This document shows positions 1 to 64,000 of a stretch of DNA of 64,000 bases, piece by piece. The notes under the pieces were generated by a model. The model was not told the DNA's origin, ran no database searches, and saw nothing but the letters and a program-made list of their open reading frames with translations. The position numbers and the translations under genes are program-made. Numbering within the stretch: position 1 is the stretch's first letter; every line of letters starts with the position of its first letter. The stretch comes from Actinosynnema sp. ALI-1.44 (GTDB lineage Bacteria; Actinomycetota; Actinomycetes; Mycobacteriales; Pseudonocardiaceae), in contig NZ_MTQO01000054.1 in NCBI RefSeq assembly GCF_001984155.1, positions 744,001-808,000 of the forward strand, read 5' to 3'.

Positions 1-139
1 GGTGTTGTCGCGCCAGCGAGACACCTTGCGCGCCGTCGGACGCGTCGGCGACGACGGTGATGTCGTCCTCCGCGCTGAGCAGGGCCCGGAAACCCGCCCG
101 GATCAAGGCCTGGTCGTCGACAAGCAGGACACGGATCAT
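1..139 (-). CDS. Response regulator, N-terminal part only (window edge)
   Basis: The minus strand encodes about 46 residues starting MIRVLLVDDQALIRAGFRAL, the usual opening of a receiver domain of the NarL/LuxR response-regulator class, with the acidic pair LVDD in place. The rest lies outside the window, so the DNA-binding domain is not seen. Its ATG overlaps the TGA of the histidine kinase upstream (ATGA at 136-139), so the two are translationally coupled partners of one two-component system. The input signal is unknown. Confidence 0.9.
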   Translation of the reverse strand, partial: MIRVLLVDDQALIRAGFRALLSAEDDITVVADASDGAQGVSLARQH

Positions 140-1230
140 CGGACCGGCAACTCCGCTCGTACCAGGAACCCGCCGTTCTCCCGCGGCCGCGCGGACATCG
201 AGCCGCCCAGCGCGGTGATCCGCTCGCGCATCCCGATCAGGCCGACCCCGGGAACCGGCTGCGCGGCCGGGGTCGCCTTGCCGTCGTCCTCGATCCGCAC
301 GGTGAGCAGTCGCGGGTCGAAGCCCAGGTGGACGTCGACGGACCCCGCCTCGGCGTGCCGGGTCACGTTGGTCAGCGCCTCCTGCACGATCCGGTAGGCC
401 GCGCGGTCGATCTCCGCGGGTAGCCGCCGTTGCTTGCCCGTGATGGTCAGCCGGACCGGCAGCCCGGTGCCCCGCGCGCGCTCGATCAGGTCGGTGAGCC
501 GATCGAGGCCGTTGTCCTCCGGCGCACCGCGCAACGCACCGAGCGTCGCCCTGAGTTCACGCACCGCGTCCCCGCTTGCCTCCTGGATCGCGAGCAACGA
601 CTCCGGCACCTCCTCGCCTCGTTTCTGTGCTAGGTGCACCGCCACCCCGGCGTGCAGCTTGATCACGGAAATGCTGTGCGTCAGGGAATCATGCAACTCA
701 CGGGCGATCCGCAGACGCTCCTCGCCCGCCTGGCGGCGCAGCACTTCCTCGTGATTCCGCGCTTGGTCGGCGGCGCGCTTCTCCCGCAGCCGCGCCGCCT
801 CGCCGAGGATCATGGCCGCGACGAACCAGCCCAGCAGCATGATCCGGTCCTGGATCTCCTCACGCGCGGGGTGCCCCGGCAGGATGAAGACGTTCATCAC
901 CACCATCGACAGCAGGTACGTGACACCACAAGTGACGCCGATCAGGCGGTGGCCGTAGCGCATCGCGGAGAACAAGGCGCACAGCAACGGCAGCTCGACG
1001 GGGATGCCGGGCCGGTCGACGATGTACACGTTCACTGTGCACGTCAGGCAGAACAGCAGAACGGCCACGGGGAAACGGCGGCGCAACGCGACGGCCACCG
1101 AACTGCTCAGCACGAGCGTGTATGTGGTGACGCTTACATACGTTGGCGCCGTCTCGATCAAGGCGACCAGCAACGCCGTGACGGCAAGGGCCACACCCAC
1201 GTCCACTGCCCATTGCCGATAGCTGCTCAC
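136..1230 (-). CDS. Sensor histidine kinase, NarL-type (HisKA_3)
   Basis: This 364-aa membrane histidine kinase has several hydrophobic segments in residues 10-150. They are followed by a charged linker and the H-box ERLRIARELHDSLTHS near residue 170, where the His is the phosphorylation site of the HisKA_3 family. The C-terminus holds an ATPase domain with the N-box region (AYRIVQEALTNVTRH) and a glycine-rich GVGLIGMRERI segment near 325-340. This is the usual layout of small actinobacterial kinases paired with LuxR-type regulators. The regulator gene follows directly with a 4-base overlap. No large extracytoplasmic sensor domain is present, so any signal is probably sensed in or near the membrane. 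The neighbouring multicopper oxidase gene is divergent, and no regulatory link to it can be shown from sequence. Confidence 0.93.
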   Translation of the reverse strand: MSSYRQWAVDVGVALAVTALLVALIETAPTYVSVTTYTLVLSSSVAVALRRRFPVAVLLFCLTCTVNVYIVDRPGIPVELPLLCALFSAMRYGHRLIGVTCGVTYLLSMVVMNVFILPGHPAREEIQDRIMLLGWFVAAMILGEAARLREKRAADQARNHEEVLRRQAGEERLRIARELHDSLTHSISVIKLHAGVAVHLAQKRGEEVPESLLAIQEASGDAVRELRATLGALRGAPEDNGLDRLTDLIERARGTGLPVRLTITGKQRRLPAEIDRAAYRIVQEALTNVTRHAEAGSVDVHLGFDPRLLTVRIEDDGKATPAAQPVPGVGLIGMRERITALGGSMSARPRENGGFLVRAELPVR

Positions 1231-1366
1231 CTGCGCAGACTATCCGTCAGGCGGCTCGTTGACTGTACTTCGGCAGTCGTACGGGCACGGCCACGTACCT
1301 CCACGGGAGTACCTCCGGAAGACGCCCGCCGCCAGATGGCGTGGCCGCCCGGAAGCTCCAGGATCT

Positions 1367-1738
1367 GTGTTCGTGAAGAAACAACCGTGGATATGGGTGT
1401 TACGCGGGGCTGGGGTGCTGTTCCTGCTCACTGTGCTCGGCCAGGCGCTGCTGGCGGGCCTGTTCGTCACCGGGGACATCGGATTCCTGGCCATGCACGA
1501 GGTCAACGGCTCGATCGTCGGGCTCGCGGCGATGGTGTGGGTGGCCGCCGCTTTGGTGCTGCGGGCGCCACGCCGGATGGTCCTCGTGGGGCTCGGGGCG
1601 TTCCTGGCGACCGGTGCGCAGATCGGCCTCGGTCACGCTCGCGGTCTGCAGCTGCACATACCGTTGGGAGTGTTGTTGTTCGGTGCGGCTGTCGCGCTGA
1701 CCACGATGTCCTTCGCCTATCGTGCGGAGCTGACGTGA
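1367..1738 (+). CDS. Small four-helix membrane protein upstream of a multicopper oxidase
   Basis: The reading frame is open from 1259, but the likely start is the GTG at 1367, giving 123 aa beginning MFVKKQPWIW. Residues upstream of that look like translated leader. Four hydrophobic stretches fill most of the protein, beginning VLRGAGVLFLLTVLGQALL. I do not recognise a named family with certainty. The TGA overlaps the GTG of the downstream multicopper oxidase (1735-1738), so the two are almost certainly co-translated. A comparable gene order, small multi-span protein then multicopper oxidase, recurs at 30000-32093. This suggests a membrane partner for the exported oxidase, for example for electron transfer or anchoring (inference). 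Confidence 0.75.
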   Translation: MFVKKQPWIWVLRGAGVLFLLTVLGQALLAGLFVTGDIGFLAMHEVNGSIVGLAAMVWVAAALVLRAPRRMVLVGLGAFLATGAQIGLGHARGLQLHIPLGVLLFGAAVALTTMSFAYRAELT

Positions 1739-3180
1739 CGACGCGGAGGGGATTTCTCGGGTTGCTGGCGGGTGCCGCGGGGCTGGGGACGGCCGGTTTC
1801 GTGGTCGGGGGACAGGCAGGCAACAACGGCTTGCTCCGCAGTCGCAGGCCACTGCCGGAGCCGTTCACTGTGCCGCTGCCGATCCCCCAGGTGAAACGAC
1901 CGACCAGGGTGGACGGTGGCGTCGAGTACTACACGGTGGTGCAGCGAGCAGCCGACGTGGAGATCCTGCCCGGCGCGCGGACCAAGATCTGGGGGTACGA
2001 CGGGACATTCCCTGGGCCCACGTTCCACTTGCGACAAGGGCGCAAAGCCGTTGTCGAGGTCCGCAACGAACTCGACGTGCCGACGTCGACGCACCTGCAC
2101 GGTGGCGTGACACCACCGGAGTCCGACGGTTATCCGACCGATCTGGTGAAACCGTTCGCTGCCAAGACGTACACGTATCCGGTGAGCCAACGCGCGGCCA
2201 CGCTGTGGTATCACGACCACCGGATGGACTACACCGCACCGCAGGTGTGGCGTGGGCTGGCCGGTCTCTGTCTCGTCGGTGACGCCGAGGAGGACGCCCT
2301 GGACCTGCCGCGGGACAAGTACGACGTTCCGCTGTTGCTGACCGATCGCGCCTTCGACGAGGACGGGGCCTTTCTGTACCCGGCATCGCATTCCGGTATG
2401 GGGGTGGAAAAGGACTACGCCAACGGAGTTCTCGGTGACGTGGTCCTCGTCAACGGCGCGCCGTGGCCCGTGCTCGATGTGGACGCGACCCGGTATCGGC
2501 TGCGGATCGTCAACGGCTCCAACGCCCGCCGCTACGAGCTCGCGCTCGACCCAGGCGGCGACCTCGTACAGATCGGCAGCGACGCAGGGCTGCTCGGCGC
2601 ACCGCAGGTGCACCAGAGCCTGGTGGTCGCGCCGGGCGAACGTTTCGACGTGCTCGTGGACTTCGCCGCGTACCCGGTCGGCACGGAGGTCGCAGTGGCC
2701 GACCGGCTCGGCGGACAGGTCATGCGGTTCAAGGTCGCCCGGCCGGGCCCGGCGAGCGCGCCCGTGCCGGAGCGGCTGGCGGCGTTCGACAAGCTGGACA
2801 CCTCGGTCGTCACGCGATCGTTCGACTTCCGCACCACGATGGAGCACCACGGCGCGCGCATGTGGACGATCAACGGGCAGATGTACGCACCTGGGGAGAT
2901 CATTGCCACGCCACGGCTGGGGACCGTGGAGCGGTGGCGGCTGACGAGCGACTTCCACCACCCGGTGCACCTGCACCTGGCACACTTTCAGGTGATCTCC
3001 CGCGGCGGTGGGGGACCGCTGCCGCGGGACGCCGGCTGGAAGGACACAGTGGACATTCGGCCGTACGAAACCGTCGAGGTACTCGCCCGGTTCGACGGTC
3101 ACCGGGGCCGCTACATGATGCACTGCCACAACCTGGAGCACGAGGACATGGCGATGATGGCGGACTTCTTCGTCGGTTGA
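1735..3180 (+). CDS. Tat-exported multicopper oxidase
   Basis: 481 aa from a GTG at 1735. The N-terminus TTRRGFLGLLAGAAG is a twin-arginine signal. All four multicopper-oxidase copper-binding blocks are visible: HLHGG near residue 120, WYHDH near 158, HPVHLHLAHF near 408, and HCHNLEHEDMAMM near 462-474, the last giving the Cys-His bridge and the type 1 axial Met. It should therefore oxidise a phenolic, metal or similar substrate and reduce oxygen to water outside the membrane. The three cupredoxin domains resemble CueO/SufI/bilirubin-oxidase-like bacterial enzymes; the substrate is not predictable. It overlaps the upstream membrane-protein gene by four bases. A second multicopper oxidase is at 30654-32093. 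Confidence 0.93.
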   Translation: MTTRRGFLGLLAGAAGLGTAGFVVGGQAGNNGLLRSRRPLPEPFTVPLPIPQVKRPTRVDGGVEYYTVVQRAADVEILPGARTKIWGYDGTFPGPTFHLRQGRKAVVEVRNELDVPTSTHLHGGVTPPESDGYPTDLVKPFAAKTYTYPVSQRAATLWYHDHRMDYTAPQVWRGLAGLCLVGDAEEDALDLPRDKYDVPLLLTDRAFDEDGAFLYPASHSGMGVEKDYANGVLGDVVLVNGAPWPVLDVDATRYRLRIVNGSNARRYELALDPGGDLVQIGSDAGLLGAPQVHQSLVVAPGERFDVLVDFAAYPVGTEVAVADRLGGQVMRFKVARPGPASAPVPERLAAFDKLDTSVVTRSFDFRTTMEHHGARMWTINGQMYAPGEIIATPRLGTVERWRLTSDFHHPVHLHLAHFQVISRGGGGPLPRDAGWKDTVDIRPYETVEVLARFDGHRGRYMMHCHNLEHEDMAMMADFFVG

Positions 3181-3212
3181 CAGCCCAGCGGAACGTCTGC
3201 CAACCTGGATTC

Positions 3213-3303
3213 AGGTCGAGAGGCGCTGCAACGGACACCGCGTGTGTCCGCCACGCTCGACCTGCTCCACCGACTGCAAGGGCGCCTCCTAGTGACTAGG
3301 AGG
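3213..3303 (+). promoter_or_regulatory. Probable S-adenosylhomocysteine (SAH) riboswitch with SD-sequestering hairpin
   Basis: The leader of the adenosylhomocysteinase gene folds as the known SAH riboswitch does. P1 pairs AGGTCGAG (3213-3220) with CTCGACCT (3256-3263). P2 pairs CGGACAC (3232-3238) with GTGTCCG (3244-3250). The conserved core AGGCGCTGCAA (3221-3231) sits between them. A pseudoknot pairs GAGGCGC (3220-3226) with GCGCCTC (3282-3288), behind a GCAAG spacer. Just downstream CCTCCTAG (3285-3292) is an exact complement of CTAGGAGG (3296-3303), which contains the Shine-Dalgarno. The pseudoknot and the SD-blocking hairpin share bases 3285-3288, so they exclude each other: SAH binding would free the SD, an ON switch for the enzyme that destroys SAH. 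Confidence 0.85.
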
Positions 3304-3311
3304 TGTTCTCT

Positions 3312-4763
3312 GTGCACAGGACCGTCAACGGTCTCGAATTCGCTGTCAAAGACCTTTCACTCGCGGAGTTCGGTCGCAAGGAGATCGAGCTGGCCGAGCA
3401 CGAAATGCCTGGTCTGATGGCCATCCGGCGCGAGTACGCGGACAGCAAACCGCTGTCCGGTGCCCGGGTCGCCGGCTCGCTGCACATGACGATCCAGACC
3501 GCCGTGCTGATCGAGACCCTGGTCGACCTCGGCGCGGAAGTGCGCTGGGTGTCCTGCAACATCTTCTCCACGCAGGACCACGCCGCCGCCGCGGTCGTCG
3601 TCGGCCGCGACGGGACCGTGGAGGCCCCCGCAGGCACCTCGGTGTTCGCCTGGAAGGGTGAAACCCTCGAGGAATACTGGTGGTGCACCGACCAGCTGTT
3701 CCAGTTCCCCGGTGGCCACGCGCCGAACATGATCGTCGACGACGGCGGCGACGCGACCCTGCTGGTCCACAAGGGCGCGGAGTTCGAGGCAGCGGGCGCG
3801 GTCCCGCAGCCGACGGCCGACGACAACGAGGAATACCAGCTGATCCTCAAGACCATCGCCGACAGCGTCGCCCGCGACCCGAAGCGCTTCACGAAGGTCG
3901 CAGCCGAGGTCCGTGGCGTGACCGAGGAAACGACCAACGGCGTCAAGCGGCTGTACAAGCTGGCGCAGGACGGCGAACTGCTGTTCCCGGCGATCAACGT
4001 CAACGACTCGGTGACCAAGTCGAAGTTCGACAACAAGTACGGCATCCGGCACTCGCTGGCCGACGGCATCAACCGGGCCACCGACGTGATGCTGGGTGGC
4101 AAGCTCGCGGTCATCTGCGGGTACGGCGACGTCGGCAAGGGCGCGGCGGAATCGCTGCGCGGCCAGGGCGCCCGCGTGGTCGTGACGGAGATCGACCCGA
4201 TCTGCGCGCTGCAGGCGGCCATGGAAGGCCTCGAGGTCGTCGAGCTCGACGACGTCGTGCACAAGGGTGACCTGTTCATCACCACGACGGGCAACTTCGG
4301 GATCATCTCGGCGGCCCAGATGTCGAAGATGAAGCACAACGCGATCGTCGGCAACGTCGGTCACTTCGACAACGAGATCGACATGGCGGGCCTGGCGAAG
4401 ATCGAGGGGATCAAGAAGCTCGAGATCAAGCCCCAGGTCCACACCTGGACCTTCCCCGACGGGCACGCGATCATCGTGCTGTCCGAGGGGCGGCTGCTCA
4501 ACCTCGGCAACGCGACGGGCCACCCGTCGTTCGTGATGTCGAACAGCTTCACCAACCAGGCTATAGCCCAAATCGAGCTGTACACGAAGCCGGGCGAGTA
4601 TGAAAAAGATGTCTACCGGCTGCCGAAGCACCTCGACGAGAAGGTCGCCCGGCTGCACCTGGACGCGTTGGGCGTGCGGCTGACCAAGTTGACGAAGGAA
4701 CAAGCGGAGTACATCGGAGTGGACGCTGAAGGCCCATTCAAGCCAGACCACTACCGCTACTGA
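3312..4763 (+). CDS. ahcY: Adenosylhomocysteinase (S-adenosyl-L-homocysteine hydrolase)
   Basis: 483 aa. This cytosolic NAD-dependent enzyme splits S-adenosylhomocysteine to adenosine and homocysteine, relieving product inhibition of methyltransferases. Family signatures include [14 protein letters not shown], the substrate region around DNKYG, the NAD loop GYGDVGKG near residue 270, VGHFDNEID, and the C-terminal PDHYRY. I chose the GTG at 3312 (MHRTVNG) because the AGGAGG at 3298-3303 lies eight bases upstream; the GTG at 3303 would overlap that SD. A SAH riboswitch-like leader precedes it. It ends at TGA 4761-4763, followed by a strong inverted repeat at 4784-4833. The long antisense frame on the other strand is a high-GC shadow. 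Confidence 0.98.
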
Positions 4764-4783
4764 TGAAATGAAGTAACAAGCTT

Positions 4784-4833
4784 CCTCGTGGGTACTCGGT
4801 CTAAAACCGAGCTGCGGCCGAGTACCCACGAGG
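4784..4833. terminator. Inverted repeat, likely terminator of ahcY
   Basis: CCTCGTGGGTACTCGG at 4784-4799 is repeated as a perfect 16-base inverted copy at 4818-4833, enclosing an 18-base loop. It lies 20 bases after the ahcY stop. No T-run follows, which is usual for actinomycete terminators. The outer CCTCGTG motif resembles other hairpins of this window (11745, 11994, 21781). Confidence 0.75.
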
Positions 4834-4934
4834 GATCCCAAGCGCAGAACAAGAAGCGCAGAACAAGAGCAGCCGAAGCAGCGCCGCCCAACCGCAGTGA
4901 AGGGCGAGGAAGCGCCGCCCCAACCCACAGCGAA

Positions 4935-5050
4935 GGTTCGATTTTGTGTGGGGGGACGCCGCCATTAAGCTTTCCAGCGGTCAGGGCGCCAGCCCTGACC
5001 GCGTTCCTGCTCTGGCATGGCGGCGTAGGGGCCCCACACCAAATCGAACC
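4935..5050. repeat. Long imperfect palindrome with inner perfect hairpin, intergenic
   Basis: GGTTCGATTTTGTGTGGGG starting at 4935 is mirrored, with a few mismatches, by the segment ending CCCACACCAAATCGAACC at 5050. The outer arms are about 30 bases and also share a GGCGGCGT/ACGCCGCC block. Inside is a perfect hairpin, GCGGTCAGGGC (4977-4987), loop GCCA, and GCCCTGACCGC (4992-5002). This 116-base structure sits between convergent ahcY and the hydrolase gene. It looks like a dispersed palindromic repeat rather than a plain terminator. The remainder of the gap (4834-4934) shows only purine-rich, non-coding-looking sequence. Confidence 0.7.
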
Positions 5051-5082
5051 GTGGTGACCAGAGAGCGGCGCGAAACAGAACG

Positions 5083-5871
5083 TCACCGAGCAACGAGCTC
5101 AAGCACAGCACGAACAACCCGCTCCGGAGCCTCCAGCGGAACCATATGCCCAACCCCGGAAATCTCCTCGAAATCAGCCTTGGGCAACGTATCCGCGACA
5201 ACCCGCCCCAGCTCCGGTTTGATGACGGTGTCCGCGTCGCCGTGCAGGACAACAGCGGGAACCGACACGGAAGTCAGCCCGGGCCGTAGATCCATCCCGG
5301 ACGTGCACCCGAAGCAAGCGGCCCGGACCTTGCGGTCTGTCCCGGCGAACAGAGCCCGGTGAGCCTCCAAAGCCGCACCCGGGATGTCCGGACCCACAGT
5401 GCTGCTGATCATCCTGCGCCCCACGGGTCCACGCCGAAGAGCGAACGAGAACACCGGGTTGCCCATCAACCGAACCTCGCCCTTGGGCGTGTTCTGCTCG
5501 TGCGCGGCGGTGGCGAGCAGCACCAGGCCACCTATCCGGGACTGGTCGGTGATCGCGTGGCACAGAGCGGCGAACCCGCCACCCGAATGCCCGACCACGA
5601 CGGCATCCTCAGCCCCGACAGCATCCAGCACATCACCGAGATCCATGGCGAACCGAGCCACCCCGATGGGCGAGACGCCCACAGTGGACTCGCCGTGACC
5701 GCGCTGGTCGTAGGTGACGACGCGCAGACCAGCGGAAGCGAGCTGAGGAACAAGGGAATCCCACACCGGACGACCGGCGGCCCAGCCGTGCGAGAGCACA
5801 ACTGTCGTCCCGTCGGAAGGACCGTGGACGGAGATGGCGATCGAAGCGCCATCGCTGGTGGACACGTTCAT
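5083..5871 (-). CDS. Alpha/beta hydrolase
   Basis: 262 aa from ATG at 5871. It has the full serine-hydrolase set: oxyanion region SHGWAAG near 27-33, nucleophile elbow GHSGGG (Ser96), the acid in HGDADTV, and the His in GVGHMVP near the C-terminus. Length and motif spacing match alpha/beta hydrolases of the haloperoxidase/esterase type. No lid insertion or signal peptide is seen, so it is cytosolic. The substrate is unknown. Its ATG overlaps the stop of the SRPBCC gene (ATGA, 5868-5871), so both are made from one transcript. Confidence 0.92.
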   Translation of the reverse strand: MNVSTSDGASIAISVHGPSDGTTVVLSHGWAAGRPVWDSLVPQLASAGLRVVTYDQRGHGESTVGVSPIGVARFAMDLGDVLDAVGAEDAVVVGHSGGGFAALCHAITDQSRIGGLVLLATAAHEQNTPKGEVRLMGNPVFSFALRRGPVGRRMISSTVGPDIPGAALEAHRALFAGTDRKVRAACFGCTSGMDLRPGLTSVSVPAVVLHGDADTVIKPELGRVVADTLPKADFEEISGVGHMVPLEAPERVVRAVLELVAR

Positions 5872-6359
5872 CGCGCGACCCCGTTCGCTGTGTGCCGCCC
5901 ACCGAGCTTCGCACCCAGGTTGGCGAAGGCCAGTTGGGCCGCCTGTGAGTGCTTGCCGCCGACGTCGGCGACCTTGCCGAGGATTTTCGCGGCACCTTGG
6001 GGCGTGGCCTTGAAGTGCATCGAGATCCGCGTGGCCAGGCCGCCGTTCACCGGTTCGACCGTGAACGTGACCGTGCCGCGGAAGACCCCCTCGAAGTACT
6101 CCGCGGCCAGTTTCCTGCCCGGGTCCACGAACGTGGTCCGGGACGTGAACCGCAACTTGGGGCCGCCCTTGTCGACGCCCTTCGGGTGCACGGTCCACTT
6201 CACCTCGGTACCCACCTGGTCGGCGGGCCCGGTCGCGGAGAACGTGTTGAACGGCACCCAGAATCCCGCTGCCCCGCCCAGTTCGGCGACCAGCGCCTGC
6301 CAGACGAGGTCGGGTGATGTCCCGATGAACGCCTCGTCGATGATGTCGTAGCCGCGCAC
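5868..6359 (-). CDS. SRPBCC-family protein
   Basis: 163 aa from a GTG at 6359 with GGAGG about eight bases upstream. The sequence pattern (DEAFIGTSPDLVWQAL, then an alternating beta-strand-rich central part, then a long C-terminal helix with HSQAAQLAFANLG) is that of a single-domain START/polyketide-cyclase-like fold. Such proteins bind hydrophobic ligands or act as aromatases, cyclases or co-chaperones; no catalytic residue can be named here. It is coupled to the downstream hydrolase. The short hairpin GCTCC/GGAGC at 6375-6391 lies in its leader. Confidence 0.8.
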   Translation of the reverse strand: MRGYDIIDEAFIGTSPDLVWQALVAELGGAAGFWVPFNTFSATGPADQVGTEVKWTVHPKGVDKGGPKLRFTSRTTFVDPGRKLAAEYFEGVFRGTVTFTVEPVNGGLATRISMHFKATPQGAAKILGKVADVGGKHSQAAQLAFANLGAKLGGRHTANGVAR

Positions 6360-6474
6360 GGCCCAACCTCCCTAGCTCCTTTGGCTGGAGCGAGGACAGG
6401 GGCCCGTTGCGGCGCCCTGCCCCCGCCCTTTGTCCCACGGCGAATGGCCGATGCACGGCCTGGGACCAGACAGG

Positions 6475-7965
6475 TCAGGCGAAGAAACCCTGACCGGGTG
6501 TGAGTACGCCGTTCGGGTCGTAGCGGCGCTTGGACGCCAGCAGGAACGGCCACGCCGCCCCGAAGTGCCGTTGCCACTGCGACGGTGTCATCCCGGGAAC
6601 GGCGCCGATGATGTAACGCTTGCCGCCCAACGACACCAGCTTCTCGTAGAACCTGCGGTTCTGTGCGAGGTACGCCTGGATGTTCGGGTCACCGGGGGGC
6701 GGCATCCGCAACAGGTCGCACAGGTACGCGACCGGCTCGTTCGGCTTGGCGAACAACGGCCGGGTCACCTTGGCCGTCTGGAACGGCGACAGGATGGTGA
6801 ACCCCGCGCCCAGTTGTTCCGCCCGCAGTTCCGACAGCACGAACGGCACGAACGTCTGGATCTTCGACGCGGGCACGAGCAGGTGCAGCCACGGGTGCGG
6901 CCCGTCCCAGAACCCGCCGTCCTTCCACGCCTGCTCGCCCGGATCCACCCGGAACGTCCAGTCGCGGAACAGGTGGTCGTGCACCTGCAACGCCGAACGC
7001 TCGTCGCTGAGCCCGGCCAGCAGCGCGGCCTCGTTCGGTGCGGTAGGCGGCGTGTAGTAGTAGCCGACCTCGATCTGGTACCACCAGCCGGAGTTGTCCG
7101 GCTTGCGCGAGAAACCGCCGCCCTGGTGGGTGAACCGGCCGTCGCGCATCAGGAACTCCTGGTCGCGCTGCCACTTGGCCAGGTCGGTGTAGGACAGGGT
7201 GAATATCCGCACCCGCTGCGGCGCCTTCATCAGCCGCACCTTGGCCTTGGTGATGATCGCGACCTGCCCGGCGCCGTTGATCACGGCGTTGAACAGCTCC
7301 GGCCGCACCGAAGGCGACGCGGTGAGCACCTGGCCCGCGCCGGTGACGACCTCGACCTCCTCGATCATGTCCGAGAACAGGCCGAACTTCGGCACCGTGC
7401 CGCCGAAGCCGCCGACCGAGGCGACACCGCCGACCGACAGCCGCAGGTAGTCCGTCTGGGAGGGGACGATCAAGCCGCGGTCCAGCGTGGCCGCGGACAA
7501 CTGGTGCAGCGACACGCCCGCGCCGACGACGGCGTGGGTCGAGGTGATGCTGTGGATCTTCGAGAACCCCTTGGCGTCGATCGAGATCCCGCCCGGCACC
7601 GAGGCGTTGCCCCAGAACGAGTGCGATTCCTGGTCGTCGGCGGTGCCGCTCTGGCCGTTGACCGAGACCTTCAGGCAGTTCGCCCTGGCGTAGTTGACGA
7701 TCTTCACCACGTCCTGCACCGAACCGGGCCGCAGCACCGCCTTCGGCCTGGCGGTGACGAAACCGCCCCAGTCCTTCGAGAACTCGTCCAGCACCGCCGA
7801 AGACGTCTCGAGCGTGCCGTCCAAGGGCGGCAACGGGACCACGGACGGCGAGGCTGCCGCCTCGGCCGTGGCCCACGTGCCGGTCACCGCGTTCCAGCCG
7901 ACCACAACCGCACCGGCGCCGATGCCCTTCAGAAGATCGCGCCGGGAGTGTGCGCTGCTGCCCAT
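6475..7965 (-). CDS. Tat-exported FAD-linked oxidase, cytokinin-dehydrogenase-like
   Basis: 496 aa. The N-terminus has SRRDLLKGIGAGA, a twin-arginine signal, followed by an Ala-rich region. The FAD-binding PCMH domain (roughly 60-240) contains VGGVASVGGFGGTVPKFG and VVTGAGQVLTASP. The C-terminal part has PHPWLHLLVP and YDPNGVLTPGQGFF, which match the substrate domain and tail of cytokinin dehydrogenases. The position that carries the covalent-FAD histidine in those enzymes (GHS) reads NGQSGTADD here, so FAD is probably held non-covalently. It follows the monooxygenase gene by 27 bases and is probably co-transcribed with it. The substrate is unknown. Confidence 0.85.
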   Translation of the reverse strand: MGSSAHSRRDLLKGIGAGAVVVGWNAVTGTWATAEAAASPSVVPLPPLDGTLETSSAVLDEFSKDWGGFVTARPKAVLRPGSVQDVVKIVNYARANCLKVSVNGQSGTADDQESHSFWGNASVPGGISIDAKGFSKIHSITSTHAVVGAGVSLHQLSAATLDRGLIVPSQTDYLRLSVGGVASVGGFGGTVPKFGLFSDMIEEVEVVTGAGQVLTASPSVRPELFNAVINGAGQVAIITKAKVRLMKAPQRVRIFTLSYTDLAKWQRDQEFLMRDGRFTHQGGGFSRKPDNSGWWYQIEVGYYYTPPTAPNEAALLAGLSDERSALQVHDHLFRDWTFRVDPGEQAWKDGGFWDGPHPWLHLLVPASKIQTFVPFVLSELRAEQLGAGFTILSPFQTAKVTRPLFAKPNEPVAYLCDLLRMPPPGDPNIQAYLAQNRRFYEKLVSLGGKRYIIGAVPGMTPSQWQRHFGAAWPFLLASKRRYDPNGVLTPGQGFFA

Positions 7966-7992
7966 CGAACCCCTCCAGTCAGGAATGTCCCG

Positions 7993-9537
7993 CTACGCCT
8001 TGACGTCGGCGTGCGTCTCGGCACCGGCGAGCGTCGCGACCTGGTAGGCGTCCAGGTCGAACTTCTTGGTGCCGCGGGTGAACTTGCGTGTGTTCGCCGG
8101 CCAGATCGACGGGTTGCGGCCGGTCGAGTCGGTGTACCAGCTCGTGCAGGTCTTGGCGTCCCACACCGAACCGTCCAGCAAGGACTCGATCTCCTCGTTG
8201 TACGCCTCCTGCGCGTCGGCGTTGACCTCGACGCTGGACAGCCCGCGCTTGGCGAGGGTCTTGACCGCGTCGACGACGTAGGCGATCTGCGCCTCGATCA
8301 TCACCGTCTGTGAGGAGTGGCCGAGTGAGGTGTTCGGTCCGAGCATCAGGAAGAGGTTGGGGAACCCGGCCACGGTCGTGCCCCGGTAGGCCTTCATCCC
8401 GCCTGCCTCCCAGGCGTCTGCGAGCTTAACGCCGCCGCGCCCGGAGAGCTTCTCGGCGATTGGACGCTTGGTCGCCAGGAACCCGGTGCCGAGGATGATC
8501 GCGTCGACGGTGCGCTCCCGGCCGTCCGAGCCGACGACGCCGTTCTCGGTGACCTTGCCGATCGCGCCGTTGATGATCTCCACGTTGTCCTGCTGGATCG
8601 CCGGGTACCACTTGTTGGAGAACAGCAGCCGCTTGCACGCCACCGCGAAGTTCGGCGTCAGCTTGGCGCGCAGCTCGGGGTCCGGCACGCTCTTGGCCAG
8701 GTGCCGCGCGGCCATGCCCTGGATCGTCTTCTCCGCCAGCGGCGGCCGCTTGAACAGGAAAGCCAGGATCTCGCGGCCGTTCTTGTTCCAGCCACGACGG
8801 AACGCGCGGTAACCGGGAACACGCTTCAAAGCCCAGCCGTGGACACCCTTGATCGGGTTGTCCGCCTTCGGCCCGACCCACGGCGCGCTGCGCTGGTACA
8901 GGTCGATGTGCCCGACTGTCGGCTGGATCGCGGGCACGAACTGGATCGCCGACGCGCCGGTGCCGATCACGGCGACGTTCTTGCCGTCGAGCTCGTAGGA
9001 GTGGTCCCACTGGGACGAGTGCATGATCTTGCCCTGGAAGTCCTCGATACCGGGGATGTCCGGGATCACCGCGTCGGAGAGGTAACCGGTGCCCGCGACC
9101 AGGACCTGCGCGGTGTACTCGCCCTGCGAGGTCTTGATGTGCCAGCGGCGCAGGTTCTCGTCCCACCGGGCGTCCAGCACCTCGTGGTTGAACTTGACGT
9201 ACGGGCGCACCCCGAAGCGGTCGGCGACGTCCCTGAGGTAGTCGAACAGTTCCTGGCGTGTGCCGTAGGTGCTGTTCCAGTCGGACTTCTGGGCGAAGGA
9301 GTACGAGTACAACACGGACGCCACGTCGCAGGCGCAGCCCGGGTACGTGTTGTCCCGCCACGTGCCACCGACCTCGTCGGCTCGTTCGAGCAGCACGAAG
9401 TCCTTGACCTTGTTCTGCAGCAAGCGGATCGCCACGCCGAGGCCGGAGAAACCGGTGCCGATGATGGCGACTCGCACGTGTGGCGTCGGTCGTCCGCCCT
9501 TGCCTGTGCTGACGCTCTGGTTGATGGTGCTCGTCAC
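7993..9537 (-). CDS. Flavin-containing (Baeyer-Villiger-type) monooxygenase
   Basis: 514 aa from a GTG at 9537 preceded by GGAGG. It has two Rossmann dinucleotide loops, IIGTGFSGLG near residue 25 for FAD and IGTGASA near 195 for NADPH. The Baeyer-Villiger fingerprint FxGxxxHxxxWD is present as FQGKIMHSSQWD between them. GGTWRDNTYPGCACD is also typical. It should insert oxygen next to a carbonyl, or oxygenate a soft nucleophile, using NADPH and O2. It heads a minus-strand set with the FAD oxidase and is divergent from the ACP/KAS III genes across 9538-9735, which may carry promoters for both. A role in the neighbouring biosynthetic set is possible but unproven. Confidence 0.93.
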   Translation of the reverse strand: MTSTINQSVSTGKGGRPTPHVRVAIIGTGFSGLGVAIRLLQNKVKDFVLLERADEVGGTWRDNTYPGCACDVASVLYSYSFAQKSDWNSTYGTRQELFDYLRDVADRFGVRPYVKFNHEVLDARWDENLRRWHIKTSQGEYTAQVLVAGTGYLSDAVIPDIPGIEDFQGKIMHSSQWDHSYELDGKNVAVIGTGASAIQFVPAIQPTVGHIDLYQRSAPWVGPKADNPIKGVHGWALKRVPGYRAFRRGWNKNGREILAFLFKRPPLAEKTIQGMAARHLAKSVPDPELRAKLTPNFAVACKRLLFSNKWYPAIQQDNVEIINGAIGKVTENGVVGSDGRERTVDAIILGTGFLATKRPIAEKLSGRGGVKLADAWEAGGMKAYRGTTVAGFPNLFLMLGPNTSLGHSSQTVMIEAQIAYVVDAVKTLAKRGLSSVEVNADAQEAYNEEIESLLDGSVWDAKTCTSWYTDSTGRNPSIWPANTRKFTRGTKKFDLDAYQVATLAGAETHADVKA

Positions 9538-9735
9538 GGTTCTGCCTCCTCAGGCATTTGGCGCGCGAGGGCAACGAAACAGTTCGGGGCCCAGCACACC
9601 CGTCCGGCGCAAGAGATACGCAAGACACACCTGGATTGCGCGTTCGTTGCGGGACGCCGGGTTTAGTTCGTGGCAGAACGGCAGCCCTGACGCCGCGAAC
9701 GAGTGGCAGGCAGGGTGACGAGAGGAGCGAAGGTT

Positions 9736-9984
9736 ATGGAACTGCCGACCGTTGAAGAGCTGGCCGGCCAGCTGGCAGCCGTCTCTGGCGCTGCCGAACT
9801 GGGTCCCGACGACGCGATCCAGCGCAACTCCGACATCGACTCGCTGGACCTGATGGAGTGGCTGTACGGGTTCCAGAACAAGTACCCGCACGTCGGGGCG
9901 GACGAGTCGTTGTTCAGCGACATCGACGACGCGACGACCATGCGTGACGTGCACGCCAAGCTCATCAGCCTGGCCAAAGCGTAG
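9736..9984 (+). CDS. Acyl carrier protein
   Basis: 82 aa from the ATG at 9736 behind GAGGAG. The motif DIDSLDLMEW carries the phosphopantetheine-accepting Ser36. Length and helical pattern fit a free-standing type II ACP. The KAS III gene starts seven bases after its stop. This is the first of two carrier proteins in the 9.7-24.4 kb set and the probable chain carrier for the KAS III/ketoreductase pair. A second, dissimilar carrier at 19103 sits next to the adenylation enzyme. Confidence 0.93.
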   Translation: MELPTVEELAGQLAAVSGAAELGPDDAIQRNSDIDSLDLMEWLYGFQNKYPHVGADESLFSDIDDATTMRDVHAKLISLAKA

Positions 9985-9991
9985 GCCCGTC

Positions 9992-10978
9992 GTGGACGGC
10001 TTCGACATCGCCGGGTGGGGCATGGCCGTACCCGAGCGCCGAGTCACCACCACCGAGCTCGCGGCCCGCTTCGACATCGATGAGGAATGGATCATCAGTC
10101 GCTGCGGGATCCACGAGCGCCGGGCGATCGACCCCGGCCAGTCGACCGCCTCGCTGGCGATCGACGCGGGCCGTGTGGCGCTGGAGCGGGCAGGGCTGAC
10201 CGGCAAGGACATCGCCCACCTCATCGTGGCGAGTGCGACACCGGAACAGCTCTCCCCGGCCACGTCCGCGTTCGTGCACCACGGCCTCGGCATCGCCGGG
10301 TCCGCGCACGACGTGAACGCGGAGTGCTCCGGTTTCATCTACGGCCTGGTCACGGGTGCGGCGTTGATGAAGGTGGATCCGAGACCGATCCTGCTGATCG
10401 GCTCGGACACCCACTCGACGCAGATCAACCCGGTCGACCGCGATCTGTCCATCCTGGTCGGCGACGGCGCGGGAGCCATCGTGCTGACGCCGACCGAGAC
10501 CGACTGGGTGCTGGCGTGGAACCTCGGCGCGGACGGTTCGCGCCAGGACAGCCTGCGCGTACAGGCCGGCGGCAGCCGGATGCCCACCTCCGCGACCACG
10601 TTCGCGGACGGCCTGCACTTCTCCGAGATCAAGGGAAACGAGATCTACCTCAACGCGGTCCGTTTCACCGTCCGTTCGGTGCGTGCCACGCTCGAACAGG
10701 CCGGGCTGACGGTCGACGACGTCGATCACTTCGTTCCCCACCAGGCGAACATCAGGATCATCAACTCGATCCTCGACCACACCGGGCTCAAGCCGGAGAA
10801 GCTGGTCACCAACCTGTGGAAGTACGGCAACACCGCGTCGGCGTCGATGCCCATCGCGATGAGCGAGGCGCTGGACGATGGCCGCTTCAAAGACGGTGAC
10901 CTGGTGCTGCTCGCGGGTTTCGGCGCCGGCATGACGTGGGGGTCGGCACTTCTGAAGTGGGGCGGTGTTTCGGCATGA
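9992..10978 (+). CDS. 3-oxoacyl-ACP synthase III (FabH-like KAS III)
   Basis: 328 aa from GTG 9992 (MDGFDIAGWG). All three FabH catalytic residues are present: Cys112 in NAECSGF, His near 250 in FVPHQANIRI, and Asn near 279 in KYGNTASAS. KAS III enzymes condense an acyl-CoA or acyl-carrier starter with malonyl-ACP, so this is the likely initiation enzyme of the adjacent pathway. The thiolase-fold region LVGDGAGAIVL is intact. The stop overlaps the ATG of the ketoreductase gene (ATGA). Starter specificity cannot be read from sequence. Confidence 0.93.
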   Translation: MDGFDIAGWGMAVPERRVTTTELAARFDIDEEWIISRCGIHERRAIDPGQSTASLAIDAGRVALERAGLTGKDIAHLIVASATPEQLSPATSAFVHHGLGIAGSAHDVNAECSGFIYGLVTGAALMKVDPRPILLIGSDTHSTQINPVDRDLSILVGDGAGAIVLTPTETDWVLAWNLGADGSRQDSLRVQAGGSRMPTSATTFADGLHFSEIKGNEIYLNAVRFTVRSVRATLEQAGLTVDDVDHFVPHQANIRIINSILDHTGLKPEKLVTNLWKYGNTASASMPIAMSEALDDGRFKDGDLVLLAGFGAGMTWGSALLKWGGVSA

Positions 10979-11736
10979 GCAGCCGGAAATCTTTCGTTGA
11001 CGTGGCACGCCCGGACTCGCCGGTCGCACTCGTGACCGGGGCGTCCGGCGGGCTGGGGCAGGCGTTGGCCATCGAACTCGACGCGTTGGGGTGCCGGGTC
11101 GCCGTGCACTACAACTCGTCGCGCGACCGGGCGCAGGCCGTGGCGGACAAGCTGGAGAACGACTCCTGCGTGGTGACCGGTGACGTCGCCTCGTGGGAGG
11201 CGGTCAACCAGATGTACAAGGAGGTCTCGGAGGCGCTGGGGCCGATCGACATCCTGGTCAACAACGGCGGTATCCGCAAGGACGCCCTGATGGCCATGCA
11301 GTCGCCCGACGACTGGCGCCAGGTGATCGAGACCAACCTGATCGGGACGTTCCACACCTCCCGCGTCGCGGTTGGACACATGCTGCGCAAGCGGTGGGGC
11401 CGGATCGTCAACGTCGTCTCACCGTCCGGCCTGATCGCGTCGGCCGGTCAGACGGCGTACTCGGCCTCCAAGGCCGGGGTCATCGGGTTCACCCGCACGC
11501 TGGCCGCCGAGTGCGGCCGCCGAGGTGTCACGGTGAACGCGCTGTCACCCGGCTTCATGGTGACGACCATGACCAAGGACCTGTCGGACTCGGTCATGGA
11601 CAACATCAGGGAGAAGTCGCCGATCCCGCGCTTCGGCACGCCGGAGGAGGTCGCCCGCAGCATGGCTCTGTTCCTGGAGTGCGATTTCACCACCGGACAG
11701 GTCATCAGCGTCGACGGCGGTGTCTCCATCACGTGA
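10975..11736 (+). CDS. 3-oxoacyl-ACP reductase (FabG-like SDR)
   Basis: 253 aa. It is a classical short-chain dehydrogenase with cofactor loop TGASGGLG near 22-29, a catalytic Ser (NVVSPSG), YSASK (Tyr and Lys) and the C-terminal TGQVISVDGG typical of FabG. The usual NNAG block reads NNGG. The 20-residue N-terminus before the beta strand is longer than in housekeeping FabG. It should reduce beta-ketoacyl-ACP with NADPH. It is translationally coupled to KAS III and is followed by a hairpin at 11745-11786. Confidence 0.92.
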   Translation: MSSRKSFVDVARPDSPVALVTGASGGLGQALAIELDALGCRVAVHYNSSRDRAQAVADKLENDSCVVTGDVASWEAVNQMYKEVSEALGPIDILVNNGGIRKDALMAMQSPDDWRQVIETNLIGTFHTSRVAVGHMLRKRWGRIVNVVSPSGLIASAGQTAYSASKAGVIGFTRTLAAECGRRGVTVNALSPGFMVTTMTKDLSDSVMDNIREKSPIPRFGTPEEVARSMALFLECDFTTGQVISVDGGVSIT

Positions 11737-11744
11737 GTGGTGCT

Positions 11745-11786
11745 CGTGAGTGGTTGTCGGGGTTCTGGCCCCGATTTCCGCTCACG
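11745..11786. terminator. Nested hairpin after the ketoreductase gene
   Basis: CGTGAG (11745-11750) pairs with CTCACG (11781-11786), and TCGGGG (11757-11762) pairs with CCCCGA (11769-11774) inside. It begins nine bases after the ketoreductase stop and should end the ACP-KAS III-ketoreductase transcript. The GCTCGTGAGTGGT segment is shared with other hairpins in the window. Confidence 0.65.
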
Positions 11787-11818
11787 ACACTCTCCCCGCT
11801 GGTACGGAGGTTTGCGAA

Positions 11819-11974
11819 ATGTACGAGCTCAGGGCGTCAACGCGCCGCGCAATGCCAGGCCAGGCCCGTGTGCGGGTCGTGCGGCCCATTCTCCAGCTCT
11901 CCCCGGCCTCGTGCTCGTGGTCGGTGTCGTCCCGCCGGTGCTCGTCCGCCGACCAGACGCTGTACCGGCGTTGA
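11819..11974 (+). CDS. Possible small protein, 51 aa
   Basis: An ATG at 11819 follows CGGAGG with a good spacing (seven to eight bases). It opens 51 codons beginning MYELRASTRRAMPGQARVRV and ending in a Ser/Cys/Arg-rich tail (SCSWSVSSRRCSSADQTLYRR, shortened here to its first and last parts: SCSWSV...DQTLYRR). No family is recognised. It lies between two hairpins in the gap between the ketoreductase and the giant regulator. It may be a genuine small gene, or chance coding capacity behind a good SD. Nothing else in 11737-12045 looks coding. Confidence 0.35.
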   Translation: MYELRASTRRAMPGQARVRVVRPILQLSPASCSWSVSSRRCSSADQTLYRR

Positions 11975-11993
11975 GACGTGGAAGCAAGGAACA

Positions 11994-12039
11994 GCCCCCT
12001 CGTGAGGTAGTTGTGTGACCGAACCACTCACGAGGGGGC
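11994..12039. terminator. Bidirectional terminator between convergent genes
   Basis: GCCCCCTCGTGAG (11994-12006) and CTCACGAGGGGGC (12027-12039) form 13 perfect pairs around a 20-base loop. It ends six bases before the stop of the minus-strand regulator, so it can serve both that gene and the plus-strand ketoreductase side. It belongs to the same CCTCGTGAG family as 21781-21834. Confidence 0.75.
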
Positions 12040-12045
12040 CGTTGG

Positions 12046-15000
12046 TTACGCTGACCGCGGACGCAGGTCGAGGCTGGCGAGGGTCCAGTTCGCCTCCGCA
12101 CGCAGGGTTTCCGCTCGCCTTCGGTCCCCTGCGCGTCCTCGTGCCTCCATCGCTTGTGCCAGCGCCAGTTGTGTCAAGGCCGTCCACGGCCGGGCTTGGC
12201 GTTCGCCGAACCCGGTGAGCGCCGCGGTCAGGTGCTGCTCCGCGTCGTCCCAGTCTCCAACGATAACCGCCAACCGGCCAAGATGGAATGACGCCGATCC
12301 GGCGAAAGTGCGGTAGCCGATGCCGCAGTTGAGCTCGGCATAGGGTTCCAGCAGCTTGCGCAGCGCCTCCGCGGTGGCCGGATCGCCCAGTTCGTGAGCG
12401 CCAAGGGCAAGCAGGCCAACGACATGCGGCCATTCGTCGCCCGACGGCAACGGCTCGACCCCGGTGGCCAGCGCCCGTACCGTCAGGTGAGGAAGACCAC
12501 GTTCCCCGCCGATCAACGCGATCAGCGACTGCTCCGCGGCTTCGTTCGTCCCGGTGAACCAGCCGTCGTCGGCACGTCCCCGCAGCCAGCCCGCGACGAG
12601 CAGCTGCCGGGCGGCCAGAGTGCCCGGTACGGGCTGGATCCGGTGGTCGGTGTCGTCGGGGACCCGGTGCACCTGGCTGGTCATCGCGACCGCTTTGGCG
12701 AACTGGCCTTGAGTCACCGCGATCGCGACCGAACGGTCCAGCAGCAACGCGTGGCCGAGTTGTTCCCCGGCACGGTCAACCACGTCCACCAGTTCGGCCA
12801 GTGCCTGCGTGCCGTCGCCGGACAGTTCGGCGGCCATCGCACGGTGGTGCGCCGCGATCACCGCCTCGTAGGTGTCCTCAACAGCCTCTGCGACCGCGAG
12901 CATCTCCCCGGCCAGTTGCGCCCGCCGCCGCACGTTCGCCGGTCCTTCGAGCAGTTGCAGCTCACGGGACATCGCCGTGAGCGCGGGTTTCGTGCCGATC
13001 GGGACGGGACGGCCGAGGCGGGCGAGACGAGCGAGCAACCGGCCGACCGTGACGTCGTCGATCGCGCTCACCGCGCGCGGAGGCGTTGTGCCGACGAGCA
13101 TCTCGATCAACGCCGCGGCCTCGCTGCGCAGTCTGGGCTGGTCCTGCACGACGTCGGCCAGTCCGAGCGCGGCCTGTGCCGCCATCGTCAGCCGTCCGTT
13201 GTGCAACGCCTGGATCGCGCCGTCCAGCAGGGTCTGCTCGCATTCCCGCTGTCCGGCCGCGAGCTGCGCCAGCCCGAGGTTGGTCAACGCCTCGGCCCGC
13301 AGTTCGTGGTCCGCCGACGGGACGTGCCGCAACGCCTGCCGGTGCAAGTGAACGGCCTCATGGGGTGAACCGTCCTGGCTCGCCCGTGCCGCGGCGCGCC
13401 AGCCCCAACGGACCGCGCGCTGATCCCCGTGCGGGATCGCACCGGCGGCGCGGTGGTGCGCCATCGTCCGGCTGTACCGGCGCAGTTCGCCCGCGCGGCG
13501 GTGTTCGATCGCATCGGCGAGACGGGTGTGCAGCCAGCGTCGGCGCGCGGCGCTCGCCTGTTCGTAGATGGCCCGGCGGACGACGTCGTGCACGAACCGG
13601 TATTCGTACGTCGTGGGGGTTTCCGTGACGAGTTGGGCGTGCACGGCGGTGTCCAACGCTTCGAACGCCTCGTGCTCGGCCAGGTCCGCCGCCTCGGCGA
13701 CCAGGTCGAGCTCGAAGCCCGCACCCGCCGCGGCCGCGGTCCGCAGCAATTGCCTTGCGGTGTGGTCGATCGCGGCCATCCGGGCGTTGGCGTAGTCGGC
13801 CGCCCCGGACGGCAGCGACGGCTTGGTGCTGTTCGGGTCGCCGCTGTTCGGGTCGCTGCGGTACGGATCGCTGTGCCAGCGCAGCAGTTCCAGCAGCAGG
13901 AACGTGTTTCCCGCGGTGTCGGCGACCAGCTCGTGCGGTTTCGGGAGGTCCGGGGTGTCCGGCGCGACCCGGCGGATCAGCGCGCCCACGTCCGCCTCGT
14001 CCATCCCGGCCAGTGCGATCCTGCGCAGCCAGCCGTCCCGGTCGACGTCGTGGATCGCTGACGCGAAGTCATCGGACGCGGTTGGACGGTGTCCAGGTGT
14101 CGCCGCGGTGGCCGCGACCAGCAACGACGTTCCCTGGCACCGCCGCGCCAACCGGCGCAGCAGCACGAAGGTGTCGTCGTCGGCCATGTCGAGGTCGTCG
14201 AGCACGAGGTAAACCGGTTGTTCTGACGCTGTTTTGATCAGCAGGTCGGTCAACGCGAGCAGCAGGTCGGTGCGTGTGGACACCATTGGGTCCGCTATCG
14301 CGCTCAGTGTGGCCCTGCCCAGCGGCGGCAGCGCGTCCTGCGGTGTGGCCGCGACGAACCCGCCGGCCGCCTCGACGAAAGCCTGGCACGGCACGGAGGC
14401 CTTGTCGTCACAACGTCCGTACATCACCACGCCACCCGCGACGCTGATGCGTTTGGCCAACTCGGTGACCAGCCGGGTCTTGCCGACGCCTGGTTCGCCG
14501 GTGACGAGAACCATGTGGCTGGCGCCGTCCTCGGCCTGTGCCCACGCCGCCGATAATCGCGCGAGTTCCTGCCTGCGTCCCACGAATGGAGCAGAGCTCC
14601 GCGCTCTCGGGGCCCGGGTGCGTGCCGGAGTCATGACCGGGCTGCCGAGCAGTTCCGCGTATGCCGCCTGGGTTTCCGGTGCCGGGTCGATCCCGAGCTC
14701 CTCGGCCAGCATCCGGCGCAGTTCGTGGTAGCACCTCAACGCCTCGGCGCGGTTGCCCGCGGCGACGTGTGCCGTCATCCGGCAGCGGTGCGCGCTTTCC
14801 CTGAGCGGGGCGCGGCGGACCGCTTCGTCGGCGAACCTGAGAGCGTTGCGTTCGTCGTGCCGTGCCGACGCCGCCAGGCTCGCGGTTTCCAGTGCTGACA
14901 CGAGCAGTTCGGCGGTCCGTTCCCGGACACCGGTGACCCATTCACCCTCGTGGTCGGGCAGGAACGGCCTTTCCAGCGTGGCCACCGCGGCCGCGGCGAG

Positions 15001-15384
15001 GCGCTCGGCGTCGGCGAACTCACCCTTGCCGTAGGCCTCTCCCGCCTGTGTCACCTCGGTTTCGGCCAGTTCCAGGTCGACAGTCGCCCCGGCGGGGAGC
15101 TTGAGCAGGTACCGCCCGCCGTGCGCGATGATCGGCGGACTCGCCGCGATGTCGCCGCCCACAACGAATCCACGGACCCGGCTGACCACGCTGCGCAGCG
15201 CGGACGCCCACGTGTCGGGCAAACCTTCCGGCCACACGGTGTCGGCGAGCAGGTCGCGGCTCGTGCCACCGGACCGTTCCAGCGTCAGCCGTGCGAACGC
15301 CACTTGCGCCTGCGCGCTGGACAGGTGCCGAGGCGGGGCGTCATCGCGTTCGATCGTGATGAGACCCGTCAACCTGATGAGCAT
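12046..15384 (-). CDS. Giant BTAD/AAA transcriptional regulator (AfsR/SARP type)
   Basis: 1112 aa from the ATG at 15384 (MLIRLTGLIT); 41 upstream codons look like leader. Order: an OmpR-like winged helix (about 1-95), the bacterial transcriptional activation domain (about 100-245, with ESAHRCRMTAHVAAGNRAEA), then an AAA/NTPase domain with Walker A GEPGVGKT and Walker B YLVLDDLDMAD, and a long TPR-like helical C-terminus. Such proteins activate specialised-metabolite genes in an ATP-dependent way. It sits inside the 9.7-24.4 kb set, divergent from the KAS II gene, and is the obvious candidate pathway regulator (inference). An odd DP/S-rich linker, SDPYRSDPNSGDPNS, interrupts the NTPase-to-TPR region. 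No LuxR domain is present at the C-terminus. Confidence 0.9.
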   Translation of the reverse strand: MLIRLTGLITIERDDAPPRHLSSAQAQVAFARLTLERSGGTSRDLLADTVWPEGLPDTWASALRSVVSRVRGFVVGGDIAASPPIIAHGGRYLLKLPAGATVDLELAETEVTQAGEAYGKGEFADAERLAAAAVATLERPFLPDHEGEWVTGVRERTAELLVSALETASLAASARHDERNALRFADEAVRRAPLRESAHRCRMTAHVAAGNRAEALRCYHELRRMLAEELGIDPAPETQAAYAELLGSPVMTPARTRAPRARSSAPFVGRRQELARLSAAWAQAEDGASHMVLVTGEPGVGKTRLVTELAKRISVAGGVVMYGRCDDKASVPCQAFVEAAGGFVAATPQDALPPLGRATLSAIADPMVSTRTDLLLALTDLLIKTASEQPVYLVLDDLDMADDDTFVLLRRLARRCQGTSLLVAATAATPGHRPTASDDFASAIHDVDRDGWLRRIALAGMDEADVGALIRRVAPDTPDLPKPHELVADTAGNTFLLLELLRWHSDPYRSDPNSGDPNSTKPSLPSGAADYANARMAAIDHTARQLLRTAAAAGAGFELDLVAEAADLAEHEAFEALDTAVHAQLVTETPTTYEYRFVHDVVRRAIYEQASAARRRWLHTRLADAIEHRRAGELRRYSRTMAHHRAAGAIPHGDQRAVRWGWRAAARASQDGSPHEAVHLHRQALRHVPSADHELRAEALTNLGLAQLAAGQRECEQTLLDGAIQALHNGRLTMAAQAALGLADVVQDQPRLRSEAAALIEMLVGTTPPRAVSAIDDVTVGRLLARLARLGRPVPIGTKPALTAMSRELQLLEGPANVRRRAQLAGEMLAVAEAVEDTYEAVIAAHHRAMAAELSGDGTQALAELVDVVDRAGEQLGHALLLDRSVAIAVTQGQFAKAVAMTSQVHRVPDDTDHRIQPVPGTLAARQLLVAGWLRGRADDGWFTGTNEAAEQSLIALIGGERGLPHLTVRALATGVEPLPSGDEWPHVVGLLALGAHELGDPATAEALRKLLEPYAELNCGIGYRTFAGSASFHLGRLAVIVGDWDDAEQHLTAALTGFGERQARPWTALTQLALAQAMEARGRAGDRRRAETLRAEANWTLASLDLRPRSA

Positions 15385-15601
15385 TTCCGACCACCCCAGA
15401 AGGATCGACACAGTCGGGTTGGGCTGCGAACACGTCCCCTCAGACGCGTGTCCAAAGGATTGCCGAGCGATATGTGACCGTCTACCCCTACACCATGAAC
15501 TTCTCACGCCCGGTCACGTGACGTGGTCACCGGATTCCCTGTTGCGCCCTGCTTGCGGCGACCCACGTACAACTTGCCCTGCGAGCAGGAGGGAGCCCGA
15601 G
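15385..15601. promoter_or_regulatory. Divergent promoter region with GTCACGTGAC palindrome
   Basis: This gap separates the minus-strand BTAD regulator from the plus-strand KAS II operon and should hold both promoters. It contains the perfect palindrome GTCACGTGAC at 15513-15522 inside a larger symmetrical block ending GGTCACCGG at 15533. This is a plausible operator for the regulator or another factor. No promoter boxes could be assigned confidently. Confidence 0.5.
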
Positions 15602-16828
15602 ATGACGGCCAGCGTGGTGATCACCGGGATGGGCGTGGTCACGCCGGCGGGATGCCGGCTCGACGAGTTCTGGGCGGTGCTGCGCGCGGGCCGTTCGACG
15701 GCCGCCGAACTGACCGGGATGCGACTGGACGACCACAAGGTCCGGATCGGCTGTCGTGTCACGGGATTCGAGGACCTCGGCGTGCTCGGCGCCAAGGAGG
15801 CGCGGCGGCTGGACCCGTTCGCGCGCTACGGCGTCGCCGCGGCGTTGCAGGCGCACGCCGACGCGGGACTGCCGAGCCTGGACAAGGACCGGGCGGCGAT
15901 CGTGATCGGCAACGCCGTCGGCGGCAGGCGTACCAGCGACGACGAGACCCGCAACTTCCACACGGGCGGCCCGGCGAGGGTGAACCCGTTGATGCCGTTG
16001 ATCAACATGCCGAACGCCGCGGCCGCCGCGCTGAGCATGAAACTGGGGTGGCGCGGCCCGGCGTTGACCATCGCGTCCACATGCGCCAGTGGCGCGGACT
16101 CGATCGGCTACGCCCGGATGCTGCTGCAGACGCGCCAGGCGGACGTCGTGCTGGCAGGCGGCTGCGAGTCGATCATGACCGAGGTCACCTTGGCCGCGTT
16201 CGGCAACCTCAACGCCGTCACCACGAGCCGCAACGACACACCGGCGATCGCGTCCCGGCCGTTCGACAAGGACCGCGACGGGTTCGTCATGGGTGAGGGT
16301 GCGGGGTTCGTCGTGTTGGAACGCGCCGACGACGCCCGTGCCCGGGGAGCCCGGCTGTACGCTGAGATCGCGGGATACGCGGCGACCAGCGACGCGTTCC
16401 ACCTGTCGATGCCCGCATCGGACGGCGCGGGCGCGGTCGCCGCGATGACCAGGGCGATCGCCGACGCCCGGCTGGAACCGGGGAACATCGTGCACGTCAA
16501 CGCGCACGGAACGTCCACACCGCACAACGACCGCGCCGAAGCGGTCGCGCTGCACAAGGTTTTCGGGCCGGACGGCCCGCCGGTGACCTCGTCGAAGGGC
16601 GTCATCGGGCACCTGATCGGAGCCGCTGGCTCGGTCGAGCTGATCGCCACGGTGATGGCCATGCGCGAGTCCGTGGTGCCCCCAACCGCAAACCATGAGC
16701 ACCTCGAACCGGGAATGCGGATCGACGTCGTGCACGGCAGTCCTCGCAAGGTGGCGAGCGGCCCGGCGCTGTCGAACTCGTTCGGGTTCGGGGGCCACAA
16801 CGCCTGTCTGGTGGTGAAGCCGGTATGA
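15602..16828 (+). CDS. 3-oxoacyl-ACP synthase (KAS II / type II ketosynthase)
   Basis: 408 aa from ATG 15602 behind AGGAGG. Catalytic Cys lies in ASTCASGAD near residue 161. The two His lie in NAHGTSTPHND near 302 and GHLIGAAGS near 336. The GEGAGFVVLE and NSFGFGGHN blocks confirm an elongating FabF-like enzyme. No chain-length-factor partner is adjacent, so it probably works alone. It begins a tightly overlapping plus-strand operon that runs through at least 20422 with only small gaps. It would extend the acyl chain with malonyl-ACP. Confidence 0.93.
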   Translation: MTASVVITGMGVVTPAGCRLDEFWAVLRAGRSTAAELTGMRLDDHKVRIGCRVTGFEDLGVLGAKEARRLDPFARYGVAAALQAHADAGLPSLDKDRAAIVIGNAVGGRRTSDDETRNFHTGGPARVNPLMPLINMPNAAAAALSMKLGWRGPALTIASTCASGADSIGYARMLLQTRQADVVLAGGCESIMTEVTLAAFGNLNAVTTSRNDTPAIASRPFDKDRDGFVMGEGAGFVVLERADDARARGARLYAEIAGYAATSDAFHLSMPASDGAGAVAAMTRAIADARLEPGNIVHVNAHGTSTPHNDRAEAVALHKVFGPDGPPVTSSKGVIGHLIGAAGSVELIATVMAMRESVVPPTANHEHLEPGMRIDVVHGSPRKVASGPALSNSFGFGGHNACLVVKPV

Positions 16829-17634
16829 CCCCCACACTGTCGGCGCGCACGGTCCGCAAGGTGACCGCGGACGAGCTCGCGACCTACCGCGAAGTCGTCC
16901 GGAGTGGACTCGACGGCGGCGACGGCAAGGCGTCCCCGCTGCACGCGTTCGTGCTCGCCTCGCCCGTGATCGACGAGTCGGTCGGCATGATCGGCGCGGC
17001 CACGGCGGACGGGTCCCCGCTCGGCCGCGTGCACCTGTCGCAGGAGATCCACGTGCGGCGCGCGATCAGGGCGGACGAGCCGGTCACCGTGGCGCTCGAC
17101 GTCGTCGGCACCCGCAAGAGCCTCAAAGGCGTCCAGGTGGCGATGAAGGTGGCGCTGCTGGGCGAGGACGGCGAGCAGTTCGCGGAGCTGATCACCGGCG
17201 CGATGCTCGTCGGCGCGGTCACCCCGGACACGTTCGGCCAGCTCCCGCCGCACCCGGGCAAGGGCAGCACCGCCGAGCCGACCGTTGTCACACGGGCGAT
17301 CGCGCGCGGGACCGTGACCAAGTACGCCCACGCGTCCGGCGATCTCAACCCGATTCACTTGGACGACACCGCGGCTGTCCAAGCGGGTTTCGAGAACGGC
17401 GTGATCGCACATGGGATGAGCGTGCTCGCGGTCGTGACCGAGGAGGTCATCGACCGCTACGCGGGCGGCGACGCCGACCGGGTCAAGAGCATCGGCGCAC
17501 GGTTCTCCTCGGCCGTCTCACCCGACACCCCGCTGGAGATCGTGTTGCAGGAAGACCAGAACTTCGTGCGGTTCTCGTGCAAGACGCCGACCGGTCCCGC
17601 TCTCAAAAGCGGCTGGGTCGAGTTGGGGGAGTGA
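16825..17634 (+). CDS. MaoC-like dehydratase with two hotdog domains
   Basis: 269 aa, overlapping the ketosynthase gene by ATGA. The N-terminal half (about 1-145) matches the FAS1/HadA-like hotdog region. The C-terminal half carries the hydratase-2 signature YAHASGDLNPIHLD near 171-184, including the catalytic Asp and His, then FENGVIAHGM. It would dehydrate 3-hydroxyacyl-ACP to the 2-enoyl form. With the KAS and ketoreductase genes and no enoyl reductase nearby, chains could stay unsaturated. The stop overlaps the start of the next gene by one base. Confidence 0.88.
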   Translation: MTPTLSARTVRKVTADELATYREVVRSGLDGGDGKASPLHAFVLASPVIDESVGMIGAATADGSPLGRVHLSQEIHVRRAIRADEPVTVALDVVGTRKSLKGVQVAMKVALLGEDGEQFAELITGAMLVGAVTPDTFGQLPPHPGKGSTAEPTVVTRAIARGTVTKYAHASGDLNPIHLDDTAAVQAGFENGVIAHGMSVLAVVTEEVIDRYAGGDADRVKSIGARFSSAVSPDTPLEIVLQEDQNFVRFSCKTPTGPALKSGWVELGE

Positions 17635-19106
17635 TGAGTACCTTCCGACAGCGGTTCCTCGACCAGGTCAGCCGCAGGCCCGGTGCGCCCGCGCTGGTCT
17701 GGCACGGCGAGGTCACCACGTACGGCGACCTCTACGAACTCGCCGACAAGGCACGCACCCGGCTGGAGTGGTCGAACCTCCAGCCGGGCGACCCGATCGG
17801 CCTGCTGGTCAAGAAGTCCCCGCAGGCGGTCGCGCTCGTGCTCGGTGCCTTGCTGAGCGGACGCCGCTTCTTGCTGCCGTCGCCCGCCCTCGCCAACTCG
17901 GCGCTGACCAGTCTGTTCGCGCAGGCAAGCTGCCAAGCCGTCTTCGCGCCGGAAGGCGAGCCGGAGTTCACGCCGGACCCGTCGATCGCACCGGAGCCCG
18001 TCGAAGCGTCCGATCTGGACGATGTGCGGTTCATGCTGACCACGTCCGGCTCGACCGGCCTGCCGAAGATCGTGCCGTTGCCGCAGCGGGGCATCGACCG
18101 GTTCGTCGAGTGGGCCGGTGCCGAGTTCGACATCCGGCCGGGCCGGACCGTGCTGAACTACGCGCCGCTGAACTTCGACCTGTGCCTGCTGGATGTCTGG
18201 ACCACGCTGGCGCACGGCGGCCAGGTCGTGCTCGTCGATCCCGACTACGCGGCCAACGGCCGTCATCTGCTGGACGCGCTGGTGCGGCACGAGGTCAACG
18301 TCATCCAGGCTGTGCCGATGTTCTTCGGCCTGTTGCTGGACGTCGTGCAGCCCGCGGTGGACCGGTTGGAGCACGTGGACCGCGTGATGTTCACCGGTGA
18401 CGCCATCCCGGACCGCACGCTCGCCGAGCTGCCGAAACTGTTCCCGAACGCCGCACTGCACAACATCTACGGCTGCACGGAGACCAACGACAGCTTCGTC
18501 CACCACCTCGGCAGCGGCGACACAGCCGCGACCCCGCCGGTGTCGATCGGCAGTCCGCTGCCCGGTGTGCACTCGCTGGTCATGACCGCCGAAGGGGCCG
18601 TCCTCGAAGGACCGGGAACAGGCGAACTCTACGTGAGCACACCGTTCCAGGCGGCCGGGTACCTCGACCGCGCCCGGCACACGGACAAGTTCGTGCCGCA
18701 CCCGACGGGAGCCGACGAGCGGCCGTGGTTCCGCTCGGGCGACCTGGTCAGGCGCGCCGAGGACGGCCGAGTCTTCCTGATCGGCCGCAGCGACTTCCAG
18801 GTCAAGGTGCGGGGTGTCGCGATCAACACCGCCGAGGTCGAGCACGTCCTGCTCGAACACCCCGCGGTGCTGGAGGCGGCGGTCGTCGCCGTGCCCGACC
18901 CGATCGCGGGCCGCAGGCTGGTGTCGGCCGTGCACCGGGCCGACGGCAGCAAGCTCAACAGCCTCGTACTGCGCCAGCACTGCGCACGACGACTTCCCCA
19001 AGCAGCGATCCCGTCGACCATGCACATCGTCGACACGCCGTTGCCGAAGACACCGACCGGCAAGGTCGACCGAAACGCATTCGGGAGCAAAGGAAGGACG
19101 CCATGA
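17634..19106 (+). CDS. Free-standing adenylation enzyme (amino-acid or acid AMP ligase)
   Basis: 490 aa from ATG 17634. ANL-superfamily cores are clear: TTSGSTGLPKIVPL near 137-150, YGCTETND near 279, FRSGDLV near 366, IGRSDFQVKVRG near 383, and PKTPTGKVDRNAF with the catalytic Lys near the C-terminus. The substrate-pocket segment NYAPLNFDLCLLDVW resembles the FDLS-type pocket of stand-alone prolyl- and D-alanyl-AMP ligases rather than fatty-acid ligases. The carrier protein gene overlaps its stop, so the enzyme probably loads that carrier. With the acyl-CoA-dehydrogenase-like gene at 21846 it recalls the proline-to-pyrrole trio. The actual substrate is uncertain. Confidence 0.88.
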   Translation: MSTFRQRFLDQVSRRPGAPALVWHGEVTTYGDLYELADKARTRLEWSNLQPGDPIGLLVKKSPQAVALVLGALLSGRRFLLPSPALANSALTSLFAQASCQAVFAPEGEPEFTPDPSIAPEPVEASDLDDVRFMLTTSGSTGLPKIVPLPQRGIDRFVEWAGAEFDIRPGRTVLNYAPLNFDLCLLDVWTTLAHGGQVVLVDPDYAANGRHLLDALVRHEVNVIQAVPMFFGLLLDVVQPAVDRLEHVDRVMFTGDAIPDRTLAELPKLFPNAALHNIYGCTETNDSFVHHLGSGDTAATPPVSIGSPLPGVHSLVMTAEGAVLEGPGTGELYVSTPFQAAGYLDRARHTDKFVPHPTGADERPWFRSGDLVRRAEDGRVFLIGRSDFQVKVRGVAINTAEVEHVLLEHPAVLEAAVVAVPDPIAGRRLVSAVHRADGSKLNSLVLRQHCARRLPQAAIPSTMHIVDTPLPKTPTGKVDRNAFGSKGRTP

Positions 19107-19363
19107 GCAACGCGGACGCCATCAAGAAGTTCGTCATCGACGAGTTCCTGCCCGACGTGGCACCTGAGGACCTCGCGGTCGAGTACGACCTGCTGGCCGA
19201 CGGCGTGATCGACAGCCTCGGCCTGCTCAAGCTGATCGCGTGGGTGGAGGACCACTTCGCGCTGTCGGTGCACGACACCGACCTCGACCCGAACAACTTC
19301 CGCAGCGTGCAGGCGATCGACGAGTTCATCGACGCCGCGCGCAGCCAGGTCGCGGGGAGCTGA
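19103..19363 (+). CDS. Peptidyl/acyl carrier protein
   Basis: 86 aa, starting ATG 19103 inside the previous stop (ATGA). Ser38 in DGVIDSLGLLKL is the phosphopantetheine site. It is acidic and helical, like the D-alanyl/prolyl carrier proteins that partner stand-alone adenylation enzymes. It differs clearly from the ACP at 9736, which suggests two separate carrier lines: one for the adenylated unit and one for chain extension. The TrpD homologue starts seven bases later. Confidence 0.92.
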   Translation: MSNADAIKKFVIDEFLPDVAPEDLAVEYDLLADGVIDSLGLLKLIAWVEDHFALSVHDTDLDPNNFRSVQAIDEFIDAARSQVAGS

Positions 19364-19369
19364 ACTCCG

Positions 19370-20422
19370 GTGCATCCCGCGATCATCTCCCTTCTCGACC
19401 ACCGCACCGGCATCGACCGGGACACCTGGCGGTCGCTGTGGGACCAGCTGGGCGCGGGCGACCTCGACCGAGGTGAGTCCGTCGCCCTGCTGGCCTCGCT
19501 GGCCACCCGGCTGCCCGACCACGACTCGCTGCGCAACCTGCTGGCGTCGCTCAACGAGCGGCGCGAACCGGTCACCGCGAACTGGCCGGGAACGGTCAAC
19601 ATCGTCGGAACGGGCGGCGGCCCGAGGACGTTCAACATCTCCACCGCGTCGGCGTTCGTCGCGGCCGCGTTGGGTGTGAAGGTCGTCAAGACCGGTTCGC
19701 GCGCCTACACCAGCAGCGTCGGCTCGATCGACCTGCTCGAGCGGCTCGGCGTCGGCCTGACCCGTTCGTACCGGCACACCGAGGACACACTGGACAAGTA
19801 CGGCATCGCGTTCGCCGGGCCGTTCGTGTACCCGACCGAGCTGTTGCGGATGGCACGGCTGATCATGCCGATGAGCCTCAAGCCGTTCGGCCGGTTCGTC
19901 AACGCCCTCGGCCCGTTCCTGGCGGCGTTGCCGGTCACCGCGCAGGTCACGGGAGTGTCGGTGCACGCGCCGCAGCCGGAACTGCGCAGGCTGGCCGCGG
20001 GCATCAAGGACCGCAAGGTCTGGCTGTGCATGAACGACTCCGGCGCGGACGAGCTGCTCGGCTTCGCCGACAACGTGATCTACACCAACGACGAAACCAG
20101 CATGATCAGGCTGTGGGCCGGCCGGTTCACCTCGGACAAGGGCACGTTCGAGGACCTGGCTCCCGCACGGGACCTCGACCAGGTCGCCGACCACTTCCTC
20201 GAGGTGGTCTCCGGTGCGGCAGGCGAAGTCGTCACCGAGACGATCAGCCTCAACGCCGCGGCGCTCGCGGTCGCGACGGGCCACATCGAGGACTGGACGG
20301 TTGCTTTCGAGGCCGCGCGGGACGCGGTCGTCACCGGTGCCGCACGCTCCCTTGTGGACGCGATGCGGACGCCGCACGAGCGCAAGCTCACCCTCGTACG
20401 CAAGGCGGTATCCAATGGCTGA
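19370..20422 (+). CDS. Divergent anthranilate phosphoribosyltransferase homologue (TrpD-like)
   Basis: 350 aa from GTG 19370 behind GGGGAG. Family blocks are plain: NIVGTGGGPRTFNISTASAF near 77-96, GVKVVKTGSRAYTSSVGS near 102-119, and DLLERLGV. They depart from canonical TrpD where the PRPP and anthranilate sites lie: GTGGD is GTGGG, KHGNR is KTGSR, SSxGSAD is SSVGSID, and the LGPLLNP block reads NALGPFLAA. TrpD transfers the ribosyl phosphate of PRPP to the amino group of anthranilate. The changes suggest a relaxed or different amine acceptor (inference). It overlaps the TrpA homologue by eight bases and lies in the adenylation/carrier operon, so it is not the housekeeping copy. Confidence 0.85.
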   Translation: MHPAIISLLDHRTGIDRDTWRSLWDQLGAGDLDRGESVALLASLATRLPDHDSLRNLLASLNERREPVTANWPGTVNIVGTGGGPRTFNISTASAFVAAALGVKVVKTGSRAYTSSVGSIDLLERLGVGLTRSYRHTEDTLDKYGIAFAGPFVYPTELLRMARLIMPMSLKPFGRFVNALGPFLAALPVTAQVTGVSVHAPQPELRRLAAGIKDRKVWLCMNDSGADELLGFADNVIYTNDETSMIRLWAGRFTSDKGTFEDLAPARDLDQVADHFLEVVSGAAGEVVTETISLNAAALAVATGHIEDWTVAFEAARDAVVTGAARSLVDAMRTPHERKLTLVRKAVSNG

Positions 20423-21386
20423 GTTCTTCGACCAGACAGCCGACGGCGAGCCGGGACTGGCGTTGTTCCTCAACGCGGGCGACCCGCCGCTGGACGTACT
20501 GGCGGACCTGGTCTTCATGCTCGACGACGCCGGAGTGGACTGTCTGGAGCTGGCCGTGCCGTTCCCCGGCTCGGTCACCGACGGCCCGGTGATCCGGCGG
20601 TCGCACGAGCGGGCGCTGGCGCTCGGCGTCGGCCTGGACGAAGTACTCACCTTCATCTCACACGTCCGGCCGAAGCTGCACCGGCTGCGGATCGCGTTGC
20701 TCGCCGACTGGAGCTACTCGATCAAGCGCAGGCCGATGGCCGAGGTCGTCGGCGACATCGCCGAAGCGGGCGCGGACGGCCTGCTGCTGCACGCCGTCCC
20801 GCCGCGGGTGCGACCGGGCTACTACCAGGCAACCAGGGACGCGGGCCTGCCGGTCGTCGCCACGTGCTACCACAAGGTCTCCACCCAGCAGGTGATGACC
20901 GAGGCGGTCGACAACGCCTCGGCCTACCTGTACCTGGTCGCCCAGTACGGCCGAAGCGGCACCGCTCCGGCCGAAGGGTACGCCGACCTGGCGGGAACGA
21001 TCGCGGAGTTGCGGTTGGACATGAGCGGTCACGACCGGGGGGTCGCCAGCGGTCTCGACGGCCCAGCTTCCCGCTGGGCGCACGGGAGAAAGACCCAAGT
21101 ACACCCGGTACGAGGGTCTTTCTCCCGCACACCAAGCGAAAACCTGCATCCGCCGAATACCGCCGACGATCCCCCGGTCGCAACCGCCGGTGTACCGATC
21201 GCCGTCGGGTTCGGAGTCAAGACGCGGGCAGACGTGTCGACCGTGCACGCCCTCGGGGCGGACGCGGTGATCGTCGGCTCCGCGGGAGTGGCGCGGGTCG
21301 AAGAAGCCCTCGCGTACAACCGGGACGTCGTCAAGGAGTTCGCCGACTTCGTCCGGTCGGTCCACCCCGCCCACACCCTCGCCTAG
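20415..21386 (+). CDS. Tryptophan synthase alpha-chain homologue (TrpA-like) with an in-frame palindromic insert
   Basis: 323 aa from ATG 20415. TrpA normally cleaves indole-3-glycerol phosphate to indole and glyceraldehyde phosphate. The catalytic pair is kept: Glu45 in CLELAVPF and Asp56 in SVTDGPVI. The barrel end IAVGFGVKTRADV and the phosphate loop VIVGSAGV are also present. Residues about 204-258 do not belong to the family; they are encoded by a 165-base imperfect palindrome, and removing them leaves 268 aa, the usual TrpA length. The insert falls between TIAELR and VPIAVGFG, before the strand that precedes the phosphate loop. No trpB is adjacent, so a free-standing indole-releasing lyase like maize BX1 is one possibility. 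Whether the insert is tolerated is unknown. Confidence 0.85.
   Translation: MAEFFDQTADGEPGLALFLNAGDPPLDVLADLVFMLDDAGVDCLELAVPFPGSVTDGPVIRRSHERALALGVGLDEVLTFISHVRPKLHRLRIALLADWSYSIKRRPMAEVVGDIAEAGADGLLLHAVPPRVRPGYYQATRDAGLPVVATCYHKVSTQQVMTEAVDNASAYLYLVAQYGRSGTAPAEGYADLAGTIAELRLDMSGHDRGVASGLDGPASRWAHGRKTQVHPVRGSFSRTPSENLHPPNTADDPPVATAGVPIAVGFGVKTRADVSTVHALGADAVIVGSAGVARVEEALAYNRDVVKEFADFVRSVHPAHTLA
21024..21188. repeat. 165-base imperfect palindromic element inserted in the trpA-like gene
   Basis: The innermost arms are perfect: CGGGAGAAAGACCC (21083-21096) and GGGTCTTTCTCCCG (21114-21127) around a 17-base loop. The similarity extends outward with mismatches to AGCGGTCACGACCGGGGG at 21024 and CCCCCGGTCGCAACCGCC ending at 21188, so each arm is about 75 bases. 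The length is a multiple of three and the frame stays open, adding about 55 residues to the protein. The arms differ by scattered substitutions, as expected for an old multicopy element. It resembles in behaviour the Rickettsia palindromic elements found inside genes. Confidence 0.85.
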
Positions 21387-21402
21387 CACAAGGGAGTTGA
21401 CC

Positions 21403-21777
21403 ATGATCATTCGCAGCATCGACGACGTGAAGACCGTCGAATGGGGCAACGGGCTCTCACGCCGGTTCCTGCTCGAGGCCGACGGGATGGGCTACACGCT
21501 GACCGACACCCTCGTCCGCGCGGGCACGAAGTCGCACCTGGAGTACCGCAACCACCTCGAAGCCTGCTACTGCATCGCGGGTTCCGGCGAAGTGATCGAC
21601 ACCGAGGGCAACTCCCACCCGATTACGCCCGGTGTGATGTACGCGCTGGACAAGCACGACCCGCACTGGCTGGTCGCCAGCCCGCACGAGGACCTGCGCC
21701 TGGTCTGCATGTTCACCCCGGCGCTGCGGGGCGAAGAAGCCCACAACCTCGACACCGACGAGTTCTCCGAGTACTGA
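21403..21777 (+). CDS. Ectoine-synthase-like cupin (EctC homologue)
   Basis: 124 aa from ATG 21403, six bases after AGGGAG. The sequence follows EctC nearly throughout: MIIRSIDDVK, GMGYTLTDT, EYRNHLEACYCI, the HPITPGVMYALDKHDPHWL block, and LRLVCMFTPAL. Residues matching EctC iron/substrate positions are kept (Tyr48, Glu53, Tyr80, His88). EctC removes water from N-acetyl-diaminobutyrate to close a ring. No ectA, ectB or ectD is nearby and the gene sits among trp homologues. It probably therefore performs a related cyclodehydration on another substrate (inference). It begins 16 bases after the TrpA-like stop. Confidence 0.88.
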   Translation: MIIRSIDDVKTVEWGNGLSRRFLLEADGMGYTLTDTLVRAGTKSHLEYRNHLEACYCIAGSGEVIDTEGNSHPITPGVMYALDKHDPHWLVASPHEDLRLVCMFTPALRGEEAHNLDTDEFSEY

Positions 21778-21780
21778 GAG

Positions 21781-21834
21781 CCTCGTGAGTGGTCAGTCCG
21801 GCTTCGGTTCTGACCGGACTGACCACTCACGAGG
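21781..21834. terminator. 21-bp perfect hairpin inside the operon
   Basis: CCTCGTGAGTGGTCAGTCCGG (21781-21801; 21 bases, here given as its ends CCTCGTGAG...CAGTCCGG) is exactly mirrored at 21814-21834. The loop is 12 bases. It starts three bases after the EctC-like stop, and its right arm runs straight into the GAGGAGGAGG of the next gene. It may end the upstream transcript, reduce read-through, or protect mRNA. Confidence 0.75.
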
Positions 21835-21845
21835 AGGAGGCAGTG

Positions 21846-22988
21846 ATGATCGACTGGACCGAGGACCAGGTCGAGCTGCGAGAGGGACTGGCCGCGTGGC
21901 ACGAGGCCTTCTCCGCCGACCACGTCGAGAACGACGACGCCGCCGCGTTCTCGTGGCAGAAGTGGAAACTGGTCGGCGAGTCGGGCATCCTCAGCCTGCC
22001 GTTCGACGAGCGGTGGGGCGGGCTCGGGCTGGACCTGCCGACCACTATGTACGTCATGGAGGGGCTCGGCGAGGGGTGCCGTGACGGCGGGCTGATCTTC
22101 TCCATCACCACGACCATCTGCAGCGTCGGCGTTCCCGTCGAGAAGTTCGGTTCGCCCGCGCTGAAGGACAAGTACCTGCCGGGGATCATCTCGGGCGACA
22201 GGATCGGCGCGCACGCGATCACCGAACCCGCGGGCGGGTCGGACGCGCTGCGGATGCGCACCAGGGCCGAACGCGACGGCGACGAGTTCGTCCTCAACGG
22301 CAGCAAGACGTTCGTGAGTAACGGACCGATCGCCGACGTGTTCATGGTGTACGCCAAGACCCGCCCGGAGGGCGGGCCGCTGGGCGTCACGGCGTTCCTC
22401 GTCGAGAGGGACACACCCGGCTTCGAGGTCGGCAACCCGATCAAGAAGATGGGCCTGCGCACGTCACCGCTGTCCGAACTGTACTTCGACGACTGCCGGG
22501 TCCCCGCCACCCAGGTCTGCGGCCGGGTCGGCGGCGGGTTCATGGTGCTCGACCACGTGATGAAGCGCGAGATCCTGTACTCGTTCGTCACCAACGTCGG
22601 CGAGATGCAGCACAGGCTGGATCGTTGTGTGGAATACGCGCGTGAACGCCAGCAGTTCGGCAAGCCGATAGCGAGCTACCAGTCGATCGCCAACAAGATC
22701 GTCGACATGAAGATCAAGCTGGAGACCTCGCGCAAATGGCTCTACGACACGGCGCAGAAGCTCGTCCGAGGTGAGAACGTGACCACCGACATGGCCATCG
22801 CGAAGCTGCTGACCAGTCAGGCCAATGTGGACACGAGTCTCGCCGCGGTGCAGATCTTCGGCGGCAACGGCTACATGGCCGAGTACGGCCTGGAGAAGGA
22901 CGTGCGCAACGCCGTCGCGGGCACGATCTACTCGGGCACCAACGAGATCCAGTACAACCGCATCGCATCCATGCTGGGGCTGACATGA
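21846..22988 (+). CDS. Acyl-CoA-dehydrogenase-like flavoenzyme
   Basis: 380 aa from ATG 21846. Acyl-CoA dehydrogenase signatures include GAHAITEPAGGSDALRM, NGSKTFVSNG, ERQQFGKPI and QIFGGNGYMAEY. The motif that holds the catalytic Glu in medium-chain enzymes reads YSGTNEIQ, without that Glu. A Glu in KREILYSF near residue 242 sits where isovaleryl-CoA and prolyl-carrier dehydrogenases place theirs. Together with the adenylation enzyme and carrier protein upstream, this matches the gene trio that oxidises carrier-bound proline to pyrrole. It could instead desaturate an acyl chain. The TrpF-like gene overlaps its stop. Confidence 0.88.
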   Translation: MIDWTEDQVELREGLAAWHEAFSADHVENDDAAAFSWQKWKLVGESGILSLPFDERWGGLGLDLPTTMYVMEGLGEGCRDGGLIFSITTTICSVGVPVEKFGSPALKDKYLPGIISGDRIGAHAITEPAGGSDALRMRTRAERDGDEFVLNGSKTFVSNGPIADVFMVYAKTRPEGGPLGVTAFLVERDTPGFEVGNPIKKMGLRTSPLSELYFDDCRVPATQVCGRVGGGFMVLDHVMKREILYSFVTNVGEMQHRLDRCVEYARERQQFGKPIASYQSIANKIVDMKIKLETSRKWLYDTAQKLVRGENVTTDMAIAKLLTSQANVDTSLAAVQIFGGNGYMAEYGLEKDVRNAVAGTIYSGTNEIQYNRIASMLGLT

Positions 22989-23707
22989 GATCCGGGTTCA
23001 AGCGGCACAAGGACGATCGCAGACTGCTGAAGGTGTGCGGCGCCACGACGAAGGCGGACGTCGAGTTGCTCGCGGGCGCGGGCGCCGACCTGGTCGGGCT
23101 GTGGCACGGGGTCGCCGACGGGCCCGCGGAGGTCTCCGTCGACGAAGTCACCACATTAGCCGAGGCGGCCAGGGCCACTGGTCGCCTGGAACCGACGCTC
23201 GTCACCTTCCTGTCCGATGTGGAGACGTTGCGGCAGATCATCGACCGGACCGGCATCTCGTGGATCCAGCTGCACGCCTACCAGATGCCGGGGATGATCG
23301 CCGCGCTGCGCCAGTCCGTCTCGACGGACCTGACGATCGTGAAGGTGCTGCACCTGAAGAACGGCAAATGCCTGGAACGCCCGCTGATCAAGGCGTACGA
23401 GCGCGCGGGCGTCGACGTGTTCCTGCTCGACGTGGTGACCGCGAGCGGTCAGATCGGCAGCACAGGTCAACGGTTGCAGGCCAGTGACGTCGCCGACGTC
23501 GTGCCGACGTTCAGCAAGCCGTTCCTGCTCGCGGGCGGGATCTCGGCGCACAACAGCGCGGACTACGAGACCGTCGTGCAACACCCGCAGTTCCACGGGA
23601 TCGACGTGGACACGGGCGCCCGGAACCACACGGGCGGCTTCGAGCGCAAGAACATCACCGACATCAGCCGCGGTTGGCGCACCGCCAGGTACGTGGAGGT
23701 CGCATGA
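22985..23707 (+). CDS. Divergent phosphoribosylanthranilate isomerase homologue (TrpF-like)
   Basis: 240 aa, ATG 22985 overlapping the previous stop. TrpF landmarks are visible: LKVCGATTKADVELL near 16-30 with the catalytic Cys, WIQLHAYQ near 97, VFLLDVVTASGQIGSTGQ with the catalytic Asp, LLAGGISAHN, and IDVDTGARN...GGFERKNI for the phosphate site. TrpF performs the Amadori rearrangement of phosphoribosylanthranilate. Differences such as GLWHGV in place of the usual FxF block and the TGAR motif for SSGVE suggest a changed substrate. The TrpC-like gene overlaps by four bases. Confidence 0.85.
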   Translation: MRSGFKRHKDDRRLLKVCGATTKADVELLAGAGADLVGLWHGVADGPAEVSVDEVTTLAEAARATGRLEPTLVTFLSDVETLRQIIDRTGISWIQLHAYQMPGMIAALRQSVSTDLTIVKVLHLKNGKCLERPLIKAYERAGVDVFLLDVVTASGQIGSTGQRLQASDVADVVPTFSKPFLLAGGISAHNSADYETVVQHPQFHGIDVDTGARNHTGGFERKNITDISRGWRTARYVEVA

Positions 23708-24423
23708 GGTTCACAGACGCGTTGCTCGGCGCCGACCGTCCGGTGATCATGGAGGTCAAGCGGCGCGACCCGCACGGCGACGACCTGTTCGGCGATCGGA
23801 CGATCCCGGAGATCGTGGCCGAGTACGAGGCCGCGGGCGCGCCCTGCATCTCCGTGGTCACCGGGCGGTGGTTCGGCGGCACGGACTCGATGCTCAGCGA
23901 GGTCGCGTCGCTCACCGACCGCCCGGTGCTGCAGAAGGACTTCATCACCCGGCGCGACCAACTGCTGAAGGCGCGGGACCTCGGCGCGTCCGCGGTCTTG
24001 TTGACAGCGGGCCTGTTGCCGCGCTCCAGCATGCCGTCGCTGATCGAGGGCAGCCTGGAACTGGGTCTGACGCCGTTCGTCGAAGTGACCGGCGAGGCGG
24101 AGGTCGAGTCGGCGTTCGGGTCGGTCGCGGAAGGCGGCCCAACTGCGGAGCACTGCGTTGTTGCCGTCAACAACAAGGACATCAAGAATCGGGAGCGTGG
24201 CACGGGAGACCTCGGTCGCAGTGCCCGGTTGCTGCCCGCGCTGGCCGCGACCGGGACCCGCTGCCCGGTCAGCGCGAGCGGGATCACCAAGCCCCAGGAC
24301 GCCGACCGGCTGCTCGCCGAGGGCTACCGCGGCCTGCTGATCGGGACCGGGCTGCTGCGCACCACCAGCCTGACCGGCTGGCTGACCGAGCTGGACGACC
24401 TACGGAACATGCGCGTGCCGTGA
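23704..24423 (+). CDS. Divergent indole-3-glycerol-phosphate synthase homologue (TrpC-like)
   Basis: 239 aa, ATG 23704. TrpC closes the indole ring with loss of CO2 and water. Conserved here are PVIMEVKRRDP near 14-24, VLQKDFITRRDQL with the general-acid Lys near 79, FVEVTGEAE with Glu, AVNNKDI with Asn, and SASGI. The second Lys-bearing SPSKG loop is DPHGDD here, and the Glu of SESG is Ala. The fold and part of the active site are thus kept while two catalytic-site elements are lost. That is compatible with another amine or with reduced activity. It ends the operon before a hairpin at 24450-24477. Confidence 0.85.
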   Translation: MRFTDALLGADRPVIMEVKRRDPHGDDLFGDRTIPEIVAEYEAAGAPCISVVTGRWFGGTDSMLSEVASLTDRPVLQKDFITRRDQLLKARDLGASAVLLTAGLLPRSSMPSLIEGSLELGLTPFVEVTGEAEVESAFGSVAEGGPTAEHCVVAVNNKDIKNRERGTGDLGRSARLLPALAATGTRCPVSASGITKPQDADRLLAEGYRGLLIGTGLLRTTSLTGWLTELDDLRNMRVP

Positions 24424-24449
24424 TTCTTGTGTGGACGTGAATGACCAGC

Positions 24450-24477
24450 GGCCCGGGACGACACCGTCTCCCGGGCC
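24450..24477. terminator. Hairpin ending the trp-like operon
   Basis: GGCCCGGGA (24450-24458) and TCCCGGGCC (24469-24477) are perfect nine-base arms with a ten-base loop. It starts 27 bases after the TrpC-like stop and just before the SD of the next gene. Confidence 0.7.
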
Positions 24478-24489
24478 AGAGGAGTGTTG

Positions 24490-25302
24490 ATGGGCGACAG
24501 GACTTTGGTGCTTGGCGGGACCGGCAAGACGGGCAGCAGAGTGGCCGCGAGGCTGACGGCGCTCGGCGTCCAAGTGCGGATCGGGTCGCGGACGGCCGCC
24601 GAGCCGCGGTTCGAATGGGATGACCGGACCACTTGGGGACCGGTGTTCGACGGCGTGGACAAGGCCTACATCGTCTACTCGCCGGAGATCGCTTTCCCCG
24701 GTGCGGCCGACACGATCGGCGAGTTCGCGAACGCCGCCGTGACCGCGGGCGTGCGGCGGCTGGTGCTGCTGTCCGGCCGTGGCGACGAGGTGCACGCGGG
24801 CGCCAGCGAAAAGGCGGTGCGCGACAGCGGCGCCGAATGGACGATCCTGCGGGCCGCGTGGTTCAACCAGAACTTCAGCGAGAGCTTCATGTACGAACCG
24901 GTCGTGCACGGCGTGATCGAACTGCCCGCGGGCGACGTGGCCGAGCCGTTCGTCGACGTCGAGGACATCGCCGACACCGCCGTCGCCGCGCTGACCACCG
25001 ACAACCACCTGGGTCAGACGTACGACCTGTCCGGTCCCCGGTTGTTGACTTTCGGCGACGCCGCCGCCGAGATCGGCGCGGCCCGTGGCAAGGAGGTCGG
25101 CTACGTGCCGGTGACGTTCGTGGAATACGGGAAGATGCTCAGGGAACACGGCCTGCCACTGGCCTACGTGGAAATGTTCCGTAAAGTCCTCGATGGACGC
25201 AACTCGTACCTCGGCGACGGCGTGCAGCGCGCGCTCGGCCGTGAACCGAGGGATTTCGCCGACTACGCGCGCAAGACCGCGGAAACGGGAGTCTGGTCCT
25301 GA
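24490..25302 (+). CDS. NmrA-like NAD(P)-binding reductase
   Basis: 270 aa from ATG 24490, with GAGGAG ending five bases upstream. The N-terminal loop LVLGGTGKTGSRVAARL is the glycine-rich NAD(P) site of atypical SDRs. The body (ILRAAWFNQNFSE, EPFVDVEDIADTAVAAL, GQTYDLSGP) matches NmrA/NAD(P)H-quinone-reductase-like actinobacterial proteins. No catalytic Tyr-Lys pair of classical SDRs is seen, so the role may be redox sensing or reduction of a small quinone-like substrate. The hemerythrin gene overlaps its stop by one base. Membership of the upstream biosynthetic set is uncertain because a hairpin separates them. Confidence 0.85.
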   Translation: MGDRTLVLGGTGKTGSRVAARLTALGVQVRIGSRTAAEPRFEWDDRTTWGPVFDGVDKAYIVYSPEIAFPGAADTIGEFANAAVTAGVRRLVLLSGRGDEVHAGASEKAVRDSGAEWTILRAAWFNQNFSESFMYEPVVHGVIELPAGDVAEPFVDVEDIADTAVAALTTDNHLGQTYDLSGPRLLTFGDAAAEIGAARGKEVGYVPVTFVEYGKMLREHGLPLAYVEMFRKVLDGRNSYLGDGVQRALGREPRDFADYARKTAETGVWS

Positions 25303-25973
25303 TGACGATGTCCACTGAGAACGGTGTGGGCGGCCTGCCCGTGCACATCCACGGGTTCGCGTTGATGCACGTGGCGATGCGCCGCGACGCGCGCCGGATC
25401 GCCACTGCCGCGCCCAATGTCACCCGGGCCAATGCCGGCCCGGTCCGCACGTGGTTCGACCAATTGCGTGACGTGATCGAATGGCACCACCGCACCGAGG
25501 ACGATGTGCTGTTTCCCGCGCTGCGCGACCGCGTCGCGGATTTCGCGGCGAAGGAGAAGGAACTCGCCCACGACCACACCGAGCTCGACCAGTCGATGGC
25601 CGACGTGTCCACCGCCTTGCGCGGGGATCTGGGCGCCGTGCCGGAAGCCGCGCGGAAGTTCGAGACGATCCTGCTGGACCACCTCGCGGTCGAGGAGCCG
25701 ATAGTCTTCCCGGTGTTCGTCGACGACCTGACCCGGCAGCAGTACCTCGACATCGAGAACCAGGTGATGCGCAGTGCCGGCCCCGGGATGCGGGCTTTCC
25801 TGTTCCCCTGGCTGTTCGACGGCGTCGACAAACGCACCGCCGACGCGGCCGCGGCCGTGTCGATCCCGCCGCCCGTGCGCCTGATCGGTAACACCGTGTT
25901 GACGTGGCGTTACGAACGGCTGCTCGCGCCGATACGGCGTTTAGGTGAACCGGGCGCCACGAACGAGGGATGA
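25302..25973 (+). CDS. Hemerythrin-like domain protein
   Basis: 223 aa. The His/Glu diiron pattern is present: HIHGFALMH near 16-24, WHHRTEDDVLFPAL near 61-74, ELAHDHTELD near 87, and LDHLAVEEPIVFP near 126. This describes an HHE four-helix bundle binding two irons and O2 or NO. The 50-residue C-terminal tail after the bundle is typical of actinobacterial members. It overlaps the NmrA-like gene by one base. The pairing of a redox cofactor-binding protein with a diiron protein suggests an oxidative or nitrosative stress role (inference). Confidence 0.88.
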   Translation: MTMSTENGVGGLPVHIHGFALMHVAMRRDARRIATAAPNVTRANAGPVRTWFDQLRDVIEWHHRTEDDVLFPALRDRVADFAAKEKELAHDHTELDQSMADVSTALRGDLGAVPEAARKFETILLDHLAVEEPIVFPVFVDDLTRQQYLDIENQVMRSAGPGMRAFLFPWLFDGVDKRTADAAAAVSIPPPVRLIGNTVLTWRYERLLAPIRRLGEPGATNEG

Positions 25974-26037
25974 CGGTGAACCGGGGACCGGTCGCCTGCT
26001 ACCAATTGAGCCCACACCAGAGAGAAGGACGAGTCCG

Positions 26038-26601
26038 ATGCTTGCTCACCAAGGAGCGGGGCAGCAGGCCTGGCCCCGAAGCAAGGCCGCCACTCCGTTG
26101 TTGTACCTCGCCACCCTCACCGTCGGTCTGATGGCGGGGTTCTTCTTCTCCTTCGCCATCCTGGTCATGCCCTCGCTGGCCAAGGTCGACGACCGGGCTT
26201 TCGTCGTCTCCATGCAGAAGATCAACGAAGGCGTGCAGAACGGCGCGTTCATGTTCGCGTTCCTCGGCGCGTTCGTCTTCACCGGTGCCGCCGCGATCGT
26301 GCACCACCGCGCGGGCTATCGCACGGCGGCACGCTGGATCCTCGCGGCGACGCTGCTCTACGTTGTCGCGCTGGCACTGACTTTCAGCGGGAACATCCCG
26401 CTGAACAACAAACTCGCCGCAGCGGGAGATCCGGCCGTCATCGCCGACTTCGCCGCCGCGCGCGCGGCGTTCGACGAAGGCACGTGGAACTTCCTCAACG
26501 CTGCGCGCACGATTGCGTGCATGTTGTCGCTGCTCGCCCTCGTGCCCGCGATCGCGCTACATGGACGCGCGAACAAGGCTCTCAAAACGGGCATTTCCTG
26601 A
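26038..26601 (+). CDS. DUF1772-like membrane protein (anthrone-oxygenase-like), copy 1
   Basis: 187 aa from ATG 26038 behind GAGAAGGA. Four hydrophobic helices are seen (about 22-45, 66-88, 98-118, 155-175), with the family block MPSLAKVDDRAFVVSMQKIN after helix 1 and NIPLNNKL after helix 3. This is the DUF1772 pattern, some members of which act as anthrone oxygenases. A paralogue follows 52 bases downstream. The exact reaction, if any, is not predictable. Confidence 0.82.
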   Translation: MLAHQGAGQQAWPRSKAATPLLYLATLTVGLMAGFFFSFAILVMPSLAKVDDRAFVVSMQKINEGVQNGAFMFAFLGAFVFTGAAAIVHHRAGYRTAARWILAATLLYVVALALTFSGNIPLNNKLAAAGDPAVIADFAAARAAFDEGTWNFLNAARTIACMLSLLALVPAIALHGRANKALKTGIS

Positions 26602-26653
26602 TACTGTTCGCTCCGAGAAGGGATCACTCGGGCTTCTGGCAGGAGGAACAGCA

Positions 26654-27145
26654 ATGGATGTGGTCAGAGCCGCATCGCTGATCGTCACGACGCTGTTGTT
26701 AGGACTTGTCTCCGGATTTTTCTACACCTACTCGATTTCGGTGATGGTCAGTCTGCGCGGCACGGACGACCGCACGTTCGTCGACATGATGCAGAAAATC
26801 AATCGGGACGTGCAGAACCCCAGGTTCTTCATGACGTTCATCGGATCGCTGTTGTTCGGCATCCTGACAGTGATCCTGTACATCGGCCAGCCGTTCGCGG
26901 TGTTCCTCCCTGTTCTGCTCGCGCTGGTGTTCTACGTCGGCTGCTTCGGTGTGACGGTGACCCGCAACGTGCCGATGAACGTCCGGCTGGACAAGTACGG
27001 CCCGCCGGACAGGATCGCGGACATCGCCGCCGTGCGCAAGGAGTTCGAGGAGCCGTGGGTCCGGCTCAACGGCATCAGGGCGTGGTTCGCCACGCTCGGC
27101 TTCGGCGCCGCGATCTGGGCGCTGATCGCCCACTTCTCCGCGTAA
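26654..27145 (+). CDS. DUF1772-like membrane protein, copy 2
   Basis: 163 aa from ATG 26654 with AGGAGG at 26641-26646. It shares with the preceding gene the four-helix layout, the post-helix-1 block ending DDRTFVDMMQKINRDVQNP, and NVPMNVRL after helix 3. It is therefore a tandem paralogue, though clearly diverged. Both lack signal peptides beyond the first membrane helix. They are probably co-transcribed and may form a heteromer. A terminator hairpin follows at 27163-27190. Confidence 0.82.
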   Translation: MDVVRAASLIVTTLLLGLVSGFFYTYSISVMVSLRGTDDRTFVDMMQKINRDVQNPRFFMTFIGSLLFGILTVILYIGQPFAVFLPVLLALVFYVGCFGVTVTRNVPMNVRLDKYGPPDRIADIAAVRKEFEEPWVRLNGIRAWFATLGFGAAIWALIAHFSA

Positions 27146-27162
27146 CCCGGAGATTTCCCGCA

Positions 27163-27190
27163 CAGCCCGAGAGGGGTTCCTCTCGGGCTG
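27163..27190. terminator. Terminator hairpin
   Basis: CAGCCCGAGAGG (27163-27174) pairs with CCTCTCGGGCTG (27179-27190) over a GGTT loop. It lies 18 bases after the DUF1772-like stop and is one of the strongest hairpins in the window. Confidence 0.85.
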
Positions 27191-27238
27191 TTGCCGTGTA
27201 TTGCGGGGCTCTTGCGGGTGGCTCGGTACAACAGAGCC

Positions 27239-28600
27239 ATGGATCTGCGGCACTGGCTATCCCGCGCGGCTGACTTCGCCGACGACTGGACCGAACAGTT
27301 CGGCCCGGTGCAGCCACACGCGTCCAACCAGGTATCCGACGAACAGTTCGGTGTGGCGTTCGACGAGTTCACCAAACGCCTCTCCGACAACTACCCGTTC
27401 TTCCACCCGCGCTACGCCGGGCAAATGGTGAAACCGCCGCACCCGGCAGCGATCATCGGCTACTTCACGGCCATGCGGTTCAACCCGAACAACCACGCCA
27501 GGGAAGGCGGCCCGGCCACCACCGAAATGGAACGCGAATGCGTCGCGGCGCTCGCGGACATGGTCGGTTTCGGCCCGCACATCGGTCATCTCACCACCAG
27601 TGGAACGATGGCCAACCTGGAAGCGTTGTACGTGGCGCGGCAATTGCACCCTGGCAAAGGAATCGCGTACAGCTCGGAATGCCATTACACGCACGAGCGT
27701 ATGTGTGACGTGCTTGGCGTACAAGGACACCGGCTGCCGGTGGACGCACTTGGACGGGTCGATCTCGACGCGCTGGACCACGTGCTGCACAGCGGTCAGG
27801 TCGGAACCGTGGTGGTCACCGCGGGGACCACGGGTCTCGGCGCCGTCGACCCGATCCACGAAGTCGTGGCGTTGGCGAGGAAGCACGGCGCCCGGATACA
27901 CGTGGACGCCGCCTACGGCGGGTTCTACAGCGTGCTCGCCCGTGCCGAGGACACCGTCGGCCTCGACCCCCGGCCCTGGCTGGCGATCGCGGACTGCGAC
28001 TCGATTGCCGTCGACCCGCACAAGCACGGCCTGCAGCCGTACGGTTGCGGCGCGGTGCTTCACGCGGACCCGCGAGCCGGAAAGCACCTCTCGCACGATT
28101 CGCCGTACACCTACTTCACCGACTCGGCACTGCACCTGGGCGAGATCAGCCTGGAGTGCTCACGAGCCGGTGCCGCCGCGGCAGCGCTGTGGCTGACCCT
28201 GCGACTGCTCCCGCTGACACCGGACGGGTTCGGCCGGATACTGGCCGCCACCCGCCGGGCGGCGGTCGCGTTCGCGGACCGGATCAAGGCTTCGGGCGAG
28301 CTGGCGCTGTACCAGGAGCCCGAGCTGGACATCGTGACCTACTTCCCGACCGGGACCCATCTGTCCACTGTGGATGCAAGATCCGACGCGTTGCTGCGCG
28401 CGGGGATGGCGGCCGAGGACGATCCGGTCTACCTCAGCCTGTTGCGCACCGACGCCGAGGCGTTCCTGCGCCGTCACCCGCTTGTCACGCGTGACACCGA
28501 TTCCGCCCGTGTCCTGCGCAGCGCCCTGATCAAGCCGGAGGCCGAAGGCTACCTGGGGACGCTGCACGCCCGCATCGAGAAACTCGCCGCCGAAGTCTGA
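27239..28600 (+). CDS. PLP-dependent decarboxylase (group II, aromatic-L-amino-acid type)
   Basis: 453 aa from ATG 27239. Landmarks: HLTTSGTMANLEAL near 118-131 for phosphate binding, TAGTTGLGAVDPI, IHVDAAYGGFY with the PLP-ring Asp, and SIAVDPHKHGLQPYGCG with the Schiff-base Lys near 261. This places it in the glutamate/tyrosine/tryptophan decarboxylase fold. The substrate is not decided by sequence. Given nearby indole-type genes an aromatic amino acid is attractive, but the terminator and 3 kb of unrelated genes in between weaken that link. The GNAT gene starts 12 bases later. Confidence 0.88.
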   Translation: MDLRHWLSRAADFADDWTEQFGPVQPHASNQVSDEQFGVAFDEFTKRLSDNYPFFHPRYAGQMVKPPHPAAIIGYFTAMRFNPNNHAREGGPATTEMERECVAALADMVGFGPHIGHLTTSGTMANLEALYVARQLHPGKGIAYSSECHYTHERMCDVLGVQGHRLPVDALGRVDLDALDHVLHSGQVGTVVVTAGTTGLGAVDPIHEVVALARKHGARIHVDAAYGGFYSVLARAEDTVGLDPRPWLAIADCDSIAVDPHKHGLQPYGCGAVLHADPRAGKHLSHDSPYTYFTDSALHLGEISLECSRAGAAAAALWLTLRLLPLTPDGFGRILAATRRAAVAFADRIKASGELALYQEPELDIVTYFPTGTHLSTVDARSDALLRAGMAAEDDPVYLSLLRTDAEAFLRRHPLVTRDTDSARVLRSALIKPEAEGYLGTLHARIEKLAAEV

Positions 28601-28612
28601 AGGGACAGTCCG

Positions 28613-29203
28613 TTGAATGCGATCCTGGCTTCCAGTGCCGACGCCGAGATACTGGCCAAGATGCTCGCCGAGGCGTTCCACGACGACCCGTTGACCCGCT
28701 GGATCACCGCCGACGGCGACCGCAGGGCTACGATCCTGCCCGCGTTCTTCCACGAGCACCTGGACATCTCGTTGCGCTACCTCGGCGTCTACACCAACGC
28801 CGACCGTGACGCGGCGCTGCTGTTCCTGCCACCGGGAGCGTGGGAGGAGACCGAGACCCGCGCGGAGGAACTGGCGCGCCGCTTCACCGACATCCTCGGA
28901 CCGGACGCGGAAGCGATGGCCACGATCTCCGGGCTGCAGACGATCCACCACCCGACCGGCCGACCGCACTACTACTTGTCGTTCGCGGGAGTGAGCCCGT
29001 CGAACCAACGGCAGGGCACGATGTCGGCGCTGTTCGACACCCTCATCGCTCGGATCGACTCCGAGCGCGTCGCCGCCTACCTGGAAACGAGCTCGGCAGG
29101 CGGAACAGCGGTGGCGAAGCACTACGGCTTCCTCCCGGTGGGCACAGCGATCGAGATCCCGAACGGACCGACCCTGCAGCCGATGTGGCGGGAGCCGCGA
29201 TGA
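28613..29203 (+). CDS. GNAT-family N-acetyltransferase
   Basis: 196 aa from a TTG at 28613 preceded by AAGGGA; the ATG at 28617 is out of frame. The acetyl-CoA region is YYLSFAGVSPSNQRQGTMSALF near 121-142 (family motif A, with QRQGxMS in place of the more common QxxGxG). It is followed by AYLETSSAGGTAVAKHYGF. This matches the small actinobacterial GNATs of unknown acceptor. It lies between the decarboxylase and a conserved unknown, overlapping the latter by ATGA, so an amine made by the decarboxylase could be its substrate (inference). Confidence 0.85.
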   Translation: MNAILASSADAEILAKMLAEAFHDDPLTRWITADGDRRATILPAFFHEHLDISLRYLGVYTNADRDAALLFLPPGAWEETETRAEELARRFTDILGPDAEAMATISGLQTIHHPTGRPHYYLSFAGVSPSNQRQGTMSALFDTLIARIDSERVAAYLETSSAGGTAVAKHYGFLPVGTAIEIPNGPTLQPMWREPR

Positions 29204-29841
29204 ACTCCGCGGTCCTGATCTGGACGGCGGCACAGGTCGACGACGGCGACGTGCCGCCGGAACACCTGCCGCACGTACGGGAGATCCTGGCGTGGTCACG
29301 GGACTACCTCGTGACCGCGCACCCCGACCTCGGCCGAAGCGGCCCGGTGTGCCCGTACACACAGCCTTCGCTGCGCAAGGGCCTGTACTACCTGGCCGCG
29401 GCGACCACCTCGGACGTCCACGCGGCGATCGAGGGACTGCGCGCCCAGTACGAGGCGCTGTCGCAGACGTTGTCCCCCAACGACCAGGAGCTGCTGACGA
29501 TCCTGTTGGCATTGCCCCACCTGGACTACGCGGACTCGGCCGAGCTCGACGCCCTGCAATGCGAGGCGAAGGACGAGTTCGTGGCGAACGGGTTGATGAT
29601 CGGCCAGTTCCACCCGGAGTGCGACGAACCGGGCCTGTGGAACGCGCACTTCAAGGCGTTGCGCGCGCCGCTGCCGTTGCTGGCGATCCGCAAGCTCGTG
29701 GTGTTCGACCTGCCTTTCGTGATCGACACGGACGCGCACGCCGAGAGCTACCTCGAGCGGTTCGCACCCGGGATCCCGACCAGGATCCGCGACCAGTTGG
29801 TGCGCCGCGTTTCCAGTCCACTGGCGACAGCGAAGGGGTGA
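29200..29841 (+). CDS. Conserved protein of unknown function, 213 aa
   Basis: It starts with ATG 29200 in the GNAT stop. No signal peptide or membrane helix. Recognisable blocks are GPVCPYTQPSLRKGLYYLAA near 46-65, GLMIGQFHPECDEPGLWNA near 130-148 and LPLLAIRKLVVFDLPFV near 155-172. The HPEC motif with conserved Cys and His suggests metal, haem or thiol chemistry, but this is speculation. I recall similar proteins only as uncharacterised actinobacterial families. The gene order with GNAT and PLP decarboxylase suggests one transcript. Confidence 0.8.
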   Translation: MNSAVLIWTAAQVDDGDVPPEHLPHVREILAWSRDYLVTAHPDLGRSGPVCPYTQPSLRKGLYYLAAATTSDVHAAIEGLRAQYEALSQTLSPNDQELLTILLALPHLDYADSAELDALQCEAKDEFVANGLMIGQFHPECDEPGLWNAHFKALRAPLPLLAIRKLVVFDLPFVIDTDAHAESYLERFAPGIPTRIRDQLVRRVSSPLATAKG

Positions 29842-29847
29842 CCGGCC

Positions 29848-29994
29848 ATGGCTCGGATGGTGATGGTGGCGGCAGCCGGAATGGCGTGGGTCCGGCGGCG
29901 CACGACGACCCCGCGCCCACCCAAGCCGCCGACACCCCGCCCGGTCGGCCTCCGCGACTCGGTCGCCGCCGACCTGGCCGCCAGCGGACGGTGA
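29848..29994 (+). CDS. Possible small protein, 48 aa
   Basis: ATG 29848, six bases after the previous stop, opens 48 codons. The hydrophobic start is MARMVMVAAAGMAWVRRR and the tail is Pro/Arg-rich, ending AADLAASGR. The first 14 residues could form a short membrane helix. No SD is obvious. A competing frame through the same DNA encodes low-complexity sequence. It could be a real small membrane peptide or non-coding; no homologue is known to me. Confidence 0.35.
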   Translation: MARMVMVAAAGMAWVRRRTTTPRPPKPPTPRPVGLRDSVAADLAASGR

Positions 29995-29999
29995 CAGCC

Positions 30000-30635
30000 A
30001 TGCCCAGGACCTCAGCGCTGGCAACCACTGCCACCGCAACCACTGCCACCGGTGACCATGCGTCATCGCAACAGGAAATGGCCCAGGGGACCCCCTTGAT
30101 TTCACGTTACCGCAGGGGTCTGACAGTTTCGGGCGACCAGACGGCGACCAGAGGAACACCAGCCGCCCCACGGACTGTGCCCGTCGTGCTGTTCGCCCTG
30201 ACCGCCGCCGCTGTCATCGCCTGGGCACTGCGAGACCACGCGCGTTTCCTGCCCACGGGCGCGTTCGTGCCACGGCACGCGCTGGCCACCACCGGCCACC
30301 ATCAGAACGACTACCTGCCACCGCCGCCGGTCACCGGGTCGGCAGTGGTCAACTACCCGGGGCTGGTAATCCTCGCGATCCACCTCACGGCCGTCGCGAT
30401 TCTCGGCGCCGCGTGGGTCGTGCGGCGGTACTTCCGGTCACCCGGCCTGTTCTCCGCACGTTTTTCCTTCGCTGTCATGGGGTCCGTGGCTTCGGCCGCG
30501 GTGACAGTTCCGGTCGCCGCGATCACGCTCGGGAACGCGATCTTGTTCACCGGCACGGTGGCGGCCGCGATGACGGTGCTGCAGTACACGTTCGTGCTCG
30601 TCGTCGTCGGAACAGCGCTGTTCGGCGTTCCGTAG
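30000..30635 (+). CDS. Four-helix membrane protein upstream of second multicopper oxidase
   Basis: 211 aa if started at ATG 30000; ATG 30078 (MAQGTPLISRY) is the alternative. Four hydrophobic segments begin at VPVVLFALTAAAVIAWAL, VNYPGLVILAIHLTAVAILG, FAVMGSVASAAVTVPVAAI and TVAAAMTVLQYTFVLVVV. A loop rich in His (RHALATTGHHQND) lies between helices 1 and 2, possibly outside, and could touch copper. The N-terminal 40 residues are low in complexity (repeated Thr-Ala). The multicopper oxidase starts 18 bases downstream, repeating the arrangement at 1367-3180. Confidence 0.7.
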   Translation: MPRTSALATTATATTATGDHASSQQEMAQGTPLISRYRRGLTVSGDQTATRGTPAAPRTVPVVLFALTAAAVIAWALRDHARFLPTGAFVPRHALATTGHHQNDYLPPPPVTGSAVVNYPGLVILAIHLTAVAILGAAWVVRRYFRSPGLFSARFSFAVMGSVASAAVTVPVAAITLGNAILFTGTVAAAMTVLQYTFVLVVVGTALFGVP

Positions 30636-30653
30636 AAGAAAAGAGGTAAACCG

Positions 30654-32093
30654 ATGCTCAACCGTAGAGGCACGTTGAAACTGGGCGCCGCCGGTGGCGT
30701 GGCGCTGGCCCTGCCGGCGGAGCGTCTGGTGTCGGTGGTGGTCGGCAGGCCGCCGTCGGTCGAGCCGTTCACCCGCGCCCTGCCGATCCCGCGTGTCCTG
30801 TCGCCGGTGTACTCGGACCGTTCGACGGACTACTACGAGATCTCGGTCAAACCGGGTGTCGCCGAGATCCTGCCGGGCGTGTCGACCGAGGTGATCACGT
30901 ACAACGGCAGCTTCCCCGGGCCCACCATCAGGGCGCGCCGGGGCCGTTCGGTGAAGGTCGCGGTGACCAACCGGCTGGGCACGCCGTCCGCTGTGCACCT
31001 GCACGGCGGGATCGTCCCGCAGGACAGCGACGGGCATCCGCTCGACGTGATCCAGCCGGGCCACTCGCGGATCTACCACTACCCGAACGACCAGCGGGCC
31101 TCCACCCTGTGGTACCACGACCACGCGCACCACCTGGAGGCCGAGCAGATCTACAAGGGACTGTGCGGGCTCTACCTGATCGACGACCCGGCCGAGGCGC
31201 CGACGTTGCCGCGTGGCCAGTTCGACATCCCGTTGATGTTCCGTGACGTCGCGCTCGACGACCACGGGCAGCTGCTGTGGGCGATGTTCGACGCCCAGCG
31301 CCGCGGCACGGTCCTGGTCAACGGTGTGCCGCAGCCGGTTCTGCGGGTGCGCCGCCGCAAGTACCGCCTGCGCCTGGTGAACACGTCCAACGAGCGCATG
31401 TTCTCGTTCCGGCTCAGCAACGGTGCCGAGTTCGTCCAGATCGGCACGGACGGCGGCCTGTTGGCACGGCCCGTGCGCCGCACCGAGGTCTCGTTGTGGC
31501 CCGCCGAGCGGGTCGAGGTCGTCGTCGACTTCGGCAAGGCGCGGGGCGGCAGCCAGGTCACGCTGCTCAACGCGGAGGGCACCGCATTGGAGAACACCGA
31601 GATCATGCGGTTCGAGGTGGCCGACGGCATCCGCAAGGACATGCCGGACACCGACGACAGCTCCGTGCCGCAGAAGCTCAGCATGCTCCCCGCCGTCGGC
31701 GCGCCGGTGATGACGACCAGGAAGGTCGTCCTGAGCTTCGACTTCAAGAACCTGGTTTTCCTGATCAACGGCAAACCGTACGACCCGCACCGGATGGACT
31801 TCACGATCAAGCGGGGCAGTACCGAGATCTGGGAGGTCACCAACGCCGACCCGGACCCGATCCCGCACTCGCTGCACGTGCACGTCGTCCAGTTCCGGGT
31901 GCTCGACCGGGACGGCAGGTCGGTCGAGCCGTGGGAGGCGTACCCGAAGGACACGGTGTCGATCGCGTCCGGCGAGACGGTCCGGCTGTTGATCAAGTTC
32001 GACACGCCGTACACGGGTGTTTTCCCGTTCCACTGCCATTTCGTCGACCACTCGTCGGTGGCGATGATGGCGCAGATGCGGATCGTCGCGTGA
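30654..32093 (+). CDS. Tat-exported multicopper oxidase, second copy
   Basis: 479 aa from ATG 30654 behind AAGAGGT. The signal NRRGTLKLGAAGGVALALP has a twin Arg. Copper blocks: VHLHGG near 118, WYHDHAHH near 155, HSLHVHVVQF near 404, and FHCHFVDHSSVAMM near 459-472. It resembles the enzyme at 1735 in domain layout and in the phrases RASTLWYHDH/RAATLWYHDH and EILPG. It differs in the C-terminal copper block, where NLEHED is FVDHSS. The upstream small membrane protein is probably its partner. The substrate is unknown. Confidence 0.93.
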   Translation: MLNRRGTLKLGAAGGVALALPAERLVSVVVGRPPSVEPFTRALPIPRVLSPVYSDRSTDYYEISVKPGVAEILPGVSTEVITYNGSFPGPTIRARRGRSVKVAVTNRLGTPSAVHLHGGIVPQDSDGHPLDVIQPGHSRIYHYPNDQRASTLWYHDHAHHLEAEQIYKGLCGLYLIDDPAEAPTLPRGQFDIPLMFRDVALDDHGQLLWAMFDAQRRGTVLVNGVPQPVLRVRRRKYRLRLVNTSNERMFSFRLSNGAEFVQIGTDGGLLARPVRRTEVSLWPAERVEVVVDFGKARGGSQVTLLNAEGTALENTEIMRFEVADGIRKDMPDTDDSSVPQKLSMLPAVGAPVMTTRKVVLSFDFKNLVFLINGKPYDPHRMDFTIKRGSTEIWEVTNADPDPIPHSLHVHVVQFRVLDRDGRSVEPWEAYPKDTVSIASGETVRLLIKFDTPYTGVFPFHCHFVDHSSVAMMAQMRIVA

Positions 32094-32124
32094 CCAGATC
32101 CACCATGGACTACTGTCGGGGCGC

Positions 32125-32745
32125 ATGGCGAGGTATTTCGACGTGCACCCCGACAACCCGCAGAAGCGGTCGATCAACCAGGTCGTGGAGCTGCTGCGGC
32201 AGGACGGCCTGATCGCCTACCCGACCGACTCGTGCTTCGCGCTGGGCTGCCAGCTGGGCAACCGGGACGGGATCGACCGGATCCGGCAGATCCGGCAGCT
32301 CGACGACCGGCACCACTTCACGCTGGTGTGCCAGGACTTCGCCCAGCTCGGCCAGTTCGTGTACGTCGACAACGACGTGTTCAGGGCGATCAAGGCGGTG
32401 ACCCCGGGCAGCTACACCTTCATCCTGCCCGCGACGAAGGAAGTCCCGCGCCGCATGCAGCACCCGAAGAAGAAGACGGTCGGCGTGCGCATCCCCGACC
32501 ACACGGTCGCCCAGGCCCTGCTGGCCGAACTCGGCGAGCCGCTGCTGTCGAGCACGTTGCTGCTGCCCGACCAGCAGGAGCCGATGACCCAGGGCTGGGA
32601 GATCAAGGAGCACCTGGACACCGTGATCGACGCGGTGATCGACTCCGGCGAGTGCGGCACCGTGCCGACTACGGTCATCGACTTCTCGCAGGGCGAGCCG
32701 GAGATCATCCGCGAAGGTGCTGGCGATCTGTCCCGGTTCGAGTGA
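32125..32745 (+). CDS. YrdC/Sua5-type L-threonylcarbamoyladenylate synthase-like protein
   Basis: 206 aa from ATG 32125. The YrdC-fold signatures LIAYPTDSCFALGCQ near 29-43, PGSYTFILPATKEVP near 94-108, KKKTVGVRIPDH near 114 and LLSSTLLLP near 139 are those of the YciO/YrdC family, which makes the threonylcarbamoyl-AMP used for tRNA t6A. The protein is short and lacks the Sua5 C-terminal domain. It is closer to YciO, whose in vivo role is less sure. The next gene overlaps its stop by ATGA-type coupling (GTGA). Confidence 0.9.
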   Translation: MARYFDVHPDNPQKRSINQVVELLRQDGLIAYPTDSCFALGCQLGNRDGIDRIRQIRQLDDRHHFTLVCQDFAQLGQFVYVDNDVFRAIKAVTPGSYTFILPATKEVPRRMQHPKKKTVGVRIPDHTVAQALLAELGEPLLSSTLLLPDQQEPMTQGWEIKEHLDTVIDAVIDSGECGTVPTTVIDFSQGEPEIIREGAGDLSRFE

Positions 32746-33389
32746 GCCCCGGTCACGCGTGGCGGTTCATCCGTGATCTCGCCGCCGGGTGGATGGGGCC
32801 GCTGACCCCGGACGACGGGTACCAGGAGTCCGAGCTCGAAGGAATCCGGATGCCGGACGCCCTGCGCCAGGCCTACCGCCTGTTCGGCAGGCGTGCCGAC
32901 CTGACCAGCAACCAGGACCAGCTCGTCGCGCCCGCGAAGCTCACGCCCGAAGCCGACGGCAGGCTGGTCTTCCGGCGCGAGAACCAGGGCTGCACCGCCT
33001 GGGCGGTCGCGGACGTCGAGCACCCCGACCCGCCGGTGGAGTTCCAGGTCGGGCTCGAATGGCGGCCGTACCTCGCCAGCACCTCACTGGCCTGTGTGGA
33101 GATGGTCCTCAGCGAGACCCTGCTCGGCTGGGACGACCACGCCGACAACCGGTGGGTCGACCGGGCCGCGATGGACGCGGTGGACCGGGCCTTCAGCCGG
33201 GTGCCGTTCCCGGAGTACCCGATGTGGGCCGTCCCGAACGGGCCACCGGTTCGCTGGTACAGCGGTGACGACTGCCTGCTGCGGTGTGACGCCGAGGAGT
33301 GGCTGTGGGTGATCGCCCGTACCCCGGCCGCGCTGGAGGACGTCTACGCGGCGGTGCCGGGTGAATGGGAACTGCGAACACGTCAGTGA
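32742..33389 (+). CDS. Hypothetical protein, SMI1/KNR4 (SUKH)-like
   Basis: 215 aa from GTG 32742 overlapping the YrdC stop. The pattern of an N-terminal helix MPDALRQAYRLFGRR and a central ENQGCTAWAVADVEHPDPPV with Trp-rich strands recalls SMI1/KNR4 SUKH proteins, which include immunity proteins of toxin systems and many of unknown role. No toxin gene is adjacent. It may equally be a simple cytosolic protein; the assignment rests on fold-level pattern only. Confidence 0.65.
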   Translation: MSPGHAWRFIRDLAAGWMGPLTPDDGYQESELEGIRMPDALRQAYRLFGRRADLTSNQDQLVAPAKLTPEADGRLVFRRENQGCTAWAVADVEHPDPPVEFQVGLEWRPYLASTSLACVEMVLSETLLGWDDHADNRWVDRAAMDAVDRAFSRVPFPEYPMWAVPNGPPVRWYSGDDCLLRCDAEEWLWVIARTPAALEDVYAAVPGEWELRTRQ

Positions 33390-33468
33390 CACCATGTCGA
33401 AGACGGACGGCGTGCACCGACTCACTCGTGAGCGCGCCCGGACCGGGGCGCGGAACAGGAGTGGCGAC

Positions 33469-33837
33469 GTGAAATACCTGCTGATCATGAACGTGAACCC
33501 GGCGACCATGGCCGCGCTGACCGAGGAGGAGCGCGAGCGGATCGGCAACGGCCACCAGGCGTTCATCGACACCATCACCGACACCGGCGAGCTGATCGTC
33601 ACCCAGGCGCTGGCCGACCCGTCCACCACCAAGGTCGTCAAGTCCGAGGGCGGCGCGCAGGTGGTCACCGACGGCCCCTACATCGAGGCCAAGGAGTTCA
33701 TGGGCGGCTTCTACCTGGTCGAGTGCGAGAACCAGGAGCGGGCCGTCGAGTTGGCGAAGCTGATCCCGGACACCGGGTACGAGGGTTTCGGTGTCGAAGT
33801 GCGGCCGGTGATGTTCTCCGCCGGCCTGGAGATGTGA
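33469..33837 (+). CDS. YCII/DGPF-domain protein
   Basis: 122 aa from GTG 33469 behind AGGAG (33457-33461). The beginning MKYLLIMNVNPATMAALTEE and the central VTDGPYIEAKEFMGGFYLVE carry the DGP[FY] motif of YCII-like ferredoxin-fold proteins. Its stop overlaps the start of an ECF sigma factor, the characteristic partnership of the ECF42 group, in which DGPF proteins are encoded next to the sigma gene. The biochemical role of such proteins is not established. Confidence 0.92.
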   Translation: MKYLLIMNVNPATMAALTEEERERIGNGHQAFIDTITDTGELIVTQALADPSTTKVVKSEGGAQVVTDGPYIEAKEFMGGFYLVECENQERAVELAKLIPDTGYEGFGVEVRPVMFSAGLEM

Positions 33838-35033
33838 CCACCGGGCTCGGGGACCTGCTGCGTCAGCTGGCGCCGCAGGTCCTCGGCGTTCTCGTGCGCC
33901 GCTACGGCCAGTTCGACGCGTGTGAGGACGCCGTGCAGGAGGCGCTGCTGGCGGCGAGCGTCCAGTGGCGCGCGGACGGGCTGCCCGACAGCCCCAAGTC
34001 GTGGCTGATCACGGTCGCGTCCCGCAGGCTCACCGATCAGTGGCGCAGCGAGGAGGCCAGGCGCAGGCGGGAGACGCTGGCCGCCGCGCAGGAGCCGGCG
34101 ACCGCGGCCGAAGCGGGCGACCGGGACGACACGCTCGAACTGCTGTTCCTGTGCTGTCACCCGGACCTGTCGCCGTCCTCGCAGGTGGCGCTGACCCTGC
34201 GGGCCGTCGGCGGGCTGACCACGGGGCAGATCGCGCGCGCGTTCATGGTTCCCGAGGCCACGATGGGGCAGCGGATCAGCCGCGCCAAGCAGAAGATCAA
34301 GGCGACCGGCCTGCCCGAGCCGGAGTGGGCGCGGCGCCTGCCGGTCGTCCTGCACGTGCTCTACCTGATCTTCAACGAGGGCTACACCACGTCGACCGGG
34401 CCCGACCTGCACAGCGTCGAGCTCACCGGGGAGGCCATCCGGCTGACCAGGACCGTGCACGCGCTGCTGCCCGACGACGGCGAGGTCGCCGGGCTGCTGG
34501 CGTTGATGCTGCTCACCGACGCCCGCAGGTCCGCGCGGACGACGAAGGACGGCGGGTTGGTCCCGTTGGCCGACCAGGACCGCTCGCTGTGGAACTCGGC
34601 CGAGATCGCCGAGGGCACCGCGCTGATCGACGACGCCATGGCCCGGTTCCCGATCGGCCCCTACCAGTTGCAGGCCGCCATCGCCGCGCTGCACGACGCG
34701 GCCGCGGTCCCCGGGGACACCGACTGGCCGCAGATCCTGGTGCTCTACGGGATACTGGCGCGCATCCAGCCCAACCCGATGGTCACGCTCAACCACGCCA
34801 TCGCACTGTCCATGGTGGATGGACCGGCGGCCGGGCTGGCCATGCTGGCCACATTGGACGACGACAGCCGCGTCGCCGGGCACCACAGGCTGGACGCGGT
34901 CCGCGCACACCTGCTCGAACTGGCGGGCGACCCGGCCGCCGCGCGTGCGGCGTATCTGCGCGCGGCCAAACGGACCAGCAGCATCCCGGAACAGCGTTAC
35001 CTCGAAGCGAAGGCGGGCGCACTCGAACCGTAG
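33834..35033 (+). CDS. ECF sigma factor, ECF42-like with TPR-type C-terminal extension
   Basis: 399 aa from GTG 33834. Region 2 is FDACEDAVQEALLAA...SPKSWLITVASRRLTDQWR. Region 4 is LTLRAVGGLTTGQIARAFMVPEATMGQRISRAKQKI (cited by its ends). It is followed by a 220-residue extension with NEGYTTSTGPDL and a TPR-like part around LNHAIALSMVDG and PAAARAAYLRA. This length and layout, plus the DGPF partner upstream, identify ECF42. No anti-sigma gene is adjacent, consistent with control through the extension. A second member without a visible DGPF partner is at 56763. Confidence 0.92.
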   Translation: MTTGLGDLLRQLAPQVLGVLVRRYGQFDACEDAVQEALLAASVQWRADGLPDSPKSWLITVASRRLTDQWRSEEARRRRETLAAAQEPATAAEAGDRDDTLELLFLCCHPDLSPSSQVALTLRAVGGLTTGQIARAFMVPEATMGQRISRAKQKIKATGLPEPEWARRLPVVLHVLYLIFNEGYTTSTGPDLHSVELTGEAIRLTRTVHALLPDDGEVAGLLALMLLTDARRSARTTKDGGLVPLADQDRSLWNSAEIAEGTALIDDAMARFPIGPYQLQAAIAALHDAAAVPGDTDWPQILVLYGILARIQPNPMVTLNHAIALSMVDGPAAGLAMLATLDDDSRVAGHHRLDAVRAHLLELAGDPAAARAAYLRAAKRTSSIPEQRYLEAKAGALEP

Positions 35034-35109
35034 GTGACCATGCGGGTCGAGGCTCTCCGGGAACTAGAGTCCTGTGCTGACCGACTACGTGACCGTGAAG
35101 GGCCACCTC

Positions 35110-35715
35110 ATGTTCGCCAGGCGTATCTCCGCCGCGTTGTTGCTGGGTGTGACAGTGCTGCTGTCCACCGCTGTGCCCGCGTTCGCGCACACCGAACTGA
35201 AGGGCAGCAACCCGGCGAAAGGGGCGGCACTGCCCGCCGCGCCCGCGCAGATCCAGCTCACGTTCAGCGAGGCTGTGCAGGTCGAGCCCGGTGCGGTCTC
35301 GGTCGCGGGTCCTGGCGGGGAGCAGTGGACCGTCGGCCAGGTCACGGTCGCCGCGCAGGTCGTCACCGCCCCGGTGACGCCGGTCGGCCCCGCCGGGCAG
35401 TACACCATCAGCTACCGGGTCATTTCGGCCGACGGCGATCCGGTGAGCGGAAAGGTGCCGTTCACGCTCACCGCCGCCGTGCCCGCGCCAACGGCCCCGA
35501 GTACCCCTGCTTCCACACCGGCGACATCGCCGGGGACGTCGTCGGGCGCACCGGCGGCGAGCGCGTCCGCCGCCACGACCGCGACGGCAACCCCGAACGC
35601 CCAGAAAACCGATGAAAGCGGCGGAATCCCCGTTTGGGTATGGATTGTCGCCGCTATTGTCCTCGCAGGTGCGGGTGTTTTCCTCGGTGTTCGGGTGGGG
35701 AAATCGAAGCGCTGA
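35110..35715 (+). CDS. CopC-domain protein with C-terminal membrane anchor
   Basis: 201 aa from ATG 35110. The signal peptide runs to about AVPAFA. The mature protein starts AHTELKGSNPAKGA, the CopC pattern with the N-terminal copper-binding His. The CopC fold runs to about residue 125. A Thr/Ala/Pro-rich linker follows, then a membrane helix IPVWVWIVAAIVLAGAGVFLG and a basic tail. CopC proteins bind Cu(II) in the periplasm. The second conserved His, normally in SADGHPVSG, is Asp here (SADGDPVSG), so copper affinity may be weaker or lost. No CopD partner is adjacent. Confidence 0.88.
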   Translation: MFARRISAALLLGVTVLLSTAVPAFAHTELKGSNPAKGAALPAAPAQIQLTFSEAVQVEPGAVSVAGPGGEQWTVGQVTVAAQVVTAPVTPVGPAGQYTISYRVISADGDPVSGKVPFTLTAAVPAPTAPSTPASTPATSPGTSSGAPAASASAATTATATPNAQKTDESGGIPVWVWIVAAIVLAGAGVFLGVRVGKSKR

Positions 35716-35863
35716 CACCCATAGGGGTGAGAAAATCATATAAGGGCACACAGTTCGTCATTTCGGCCTCGTGGCGCTGTCACTGGTGTGCGTGACGGCG
35801 GGACTGCCAACCTGGGTCACATCTTGCGGGTCACCAGGTTCGCTGTGAGGACTGGAGGTCGAG

Positions 35864-36859
35864 GTGACCAACTTCGCCGCTGTCAGCCTTCCCCGGGAAG
35901 AATTCGACTGCCTCGAGACGAACACGAGCGCGGGCCCGGTCGTCCGCATCCCGATCAGGGCGTTGCGCGTCGCCGGGTCGCCGAGGACCGCGGGGGAGAA
36001 CCTCGAACACGTCAGGGCGCTCGCCGACACCCCGGACGAGTTGCCGCCGATCATCGTGCACCGCGCGACGATGCGCGTGATCGACGGCGTGCACCGGCTG
36101 CGGGCAGCCAGGCTGCGCAACCAGCCCGACATCGCGGTCCGTTTCTTCGACGGTGACGAGGCCGACGCGTTCGTGCTCGCCGTGCGCGCGAACGTCGCAC
36201 ACGGGCTGCCGTTGTCACTGGCCGAACGCAAGGCCGCGGCGAAGAGCATCGTGACCAGCCACCCCCACTGGTCGGACCGGTTGATCGCGAGCGTGACCGG
36301 CCTGTCGGCCAAGACCATCGGCGAGGTCCGGCGAAACGGCGGCGTGCCGCAGCCGGAGAGCCGGGTCGGCCAGGACGGCCGGGTCCGGCCGATCAACAGC
36401 CTGGAGAAGCGCAGGCTGGCGATGAACCTGATGCGCCAGAACCCGGATCTGTCGTTGCGCCAGGTCGCCAAGGCGGCGGGCATCTCCCCGGAAACCGCGC
36501 GCGCGGTCCGGTCCCGGTTGCAGCGCGGCGAGGACCCGACGGTCCGCAAACCGAGCAACACCAGGAAGACCGACGAGAAACGGCAGTCGCAGACCCGCAT
36601 CCCGCAGCCGTTGCAACTGCCTGACCGCGTGACGATCATGCGCTACCTGCGGACCGATCCGACGCTCCGGTTCTCCGAGACCGGCCGGACATTGCTGCGA
36701 CTGCTGGACGTGCACGCGATGAGCAACGACAAGTGGGCGTTGCTGGTGCGCAACGTGCCGCCGCACGCCAGGGGCTCGATCGCGCAGGCGGCGATGGAAT
36801 GCGCCCGGGTCTGGCGCACGGTCGCCGAGCAGTTGGAACGCACAGCAGGGCCGCGGTGA
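35864..36859 (+). CDS. ParB-N/StrR-like transcriptional regulator
   Basis: 331 aa from GTG 35864 with GGAGG upstream. The N-terminal ParB/sulfiredoxin-like domain is clear: VVRIPIRALRVAGSPRTAGE near 26-45, then ELPPIIVHRATMRVIDGVHR near 59-78. Helix-turn-helix regions follow near 110-150 (LIASVTGLSAKTIGEVRR) and 180-215 (LRQVAKAAGISPETARAVRS). This is the layout of StrR and the related glycopeptide and aminoglycoside cluster activators. A basic linker separates a C-terminal helical domain. Its neighbour is an asparagine-synthetase-like pseudoenzyme, beginning two bases after its stop. Its targets are unknown. Confidence 0.88.
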   Translation: MTNFAAVSLPREEFDCLETNTSAGPVVRIPIRALRVAGSPRTAGENLEHVRALADTPDELPPIIVHRATMRVIDGVHRLRAARLRNQPDIAVRFFDGDEADAFVLAVRANVAHGLPLSLAERKAAAKSIVTSHPHWSDRLIASVTGLSAKTIGEVRRNGGVPQPESRVGQDGRVRPINSLEKRRLAMNLMRQNPDLSLRQVAKAAGISPETARAVRSRLQRGEDPTVRKPSNTRKTDEKRQSQTRIPQPLQLPDRVTIMRYLRTDPTLRFSETGRTLLRLLDVHAMSNDKWALLVRNVPPHARGSIAQAAMECARVWRTVAEQLERTAGPR

Positions 36860-36860
36860 C

Positions 36861-38045
36861 ATGACCAGGGACATGACCAGGGAGATGCCCGGGATCGCGG
36901 GTGGCGTCGACTTCACGGCGGGCAGCCGGAGTTCCGTGTCCTACAGCGGCGAACTGCACAACCGCGCCGAACTGCGGGACTCGCTGACGCGCCTCGGGCA
37001 CACGTTCGCGACCGGTGACGATGTCGAGGTCGTGCGCCAGGCCTACGTCGAATGGGGGCCGGATCTGGTTTCCCGGCTCGACGGGGTGTACGCGTTCGCC
37101 ATCTGGGACTCGCGCGCCCGTGAGCTGGTCATGGTCCGCGACCGGCTCGGTGTCAAGCCGTTGTACTACTACCCGACGCGCGACGGTGTCCTGTTCGGAA
37201 CCTCGCCGACGGCGATCCTCGACGACCCGTCGGTGCCGCGGGTCGTCGACGTGGACGGCCTGCGCGGGCTGGTCACGTCGACTCGGCCGCCGTGGCGGGG
37301 AATGCGTTCGCTGGGGCCGGGCCAGATCGTGACCCTGTCACGCGCAGGGGCCAGGGCGGACACCTACTGGCGTGCGGAACCGGGACCGCACAACGAGGTC
37401 GAGCTGCCGGCGGGCCGCAGCGGGTTCTCCGCCGACACGGCCGCACTGGCCGACCCGGCTTTGCGCCGCAAGGTTGTTGCCGCGTACGACATGCCGATGG
37501 GCTTCGGCGCGCCGGACCTCTCGCTGTGCCTGCTGCTCGGGTCGCTCCCGGCTCGCTCCACTGTGGTCCTGCCTGTCCTGCTGGCCGACGAGGTGTTCGG
37601 CGCGGCACACTGCCCGCCGGGTGACCGGCTGGCGTTGATGTGCCCGCACCTGCGCGGTCATCTCGCCGGTGCCGATCCGGGTGCGCCGGGGTTCGCCCGG
37701 ACGACGATCGAGCGCGTCGACCGGATCGCGACGGCGGCGGGTCTGCGGGTCCGCCTGCCGTACGCCGACCACCGGCTGATCCCCTACATCGACAACTCGC
37801 CGTGGGCCAGACGTGTGCCGACACCCGATCCCCGGTACAACGAGGAAATCCAACGGCAGGCCAAGGAGGTGCTCGCCGACCGCGACCACCTCGCCATGTC
37901 CCTGATCGACTGGGACTGGCTGACCGACGCCACAGCCGCGGACCCCGCCACCATGCCCGGCGCGGTGACCAGTGGCATCGACTGGATACTCGACCTGTAC
38001 CACTGGGTCGACATGTACGACCCGACCGTCGAGCGCCCCGGGTAG
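36861..38045 (+). CDS. Asparagine-synthetase-like pseudoenzyme, shortened
   Basis: 394 aa, against about 600 or more for AsnB. The glutaminase-fold N-terminus is recognisable (MPGIAGGVDF, YSGELHNRAELRDSL, YAFAIWDSRAREL, VRDRLGVKPLYYY, GPGQIVTL), but the catalytic Cys of MCGIAG is Pro. The synthetase half lacks the ATP-binding SGGLDSS loop; what remains is LSLCLLLGSLPARS, VLLADEVFGAAH and GLRVRLPYADHRLIPYI. About 200 residues of the synthetase domain are missing. Both active sites therefore look dead. The start is uncertain: ATGACCAGGGA is directly repeated at 36861 and 36873, and a third ATG is at 36885. Probably co-transcribed with the StrR-like gene. Confidence 0.82.
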   Translation: MTRDMTREMPGIAGGVDFTAGSRSSVSYSGELHNRAELRDSLTRLGHTFATGDDVEVVRQAYVEWGPDLVSRLDGVYAFAIWDSRARELVMVRDRLGVKPLYYYPTRDGVLFGTSPTAILDDPSVPRVVDVDGLRGLVTSTRPPWRGMRSLGPGQIVTLSRAGARADTYWRAEPGPHNEVELPAGRSGFSADTAALADPALRRKVVAAYDMPMGFGAPDLSLCLLLGSLPARSTVVLPVLLADEVFGAAHCPPGDRLALMCPHLRGHLAGADPGAPGFARTTIERVDRIATAAGLRVRLPYADHRLIPYIDNSPWARRVPTPDPRYNEEIQRQAKEVLADRDHLAMSLIDWDWLTDATAADPATMPGAVTSGIDWILDLYHWVDMYDPTVERPG

Positions 38046-38058
38046 CCACCGTGTCCGC

Positions 38059-38163
38059 ATGGCCCGGTGGCACGAGCTGGCGGAAGCACACGCCGCGTAC
38101 CGCGACAGATCCATTGTGGACTACATGTGGCTCGCCGTCGCGGCGTGGGGCCGCAGGCCCTGA
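38059..38163 (+). CDS. Small ORF or remnant, 34 aa
   Basis: ATG 38059 opens 34 codons, MARWHELAEAHAAYRDRSIV then DYMWLAVAAWGRRP, 13 bases after the pseudoenzyme stop. It has protein-like composition (alternating helix, aromatic residues) and may be the frameshifted or separated C-terminal tail of the preceding gene. No SD is visible. I cannot tell a small gene from a relic. Confidence 0.3.
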   Translation: MARWHELAEAHAAYRDRSIVDYMWLAVAAWGRRP

Positions 38164-38183
38164 CCGCGGGACCGCGGACGGGG

Positions 38184-39182
38184 TCAGTCGCCGGACAGGT
38201 CGAGGATCGCGCGGTCTCCCCGGACGAGCACCCGCGTCCGTTCCAGCGGCACGTCGTTGCCGTCGAGCGCGGTCCTGTGCCAGGACAGCATCGGCTGGAC
38301 CTGGCTGAGGTCGAGCATCCTCGCTTCCGGGGGCGTCGCGGTCGAGAGCTCCATCCGTGTTTCCGCCCGCGCGGTTCGCCCGGTGAACCAGCGCATCGTG
38401 CTCGGGGCGCCGGGGGTCTCCGCCAGTCGCGCTATCGGAATGTGCCGGGAGATCAGGCCGAAGGGCCGGTGGTCGGCCAGCAGCAGCCTGCCGACGTGCA
38501 GGACGAGGTCTCCCGGCGTCAGGTCCAGGTCCGCCGCGACCCGATCGTCGGCGGGCACCACGTCCCGCACCACGTGCACGTGTCCGAAACCCGCTCCCGG
38601 TGCCACCGGGTCGAGGTCCACCCCGTCCGGGGTTATCCGGCAGAGCAGCTTCGAATCCGCGACGTAGGTTCCGCTGCCCCTCCGGCGCGACACCTTGCCG
38701 GCCAGTGTCAGTTCGTCCACCGCGTTCCTGAGCGTCATCCGGGCTATTTCGAGTTGTTCGGAGAGTGCCCTTTCCGACGGCAGCGCCGAGCCCGGTTCGA
38801 GCTTCTCGATCAGGTTGACGAGCTCCTTCTTCGCCTTTTCCGACGGTGACTCGTGCGTCTCGTCGTTGCCTGCCGGGACCGCGCGCAGCAGCGGGATGTG
38901 TTCGCCGCCCCACGTCACCGTCAGCCTGCGGTTGCCGAGCGGGCTGTCCAGCGGGACGTTCCGGATCGATCGGACCAATCGGGCGTCCGCCGACGGGAGT
39001 GCGGCCCGGGTGATCCTGACCTGGACCGCGCGGGAGTTCTCGCTGACTGACACATCCGTGATCCGCTCGCTCCGCTTGTGCGGGATGAGCACGGCCAACG
39101 TGCGGCCGCGGTCGGTTGTCGACCACAGCCCGAGCGCGGGCGCCCGGTCCGCGCCGGGCGCTTCGGGGAGGGTGAGCGACAC
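38184..39182 (-). CDS. GntR/UTRA regulator with unusual N-terminal extension
   Basis: 332 aa from GTG 39182 behind AGGAG. A GntR winged helix lies at about 112-175 (ELVNLIEKLEPGSALPSERA, then EIARMTLRNAVDELTLAG and RRRGSGTYV). It is followed by a UTRA-type effector domain (about 185-325, ending TRVLVRGDRAILDLSGD). Usual HutC-type proteins start with the winged helix. Here about 105 residues precede it (LWSTTDRGRTLAVLIPHKRS...RRLTVTWGGEHIPLL) and resemble no domain known to me. It is divergent from a giant BTAD gene, and the palindrome TGTCCATTATGGACA lies between them. Confidence 0.85.
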   Translation of the reverse strand: MSLTLPEAPGADRAPALGLWSTTDRGRTLAVLIPHKRSERITDVSVSENSRAVQVRITRAALPSADARLVRSIRNVPLDSPLGNRRLTVTWGGEHIPLLRAVPAGNDETHESPSEKAKKELVNLIEKLEPGSALPSERALSEQLEIARMTLRNAVDELTLAGKVSRRRGSGTYVADSKLLCRITPDGVDLDPVAPGAGFGHVHVVRDVVPADDRVAADLDLTPGDLVLHVGRLLLADHRPFGLISRHIPIARLAETPGAPSTMRWFTGRTARAETRMELSTATPPEARMLDLSQVQPMLSWHRTALDGNDVPLERTRVLVRGDRAILDLSGD

Positions 39183-39307
39183 GGGGACTCTCCTCGGTGG
39201 GGACGTGGGGTGGTCCCGCCAGCATTACCGGAACGGGTTTTCCCGTGGTTGCCGCCGACCCGCTCTTTGCCCGAAAGGCTCTCGAGCCGTGCGCGAATCA
39301 ACGATCT

Positions 39308-39322
39308 TGTCCATTATGGACA
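39308..39322. promoter_or_regulatory. Perfect palindrome TGTCCA-TTA-TGGACA, candidate operator
   Basis: Six-base arms with a three-base spacer lie 126 bases upstream of the GntR start and 69 bases upstream of the BTAD start. The surrounding sequence is locally AT-richer than average. It is the best operator candidate for the divergent GntR-family protein. Assignment is positional only. Confidence 0.55.
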
Positions 39323-39390
39323 GATTGTGGCCGCCAAAGGTCCTTAGTTGTGCCTTTGACCTCCTGTACTGTTGCGATGTGCCTCTCGGG

Positions 39391-42300
39391 ATGGACAAGA
39401 GTGCACTGGGGGAGCAGGGTCGGCGGGCATCGTCGAGGGTCGAGTTGCTGGGCCCGGTCAGGGTGATGCACGACGGCGTGGAAGTCGGGCTGGGACCCGG
39501 CAGGCAACGGGCTGTCTTCGTGGTTCTCGCGATGCGGCCCGGGCAGTCGGTTTCGCGGGCCGAGCTGGTCGAAGCCGTGTGGGGCCACGCGGCACCTGCC
39601 AGCGCCGACGGCAGCGTCTACACCTATGTTTCCGGCTTGCGCAGGGCGCTGCGCGAGCTGGGCCGCGATGTCATTGTGTCCGCTGGAAACGGTTATTCGT
39701 TGCGAGTGGACGCACACCAGGTCGACGTCACGCTCTTCGACGAACTATGCGAGCAGGCGAATGCGTTGGCCGCCCGCGAGGACCACCGGGCGGTGACCGA
39801 GAAACTCGGCGACGCCCTGGTGCTGTGGCGTGGCGAGGCGTTCGCGGGCGTGCCGGGGCCGTTCGCCGAGCAGGAGCGGATCAGGCTCGAACAGTCGTGG
39901 CTGCGCGCGGTGCAGACGTACGCCAAGGCGCGACTGGAACTCGGCGACCACGTCGAGGTCGCCGCCGACCTGGAAGTGCTCGTGCGGTCCCACCCGTTGC
40001 GGGAGCCCTTGCGGGAGCTGCTGATGGTCGCGCTGGCCCGCAGCGGCAGGCACGCCGAGGCGCTGGAGGTCTTCGAGGACGCGCGGGCGACCCTGGCGCG
40101 GGAACTGGGCGCCCAACCGGGCCCCACACTGCGACAGGTGCACGCCGACGTGCTCGCGGGCAAGGATCTGGCCGCCCAGCCGCGAATGCCGAGCCTGCAC
40201 GTGATGCCGTACTCGGTCAAGGCGCGGCCGGACCACCCGTTCGTCGGCCGGCAGCGGGAACTCGGCCTGCTCCGGCAACTGCTGACACGGATGCGTGCGG
40301 GCGACGGCGGCGCCGTCTGGGTCGAGGGCGAACCGGGGATCGGCAAGTCCGAGCTGATCGGCGCCGCCCTCGACGGGGTCGGGGGCCAGATCGGCTGGGC
40401 GGTGGCGGACGAGCTGTCCGGCCGGTTCCCGCTGCAGATCATGCTGGAGTGCCTCGGGCTGGACCGCAAGCTGCCCGCGGGCGAGTCCGTGGTGACTGTT
40501 GTGGAGCGGTTGTGCGATCGCGGGCCGCTCGTGCTCGTGCTCGACGACATGCAATGGGCGGACGCCGACAGCGTGCTGGCCTGGCGCAGGCTGTGCGATG
40601 CGGCCAAACGCCTGCCGCTGCTGCTGATCTGCGCGGTCAACACCGGGCACGGCCGGGCGGACCTGCGCGAGCTGCGTGGGTACGTCGAAAGCGGGGGCTC
40701 GTCGATCGAACTCGGCCCGCTCTCCTATGTGGAAAGTGAAGCGCTGCTGACCGGCCTCGTGCGCGCCCGCCCCGGCCGGGCGCTGCGCCGGATCGCCGCA
40801 CGGGCGGACGGCAATCCCCTGTACATCACGGAAGTCGTCGCCGCCTTGCGGGCGGACGACGCGATCGACACGGTCGACGGCGTCGCCGACGTCGACGAGG
40901 GCGAAGTCGACGACGCGCCGCGGACACTGGCCGCCGCGGTCGAGCGGTCGTCGAAGTCGTTGTCCGACAGCACGAAGGAGATGCTCGTCTGGGTCGCCGT
41001 GCTCGGCGCCGACGCGGCCATCGGCACCATCGCCGCGGCTTCCGAGCGGCCGGTGTGGCACCTCGTGCGCGCCGTGACCGACGCGGTGGAAGCGAACGTG
41101 CTCGTCGAAGACGGCCCGAAGCTGGTCTTCCGGCACCAGCTGATGCGGGACACGGTGTACGGCGGCATCGCGGGCCCGACCCGTGGCGTGCTGCACCGGC
41201 AGGCCGCCAAGGTGCTCGCCGAGGCGGGCGCCCCGCCGCACCGGGTGTCGGAGCAGTTGGTGGCGGCGGGCGGGGACACCGGCCCGTGGGTGGCGGGCTG
41301 GCTGGCCGAGCACGCCGCCGAGCTCGCCGTCCGGGCACCGCTGGTCGCGGCCGAACTGCTCGCCCAGGTGATCGACACCGTCGAACTCGGCGACCCGCGC
41401 CGCGAGACACTGCTCGTGGCCGAGGTGCGGGTGCTGTTCCAGCTGTCCCGTGACCCGGAGGCGGAAGCGCGGCACGCGCTGGCGTTGTGCACGGATCCCG
41501 CGCGGTGCGCGGAGATGCGGCAGCTGCTCGCGGCGATCGTCTACCGGCAAGGGCGCCGGGCGGAAGCCGTCGCGACGCTCACCGAGACCCCGCTCGACCC
41601 GGCGCTGCCGGAGGTGTGGCGGTTGCGGCACAAGGCGTTGCTGGCGTACCTGCGGCGTGACATGAGCAACGTCGACACGGCCGAGGTCGCCGCCAAGGAC
41701 GCGTACGAGGACGCGGCCGTCGCGGGCGACGACTTCCTGGCCGCACACGCGTTGCAGACCAGGTGGCTGGTGGACTCCATGCGCCGCGACCACGTCGAGG
41801 CGCTGCGGCACATCGACGAGGCGATCACCCTCATCGAGGGCAAGCCCGACTACACCGGCATGCACTTCGACCTGCTGGACAACAAGATCTACTCGCTGCA
41901 GAACCTCGACCGGCTCGACGACGCGGACGCGGTGCTCGGCGTGGCGGCCGGACTCAGCCCGGCCGAAGGTGTTCCGATCGGCATGCACGTGACCGCCGCG
42001 GTGCACAACTACTGGCGGGGCCGGTGGGACGAGTCGCTGCGGTCGCTCGGCGCGGTCGTCGGCGACGGCCCGTCGATCACGTACGCGGGCCTGATCGACG
42101 CGGGCCCGGCCAGACTGCTGCTCTACGGCCTGTCGGCGTTGATCTGCGCCCGCAGGGGCAACCACGTCGAGGCGGCGGCGCACCTCGACGCGGCCGAGCA
42201 CTGCCTGGTGGTCACCAAGGCCGAGGTGGAGAGCCTGGATTTCCTGCTCGCCGCCCGAGCGCTGGTCGCGGTCCAGGAGGGCGATCTGGTGCGGGGCTAC

Positions 42301-42720
42301 GCCGAACTGGCGCCGATCCTGCAGCCGCGCTACGCCGGGATGATGCTGCGCCACCAGTGGTTGCCCGCGCTCGTGCGGGTCGCGGCCAGGATGGGCGACT
42401 GGGCGAAGGTGGAGCAGGCCGTCGAGGCGGTGGAGTTCGAGGCGGCCCGCGAACCCGTGCCCGCTCGGGCTTTCGCCGCGCTGCAACGCTGCCGCGCACT
42501 GCTCACGCGTGATCCCGAACCGGCCATGGTCGCCGCCGACCACTACCGCAGGGTCGGCAGACCGGTGGAACTGGCTGCGGCGCTCGGCGACATCGCCGAC
42601 CTGTTCGCCGAGCGCGGCCGACCGGCCGACGCCCGCGCCGCCTCGGCCGAGGCCGCGGAGATCTTCACCGGGGTCGGGGCCGGATGGGATCTCGCGCAGC
42701 TGGGCCTCAGGGCCGGGTGA
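39391..42720 (+). CDS. Giant BTAD/AAA transcriptional regulator
   Basis: 1109 aa from ATG 39391 (MDKSALGEQG); GTG 39379 is an alternative. Winged helix about 15-105 (VELLGPVRVMHDG, SVYTYVSGLRRALRE), BTAD about 110-255, NTPase with Walker A EGEPGIGKSEL near 315 and Walker B LVLVLDDMQWAD, then a long TPR-like tail. There is no C-terminal LuxR domain. It closely parallels the regulator at 43800 in phrases such as NKIYSLQNLDRLDDA and MLRHQWLPALVRVAARMGD, so the two are paralogues. Probably ATP-dependent activator of metabolite genes. Its divergent neighbour is the GntR protein. Confidence 0.9.
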   Translation: MDKSALGEQGRRASSRVELLGPVRVMHDGVEVGLGPGRQRAVFVVLAMRPGQSVSRAELVEAVWGHAAPASADGSVYTYVSGLRRALRELGRDVIVSAGNGYSLRVDAHQVDVTLFDELCEQANALAAREDHRAVTEKLGDALVLWRGEAFAGVPGPFAEQERIRLEQSWLRAVQTYAKARLELGDHVEVAADLEVLVRSHPLREPLRELLMVALARSGRHAEALEVFEDARATLARELGAQPGPTLRQVHADVLAGKDLAAQPRMPSLHVMPYSVKARPDHPFVGRQRELGLLRQLLTRMRAGDGGAVWVEGEPGIGKSELIGAALDGVGGQIGWAVADELSGRFPLQIMLECLGLDRKLPAGESVVTVVERLCDRGPLVLVLDDMQWADADSVLAWRRLCDAAKRLPLLLICAVNTGHGRADLRELRGYVESGGSSIELGPLSYVESEALLTGLVRARPGRALRRIAARADGNPLYITEVVAALRADDAIDTVDGVADVDEGEVDDAPRTLAAAVERSSKSLSDSTKEMLVWVAVLGADAAIGTIAAASERPVWHLVRAVTDAVEANVLVEDGPKLVFRHQLMRDTVYGGIAGPTRGVLHRQAAKVLAEAGAPPHRVSEQLVAAGGDTGPWVAGWLAEHAAELAVRAPLVAAELLAQVIDTVELGDPRRETLLVAEVRVLFQLSRDPEAEARHALALCTDPARCAEMRQLLAAIVYRQGRRAEAVATLTETPLDPALPEVWRLRHKALLAYLRRDMSNVDTAEVAAKDAYEDAAVAGDDFLAAHALQTRWLVDSMRRDHVEALRHIDEAITLIEGKPDYTGMHFDLLDNKIYSLQNLDRLDDADAVLGVAAGLSPAEGVPIGMHVTAAVHNYWRGRWDESLRSLGAVVGDGPSITYAGLIDAGPARLLLYGLSALICARRGNHVEAAAHLDAAEHCLVVTKAEVESLDFLLAARALVAVQEGDLVRGYAELAPILQPRYAGMMLRHQWLPALVRVAARMGDWAKVEQAVEAVEFEAAREPVPARAFAALQRCRALLTRDPEPAMVAADHYRRVGRPVELAAALGDIADLFAERGRPADARAASAEAAEIFTGVGAGWDLAQLGLRAG

Positions 42721-42741
42721 CTCCGGACAACGCGGTTGACG

Positions 42742-42762
42742 CTAGTGGTTCGTGACCACTAG
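42742..42762. terminator. Convergent-gene hairpin
   Basis: CTAGTGGT (42742-42749) and ACCACTAG (42755-42762) are perfect eight-base arms with a five-base loop. The right arm includes the stop codon (TAG) of the minus-strand LuxR gene, so this serves as a compact bidirectional terminator with the BTAD gene. Confidence 0.7.
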
Positions 42763-43376
42763 ATAACGCCCGCGCGCAGGGCGTACGCGACCGCGTGCGC
42801 CCGGTTTCGCAGGTGCAACCTGCTCGTCATGTTGAAGATGACGTTCTTGACCGTGCGCTCGGAGTACGCCAGTTCCTTGGCGATCTCCTCGGTGCCCCAC
42901 CCCTCCGCGATCAACCGCAGCACGTCGACCTCGCGCGGTTCGAGACCGGACGCGCTCAACCCGTTGGGTGCGAGTACTTCCCGCTGTAGGACCTTGATCC
43001 GGCGCAGCAGTGTGCCGAGCACGTCACGCGGCATCACGCCGTTGCCCGACGACGCCGCGACGATGCAGTCGACCAGCTGGTCACCCGTCACCGAGTTCTT
43101 CGGCAGGATTGCCACGACGTGGCACTCGACCAGGGTGAGCAGGGGCCCCTCGCCCAGCTCCCCGGTCATCAGCACGGTCGGCAACCCACCTTCGGCGACC
43201 GAGTTCCGCAGCCGTGCCAACGCTTCCGGCCCGACCCGTTCGGTGGACAGCACCTGGACCGTCGCCTCGTCGCGCTTGTCGACCACGGCCACTTCGGGTC
43301 TCTGCTGGAGGTAGCTGGACAACCCCACGTACGTGATGGGGTCGGTGGCTTGTATGACGACCTTTACCCGTTCCAT
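42759..43376 (-). CDS. Orphan LuxR-family regulator with atypical receiver domain
   Basis: 205 aa from ATG 43376. The C-terminal LuxR helix-turn-helix is typical: GLEPREVDVLRLIAEGWGTE and ERTVKNVIFNMTSRLHLRNR. The N-terminal receiver-like domain (about 1-125) keeps the fold and the Lys of ILPKNSV, but the segment that should hold the phospho-accepting Asp reads VQVLSTERVGPE without it. It is thus probably not controlled by phosphorylation; such atypical regulators may respond to small ligands. No kinase gene is adjacent. It is flanked by two giant BTAD genes and shares a 423-base intergenic region with the second. Confidence 0.88.
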   Translation of the reverse strand: MERVKVVIQATDPITYVGLSSYLQQRPEVAVVDKRDEATVQVLSTERVGPEALARLRNSVAEGGLPTVLMTGELGEGPLLTLVECHVVAILPKNSVTGDQLVDCIVAASSGNGVMPRDVLGTLLRRIKVLQREVLAPNGLSASGLEPREVDVLRLIAEGWGTEEIAKELAYSERTVKNVIFNMTSRLHLRNRAHAVAYALRAGVI

Positions 43377-43799
43377 CGCGATCGCGCCTTCCCCGACTAG
43401 CTCGCCTGTGGAATGGGATTAAGTCTTCGCCAATGGTCTTCATAAACTCTTGCCGGGATTTGAACGAACCCGCAAGTAACCTTGACGGCGGGCGTGACAG
43501 GAGTCACCCGGGTGGCGGATTGTCCGTTTGCGGCGGGGTCCGCGGCGCGCCACGTAGTCGTATTGAAGCTCACCGGCGGCCGGAGGAGAAGGAGTTTCTG
43601 CTGTTCGGCGACTTTTTGACACCTGCGGTTGCCCTGTTGACCACATCGCCGCTCGGTCACGGAGAGTGATATATATGTGTGAACGGCATCACACTGGGGA
43701 ATTTCATAGTGTGCTCATAAAGACTCCCGCATAGCCGCTCCGGCCCGTGCTGGAAAGGCTGTCAGCGCGGTATCCTCGCGAGGGATTCGGGGGTGAGTG
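43377..43799. promoter_or_regulatory. Divergent regulatory region with TCACAC/GTGTGA palindromes
   Basis: No gene is seen in these 423 bases. An AT-rich patch (ATATATATG around 43668-43677) is followed by GTGTGA (43677-43682), six bases, and TCACAC (43689-43694). An overlapping CACACT (43690-43695) pairs with AGTGTG (43708-43713). Three half-sites of one motif so close to the BTAD start (43800) look like an operator or activator site over its promoter. Confidence 0.55.
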
Positions 43800-46700
43800 A
43801 TGGCGGCGGAGCCGGTTGAGCCCCTGCGCGTCCAAGTGCTGGGCACGGTCAGCGCGTGGCGGGGCGAACAGCGTTTGGACCTGGGATCGGGGCGGCAGTG
43901 CGCGGTGTTCGCCGCGTTGGCGATGCGTGCGAACCGGGTCGTCTCCCGTGAGGATCTGGTCACCTCGGTATGGGGTGACAACCCGCCGACCGGCGCGAGC
44001 GGCAGCCTCTACACATATGTCTCCAGGCTGCGGCGAGTGCTCGAACCGGACCGTTCCCGGTGGTCCGGCGGCCACACTCTGGTCTCGGCCGGTTCCGGCT
44101 ACTCCCTGCAACTCGGCGACGGCCTGCTGGACGTCACCGAGTTCGACCGGCTCAGGGAATCGGCCAACGACCTGTGGAACCGCCGGGACCTGACAGCGGC
44201 GAGAGCGGCCATGGACGCGGCGCTCGCGCTCTGGCACGGCGAGGCCCTCGCGGGCATCGAAGGCCCGGCCGCGGCGCTGCACCGCAAGCGGCTGGCCGAG
44301 CTGAGGCTGGCCGCGCTGGAACGCCGTGCCGAGATCATGCTCGCCGCCGGTGACACCACCGGCGCGGTGACCGAGCTGTACCGGCTGGCCGGGGCGCACC
44401 CGTTGCGGGAAAGCCTGCGCGGCCTGCTGATGACCGCGTTGCACCGGGTCGGCCGCGACCCCGAGGCGCTCGAGGTCTACGACGAGACCAAGCGGATCCT
44501 GATCGAACAGCTCGGCATCGAGCCGGGCGCGAACCTGCGCCGGATCCACGACGAGATCGTCTCGCGCCGCGGCGCGACCGTCGCCGCGACCCGCACGCCG
44601 TCGCTGGCCACCCTGGCCATGCCGGACGTGTTCGTCGGCAGGTCCGGCATGCTTTCCGCGTTGCGCAACCGGTTGGTGGACGTGCTGCACGGCAGCGGCG
44701 CGGCGGTCTGGGTCGAAGGCGAGTCGGGGATCGGCAAGTCCGCGCTGCTGGCCGCCGCGCTCGGGGACGCGGCCGACCGCGGTGGCCAGCTGCTGTGGTC
44801 GGCGGGCGACGAGGTCGGCAGGCGCTTCCCCCTCGGCCTGATCACGTCGTGCCTCGGCGTGGAGGCACGGTCGACCGACCCGCGGCGCTTGGCCGTCGCC
44901 GAGGCGCTGCGCACGGGCGAGTCCGGTGACGACCCGCTGGTCGCCGCGGTCGACCTGCTGATCGACCTGATCGAACAGCTCTGCGCCGACGGCCCGGTCG
45001 TACTGGTGCTCGACGACATGCAGTGGTCCGACGACGCGAGCCTGCTCGTCTGGCACCGGATGGTCCGGCTCACCCGGCAACTGCCGCTGCTGCTCGTCGG
45101 CTCGGCGAGGCTCCTGCCGCGCCGGGCGGAGCTGGACCAGCTGCGGTCGGTCGTGTCCACCTGGGGCGGGGACCTGCACACGCTCGAACCGCTCGACGAA
45201 GCGGGCACGGCCGAGCTCGCCGGACGGCTGCTCGGCGCGGAACCCGGCGCGACCCTGCTCGGCCTGACCGACAGCGCCGCGGGCAACCCGGCGTTCATCC
45301 GCGAGATCGTCGACGCGCTGGTCCGCGACGAGGCGATCACGATCGACGACGGCATCGCGGACGTCGACGACATCGACACCGAGGGCCTGACCGCGGCACA
45401 GCCGGCGCTGGCGTCGGTCGTCACGCGGCGGACCGGGCACCTGGCCAACCTGACCAAGGACGCGCTGCGCTGGGCCGCGCTGCTCGGCGTCGAGTTCGAC
45501 CTCGGCGACCTCGCGACGGTGATGGCCCGTCCGGCGTCCGAGCTGATCAGGGCGATCGAGGAGGCGACGGCGGCGGGAGTGCTGCGTGAGGCCGGGCAGC
45601 GGTTCGCGTTCCGGCACCCGCTGGTGCGCCGCGCCCTGTACGAGGCGATGCCGGTGGCCGTGCGGATCGCGTTGCACCGCCAGGCAGCCGAGACGCTCGA
45701 CGAGGCAGGCGCCCCGGTTTCCCTGGTGGCGGCCCAGTTGCAAGGCGCGGGTGTGCCGGTGGACGCGTGGGTCACGCGCTGGCTGCTGGCCAACACGAAC
45801 GCGGTCGCCCGCCGATCCCCGACCAGCGCCGCGGACCTGCTGGAACGCGCGATCGCCAGCCCCGGCCTGCGCGACGAGGCGCGCGAAACCCTCACCGCCC
45901 GGCTGGTTCGCGTGCTGTTCTGGCTGGGGCGTGACCCGGGCGTGCAGGCGCGTGCGGTGCTCGCGATGACCATTGACCCGGACCGGTCCGCGGAGATGCG
46001 GCTGGTCCTGGCCTACCTCGACTACCTCGGGCACGACAACGCCCGCGCGATCGAAGCTCTCGACCAGGTGATCAGCGACCCGGAAGTCCCCGAACACTGG
46101 CGCGCACGCCACCAGGCGCTGCGGGTGATGGTGCGCCGCAGCGGAATGGAGGACCTGGCCGCGTCGGAGCCGGACGCGCTGACGGAACTGAGCAAGGCCG
46201 TCGCCGCGAAGGACTTCTTCGGCATCGCGCAGTGGTCGCAGTCGCTCTGGCTGACCGCGTCCATGACGCGCAGGCACGCCGAGGCGCTCGACCACATCAA
46301 CACCGCGATCGCGGCGATCTCCAGCCGCCCGGAGCTGGCGGATCTGCTGCTGAGCTTCCTGGACAACAAGATGTTCACGCTGCAGAACCTCGACCGGCTC
46401 GACGACGCGGGCCAGACCCTCGACGCGGCACGCCACCTGGTCACCAGGTCGAACCTGCCGAGCGGTCCGTACATCGCCGCGGCCGTGCACCACTTCTGGC
46501 TCGGCCGGTGGGACGAGGCACTGGGCGACCTGGACTCGGTGATGCGCGACGGCCCGGAGATCACGTTCTACGGCCTGCGCCAGCACGGCGTGATCCGGCT
46601 GCTGCACGGCACCGCCGCACTCATCGCGGTGCACCGGGACGACTCGGTCAGCCTGGAACGCCACCTCAAACTGGTCACCGACCTACCGGACCCGACACCG

Positions 46701-47483
46701 GAGGCCAGGGACAACATCGACTTCCTGCTGATGGCGCAAGCGCTCGCGGCCGAGCAGCGCGGCCGTCCGGCGGAGGCGCTCGAACTGCTCGCGCCCGTGT
46801 TCGACCATGACTTCTCCCAGATGATGCTGCGCCACCAGTGGCTGCCCAAGCTGGTCCGGCTCGCGCTGGACCTCGGCGACCGCGACCTGGCCGCCCGTGC
46901 GCTGAAGCTCTGCGAGGCCGAGGCCGCGATGGAGGTCCGGCCCGCCCGCGCGACCGCCGCGGTGCAGTGGTGCCGCGGGCTGATCGAGCAGGATCCGGGC
47001 GCGCTGCTGACCGTGGCCAAGCACTTCGCCGTGGTCGGCAGGAAAGTCGAACACGGCATGGCCTCCGAGGACGCGGCGATCCTGCTGGCCGCCGACCGCA
47101 GGCTCGACGAGGCTCGTGCGGCGCTGCACGACGCGGTGATCGTGTTCACCGAACTCGGCGCGGCGTGGGACGTCCGCCGGGCCGAGTCGCGGCTGGCGCC
47201 GTTCGGCCTGAGCACGGTCGTCGTGCCGGCCGGGCCGCTGTCCAAAGTGGAGATCCGGATCGCCAGGCTGGTCGCGGCGGGCTGGCCGAACGCCGACATC
47301 GCCACCCAGCTGTCGCTGTCGCGCAGCACAGTGCAGATGCACGTGTCCCGCATCCTGCGCAAGCTGGGGGTGGACTCCAGACTGGCCGTCACCAACGACC
47401 TGATCAACGGCCGCCTGTCGTGGATGGGGAACCCCGGGGCGTCTGACGCCGGTGAGGTCGCCTGCACGGCACGCGTACGCTGA
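43800..47483 (+). CDS. Giant BTAD/AAA regulator with C-terminal LuxR domain
   Basis: 1227 aa from ATG 43800 (MAAEPVEPLR); GTG 43797 is directly before it. Winged helix about 10-100 (LYTYVSRLRRVLEPD), BTAD about 105-255, Walker A EGESGIGKSAL near 310, Walker B VVLVLDDMQWSDD near 405, TPR-like middle, and a LuxR helix-turn-helix at about 1145-1205 (KVEIRIARLVAAGWPNADIA, SRSTVQMHVSRILRKLGV). It thus has DNA-binding domains at both ends, an uncommon combination of the SARP and LAL/MalT regulator types. The paralogue at 39391 lacks the LuxR part. Confidence 0.9.
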   Translation: MAAEPVEPLRVQVLGTVSAWRGEQRLDLGSGRQCAVFAALAMRANRVVSREDLVTSVWGDNPPTGASGSLYTYVSRLRRVLEPDRSRWSGGHTLVSAGSGYSLQLGDGLLDVTEFDRLRESANDLWNRRDLTAARAAMDAALALWHGEALAGIEGPAAALHRKRLAELRLAALERRAEIMLAAGDTTGAVTELYRLAGAHPLRESLRGLLMTALHRVGRDPEALEVYDETKRILIEQLGIEPGANLRRIHDEIVSRRGATVAATRTPSLATLAMPDVFVGRSGMLSALRNRLVDVLHGSGAAVWVEGESGIGKSALLAAALGDAADRGGQLLWSAGDEVGRRFPLGLITSCLGVEARSTDPRRLAVAEALRTGESGDDPLVAAVDLLIDLIEQLCADGPVVLVLDDMQWSDDASLLVWHRMVRLTRQLPLLLVGSARLLPRRAELDQLRSVVSTWGGDLHTLEPLDEAGTAELAGRLLGAEPGATLLGLTDSAAGNPAFIREIVDALVRDEAITIDDGIADVDDIDTEGLTAAQPALASVVTRRTGHLANLTKDALRWAALLGVEFDLGDLATVMARPASELIRAIEEATAAGVLREAGQRFAFRHPLVRRALYEAMPVAVRIALHRQAAETLDEAGAPVSLVAAQLQGAGVPVDAWVTRWLLANTNAVARRSPTSAADLLERAIASPGLRDEARETLTARLVRVLFWLGRDPGVQARAVLAMTIDPDRSAEMRLVLAYLDYLGHDNARAIEALDQVISDPEVPEHWRARHQALRVMVRRSGMEDLAASEPDALTELSKAVAAKDFFGIAQWSQSLWLTASMTRRHAEALDHINTAIAAISSRPELADLLLSFLDNKMFTLQNLDRLDDAGQTLDAARHLVTRSNLPSGPYIAAAVHHFWLGRWDEALGDLDSVMRDGPEITFYGLRQHGVIRLLHGTAALIAVHRDDSVSLERHLKLVTDLPDPTPEARDNIDFLLMAQALAAEQRGRPAEALELLAPVFDHDFSQMMLRHQWLPKLVRLALDLGDRDLAARALKLCEAEAAMEVRPARATAAVQWCRGLIEQDPGALLTVAKHFAVVGRKVEHGMASEDAAILLAADRRLDEARAALHDAVIVFTELGAAWDVRRAESRLAPFGLSTVVVPAGPLSKVEIRIARLVAAGWPNADIATQLSLSRSTVQMHVSRILRKLGVDSRLAVTNDLINGRLSWMGNPGASDAGEVACTARVR

Positions 47484-47487
47484 TCGT

Positions 47488-48627
47488 GTGGAATCGGGCA
47501 GCGGGCCGGTTCAGCAGAGCCAGAAAGACTGGCTCGAGATCCGGCGGGCGTCCGGTGTGCGTGGACGCGAACTGAGCGAGCTCGCCGCGTGGCTGTACGA
47601 CGACGCCGACCGTGCTCCGGGCGGTCACGTCCTGGCCGGTCCGGGCTGGTTGTCAGGAGAGCCGGTCGAGCTGGACCAGGTCCGCCTCGTGTGGTCCGGT
47701 TCCCGTGAGCCAGCGCCTGAACACGGACCGCGAGACCACGTGCTCCCGTTGACCGACAGGGGCGACAGGTACTTCGGCTACAGCCGGGCCGTGCGTGATC
47801 TGGTCCGCCCGAGGCTGCTGGAGAATCGCCTGAGCTACCGGCTGCTGGACGTCTCCCGTGATGACGGGTTGTCGTTGACCTTCGCGACGACCACGTTCTT
47901 CGAAGTCTTCGACGTGAAGCAAGCCGTCGCGCACGAGTTCAAGGCGGCCTGGGCGCGTTCCGGCCGGTCTGTGCCCGACTGGGCTGATCTTCCGTTGCGG
48001 GCCGCGATCGGAGACCCTTTCGATCCGCGGAATCTGCTCATGTCGCCCGGCATCAGCACGTTGACCATCAGGCGGTCGCGCACCGGTGACCACCGTTTCG
48101 TGTTGCACGAACGCGACGGCGGCAAGGTGGCGGACGGCGGCGGCCTCTGCCACGTCATGCCCGCGGGTGAGTTCCAACCGTCGTCCGTGCACCCTGTGGA
48201 CATTCGGGACGACTTCTCGTTGTGGCGGAACATCATGCGGGAGTTCTCCGAGGAGTTCCTCGGAAATCCCGAACACGACGGCGCGGCGTCGACGTCGATC
48301 GACTACACCGACGACGAACCGTTCCGTTCGTTCGGGGAAGCGCGCGCGAACGGCGAGTTCCGGCTCTGGCACTACGGCCTGGTGCTGGAACCTCTCGAAC
48401 TCGGCGCGATCCAGTTGACGGTCGCCGTGGTCGAGGACAGCGCGTTCGACCGGCTCTTCGCGAACATGGTCACAGCCAACGACGAAGGTCACGTGGTCGG
48501 TGCCAACGGCCGAGTCGACATCCCGTTCACCGGTGAGGCGATTGAGCGGTTGAACCCACGGCTGTCGGCGAGCGCGCTCACCCTGCTGCGGCTGGCGTGG
48601 CGGGACCGGCGGTTGCTGCTGGGCTGA
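47488..48627 (+). CDS. Conserved protein with Nudix-like box
   Basis: 379 aa from GTG 47488, four bases after the BTAD stop. The C-terminal half has GGLCHVMPAGEFQPSS near 212-227 and, after DFSLWRNIM, REFSEEFLG near 250-258. The RExxEE core resembles a Nudix box, though spacing from the Gly-rich part differs from the strict pattern. The N-terminal half (up to about 190) has no recognised domain. I recall similar actinobacterial proteins annotated only as regulators or hypotheticals. It may hydrolyse or sense a nucleotide derivative (weak inference). Confidence 0.7.
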   Translation: MESGSGPVQQSQKDWLEIRRASGVRGRELSELAAWLYDDADRAPGGHVLAGPGWLSGEPVELDQVRLVWSGSREPAPEHGPRDHVLPLTDRGDRYFGYSRAVRDLVRPRLLENRLSYRLLDVSRDDGLSLTFATTTFFEVFDVKQAVAHEFKAAWARSGRSVPDWADLPLRAAIGDPFDPRNLLMSPGISTLTIRRSRTGDHRFVLHERDGGKVADGGGLCHVMPAGEFQPSSVHPVDIRDDFSLWRNIMREFSEEFLGNPEHDGAASTSIDYTDDEPFRSFGEARANGEFRLWHYGLVLEPLELGAIQLTVAVVEDSAFDRLFANMVTANDEGHVVGANGRVDIPFTGEAIERLNPRLSASALTLLRLAWRDRRLLLG

Positions 48628-48690
48628 TTCGCGGCGGGCCCGACTTGTGGCGGGGAGTCATGTGCTCACGTGGTCGCTAGGGTTCGGTGT

Positions 48691-49818
48691 GTGTCAACGA
48701 ATCTGCGGGACGAGATCGAACGAGTGCTGGTCGCGTGGGACGCTCACGAGATCTCGGTGGGGGCGCCTCCTGTCGTCGACTTCGACTGCCGGCCCAGCCT
48801 GGACGGCGCCGAGGCCATCGGTCGTGTTGAGGCGTATCAGGAGTTGGCAAGGTTGAGGCAGGGGGCGGACGATCTCCTGGCGAGCCGGGTCGACTGCCAC
48901 CTCGCGTATCTCGGTGCGCTGCTGGGGGAACGGCTGCCGCTGCGCGAGTATGTCCGGCGTACCCAGGGCTGTGATGTCATGGGCTGGAGCGAGGAATACG
49001 TGACGTGGCGCGGCGATCAAGCCCGCGCGGCCATGGCGGACCTGGGAATCGCGTGGGGCTCGACCACACGCGGTGATCTCCTTGACAGCGAACACAACCT
49101 CACTGTCGACGAGATCCCGGCAGCTCTGCGGACGGCGGCGGACGAGTTCGAGCCGTTGGTCCGGAAGGCGACCGGGACGACAGCCGACTACAACCTCACC
49201 ATCGAGACGGACGACGTCGACGCCTACTGGTCCTACTGGCTCGACGGTGCCGGGAAGGACGCGCGGCTGCGGTTGAACATGCGCAACGCACGGTTCACCG
49301 ATGTGCAGGCGCGGCAGTTCGCGTTGCACGAGATCCTTGGTCACGCGTTGCAGTGCGCCAGTTATTCGGCGCGGTGCGTCAACGAGGATGTGCCGTGGGT
49401 GCGTGTTTTGTCCGTACACGCCGACCATCAGGTGTTGTTGGAGGGACTGGCGCAGGCGTGGCCGCTGTTCGTCGCGCCGGAGGACAAGGCGTTGGTCGCG
49501 CACGTCAAACTCGATCACTACTTGCAGCTTGTGCGTGGGGAGTTGCACATCGCGATCAATGACGGTGTCAGTGTGACGGACTGTCTCGCGCTTGCCCGGG
49601 CGCGTGTTCCGTTCTGGGGTGACGAGGTGATCGGGCGACTCCTCGCCGACCGCGGTGTCGACCCGTTGCTGCGGTCCTACCAGTGGGCCTATCCGGCCGG
49701 AGTGGACTGGTTCGTCACGCTCGCGGAGACCAACGACACCGAGGTCATCACCGACGTCCTGACGGCCGCGTACCGCAGCCCGCTCACGCCGGGGGAACTC
49801 AGTGCGCGGTTAGGCTGA
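48691..49818 (+). CDS. Putative metallopeptidase with HEXXGH motif
   Basis: 375 aa from GTG 48691. No signal peptide or membrane helix is evident. The motif FALHEILGHALQ near 210-221 is HEXXGH, the extended zinc-binding form known from dipeptidyl-peptidase III (family M49), rather than HEXXH. About 30 residues later, QVLLEGLAQAWPLF offers a Glu as possible third zinc ligand. The remainder, including a DQARAAMADLGIAWG region and a C-terminal helical part, has no clear family in my memory. The protein is much shorter than DPP III. Substrate unknown; activity is inferred from the motif alone. Confidence 0.7.
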   Translation: MSTNLRDEIERVLVAWDAHEISVGAPPVVDFDCRPSLDGAEAIGRVEAYQELARLRQGADDLLASRVDCHLAYLGALLGERLPLREYVRRTQGCDVMGWSEEYVTWRGDQARAAMADLGIAWGSTTRGDLLDSEHNLTVDEIPAALRTAADEFEPLVRKATGTTADYNLTIETDDVDAYWSYWLDGAGKDARLRLNMRNARFTDVQARQFALHEILGHALQCASYSARCVNEDVPWVRVLSVHADHQVLLEGLAQAWPLFVAPEDKALVAHVKLDHYLQLVRGELHIAINDGVSVTDCLALARARVPFWGDEVIGRLLADRGVDPLLRSYQWAYPAGVDWFVTLAETNDTEVITDVLTAAYRSPLTPGELSARLG

Positions 49819-49822
49819 GTGC

Positions 49823-50371
49823 GTGGCAGCGAACTTGCGAGCCGACGCGCAGCGCAACCGGGAGCGGCTGATCGACGTGGCCAGGCAGGAGTTGGCCAAC
49901 GGCTGCCGGTTGCAGCTCAACGACATCGCGCGCAAGGCGGGGGTTGGTGTCGGCACCGTCTACCGGCACTTCCCCACGCCCCATGCCCTGCTGGAGGCGG
50001 TCGTCGGCGGGGAGTTGGCCGAGTTGGTCCGGATCACCGAGCACTCGCTGGCGATCGAGGACGCGGCCGAGGCGTTCACGTACCTCATCGGCTCCATTAT
50101 GGACCTCCAGCTGCGCACCGATGGCGGGCTCACCGTGATCGTCACGGCGATCGAGGACGCGCTGGAACAGACCACGCGGGCCAAGGAGCAGATGCGCAAG
50201 GGCACCGAGGAGTTGCTGATCCGCGCGTACGAGGCCGGGGTCGTCCGCCGAGAGGTCACCCCGGAGGACGTCCTCAACCTGATGCTCGGCCTGGAGGAGG
50301 CCGTCCGGCGCGACCCCGAGCGGCGGGAGCTGTACCTGTCCGTGCTGCTGGCGGGGCTGCGACCGAAGTAG
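49823..50371 (+). CDS. TetR-family repressor
   Basis: 182 aa from GTG 49823, four bases after the previous stop. The N-terminal helix-turn-helix LNDIARKAGVGVGTVYRHFP lies at about 33-52. The C-terminal domain (about 65-180) is a typical all-helical ligand/dimer domain with EEAVRRDPERRELY. Two CCGGAT-type palindromes follow directly (50373-50419) before the SDR gene. It most likely represses that SDR in response to a small ligand. Start chosen for its position and in-frame N-terminus MAANLRADAQRNRERL. Confidence 0.92.
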   Translation: MAANLRADAQRNRERLIDVARQELANGCRLQLNDIARKAGVGVGTVYRHFPTPHALLEAVVGGELAELVRITEHSLAIEDAAEAFTYLIGSIMDLQLRTDGGLTVIVTAIEDALEQTTRAKEQMRKGTEELLIRAYEAGVVRREVTPEDVLNLMLGLEEAVRRDPERRELYLSVLLAGLRPK

Positions 50372-50372
50372 C

Positions 50373-50419
50373 CGGATAGGTCATCCGCTTTCTGGTAGAG
50401 TTCCGGATACGTCATCCGG
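50373..50419. promoter_or_regulatory. Two TetR-type palindromic operators
   Basis: CGGATAGGTCATCCG (50373-50387) and CCGGATACGTCATCCGG (50403-50419) are two copies of CGGAT-N5-ATCCG with centres 31 bases, about three helical turns, apart. They fill the gap between the TetR stop and the SDR start at 50433 and the second adjoins the AAGGAG ribosome site. This fits cooperative binding by the TetR protein upstream. Confidence 0.8.
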
Positions 50420-50432
50420 TTAAGGAGCTCTC

Positions 50433-51407
50433 ATGCGGCGTCTCGACGGCAGGACAGTGGTGGTGACCGGTGCCAGTACCGGGATCGGCGCGGCGGCGGC
50501 CAAGCAGTTGGCCGACCTCGGCGCGGACGTGGCCGTGACCGGCCGGTCCAAGGACAAGACGACGGAGGTGGCCAGGCGGATCGGCGGCACGCCGTACCTC
50601 GTGGACTTCGCCAGGCTGGACGACGTCCGCAGGTTCGCCGACGACCTCGACATCGACAGGATCGACGTCCTCGCCAACAACGCGGGCCTGATGAACACGT
50701 CAAGGGTGCTCACCGAGGACGGCAACGAGAGCACCTTCCAGGTCAACCACCTGGCGCCGTTCCTGCTCACCCACCTGCTGATGGACCGGTTGAAGGCCGC
50801 GCCGGACGCACGCGTGATCACCACTGCCAGCGCGGCGCACGCCTTCGGCGAGATCGCGCTGGACGATCTCCGCTTCGACACCAGGAAGTTCGGCGCCCAG
50901 CGCGCGTACGGAATGAGCAAGCTGGCCAATGTCCTGTTCACGCAGGAACTCGCGCGTCGCGTCGACGGCACGAACGTGACCGCGAGCGTGTTCCACCCCG
51001 GCCCGGTGGCCTCGGACTTCTTCCGCGAAAGTGGGTTCGCCCGGTGGGTGCTCCGGACTCCGCTCGGCAGGCTCGCGTTGACGCCCGAGCAGGGCGCGCG
51101 TCCGTTGGTGCACCTCGCGACCATCGACGACGCCCAATCGGTCAACGGCGTGTACTACAGCCGCATGAAGCGCCGCGCGCCCAAAGGGACCAATCCGGAG
51201 CTCGCGGCGCGGCTGTGGCGGGCCAGCGAGCGGCTAGTGGGGATCGGCGACCAGGCGAACCGCCAGCGCGCCGAAGATCGCCGCGGACACCCGGTCCATC
51301 CAGCGGCGGATCGCCGGGCGGCGCTGGAGGAACTGCGACAGGGCCCCGGAGACGAAGCCGACGGTCGCGTCGACGACCAGTCCCACGAGGATCAGGATCG
51401 CGCCTAG
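50433..51407 (+). CDS. Short-chain dehydrogenase with read-through tail
   Basis: 324 aa from ATG 50433 behind AAGGAG. Features: TGASTGIGAAAAKQLADLGA at about 12-31, NNAG, the YGMSK catalytic Tyr/Lys near 168, and FHPGPVASDFF. This matches retinol-dehydrogenase-like SDRs. Homologues end soon after the ERLVG block at residues about 265-270. Here the frame continues for about 55 Arg/Asp-rich residues that are antisense to the LysE relic (51234-51407). The tail is probably not functional and suggests a lost stop codon. Likely regulated by the TetR protein through the operators in front of it. Confidence 0.88.
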   Translation: MRRLDGRTVVVTGASTGIGAAAAKQLADLGADVAVTGRSKDKTTEVARRIGGTPYLVDFARLDDVRRFADDLDIDRIDVLANNAGLMNTSRVLTEDGNESTFQVNHLAPFLLTHLLMDRLKAAPDARVITTASAAHAFGEIALDDLRFDTRKFGAQRAYGMSKLANVLFTQELARRVDGTNVTASVFHPGPVASDFFRESGFARWVLRTPLGRLALTPEQGARPLVHLATIDDAQSVNGVYYSRMKRRAPKGTNPELAARLWRASERLVGIGDQANRQRAEDRRGHPVHPAADRRAALEELRQGPGDEADGRVDDQSHEDQDRA

Positions 51408-51608
51408 CACCAGGAACTGCGCCCACGGCAGCATGCCGTGATCACTGATGAAGATCGCGAGGCCGGTGGACATCCCGAGCGCGGCGATCACCCCGGCCTT
51501 GCGGCCGCGGGCGATCCCGTTGGCGATGACGAACATCATGTCCGGCCCGGGGGCGAGGCAGATCAAGGTCGACGCGACCGCGAACGCCAGCAGGATCGAC
51601 AGTTCCAT
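51234..51608 (-). pseudogene. LysE-family exporter with internal deletion
   Basis: From ATG 51608 the 124-residue product begins as LysE/RhtB exporters do (LLAFAVASTLICLAPGPDMM, then RGRKAGVIAALGMSTGLAIF) and ends as they do (QFLVLGAILILVGLVVDATV, then RRWMDRVSAAIFGALAVRLV). The middle, about 80 residues with two or three helices and the NPKxxLFF block of the family, is absent. The join is near ISDHGMLPWA. LysE exporters are usually about 205 aa. The frame is intact, so it is either a decayed gene or a reduced membrane protein. It overlaps the convergent SDR frame by 174 bases. Confidence 0.75.
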
Positions 51609-51797
51609 CCGCTCATCCCAACAGCGGTGCTCTCGCCGGGCAAGCTGTTTCCCGGCGACACCCGAATTCGCCACCGGTTTCCGGTGCGCTGGAACAGCGG
51701 CGGGCAATTTCAAGGGTATTCCGTCATTGCGGCACCTGAGTAACTAGGTAAGTTCGGTAATTCATGAAATGCCGCACCGGGGAGTAGCGTTTTCGGT

Positions 51798-52997
51798 GTG
51801 CGCATTCTGTTCACGGTCTTCGGGTCGCGGCCGCACATTTATCCGCTGGTGCCGCTCGCGTGGGCGTTCCGCACGGCCGGGCACGACGTGCGGCTGGCGG
51901 GCCCCCCGCTGTGGGCGACCGAGATGGCCTGCACCGGCCTGCCGTTCGCCCAGGTCGGCGGCTGCCCGGCGGTGACGCCGATGGTGCGCGACGAAGTGGC
52001 CGGAGCGATGTTCACCCAGCAGCCGTGGCCCGCCGACTGGACCGCCCACGTCGGCTCGCTCACCGCGCGGCAGTGGGCGTACCTGGAGTCCGTCGGTCGC
52101 TACCTGGTCGCGGCCGCCGCCGCGATGGTCGACGAACTCGTCGCGTTCGCCCGGCGGTGGCGGCCTGATCTGGTCGTGTACGACTCGTTCAGCTACGCGG
52201 GCCGGGTCGTCGCCGAAGTGCTCGGTGTTCCCGCCGTCCGGCACCTGTCCGGTCCTGATTCCGCTCAGCGGCTCGAACTGGCCCAGCCAGGACCGCATCC
52301 GCTGGCCGAGTACCGCGCGCTGTTCGAGAGGTTCGGCGTTCCCGTCATGCTCGACGCGCACGCGGCGGTCGACCCGACGCCGCCGAGCATGCGACTGGTC
52401 GTGCCGGAACGGCTGCGGCAGATGCGCTACATCCCTTACAACGGGCCAGGGTGCACTCCGCAGGGCCTGACGACGCGCCGCAAACGGCCGCGCGTCTGCG
52501 TCACATGGGGTCACACGAACGCCTTGGCCGCAATCGCTGGCACCTGGCCGTTCCGGGTGGCGATCGACGCCATCGCGGCACAGGGCATGGACTGCCTGAT
52601 CGCGGCGCCGACCGCCGAGGTGGACAAGCTGGGCGCGCTGCCGGAGTCGGTACGGGCGCTCTCGGCCGCGCCGCTGCACCTTGTGCTGCCGTACTGCGAC
52701 GGGATCGTCCACCAGGGCGGTGACGGGACCGCGCTGACCGCGGCCGCGGCAGCCGTGCCGCAGCTGGTGATCCCCGCCAGCCCGGAGGCGGACATGGTCG
52801 GTGGCCGGATTGTCGCGACCGGCGTCGGGATCGCGGTCCGCTACGACACGGCGGCCACGGTCGCCGACGCCGTGCGCAGGCTGTTGTCGGACGTGGCGTA
52901 CCGCGAGGAGGCGGTCAGGCTCCGGGCGGAGATCGAGAGCCAGCCGGTGCCCGCGGTGGTCGCCTCGGCGGTCGCGGCCGACCTGGCGAACGGGTGA
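51798..52997 (+). CDS. GT1-family glycosyltransferase, copy 1
   Basis: 399 aa from GTG 51798. It is a GT-B fold enzyme of the antibiotic/macrolide GT1 group. The N-terminal acceptor domain starts MRILFTVFGSRPHIYPLVPL. The linker has KRPRVCVTWG near 232. The C-terminal donor domain has PLHLVLPYCDGIVHQGGDGT near 293-312 and VPQLVIPASPEADMVGGRI, the nucleotide-sugar motif. Such enzymes use dTDP- or UDP-sugars. A tandem paralogue follows six bases later. Sugar and acceptor are unknown. The nearby sugar-epimerase-like gene may supply the donor (inference). Confidence 0.92.
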   Translation: MRILFTVFGSRPHIYPLVPLAWAFRTAGHDVRLAGPPLWATEMACTGLPFAQVGGCPAVTPMVRDEVAGAMFTQQPWPADWTAHVGSLTARQWAYLESVGRYLVAAAAAMVDELVAFARRWRPDLVVYDSFSYAGRVVAEVLGVPAVRHLSGPDSAQRLELAQPGPHPLAEYRALFERFGVPVMLDAHAAVDPTPPSMRLVVPERLRQMRYIPYNGPGCTPQGLTTRRKRPRVCVTWGHTNALAAIAGTWPFRVAIDAIAAQGMDCLIAAPTAEVDKLGALPESVRALSAAPLHLVLPYCDGIVHQGGDGTALTAAAAAVPQLVIPASPEADMVGGRIVATGVGIAVRYDTAATVADAVRRLLSDVAYREEAVRLRAEIESQPVPAVVASAVAADLANG

Positions 52998-53003
52998 CCG
53001 GGG

Positions 53004-54086
53004 ATGCGGGTGCTCGTCGCGGTCGCTGGTGGCCAGTCACACCTGTTCCCGCTCGTGCCGCTGGCCTGGGCGTTCCGGGTGAGCGGGCACGATGTGCGGC
53101 TGGCGGGGACGATGCGGTCGGCCGAGGCGATGGCGCACACCGGGCTGTCCACTGTGACCGTCGGAAGTGGACTGAAGATGACCCGGGCCGAACGGGAGGA
53201 GTTGCTGAGCACCGCGTACGGCCAGCCGCCGTGGCCGCCTGCCTGGCCGGTGCACCCGCAGCGGCTCACCTCCGGCCAGAACCGCTACCTTGCCGGGTTC
53301 GGCCGCTACTCGGTCGCGGTGGCCGACGCGATGGCCAGCGATCTGGTCGCGTTCACCAAACACTGGCGGCCCGATCTGATCGTGCACGACACACTGGCGC
53401 TCGGCGCGAGAATCGCCGCGACGCTGACCGGCGTGCCGTGTGTCCGCTACACGCACGGCACCCAGGACGTCTTCCGGGTGGAGGACTACGCGCCCGCGGA
53501 ACACGCCGCCCTGTTCCACCGGTTCGGCCTGCGGACACCGACCACGCCACCCAGCTGTGTGGACACCATGCCGCCCAGCATGTTCATCGGCGCGGAACGG
53601 CCATGCGTCGACATGCGGTGGATCGTGCACAACGGTCCCGGCACCGCGCCGCCCCTGTCGGCCAAACGCCCGCGCGTGTGCGTGACCTGGGCTGCGGCGG
53701 GCAATCCGTATCGACGGGCGGTCGAGGCGGCTGCCACGGCCGGAGCTGACGTGCTGACGCTGACTGCCGCCGACCAGGTCCCGCTGCACCTTGTGCTGCC
53801 GTACTGCGATGCCGTCGTGCACCACGGTGGTGAGGGGACCGGGATGACGGCCGCGGCGATGGGCGTGCCCCAACTGGTGATCACGCGTGAGCCGCTCGAC
53901 GACCAGTTCGGCGGGCGGCTGGCCCGCACGGGTGCCGCGATCCACCTCACCGACAGCCGCGACACCGCCGCCGCGGTCGAGAAGCTGCTGTCCGATCCCG
54001 GTTACCAGGAGGCCGCGGTCCGACTGCGTGAGGACATCGAACGCCAGCCGACACCGTTGGACGTGGTACCTAGGTTGCTCGGTTAG
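53004..54086 (+). CDS. GT1-family glycosyltransferase, copy 2
   Basis: 360 aa from ATG 53004. It shares with copy 1 the start MRVLVAVAGGQSHLFPLVPL, the KRPRVCVTW linker, and HLVLPYCDAVVHHGGEGTGM near 255-274. It is about 40 residues shorter, mainly because of a shortened donor domain between VCVTW and HLVLP, which may affect nucleotide binding. Clearly a tandem duplication followed by divergence. Its 3' end overlaps the convergent epimerase gene by 17 bases. Confidence 0.9.
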   Translation: MRVLVAVAGGQSHLFPLVPLAWAFRVSGHDVRLAGTMRSAEAMAHTGLSTVTVGSGLKMTRAEREELLSTAYGQPPWPPAWPVHPQRLTSGQNRYLAGFGRYSVAVADAMASDLVAFTKHWRPDLIVHDTLALGARIAATLTGVPCVRYTHGTQDVFRVEDYAPAEHAALFHRFGLRTPTTPPSCVDTMPPSMFIGAERPCVDMRWIVHNGPGTAPPLSAKRPRVCVTWAAAGNPYRRAVEAAATAGADVLTLTAADQVPLHLVLPYCDAVVHHGGEGTGMTAAAMGVPQLVITREPLDDQFGGRLARTGAAIHLTDSRDTAAAVEKLLSDPGYQEAAVRLREDIERQPTPLDVVPRLLG

Positions 54087-54897
54087 CCGACCACATGTCG
54101 GACAACGATTCCCGCAACCCGATCACCGGCCGCCAGCCGAGCACGCGCCGGGCGGTGCCGATGTCCGCCAAGGCCCACGAGTCGACCGCGCTGTCAGCTG
54201 ATGCGCGGTGGATCTCCATGCGCTGCCCCGACACCTCGGCGAACACCCGGACCACGTCGGCGACCGGCACAGCCGTGCCGCTGCCGATGTTGAAGACAGC
54301 GCCGTCCGGGGCGAGTCCGGCTGCGGCCACGATCGCACGGGCCACGTCCCGGACGTCGACGAAGTCGCGGCGGGCGTCGGTCACGGTCAGCGGGCCGCCA
54401 CGCAGCAGCTTGCCCGGCAACGAGTTCGGCGACGGGTGCGGGCCGCAGACGTTGACCAGCCTGAGCACCACGCCGCCGGACTCGATGACCATCGTCGACC
54501 CGCGGAGCTTGGACTGGGCGTAGGCGCTGACCGGCTCGGCCGGGTGCGTCTCGGCGACGGCCGTGCCCAGAGGGACGGGCCCGTACTCGTGGATCGTGCC
54601 CATGTGCACGATCCGCACGGGCCACGGCAGCGTCGCGACCGCGTCGACGATCCGGCCGACGGCGGTGACGTTGATCGTCCGGTGCTCGGCGATCGCACGG
54701 TCCCAACTGGGTGAGTCGGTCGCGTTGACCACGACCGAGGCCTGCTCGCAGCGCAGCACCTTGGCGATGTCGGCGACGGACGCGGACTGGAGGTCGAGGC
54801 TCCGCCGGGTGGTGCGGGCCACGGCCACCGCGTCGGGGAAGGCCGCGCACGCGTGGCGGCCGATCCAACCGGTGCCGCCCAGCACCACGACCCTCAT
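54070..54897 (-). CDS. NAD-dependent epimerase/dehydratase (extended SDR)
   Basis: 275 aa from ATG 54897. Cofactor loop MRVVVLGGTGWIGRHACAAF at the N-terminus. Mid-protein: HMGTIHEYGPVPLG and SAYAQSKLRGSTM, which supplies the YxxxK catalytic pair. Towards the C-terminus: DFVDVRDVARAIVAA and the NIGSGTAVPV block. This matches nucleotide-sugar epimerases/reductases. It is coupled by ATGA to the upstream FAD oxidoreductase and convergent with the glycosyltransferases. Together these four genes may form a small sugar-modification set (inference). Confidence 0.9.
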   Translation of the reverse strand: MRVVVLGGTGWIGRHACAAFPDAVAVARTTRRSLDLQSASVADIAKVLRCEQASVVVNATDSPSWDRAIAEHRTINVTAVGRIVDAVATLPWPVRIVHMGTIHEYGPVPLGTAVAETHPAEPVSAYAQSKLRGSTMVIESGGVVLRLVNVCGPHPSPNSLPGKLLRGGPLTVTDARRDFVDVRDVARAIVAAAGLAPDGAVFNIGSGTAVPVADVVRVFAEVSGQRMEIHRASADSAVDSWALADIGTARRVLGWRPVIGLRESLSDMWSANRAT

Positions 54898-55967
54898 CGG
54901 CGGACGACGGCCAGCACCGGTTCCAGCACCTCGACCAGGCACGGCACCTTGCCGCCGACCACGACGTGGTAGTTGGTGATCCCGGCGAAGTCGGTCAGCG
55001 GCATGGCCCGGCTGGTGGTCCCGCCGGTGCGCGTGTCGGTGAACACCACCCGCGTGCCGATCGAATGTCCTTGATAGACGGAATCGAGCAGCGCGGGGAG
55101 GTACCCGGAGCACTCGCGGACCGCTTCAGCATATGTCTTGTCGATCTGGCCCGGATCGACGTACTCGGACAACGACTCCGTGTCGCTCGTCGCCATCGTC
55201 CGCAGCCCGGTCGCGGCCAGCACATGCCCGGCGTTGGACGGCATCAGCGAGGCGAACGGGCCGCGGATCACCACCAGCCCGGCGTCGTGGCAGGAGTCCG
55301 GCACACCGACCAGGAAGTGCAGGAAAACCTCGGTCCGGAGCGGCACACGCGGAAAGCACGACCGGTCGTGCAGCGGGTTGATGTCCGCGAACGTCGCGTT
55401 GTACACGACACCGGCCGTGATCACGGTTCCGTCCGCCATGACCAGGTCATGCGAACCGTCGTCCCGCGGCACGACACGGTTGACCCCGTGCCCGAGCCGG
55501 ACGTCGACACCGGCCAACCGCTCGACCATGATCGCCGCCAGGCGCGCGTTGTCGAAGGTCCGCTCGACCGACTGGAACGACGCGACCACGTCCGGCCCGA
55601 AGTCCCGTGACGGCCACGGCGCCAGCGGCAGGCCGAGGTCACGGCAGAACTCGCGGTAGCCATCCGGGGAGATCTCGGAATCGCGGTGCACCCCGAAGAC
55701 GGTCGACGTCCCGGCACCGACGGCACCGGGAAACTGTTCGGCGAACACCGCGCTGCCCCGGGCACACTGGGCAGCCAACTCGAGGTCGGCGCTGTACGCG
55801 TAGCCCTGGTGCAGTTGACCTCGGTTGGCACCGGACGCCCTGGTGAACAACGCGTCCGCGCGTTCGAGAACGGCCACGGAAGACGTGGGGAACCACGCGG
55901 CAACCTGATAGGCGACGAAGCAGCCGTAGTAGCCGCCGCCGATCACGACCACGTCGTAGGCCACCAT
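54894..55967 (-). CDS. FAD-dependent oxidoreductase (DAO type)
   Basis: 357 aa from ATG 55967 (MVAYDVVVIGGGYYG); an in-frame ATG at 55991 would add eight residues and neither has a clear SD. The N-terminal FAD loop VVIGGGYYGCFVA and the ERADALFTRASGANRGQLHQ segment fit glycine-oxidase/D-amino-acid-oxidase-like proteins. The C-terminal FAD tail is shown by FAGITNYHVVVGGKVPCLVE. It presumably oxidises a C-N or C-O bond in a small substrate. Transcribed ahead of the epimerase with a four-base overlap. Confidence 0.88.
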   Translation of the reverse strand: MVAYDVVVIGGGYYGCFVAYQVAAWFPTSSVAVLERADALFTRASGANRGQLHQGYAYSADLELAAQCARGSAVFAEQFPGAVGAGTSTVFGVHRDSEISPDGYREFCRDLGLPLAPWPSRDFGPDVVASFQSVERTFDNARLAAIMVERLAGVDVRLGHGVNRVVPRDDGSHDLVMADGTVITAGVVYNATFADINPLHDRSCFPRVPLRTEVFLHFLVGVPDSCHDAGLVVIRGPFASLMPSNAGHVLAATGLRTMATSDTESLSEYVDPGQIDKTYAEAVRECSGYLPALLDSVYQGHSIGTRVVFTDTRTGGTTSRAMPLTDFAGITNYHVVVGGKVPCLVEVLEPVLAVVRR

Positions 55968-56762
55968 GATCAGGACACTACGGACGCCCATGACTCAGCC
56001 GTATGACGGAGTTTCCTTAGGAATATCTCCATACCTAGGAATGACACGATGCCGTGCCATGGAGGAGGCGTGCGGCGCTGAACTGACCGAGGTCGCATCG
56101 AGGGATCAAGGCGTTGTAGGCCAACAAGAGTAGAGGCCGTGGCGCGCTGCCCTGGCGGCGACCGAACCGGCGGTGGGTAGTCGTTGAAAGTCTGGCTGAC
56201 TGCGCTCGGCAGGAAGAGTACCAACCAGGTGCGGGTCCCCGAAAACGATTATTCGACCACACGCCGCCCGACCAGTTCATCGAGGGCCGACCGCAGAGCC
56301 ATAAAACCAGCACCAAAGCGGACGCGCGCGACGACCCGCAAGAGCCGCCGCGCACGCGGATGCCTCGCCGGGCCTCGCACCGGCGACCGCCCGGACGATC
56401 CGAAGCCCACCGAGTCGCCGCCCTGCTTCGGCGACCGAGTCCGACGTCGTCCGTCCTCGCATCCGAGTTCCAAGCCGAAAGCCATATCACTGCCCGCGAA
56501 AAGTGGTCATGGTCCGCCCCTGAACCCGGACGCGATGACTGTGCCCCAACAATTGCCGACCCCCGGGCGGCACAAGCTCGACCAAATCAGGGTGTGTCAG
56601 CACATGCGGCACACCGCCGATCTCGCGCAAGAGAAAAGGCGCCAACGTCAGTGCCCACGCGATTCGGCGCGGAACTTGTTTCCCGCACCAGCGTGGCCAT
56701 TGGCTCAGTAAACCGCACCCGAGTGCGCGCTACAAGCGTCCACCTGAGTAGCGGTCAACTGC
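55968..56762. other. 795-base gap without a convincing gene; possible decayed remnant
   Basis: No open frame here has good protein character or an SD. On the minus strand at about 56490-56700 a frame reads ALTLAPFLLREIGGVPHVLT and LVELVPPGGRQLLG, which looks like real protein but has no start and stops soon. The rest is Arg-rich frame noise with noticeably less codon-bias order than neighbouring genes. It may be an old gene relic plus promoter sequence for the oxidoreductase gene. No insertion-sequence ends or direct repeats were seen. Confidence 0.5.
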
Positions 56763-57971
56763 CTAGGGGAATTCGAGGGTATTCCTTTTCGACACGTGTG
56801 CCTTGGCCTGTCGCAGATGATCTCGTTCTGCTGTGTTGCCGGTGCGGTCGATGGCGGCGTCGTAGGCGTCGGCCGCCTCCTCGGCGCGGCCGAGCCTGCC
56901 GAGCAGGTCCGCCCTGATCGCGTGGAACAGGTGCAGCCGGGACAGGTCGAGTTCGTCGACGATGGCGAGCGCGGCGGCCGGACCGTCCACTTCGGCCACC
57001 GCGACCGCCCGGTTGAGCGCGACGACCGGCGTCGGCGTGAACAGCAGCAGGTGGTCGTAGAGGTGGACGACCTGGTGCCAGTCGGTGGTGTCCTCGCTGT
57101 GCACGGCGTTGATCGCGGCCTGGATCTGGTACGGCCCGGGTTGCCCGCGCCGCAGGCACTCCCGGACGATCTCGCGGCCTTCGGCCAGCAGCCGGGCGTC
57201 CCACCGGGCGTGGTCCTGCTCGGCCAGCCGGACGAGCGCGCCGTCCGGTGCCGTCCGGGCGGGCCTGCGAGCCTCGATCAGCAGCATCAGGCCGAGCAGC
57301 CCGAGCACCTCCGGTTCACCGGGCAGCAGCTCGGCCAGCAGTCGGCCGAGCCGGATCGCGTTGGCGCACAGGTCTTCCCGGACGAGCTGGTCGCCCGTGC
57401 TGGCCGCGTAGCCCTCGTTGAAGATCAGGTACACCACTGCGAGCACAGGTTTGAGCCGCTCGGGCAGGTCAGCGCCGGAGGGCACCCGGTAGGGGATGCG
57501 CGCGGCACGGATCTTGCCCTTCGCGCGCACCAGCCGCTGTGCCATCGTCGGCTCGCCGACCAGGAACGCACGCGCGATCTCCGCCGTGGTGAGGCCACCG
57601 AGCAGGCGCAGCGTCAACGCCACCTGCGCGGCCGTGCCCAACGCCGGGTGACAGCACGTGAAGATCAGCCGCAGCTGGTCGTCGTGGACCGGGCCGTTGT
57701 CCAGCGGTTCGTCTTCGGCGTGCAGCAGCGCGGCCTGTGCGTGCTTGTCCGCGCGTTTGTCCTCACGGCGGAGCCGGTCGATCGCCCGGTTGCGGGCAGT
57801 GGTGATGATCCACCCAGCCGGGCTCGGCGGCACACCCGTTTCCGGCCAGCGCTTCACCGCCTCGGTGAACGCGTCCTGCACGGCCTCCTCGGCGATGTCG
57901 ATGTCACCGAAGACCCGCGTGAGCACGGCGACCGCACGCCCGTACTCCTCGGCGAAGACACGTTCGATCAC
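56763..57971 (-). CDS. ECF sigma factor, ECF42-like
   Basis: 402 aa from GTG 57971 (MIERVFAEEYGRAVAVLTRV). Sigma region 2 (DIDIAEEAVQDAFTEAVKRW and AGWIITTARNRAIDRLRRED) and region 4 (LRLLGGLTTAEIARAFLVGE, then TMAQRLVRAKGKIR) are followed by the long C-terminal extension with NEGYAASTG and LNRAVAVAEVDG, as in the factor at 33834. Here no DGPF/YCII gene is visible beside it; the upstream gene is an ArsR repressor. About 30-40 per cent of positions appear shared between the two by eye, so they are separate members rather than a recent duplicate. Confidence 0.92.
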   Translation of the reverse strand: MIERVFAEEYGRAVAVLTRVFGDIDIAEEAVQDAFTEAVKRWPETGVPPSPAGWIITTARNRAIDRLRREDKRADKHAQAALLHAEDEPLDNGPVHDDQLRLIFTCCHPALGTAAQVALTLRLLGGLTTAEIARAFLVGEPTMAQRLVRAKGKIRAARIPYRVPSGADLPERLKPVLAVVYLIFNEGYAASTGDQLVREDLCANAIRLGRLLAELLPGEPEVLGLLGLMLLIEARRPARTAPDGALVRLAEQDHARWDARLLAEGREIVRECLRRGQPGPYQIQAAINAVHSEDTTDWHQVVHLYDHLLLFTPTPVVALNRAVAVAEVDGPAAALAIVDELDLSRLHLFHAIRADLLGRLGRAEEAADAYDAAIDRTGNTAERDHLRQAKAHVSKRNTLEFP

Positions 57972-57982
57972 GAACGTGCACG

Positions 57983-58297
57983 TTAGTGCTTGGCGGCGAG
58001 GATCCCGTCGAGCATGCCCGGGTACAGCGCGTCGAGGTCGTCACGCCGCAGTGTCGTGAACCGGACGGTGCCTTTGGGGCGCACACGCACCACGCCCGCC
58101 TCGCGCAGAGTGCGGATGTGGTGGGTCCGCGTCGACTTGCTGATCGGCAGCTCGACCGCACCGCACGCGATGCCCTCCGCGCCGTCGGGAAGCTCGGCGA
58201 GTGCCCTGACCAACTGCAGCCGCACCGGGTCGGCGAGTGCGTGCAGCACCACTTCGATGCGGATTTCATCGCGCGTTGGGTGGGGCAAATCGGTCAT
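57983..58297 (-). CDS. ArsR-family regulator
   Basis: 104 aa from ATG 58297 (MTDLPHPTRDE); ATG 58306 or farther upstream ATGs are possible. A winged helix with ALADPVRLQLVRALAELPDG near 18-37 and LPISKSTRTHHIRTLREAGV near 53-72 defines the family. No metal-binding Cys motif is present (the single Cys in the middle, IACGAVE, is not the ELCVCDL box), so it probably senses something other than metals. Divergent from an MFS exporter across a region with several small palindromes. It probably represses that exporter and itself. Confidence 0.88.
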   Translation of the reverse strand: MTDLPHPTRDEIRIEVVLHALADPVRLQLVRALAELPDGAEGIACGAVELPISKSTRTHHIRTLREAGVVRVRPKGTVRFTTLRRDDLDALYPGMLDGILAAKH

Positions 58298-58326
58298 GAC
58301 CTCCATAGTAGTTGAATTTCGATAAC

Positions 58327-58366
58327 CATCGTAGTTCGATGATGTTCGTAGTACGATCGATATCGA
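58327..58366. promoter_or_regulatory. Operator-like palindromes between ArsR and MFS genes
   Basis: CATCGTAGTTCGATG (58327-58341), TTCGTAGTACGAT (58345-58357, near-palindrome) and TCGATATCGA (58357-58366, perfect) lie in an AT-richer 95-base divergent promoter region. CGTAGT occurs in the first two. This is where an ArsR dimer would be expected to block both promoters. Confidence 0.6.
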
Positions 58367-58392
58367 ATCAGTGTCCATCTGGGGAGTGACCC

Positions 58393-59577
58393 TTGTCTCC
58401 ACGCACCTACCTGCTCGCCGCCGGTGCGTTCGCCGTCGGCACGAGCGGGTACATCGTCACGGGAGTGCTCCCGGCGATCAGCCGGGATCTGGACGTCTCG
58501 CCCGCAACGGCCGGGCAACTCGTCACCGCGTTCGCCCTCGCGTACGCGATCGCGTCGCCACTGCTGGCAGCCGTCACCGGACGCTGGGAACGCCGCCGCC
58601 TCCTGGTCATCGCACTGCTGGTCAGCGCGGTCGGCAACGGCCTCGCCGCGATCGCGCCGACCTACGAACTCCTGCTCGTGGCCAGGGTGATCAGCGCGCT
58701 CGGAGCCGCGATCTACACACCGTCCGCCACTGTCGTCGCCACCACGCTCAACCCGCCGGATCATCGGGGACGAGCGGTCGCGATCGTCTTCGGCGGACTC
58801 ACGTTCTCCCTCGTTCTCGGCGTGCCCGCGGGCAACCTCCTCGGCGGCAGCCTCGGCTACCAGGGCGTCTTCGTGTTGGTGGCAGCCGTGTCGCTGCTGG
58901 GTGCGGTCGCCGTACGAGTGGGCATCCCGACCGTCGCGGCACCGCCGACGGTCAAGTTCCGCGACCGGTTCACCATCGCGGCGGACAGGCGCGTGCAGTA
59001 CGTACTCGCCATCACCGTGCTCGGCTGCCTCGCCGCCATGAGCGTGTTCACGTACATCGCGCCGCTGCTGGGTGAGATCGCGGACGTGCACGGCACCACG
59101 ATCAGCGTGCTGCTGGTGACCTACGGCGTCGGCGCCGCCATCGGCAACACCGTGGGCGGTCGCCTCACGGACAAGTTCGGCAGCAGGCGACCACTGCTGG
59201 TGATCATGAGCGTGTTCGTCGTGATCCTCGCGACGCTGCCGCTCACGGCGGTGTCAGCCGTGTCCGCCGGGATCGTGCTGTTCGTCTGGGGCGTGTTCAC
59301 GTGGTCGTTCAACCCGCCGATCCAGAACTGGCTGATCGAGCTCTCCCCGGCCAACAGCGGGCTGTTGTTGTCGCTCAACGCGTCCGGGATCTACCTCGGC
59401 GTCGGCCTTTCGGGCATCTTCGGCGGCGTGGTGATCAACACGGCCGGGCTCGGTGCGCTGCCGCCGATCGCCGCGATCGTGGCCGCACCGGCGTTGCTGT
59501 GCCTGCTGCTGGCCAATCGTGCGTCCAAGCGGGACAGGCAGCCTGCCCGGACGCCCGAACTGGCGATCGCGGACTGA
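58393..59577 (+). CDS. Major facilitator superfamily exporter (DHA1/sugar-efflux type)
   Basis: 394 aa from TTG 58393 with GGGGAG seven bases upstream. About 12 membrane helices. The motif-A-like loop is [15 protein letters not shown] near 57-71, and the helix 5 proline-glycine region [16 protein letters not shown] near 138-153 marks a drug/H+ antiporter type. Similar to the chloramphenicol-resistance/AraJ/SotB exporters. Divergent from ArsR, so expression probably rises when an ArsR ligand appears. A strong hairpin directly after the stop ends the transcript. Confidence 0.9.
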
Positions 59578-59580
59578 GAT

Positions 59581-59601
59581 TGGCCCCTCGTTCTGGGGCC
59601 A
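59581..59601. terminator. Terminator of the MFS gene
   Basis: TGGCCCC (59581-59587) and GGGGCCA (59595-59601) pair perfectly over a seven-base loop, followed by AAA. It begins three bases after the MFS stop and precedes the dehydrogenase start at 59634. Confidence 0.8.
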
Positions 59602-59633
59602 AAACGGGATCGCCGCGGTGCCAGACTGGCCGG

Positions 59634-60506
59634 GTGGCACAACCATCCGTGGGATTCATCGGAGTCGGCGTCATGGGCACCCCCATGGCGCGCAACCTCC
59701 TGAAGGCCGGAACCCGCCTGCTGGTCTGGAACCGCACGCCGGACAAGGCAGTAGCGCTGCCCGGCGCCGAGGTGGCGCCGGACGCCGCGGCCGTGTTCGC
59801 CCGGTCGGACGTGGTCATCCTCATGCTGGCCAACGGATCCGCGATCGACGCCGTGCTGACCAGGGGCACGCCGGAGTTCGCGGGCAAGGTCGCCGGGCGC
59901 GTCATCGTCCACATGGGAACGACCGAAGCCGGGTACTCCCAAGGCCTCGAGGCCGACATCACCGCGGCAGGCGGGCGGTACGTGGAAGCGCCGGTGTCCG
60001 GCTCCCGTGTCCCGGCGGAGAACGGCGAGCTCGTCGCGATGCTCGCCGGTGACGCCGACGCGGTCGACGTCGTCCGCCAGGTGATCGCGCCGATGTGCCG
60101 TGACACGGTCGTGTGCGGCGCCGTGCCCAACGGGCTGCGGATGAAGCTGGCGGTCAACGTCTTCCTGATCACGACGGTGACCGGGCTGGCCGAGTCCTTC
60201 CAGTTCGCCAGGGGTCTCGGCCTCGACCTCGGCACGTTCGTCGACGTGCTCGCGGGCGGGCAGATGTCCAGCCCGATCATGCGGGTCAAGGCCCCGAAGC
60301 TGCTGGCGGGCGACTACTCGGTGCAGGCGGCCATCGACGACGTGTGGATGAACACCCGCCTGATCACCGACGCGGCCAAGGCAGCGGGCATCCCGGCGCC
60401 GCTGATGGACGTCTGCGAGCAGCTGTTCGCCGAGACCTCCGCGCTCGGCCACGGCAAGGCCGACATGGCCGCCGTGGTGGAGGCGATCAGTCGTCGGGGT
60501 GGTTGA
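59634..60506 (+). CDS. 3-hydroxyisobutyrate-dehydrogenase-like NAD(P) enzyme
   Basis: 290 aa from GTG 59634. The N-terminal Rossmann loop [20 protein letters not shown] is that of the beta-hydroxyacid dehydrogenase family. The substrate segment [18 protein letters not shown] and the catalytic Lys in [10 protein letters not shown] near 179 follow. The C-terminal all-helical domain is complete. Members act on 3-hydroxyisobutyrate, tartronate semialdehyde, 6-phosphogluconate or glyoxylate; the closest substrate cannot be chosen. The end overlaps the convergent FHA gene by 20 bases. Confidence 0.9.
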
Positions 60507-61263
60507 GCAGCCGCAGGTCCGGCGGCACCAGCGTGGTGCTGGTCAGCAGCTCCTGGATCAGGTTGTGGTTCAACGAGTTGCCGACCGGCTCGGCGATCTC
60601 CTCGCGGGTCAGCCCGGCGACCCCGTCCTTGGACAGCCGGGTCCGCACCTTCACCACGAGGTGCTCGACCTTCTTGGCCGTCCACCCGGCGTCCGGCTGC
60701 AGCTGGTCGAGCTCCCTCGCCACCTGCGTCCACGACAGCGGCTGCGGCCGGGCCTCGTGCAGCAGGTAGCGCTGCCCGAGCACGACGAGAGCGAGCCGTT
60801 CGTTGGGGTCCAGCCGCCAGTTCTTCGGCGGGTGCGTCGGGTCGAGGTGCCGGGACGTCGGGGCCTGCGCGTCGGAGCCGGTCACGTACAGCTCCAGCAG
60901 GTGCTCACGGCCGCTCGATCCGCGTACGAACAACGGCGTGTAGCCCGCGACCAGCGGAATCGGCTCCTCGTCGGTGAACAGCAGCCGCGAGTTCGGCAGC
61001 CGGATCGGCAGCCTGCCGGTGTTGCTCACCCACCACTGGTTGGCCTGGTGGGTCAGCTGACCGTGCTGCCTGCTCACCCGCCGGTCGTCCTCGCCGATGC
61101 AGACGTGCACCTCGGGGCGGTTGCGGCCGAACAGGATCGTGCGGCCCTCACGCGGCCCGAACACGATGCCGCCCGCGATCGCCAGTGCGTAGATCGTGCC
61201 GGGCTGGGCGGGCGGCACACCCAGGGCGAGGCTGCTGTGCCCAGGCGAGAGCGTCTCGGTCAT
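60487..61263 (-). CDS. FHA-domain protein
   Basis: 258 aa from ATG 61263 with GGAAGGA upstream. The forkhead-associated fold is shown by [20 protein letters not shown] and [13 protein letters not shown] near 41-72, with the conserved GR, SRxH pattern, then [17 protein letters not shown] domains bind phosphothreonine. The C-terminal half (about 130-258) is helical, with [20 protein letters not shown], resembling a winged-helix region found after some actinobacterial FHA domains. It follows the Ser/Thr kinase gene by 71 bases and is a likely substrate or reader. Confidence 0.85.
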
Positions 61264-61334
61264 GGTTTCGTTCCTTCCGACTCGCCGAAAGCTAGCCGCC
61301 TTCCCTGGGAGCCCTCCCCACCGGTGGCCGCTCG

Positions 61335-63119
61335 TCAGCCAGGCAGTTTGGCCGCGAGCGGCTCGGCGATGGCCGAGGCGAGCTGGCACATCCGCGTGTT
61401 GGGGAACTGGTCGCTGCCCACGATCACGTGCAGCGCCTCGGTGGCTGTCTGGTCGTTGTTGTCGGTGTACTCGCGGTACTGGACGTTGGCCATGCACGTG
61501 TTCGGGCCGGTGGCGTTCTCCCTCACCGCGCCGGGGTGACCGGCGAACGGCCGCAGCGCGCCTTCCGCCGCCGTGAGCGGCTTGTGCTGGTCGAACCGGA
61601 TCGTCAGGGTGCTGTTGCGGGAGGTCGTGCTGTGCCAGCGGCATTCCCAGCCGCCGAACTGGTGCTCCGGTCTGGTGGCGTCCACACCGGGGAACATCGC
61701 CAGGATGTCGGAGTCCGGCAGGGCGCACGCGTTGAGGTTCATCAGCGACTCCGGCGCGGGCGGCAGCGGGCGGCGCGGGACGGTGCCGTACTTGAGCAAC
61801 CGGTCCACCGCTGCCGTGACCGCGGTGTCGGCGACCGCGCACAGATCGACCGGGAACCGTCCTTTGGTGTACTTCGTGATCACCGGGATGGCGTGCCGCT
61901 TGTCCGGCAGCATCAGCCGGCGCTCGCACTGCGAGTTGTAGCTGGGGTACCGGACCACCTGGATCGGCCCCGCGTGATCCACCCAGCCGACCCGCTCGTC
62001 GATCCCGGACAAGGCGGTGAACTCCAGCCGGACATCCACCTCGCCGGGGCCCTGCGGCGGCCGGATCAACACGTCACACCGGTTGAAGTTGCCGTAGTCC
62101 GGGTCGAGTTCGGTGTTGCCGAACTTGTCGAGCTTGGCCGGGTCGAGCAGCGAGCACGGGTCCGCCGTGCGTGGTTCGCCGATCGCGGGCCACGCGGTGG
62201 TCTCGGCGACGCGTTCGGGTCCGGTGACCGTCAGCAACCCCCAGGTGGCCAGCAGCACTGCCAGGATCGCCGCCCGGCCCATCAGCCGGGGACGGCTCCT
62301 GAACCAGCTCATCGGGCGCTGCCTGATGCCGTTCGCCGCGTCCTGGAGCATCTGCCTGGCCTGCGCCGCGGTGGGGCGTTGGCGCGGGTCCAGGTGCAGC
62401 ATCCTGGCCAACACCGGCCGCAGTGGACCGTGCGATTCGCCGATGTCACCCTTGGCCGCGCGCCAAACCAACACCTGCGGATTGTCCGCCGTGCCGACTG
62501 GTGACACGCCTTCGGCGGCGGCGAACAAGGTCGCGCCGAGCGAGAAAACGTCGGACGCCGTCGTCGCTTCCATACCCTGCGCCACCTCGGGCGCGAGATA
62601 TCCGGGTGTTCCGTCCAAACCGCCGGTCCGGCTGAGAGTGATGTCTTTGTGGACACTTCGGGATACGCCGAAATCGCTCAGTTTCGGGCGGTCGTCCTCG
62701 GTCATCAGCACATTGCTCGGCTTCACGTCGCGGTGCAGGACGCCTGCCTTGTGCACCGCGTCAAGCGCGTCCGCGAGTTGCGCGCCGATCCGAGCGACCC
62801 GGTCGGGCGGCAGAACTCCCTGCTCGGCGAGTGTGCCGCCGGAGACGTACTCCATCACCAGCCACAACTCGTCACCTGCGACAACTTCTATGTGCAGCGT
62901 CACGACATTCGGGTGGTTCACCTTCGCGACGGCGCGGGCTTCGCGCTTGAGCCGTTGCGCTCGTTTCCGATCATGCGCGCCGTCGACGTAAAGCGCGCGC
63001 TTGAGGGCGACTGTGCGGTGGAGTTCTTCGTCCGTGGCACGCCAGACCACGCCCATTCCGCCGGAGCCGAGCTGTTCCTCAAGCCGGTAACGGCCGTTGA
63101 CCAATCGACGAGCGCCCAC
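61335..63119 (-). CDS. Transmembrane Ser/Thr protein kinase (PknB-like)
   Basis: 594 aa from GTG 63119 (MGARRLVNGRYRLEE), chosen because GGAGG lies five bases upstream; ATG 63158 is alternative. Kinase motifs: GSGGMGVV near 18-25, Lys in TVALKRAL near 41, LHRDVKPSN near 132, DFGVSRS near 151, and GYLAPEV near 175. A single membrane helix follows near 283-302 (AAILAVLLATWGLLTV). The outer domain of about 290 residues has several Cys (DPCSLLDP, FNRCDVL, SQCERRL, ECRWH, NTCMANV), similar to DUF3558-type lipoproteins, and probably senses the envelope. An FHA protein gene follows on the same strand. Confidence 0.93.
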   Translation of the reverse strand: MGARRLVNGRYRLEEQLGSGGMGVVWRATDEELHRTVALKRALYVDGAHDRKRAQRLKREARAVAKVNHPNVVTLHIEVVAGDELWLVMEYVSGGTLAEQGVLPPDRVARIGAQLADALDAVHKAGVLHRDVKPSNVLMTEDDRPKLSDFGVSRSVHKDITLSRTGGLDGTPGYLAPEVAQGMEATTASDVFSLGATLFAAAEGVSPVGTADNPQVLVWRAAKGDIGESHGPLRPVLARMLHLDPRQRPTAAQARQMLQDAANGIRQRPMSWFRSRPRLMGRAAILAVLLATWGLLTVTGPERVAETTAWPAIGEPRTADPCSLLDPAKLDKFGNTELDPDYGNFNRCDVLIRPPQGPGEVDVRLEFTALSGIDERVGWVDHAGPIQVVRYPSYNSQCERRLMLPDKRHAIPVITKYTKGRFPVDLCAVADTAVTAAVDRLLKYGTVPRRPLPPAPESLMNLNACALPDSDILAMFPGVDATRPEHQFGGWECRWHSTTSRNSTLTIRFDQHKPLTAAEGALRPFAGHPGAVRENATGPNTCMANVQYREYTDNNDQTATEALHVIVGSDQFPNTRMCQLASAIAEPLAAKLPG

Positions 63120-63262
63120 CGATTCCTCCGGGAAGCCAGTGCGGTACCCGCCAACCATAAGCCCAAGCGGATTCGTCAAAGACCCCGAGTGTGAAACGCG
63201 CCGTTCACACCTCCGCAAGAGTGTGACCGTCGCCTGCCACGCGCGGCCGTTAAGGTGATCAG

Positions 63263-64000
63263 GTGACTGATCGCCCGCTCGAAGGTGTCACCGTCGTCAG
63301 CGTCGAACAGGCCGTGGCCGCGCCGTTCGCGACACGGCAGCTCGCCGACCTCGGCGCCCGGGTGGTCAAAGTGGAACGTCCGGGCGGTGGTGACTTCGCC
63401 CGCCGCTACGACACGACGGTGCACGGCCAGTCCAGCTACTTCGTCTGGCTCAACCGTTCGAAGGAGTCCCTCACGCTGGACCTGAAATCCCCGCGCGGCC
63501 GCGAGATCCTGCACCGGCTGCTGGCCGACGCGGACGTGTTCGTGCAGAACCTCGCGCCCGGCGCGGCGGCCCGGCTCGGCCTGGACAAGCGGAGTCTGAC
63601 CTACGAGAAGCTGATCACGTGCACGATTTCCGGGTACAGCGAGCCGTGGGCCGACCGCAAGGCCTACGACCTGTTGGTGCAGTGCCAAACCGGTCTCGTT
63701 TCCCTGACGGGCACGCCGGAGGGCGCCGCGCGCGTCGGTGTGTCCGTCGCGGACATCGCGGCCGGGATGTACGCGTACTCCGGAATCCTCACCGCGCTCT
63801 ACACCCGTGCCATGACAGGCAAAGCACGCTCGGTCGACGTGACACTGTTCGACGCGCTCGGCGAGTGGATGGGGCAGCCCGCGTACTACACCCGGTACAG
63901 CGGAACACAACCACCACGCGTCGGAACCCAGCACGCCACGATCTCGCCCTACGGCGCCTACACCGCGCGTGACGGCAAGGACGTGCTGTTCTCCATCCAG
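63263..64000 (+). CDS. CaiB/BaiF-type CoA-transferase, N-terminal 246 residues (window edge)
   Basis: Starts at GTG 63263 (MTDRPLEGVTVVSVEQAVAA) after AAGGTGATCAG and runs open to the end of the window. Class III CoA-transferase landmarks are GARVVKVERPGGGDFARRYD near 31-50, LNRSKESLTLDLKSPRGREI near 64-83, and the predicted catalytic Asp in VSVADIAAGMYAYSGILTAL near 162-181. It moves CoA between carboxylic acids. The acceptor acid is not predictable. It is divergent from the kinase gene across 143 bases. The C-terminal part lies outside the window. Confidence 0.92.
   Translation, partial: MTDRPLEGVTVVSVEQAVAAPFATRQLADLGARVVKVERPGGGDFARRYDTTVHGQSSYFVWLNRSKESLTLDLKSPRGREILHRLLADADVFVQNLAPGAAARLGLDKRSLTYEKLITCTISGYSEPWADRKAYDLLVQCQTGLVSLTGTPEGAARVGVSVADIAAGMYAYSGILTALYTRAMTGKARSVDVTLFDALGEWMGQPAYYTRYSGTQPPRVGTQHATISPYGAYTARDGKDVLFSIQ

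Follow-up and report, generated by a model that had tools for sequence, protein, structure and literature searches.

An eight-gene cassette with four tryptophan-type enzymes in Actinosynnema sp. ALI-1.44 and its probable role in forming a pyrrolopyrrole ring

Closest described systems

The kstB/kstC genes for the antibiotic kosinostatin (quinocycline) share with the locus described here eight collinear enzymes and a near-identical adenylation code. Table 5 of PMC7918784 has kstB 'load nicotinic acid and convert it to a pyrrole' and kstC 'convert the pyrrole and PRPP to the pyrrolopyrrole', and the ring precursors are cited there, as in PMC5321127 and PMC8400222, as nicotinic acid and ribose. 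This origin has a gap, in that a second producer's gene cluster lacks the proposed deformylase, KstB7, according to PMC7918784. A predicted pyrrolopyrrole metabolite is also mentioned for Streptomyces 3211-3 (PMC6923854). Within the available text of the open PMC literature, we found neither a glutamine origin of the ring nor a description of the FabF-type cluster reported here.

Parts of the cassette resemble other pathways. That of PigA/RedW/PltE, which leads to pyrrolyl-carrier intermediates, likewise has a stand-alone adenylation enzyme, a carrier and an acyl-CoA-dehydrogenase-like oxidase, whereas the cassette adds a cupin and Trp enzymes, and its oxidase scores under the PigA/RedW cut-offs. 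The TrpD, F, C and A reactions are in principle common to the canonical trp operon and the cassette, in which the catalytic residues are kept; in contrast to that operon, the cassette is without E, G and B, has the anthranilate-side residues replaced, and encodes an N-terminally short TrpC. The cassette cupin belongs to the fold family of ectoine synthase (EctC) and has its metal site and most of its substrate contacts, but it carries Asn38 changed to Thr, and no ect genes were seen in the operon. Halomonas EctC converts L-glutamine to ADPC, is poor on glutamine, and faces an equilibrium towards glutamine (PMC5924519), and the role of 'orphan' EctC proteins is called not yet clear in PMC6344544.

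Gene content, order and distribution

The window analysed here is a 64,000-nucleotide stretch of the genome of the soil actinomycete Actinosynnema sp. ALI-1.44 (contig NZ_MTQO01000054.1, positions 744,001 to 808,000). Pfam and NCBIfam matches confirmed the genes, order and coordinates proposed in a sequence-only reading, namely TrpD, TrpA, TrpF and TrpC homologues interleaved with an EctC-like cupin and a dehydrogenase behind an adenylation enzyme and a carrier protein, in an operon without trpB, trpE or trpG (Table 1). That reading had also held that, to its knowledge, no described pathway has this gene combination, which proved wrong: the same eight genes occur in the kosinostatin producer Micromonospora okii TP-A0468 (L088), all eight proteins being 43-72% identical and their genes in the same order and on the same strand.

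Table 1. Features of the cassette and its neighbourhood (window coordinates)
Feature	Position	Strand	Basis and remarks
Eight-gene cassette	17634-24423	+	adenylation enzyme, ACP, TrpD, TrpA, EctC-like cupin, oxidase, TrpF, TrpC
Stand-alone adenylation enzyme (AMP-binding)	17634..19106	+	Pfam PF00501/PF13193; code DLLQMTIDSK by alignment
Acyl/peptidyl carrier protein, pantetheine Ser	19103..19363	+	PF00550
TrpD-like phosphoribosyltransferase	19370..20422	+	KTGS; GTGG with Asp deleted; TIGR01245 under cut-off
TrpA-like lyase with in-frame repeat insertion	20415..21386	+	TIGR00262; catalytic Glu and Asp kept
Palindromic repeat inside TrpA-like gene, net +165 bp, in frame	21022..21191	.	
EctC-like cupin	21403..21777	+	NF009806; metal and most substrate residues kept
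Acyl-CoA-dehydrogenase-type oxidase, PigA/RedW-related	21846..22988	+	NCBIfam scores under cut-offs
TrpF-like isomerase	22985..23707	+	PF00697; Cys and Asp kept
TrpC-like cyclase	23704..24423	+	PF00218; residues and tree
MaoC-type dehydratase, end overlaps adenylation gene start	16825..17634	+	PF01575; 30/30 class-I loci
FabF-like ketosynthase	15596..16828	+	NF005589 454 bits, cut-off 387
BTAD/AAA (SARP-type) regulator, start uncertain	12046..15507	-	PF03704 and PF13191; 28/30 class-I loci
FabG-like ketoreductase	10975..11736	+	adjoins cassette in L048
FabH-like ketosynthase III	9992..10978	+	NF006829 321.6 bits, cut-off 249; also in L048
Second carrier protein	9736..9984	+	assigned by inspection and context, without an NCBIfam hit; in L038, L048, L051
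Baeyer-Villiger/FMO-type flavin monooxygenase	7993..9537	-	also in L038, L048, L051
FAD-linked oxidase (FAD_binding_4 and Cytokin-bind)	6475..7965	-	also in L038, L048, L051

The 64 loci compared consist of a 61-locus set together with L019, L030 and L031. L020-L029 and L032 coincide with loci already in that set and were counted once, L033 and L034 (TrpF plus a transglutaminase-like match) were excluded, and only matches above 55 bits were counted. All eight genes were present in 56 of the 64 loci, and in 55 of these they were collinear on one strand when order was scored by match midpoints; ORF starts gave only 29 of 56 because over-long starts overlap. Since the order was kept in 55 of 64 loci, chance association of the eight genes was ruled out. 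The other eight loci were partial: L043 and L050 both start at contig ends, five genes are missing in each of L038 and L084, L067 is without the cupin and L077 without TrpA, and from both L073 and L095 the ACP, TrpD, cupin and TrpC are absent. In five loci the cassette is joined by a transglutaminase-like protein, UbiD and TrpB2, an addition that would fit release, decarboxylation and serine coupling of a pyrrolopyrrole ring. Rows with coverage of half or less were removed before residues were counted, and those with coverage of 0.8 or less before the TrpC tree was built.

Family assignments and active-site residues

The adenylation code (DLLQxTxDSK) reads DLLQVTLDSK in the kosinostatin producer, and D235, Q278 and D330 are kept in 62 of 62 rows. 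We take the conserved Asp to be the alpha-amine anchor; the code thereby appears to be of the alpha-amine type, unlike the aryl-acid type. DhbE and MxcE, for which nicotinic-acid use is reported, have the code PLPAQGVVNK (PMC8400222). PltF was among the solved structures nearest to the adenylation enzyme by sequence and fold, while not the nearest. The carrier protein lies just above the PF00550 cut-off (21.3 bits against 20.8), has the Ser in every one of 59 family rows, and is weakly similar to cispentacin ACP (45.4 bits, cut-off 80). The oxidase is nearest to prolyl-PCP dehydrogenases in NCBIfam, with NF053553 (PigA; 370.7 bits, cut-off 500) and NF045652 (RedW; 364.5 bits, cut-off 650) as best matches; it reached neither of these L-prolyl-carrier dehydrogenase cut-offs, and its catalytic acid is E in 58 of 64 rows and D in 6. 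The cupin exceeded the cut-off for ectoine synthase (NF009806, 143 bits against 128) and keeps the metal triad. Among six listed contacts of EctC with N-gamma-ADABA, W21, R25, T40, Y52 and E57 are kept in 61 of 61 rows, and carboxylate-binding Asn38 is the only one changed (T in 60 rows, C in one). Contig 45 of the genome holds a stronger-scoring EctC homologue (187 bits).

The TrpD homologue fell below the TIGR01245 cut-off (145.6 bits against 199). Its KHGN motif has become KTGS, as had been read from the sequence, but the change given as GTGGD to GTGGG is actually a one-residue deletion of the Asp, a gap in 61 of 61 rows; H107, N109 and R164 are replaced in all 61 as well. The TrpC homologue (PF00218, 131.9 bits, above cut-off) matches its profile from position 35 and so lacks the N-terminus. 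Its catalytic residues are kept in 62 of 62 rows, and these include both active-site lysines, so that the second Lys loop is not lost as had been claimed; the SESG-to-SASG change was read correctly (61 of 62 rows have A). A replaces E210 in 61 of 62 rows, and R182 is absent in all 62, whereas canonical TrpC proteins keep both (31/31), and in the TrpC tree the cassette homologues form a clade separate from the canonical ones (support 100/100). The TrpF homologue (PF00697, 47.3 bits, above cut-off) keeps the catalytic Cys and Asp, and its Arg36 column is still R in 8 of 65 rows. Among the residues mapped in TrpC, D, F and A, we take TrpD H107, N109 and R164 and TrpC E210 and R182 to be anthranilate-side positions. 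The anthranilate-side TrpD and TrpC residues expected of a canonical tryptophan pathway are absent from the cassette, and residues tied to anthranilate appear less cleanly lost in TrpF.

The TrpA homologue (TIGR00262, 118.7 bits, cut-off 102) may be impaired by the repeat inserted in its gene. The insert, whose boundary was set by comparison with L019, occupies columns that are empty in the other 26 rows of the TrpA alignment. Seven other copies of the repeat longer than 100 bp occur in the genome at 70-86%, plus shorter pieces, and its fold has a z of -7.8.

Elsewhere in the genome, canonical trpC and trpA were each found twice, two canonical-type trpD were found by score (the copy on contig 44 also by eye), and a run on contig 39 was read by eye as trpE-G-D-C-B-A. 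Given these canonical sets and the loss of anthranilate-side residues, primary tryptophan synthesis by the cassette was rejected; the earlier suggestion of a second, divergent Trp-type subpathway was borne out.

A candidate route to the ring, its rivals and its meaning

We propose, with a probability of about 0.65, that the eight genes are a cassette for a pyrrolopyrrole, a bicyclic amidine, as in kosinostatin kstB/kstC, with a glutamine-derived ring annulated by TrpD, F and C and then trimmed by TrpA; the genes present, their order and conservation and the states of their residues are observed, and every chemical step is one that we infer. That the cassette makes the same moiety as kosinostatin is very likely, and an origin of the ring in glutamine by way of ADPC is somewhat favoured. 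The EctC-like cupin would form the cyclic amidine ADPC, free or carrier-bound, by closing the alpha-amine of glutamine onto the side-chain amide, and the adenylation enzyme would load ADPC on the ACP. Aromatisation by the PigA/RedW-like oxidase could then yield 5-aminopyrrole-2-carboxyl-S-ACP, which is enamine-like and analogous to anthranilate and whose amine TrpD would couple with PRPP. TrpF would produce the keto form, TrpC would form the second pyrrole ring by closure at the adjacent C-H carbon, with no decarboxylation, and TrpA would release glyceraldehyde 3-phosphate, yielding pyrrolo[2,3-b]pyrrole-carboxyl-S-ACP.

The glutamine route conflicts with the published origin, in which nicotinic acid would be loaded and its ring opened, with deformylation then giving a pyrrole from which the Trp-like enzymes make the same pyrrolopyrrole. 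This is the cited proposal (PMC7918784, PMC5321127 and PMC8400222), but the deformylase missing from the second producer's cluster counts against it, and glutamine, by contrast, requires no carbon loss. The presumed alpha-amine Asp of the adenylation code, moreover, is retained in every one of the 62 rows. To our knowledge, opening or deformylation of nicotinate is not an activity of any family represented among the eight shared enzymes, and we consider this origin unlikely. A related carrier-bound beta-enamine in place of 5-aminopyrrole, such as a six-ring or an acyclic beta-aminoacyl-ACP, might instead be converted to a monocyclic pyrrole or azaindole. A beta-enamino acyl thioester would also suit TrpD/F/C chemistry, and the carrier has its weak cispentacin ACP similarity; yet the adenylation codes, nearly identical between the kosinostatin locus and others, point to a single substrate, and kosinostatin contains the bicyclic pyrrolopyrrole, making such a product improbable. 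A free or substituted indole, made from anthranilate or a relative as precursor of an indole product, is very unlikely indeed: each of the four steps from TrpD to TrpA has an enzyme that keeps its catalytic residues, but the operon is without TrpE/G, the presumed anthranilate-binding positions are lost in TrpD and TrpC in all or nearly all loci, and the constant presence of the cupin, adenylation enzyme, ACP and oxidase would be left unexplained. Of the end points suggested in the sequence-only reading, free indole is accordingly disfavoured by these losses, and conversion of another amine plus PRPP to a new heterocycle, distinct from the cell's tryptophan pathway, is the most likely.

Unlike the kosinostatin genes, the window has FabF/MaoC/FabH/FabG/ACP, BVMO and FAD-oxidase genes. 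An aromatic KSalpha/KSbeta pair was not found beside the cassette; the window holds one FabF-like ketosynthase and one FabH, tblastn with the FabF-like protein found no further FabF-family ketosynthase in it, and the ~36% KS matches of the kosinostatin producer and its kin have no counterpart there. Just left of the window, a BioF-like gene lies beside a second FabF. Assignment of the ketosynthase as prodigiosin-like PigJ was rejected (78.8 bits only, against a FabF-like score of 454 bits, over cut-off), as was membership of the downstream NmrA, hemerythrin, DUF1772 and PLP decarboxylase genes in the pathway, these being beside the cassette in L019-L024 and absent in L026-L028. In the window, the FabF/MaoC/FabG/FabH set and the BioF-like oxoamine synthase would probably take up the pyrrolopyrrole, replacing the aromatic PKS, although its elongation by the FabF set could go either way. 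The window's cassette is most likely joined to a product different from kosinostatin.

The fixed eight-gene set, the alpha-amino-acid-type code and the EctC homologue suggest a shorter route to the ring, testable by single-enzyme assays, and a glutamine route would assign a function to some of the 'orphan' EctC proteins. The TrpC homologues fall into one clade, which is consistent with recruitment of the four Trp enzymes as one module that would annulate a second pyrrole on a carrier-bound 5-aminopyrrole-2-carboxylate, itself made from glutamine through the EctC homologue and the prolyl-type oxidase. We put about even odds on this wider picture, which would overturn the nicotinic-acid origin, explain part of the orphan EctC proteins and place the module in at least three biosynthetic contexts. 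If true, these contexts are aromatic polyketide, FabF/BioF-like (the window) and TrpB2/UbiD, of which the last would give a new tryptophan-like amino acid. The cassette points to product families beyond the quinocyclines that probably bear the same ring.

Layout, spread and partner genes

The window lies in an 11.7-Mb actinomycete genome whose closest named relatives are Kibdelosporangium species. Gene ends overlap at several places in the plus-strand series that runs from a FabF-like to a TrpC-like gene, and a tblastn search with the FabF-like protein found no further FabF-like ketosynthase within the window beyond the query's own gene.

Positions and surroundings of the features discussed
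Feature	Position	Strand	Remark
FabF-like ketosynthase, MaoC dehydratase, adenylation enzyme (Aad), ACP, TrpD-, TrpA-, EctC- (cupin), acyl-CoA-dehydrogenase- (ACAD), TrpF-, TrpC-like genes	Aad to TrpC, 17634-24423	+	eight-gene cassette begins at Aad
BTAD regulator	upstream of the series	opposite	
ACP, FabH, FabG, FMO/BVMO-type enzyme, FAD oxidase	past the BTAD regulator		
BioF-like oxoamine synthase	3.2-4.4 kb left of window start		80% identity to the cassette-adjoining BioF-like protein in locus L026
Second FabF-like gene	left of window start, after BioF-like gene		
Insertion in TrpA homologue	21022-21191		replaces 5 bp present in the relative L019 and adds a net 165 bp in frame
Second cluster, same genome (L123/L124)	contig 39, 125000-160000		homologues of the window's Aad, ACP, cupin and ACAD at 43-57% identity

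A TrpF search (E<=1e-10) matched 16 of 150 genomes, counting the window's own, with G096 and G148 at just 25% identity. Across 396 genomes sampled evenly from the phylum, the sole strong match was the own genome (386.6 bits), the weak ones being a second site there and one in G096 (90, 88 bits); the cassette is therefore rare. A TrpF profile scan of a named genome collection returned 61 loci, titled Streptomyces, Kitasatospora, Kibdelosporangium, Actinocrispum, Actinophytocola, Lentzea, Nocardiopsis, Micromonospora and other actinomycetes, which together with L019, L030 and L031 made 64 distinct loci. All eight genes were present in 56, and 55 of these kept the order Aad-ACP-TrpD-TrpA-cupin-ACAD-TrpF-TrpC on one strand, L094 being rearranged; the remaining 8 miss one to five genes, with those present collinear.

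Several loci deserve separate mention. In L073 and L095 the only homologues are those of Aad, TrpA, ACAD and TrpF, accompanied by a transglutaminase-like match; ACP, TrpD, cupin and TrpC were not found within 20 kb. L033 and L034, from two genomes of one genus, carry a TrpF homologue (43-44%), and a transglutaminase-like match lies close by; for the other seven genes nothing was found there besides a 35% AMP-ligase match in L034. L077 lacks TrpA, and its product might retain the glycerol phosphate side chain. L036, a Kibdelosporangium-type cluster (90% identity) on a contig titled Rhodococcus rhodnii NRRL B-16535, matches genome G003, which falls in the window's genus; the title is probably a mislabel.

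When the 64 loci were classed by partner genes, 30 shared the window's class, with a ketosynthase 62-96% identical, MaoC (30/30), the regulator (28/30) and the BioF-like gene (25/30). Six, the kosinostatin locus among them, had only a ~36% similar ketosynthase, five had TrpB2, and 23 were left unassigned. All five TrpB2 loci (L061, L067, L069, L075, L030) also encode a transglutaminase-like protein together with a UbiD-like decarboxylase, a pair that occurs without TrpB2 in five more (L076, L077, L079, L080, L081). Cassette, transglutaminase-like protein, UbiD and TrpB2 might together yield a novel tryptophan-like amino acid. The window's FabG, FabH, ACP, BVMO and FAD oxidase adjoin the cassette in L048, as do ACP, BVMO and FAD oxidase in L051, and this adjacency supports counting these genes as one cluster with the window's cassette.

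Divergence from the tryptophan enzymes

The cassette's Trp-type genes are not the primary tryptophan pathway. The own genome holds two canonical TrpC (267 and 258 bits; cassette copy, 132 bits). For TrpA, two canonical copies score 276 and 239 bits, and contig 48 adds a match of 38 bits; for TrpD, the canonical-type copies are likewise two (309.5 and 251.4 bits), and contig 34 adds a match of 151 bits. Searching 41 genomes with PF00218 gave matches in 40, at 223-270 bits for canonical versus 131-151 bits for divergent TrpC; two additional matches (99 and 90 bits) were partial. A tree built from 62 divergent and 31 canonical TrpC sequences separates the two sets by a single branch with 100/100 support. 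The sequence-only reading of a second, divergent subpathway is thus borne out, both in the presence of normal trp genes elsewhere and in the TrpC phylogeny.

The contig 39 cluster also includes a transglutaminase-like match, a TrpB2-like gene, a P450 and, read by eye, a canonical trpE-G-D-C-B-A run, whose TrpD, TrpA and TrpC are just 26-33% identical to the window's; its Aad code is DLLQVTLDSK. A search with the window's proteins found no TrpF match in this cluster. The front half of the cassette can thus exist without the annulation half.

Among the Trp-type enzymes, TrpC retains E51, K53, K110 and E159 (62/62), whereas the E210 column is Ala in 61/62 and the R182 column Lys in 59 and Arg in none, against E and R in 31/31 canonical copies. 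TrpD retains K106, S91, D223 and E224, with H107, N109 and R164 replaced and D83 deleted (each 61/61). TrpF keeps Cys7 (64/65) and Asp126 (65/65), with Arg at the Arg36 column in 8/65; TrpA keeps E49 and D60 (62/62). This pattern fits a substrate whose carboxyl would be placed elsewhere than in anthranilate.

The TrpA insertion is a palindromic repeat (fold z -7.8) with seven other genome copies >100 bp (70-86%), and none of the 26 other sequences aligned in A2 has residues at its columns. AlphaFold2 kept the barrel of the repeat-bearing protein at high confidence, with residues 210-255 disordered at a helix-to-next-strand position, which in this fold lies on the face opposite the active site.

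Kosinostatin and the origin of the ring

The cupin scores above the ectoine-synthase cut-off and keeps the iron ligands, W21, R25, T40, Y52 and E57 in 61/61; its carboxylate contact Asn38 is Thr in 60/61. The Aad code D235, Q278, T301, D330, S331, K517 is present in 62/62 rows (61 from the family, one from contig 39), D235 being the alpha-amine anchor. Aryl-acid enzymes of the DhbE/MxcE type, for which nicotinate use is reported, carry the code PLPAQGVVNK instead (passage in PMC8400222). The prolyl ligase PltF is among the solved structures nearest to the window's Aad, yet is not the nearest; prolyl-carrier dehydrogenases are closest to the oxidase, although its scores fall below their cut-offs. 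Halomonas EctC is described as converting L-glutamine to its cyclic amidine ADPC, inefficiently and reversibly (passage in PMC5924519). Taken together, the features of cupin, Aad code and oxidase suggest a route in which glutamine would be converted via ADPC to 5-aminopyrrole-2-carboxyl-ACP.

The published source of the kosinostatin pyrrolopyrrole, with which this route would conflict, is nicotinic acid. Passages of PMC7918784 have it loaded and turned into a pyrrole by the kstB genes, after which the kstC genes combine pyrrole and phosphoribosyl pyrophosphate into the pyrrolopyrrole. This model further requires the deformylase KstB7, which PMC7918784 gives as missing from a second producer's cluster.

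The kosinostatin producer, Micromonospora okii TP-A0468 (L088), carries the full cassette at 43-72% identity to the window's, and a downstream gene there encodes a ketosynthase 36% similar to that of the window. Given this and the published kstB and kstC roles, the gene combination had been described previously, and the statement that no known pathway contains it does not hold. The cassette is real and well conserved, and its pathway is of a known kind, found here in a new genetic context; it offers a testable revision of ring formation.
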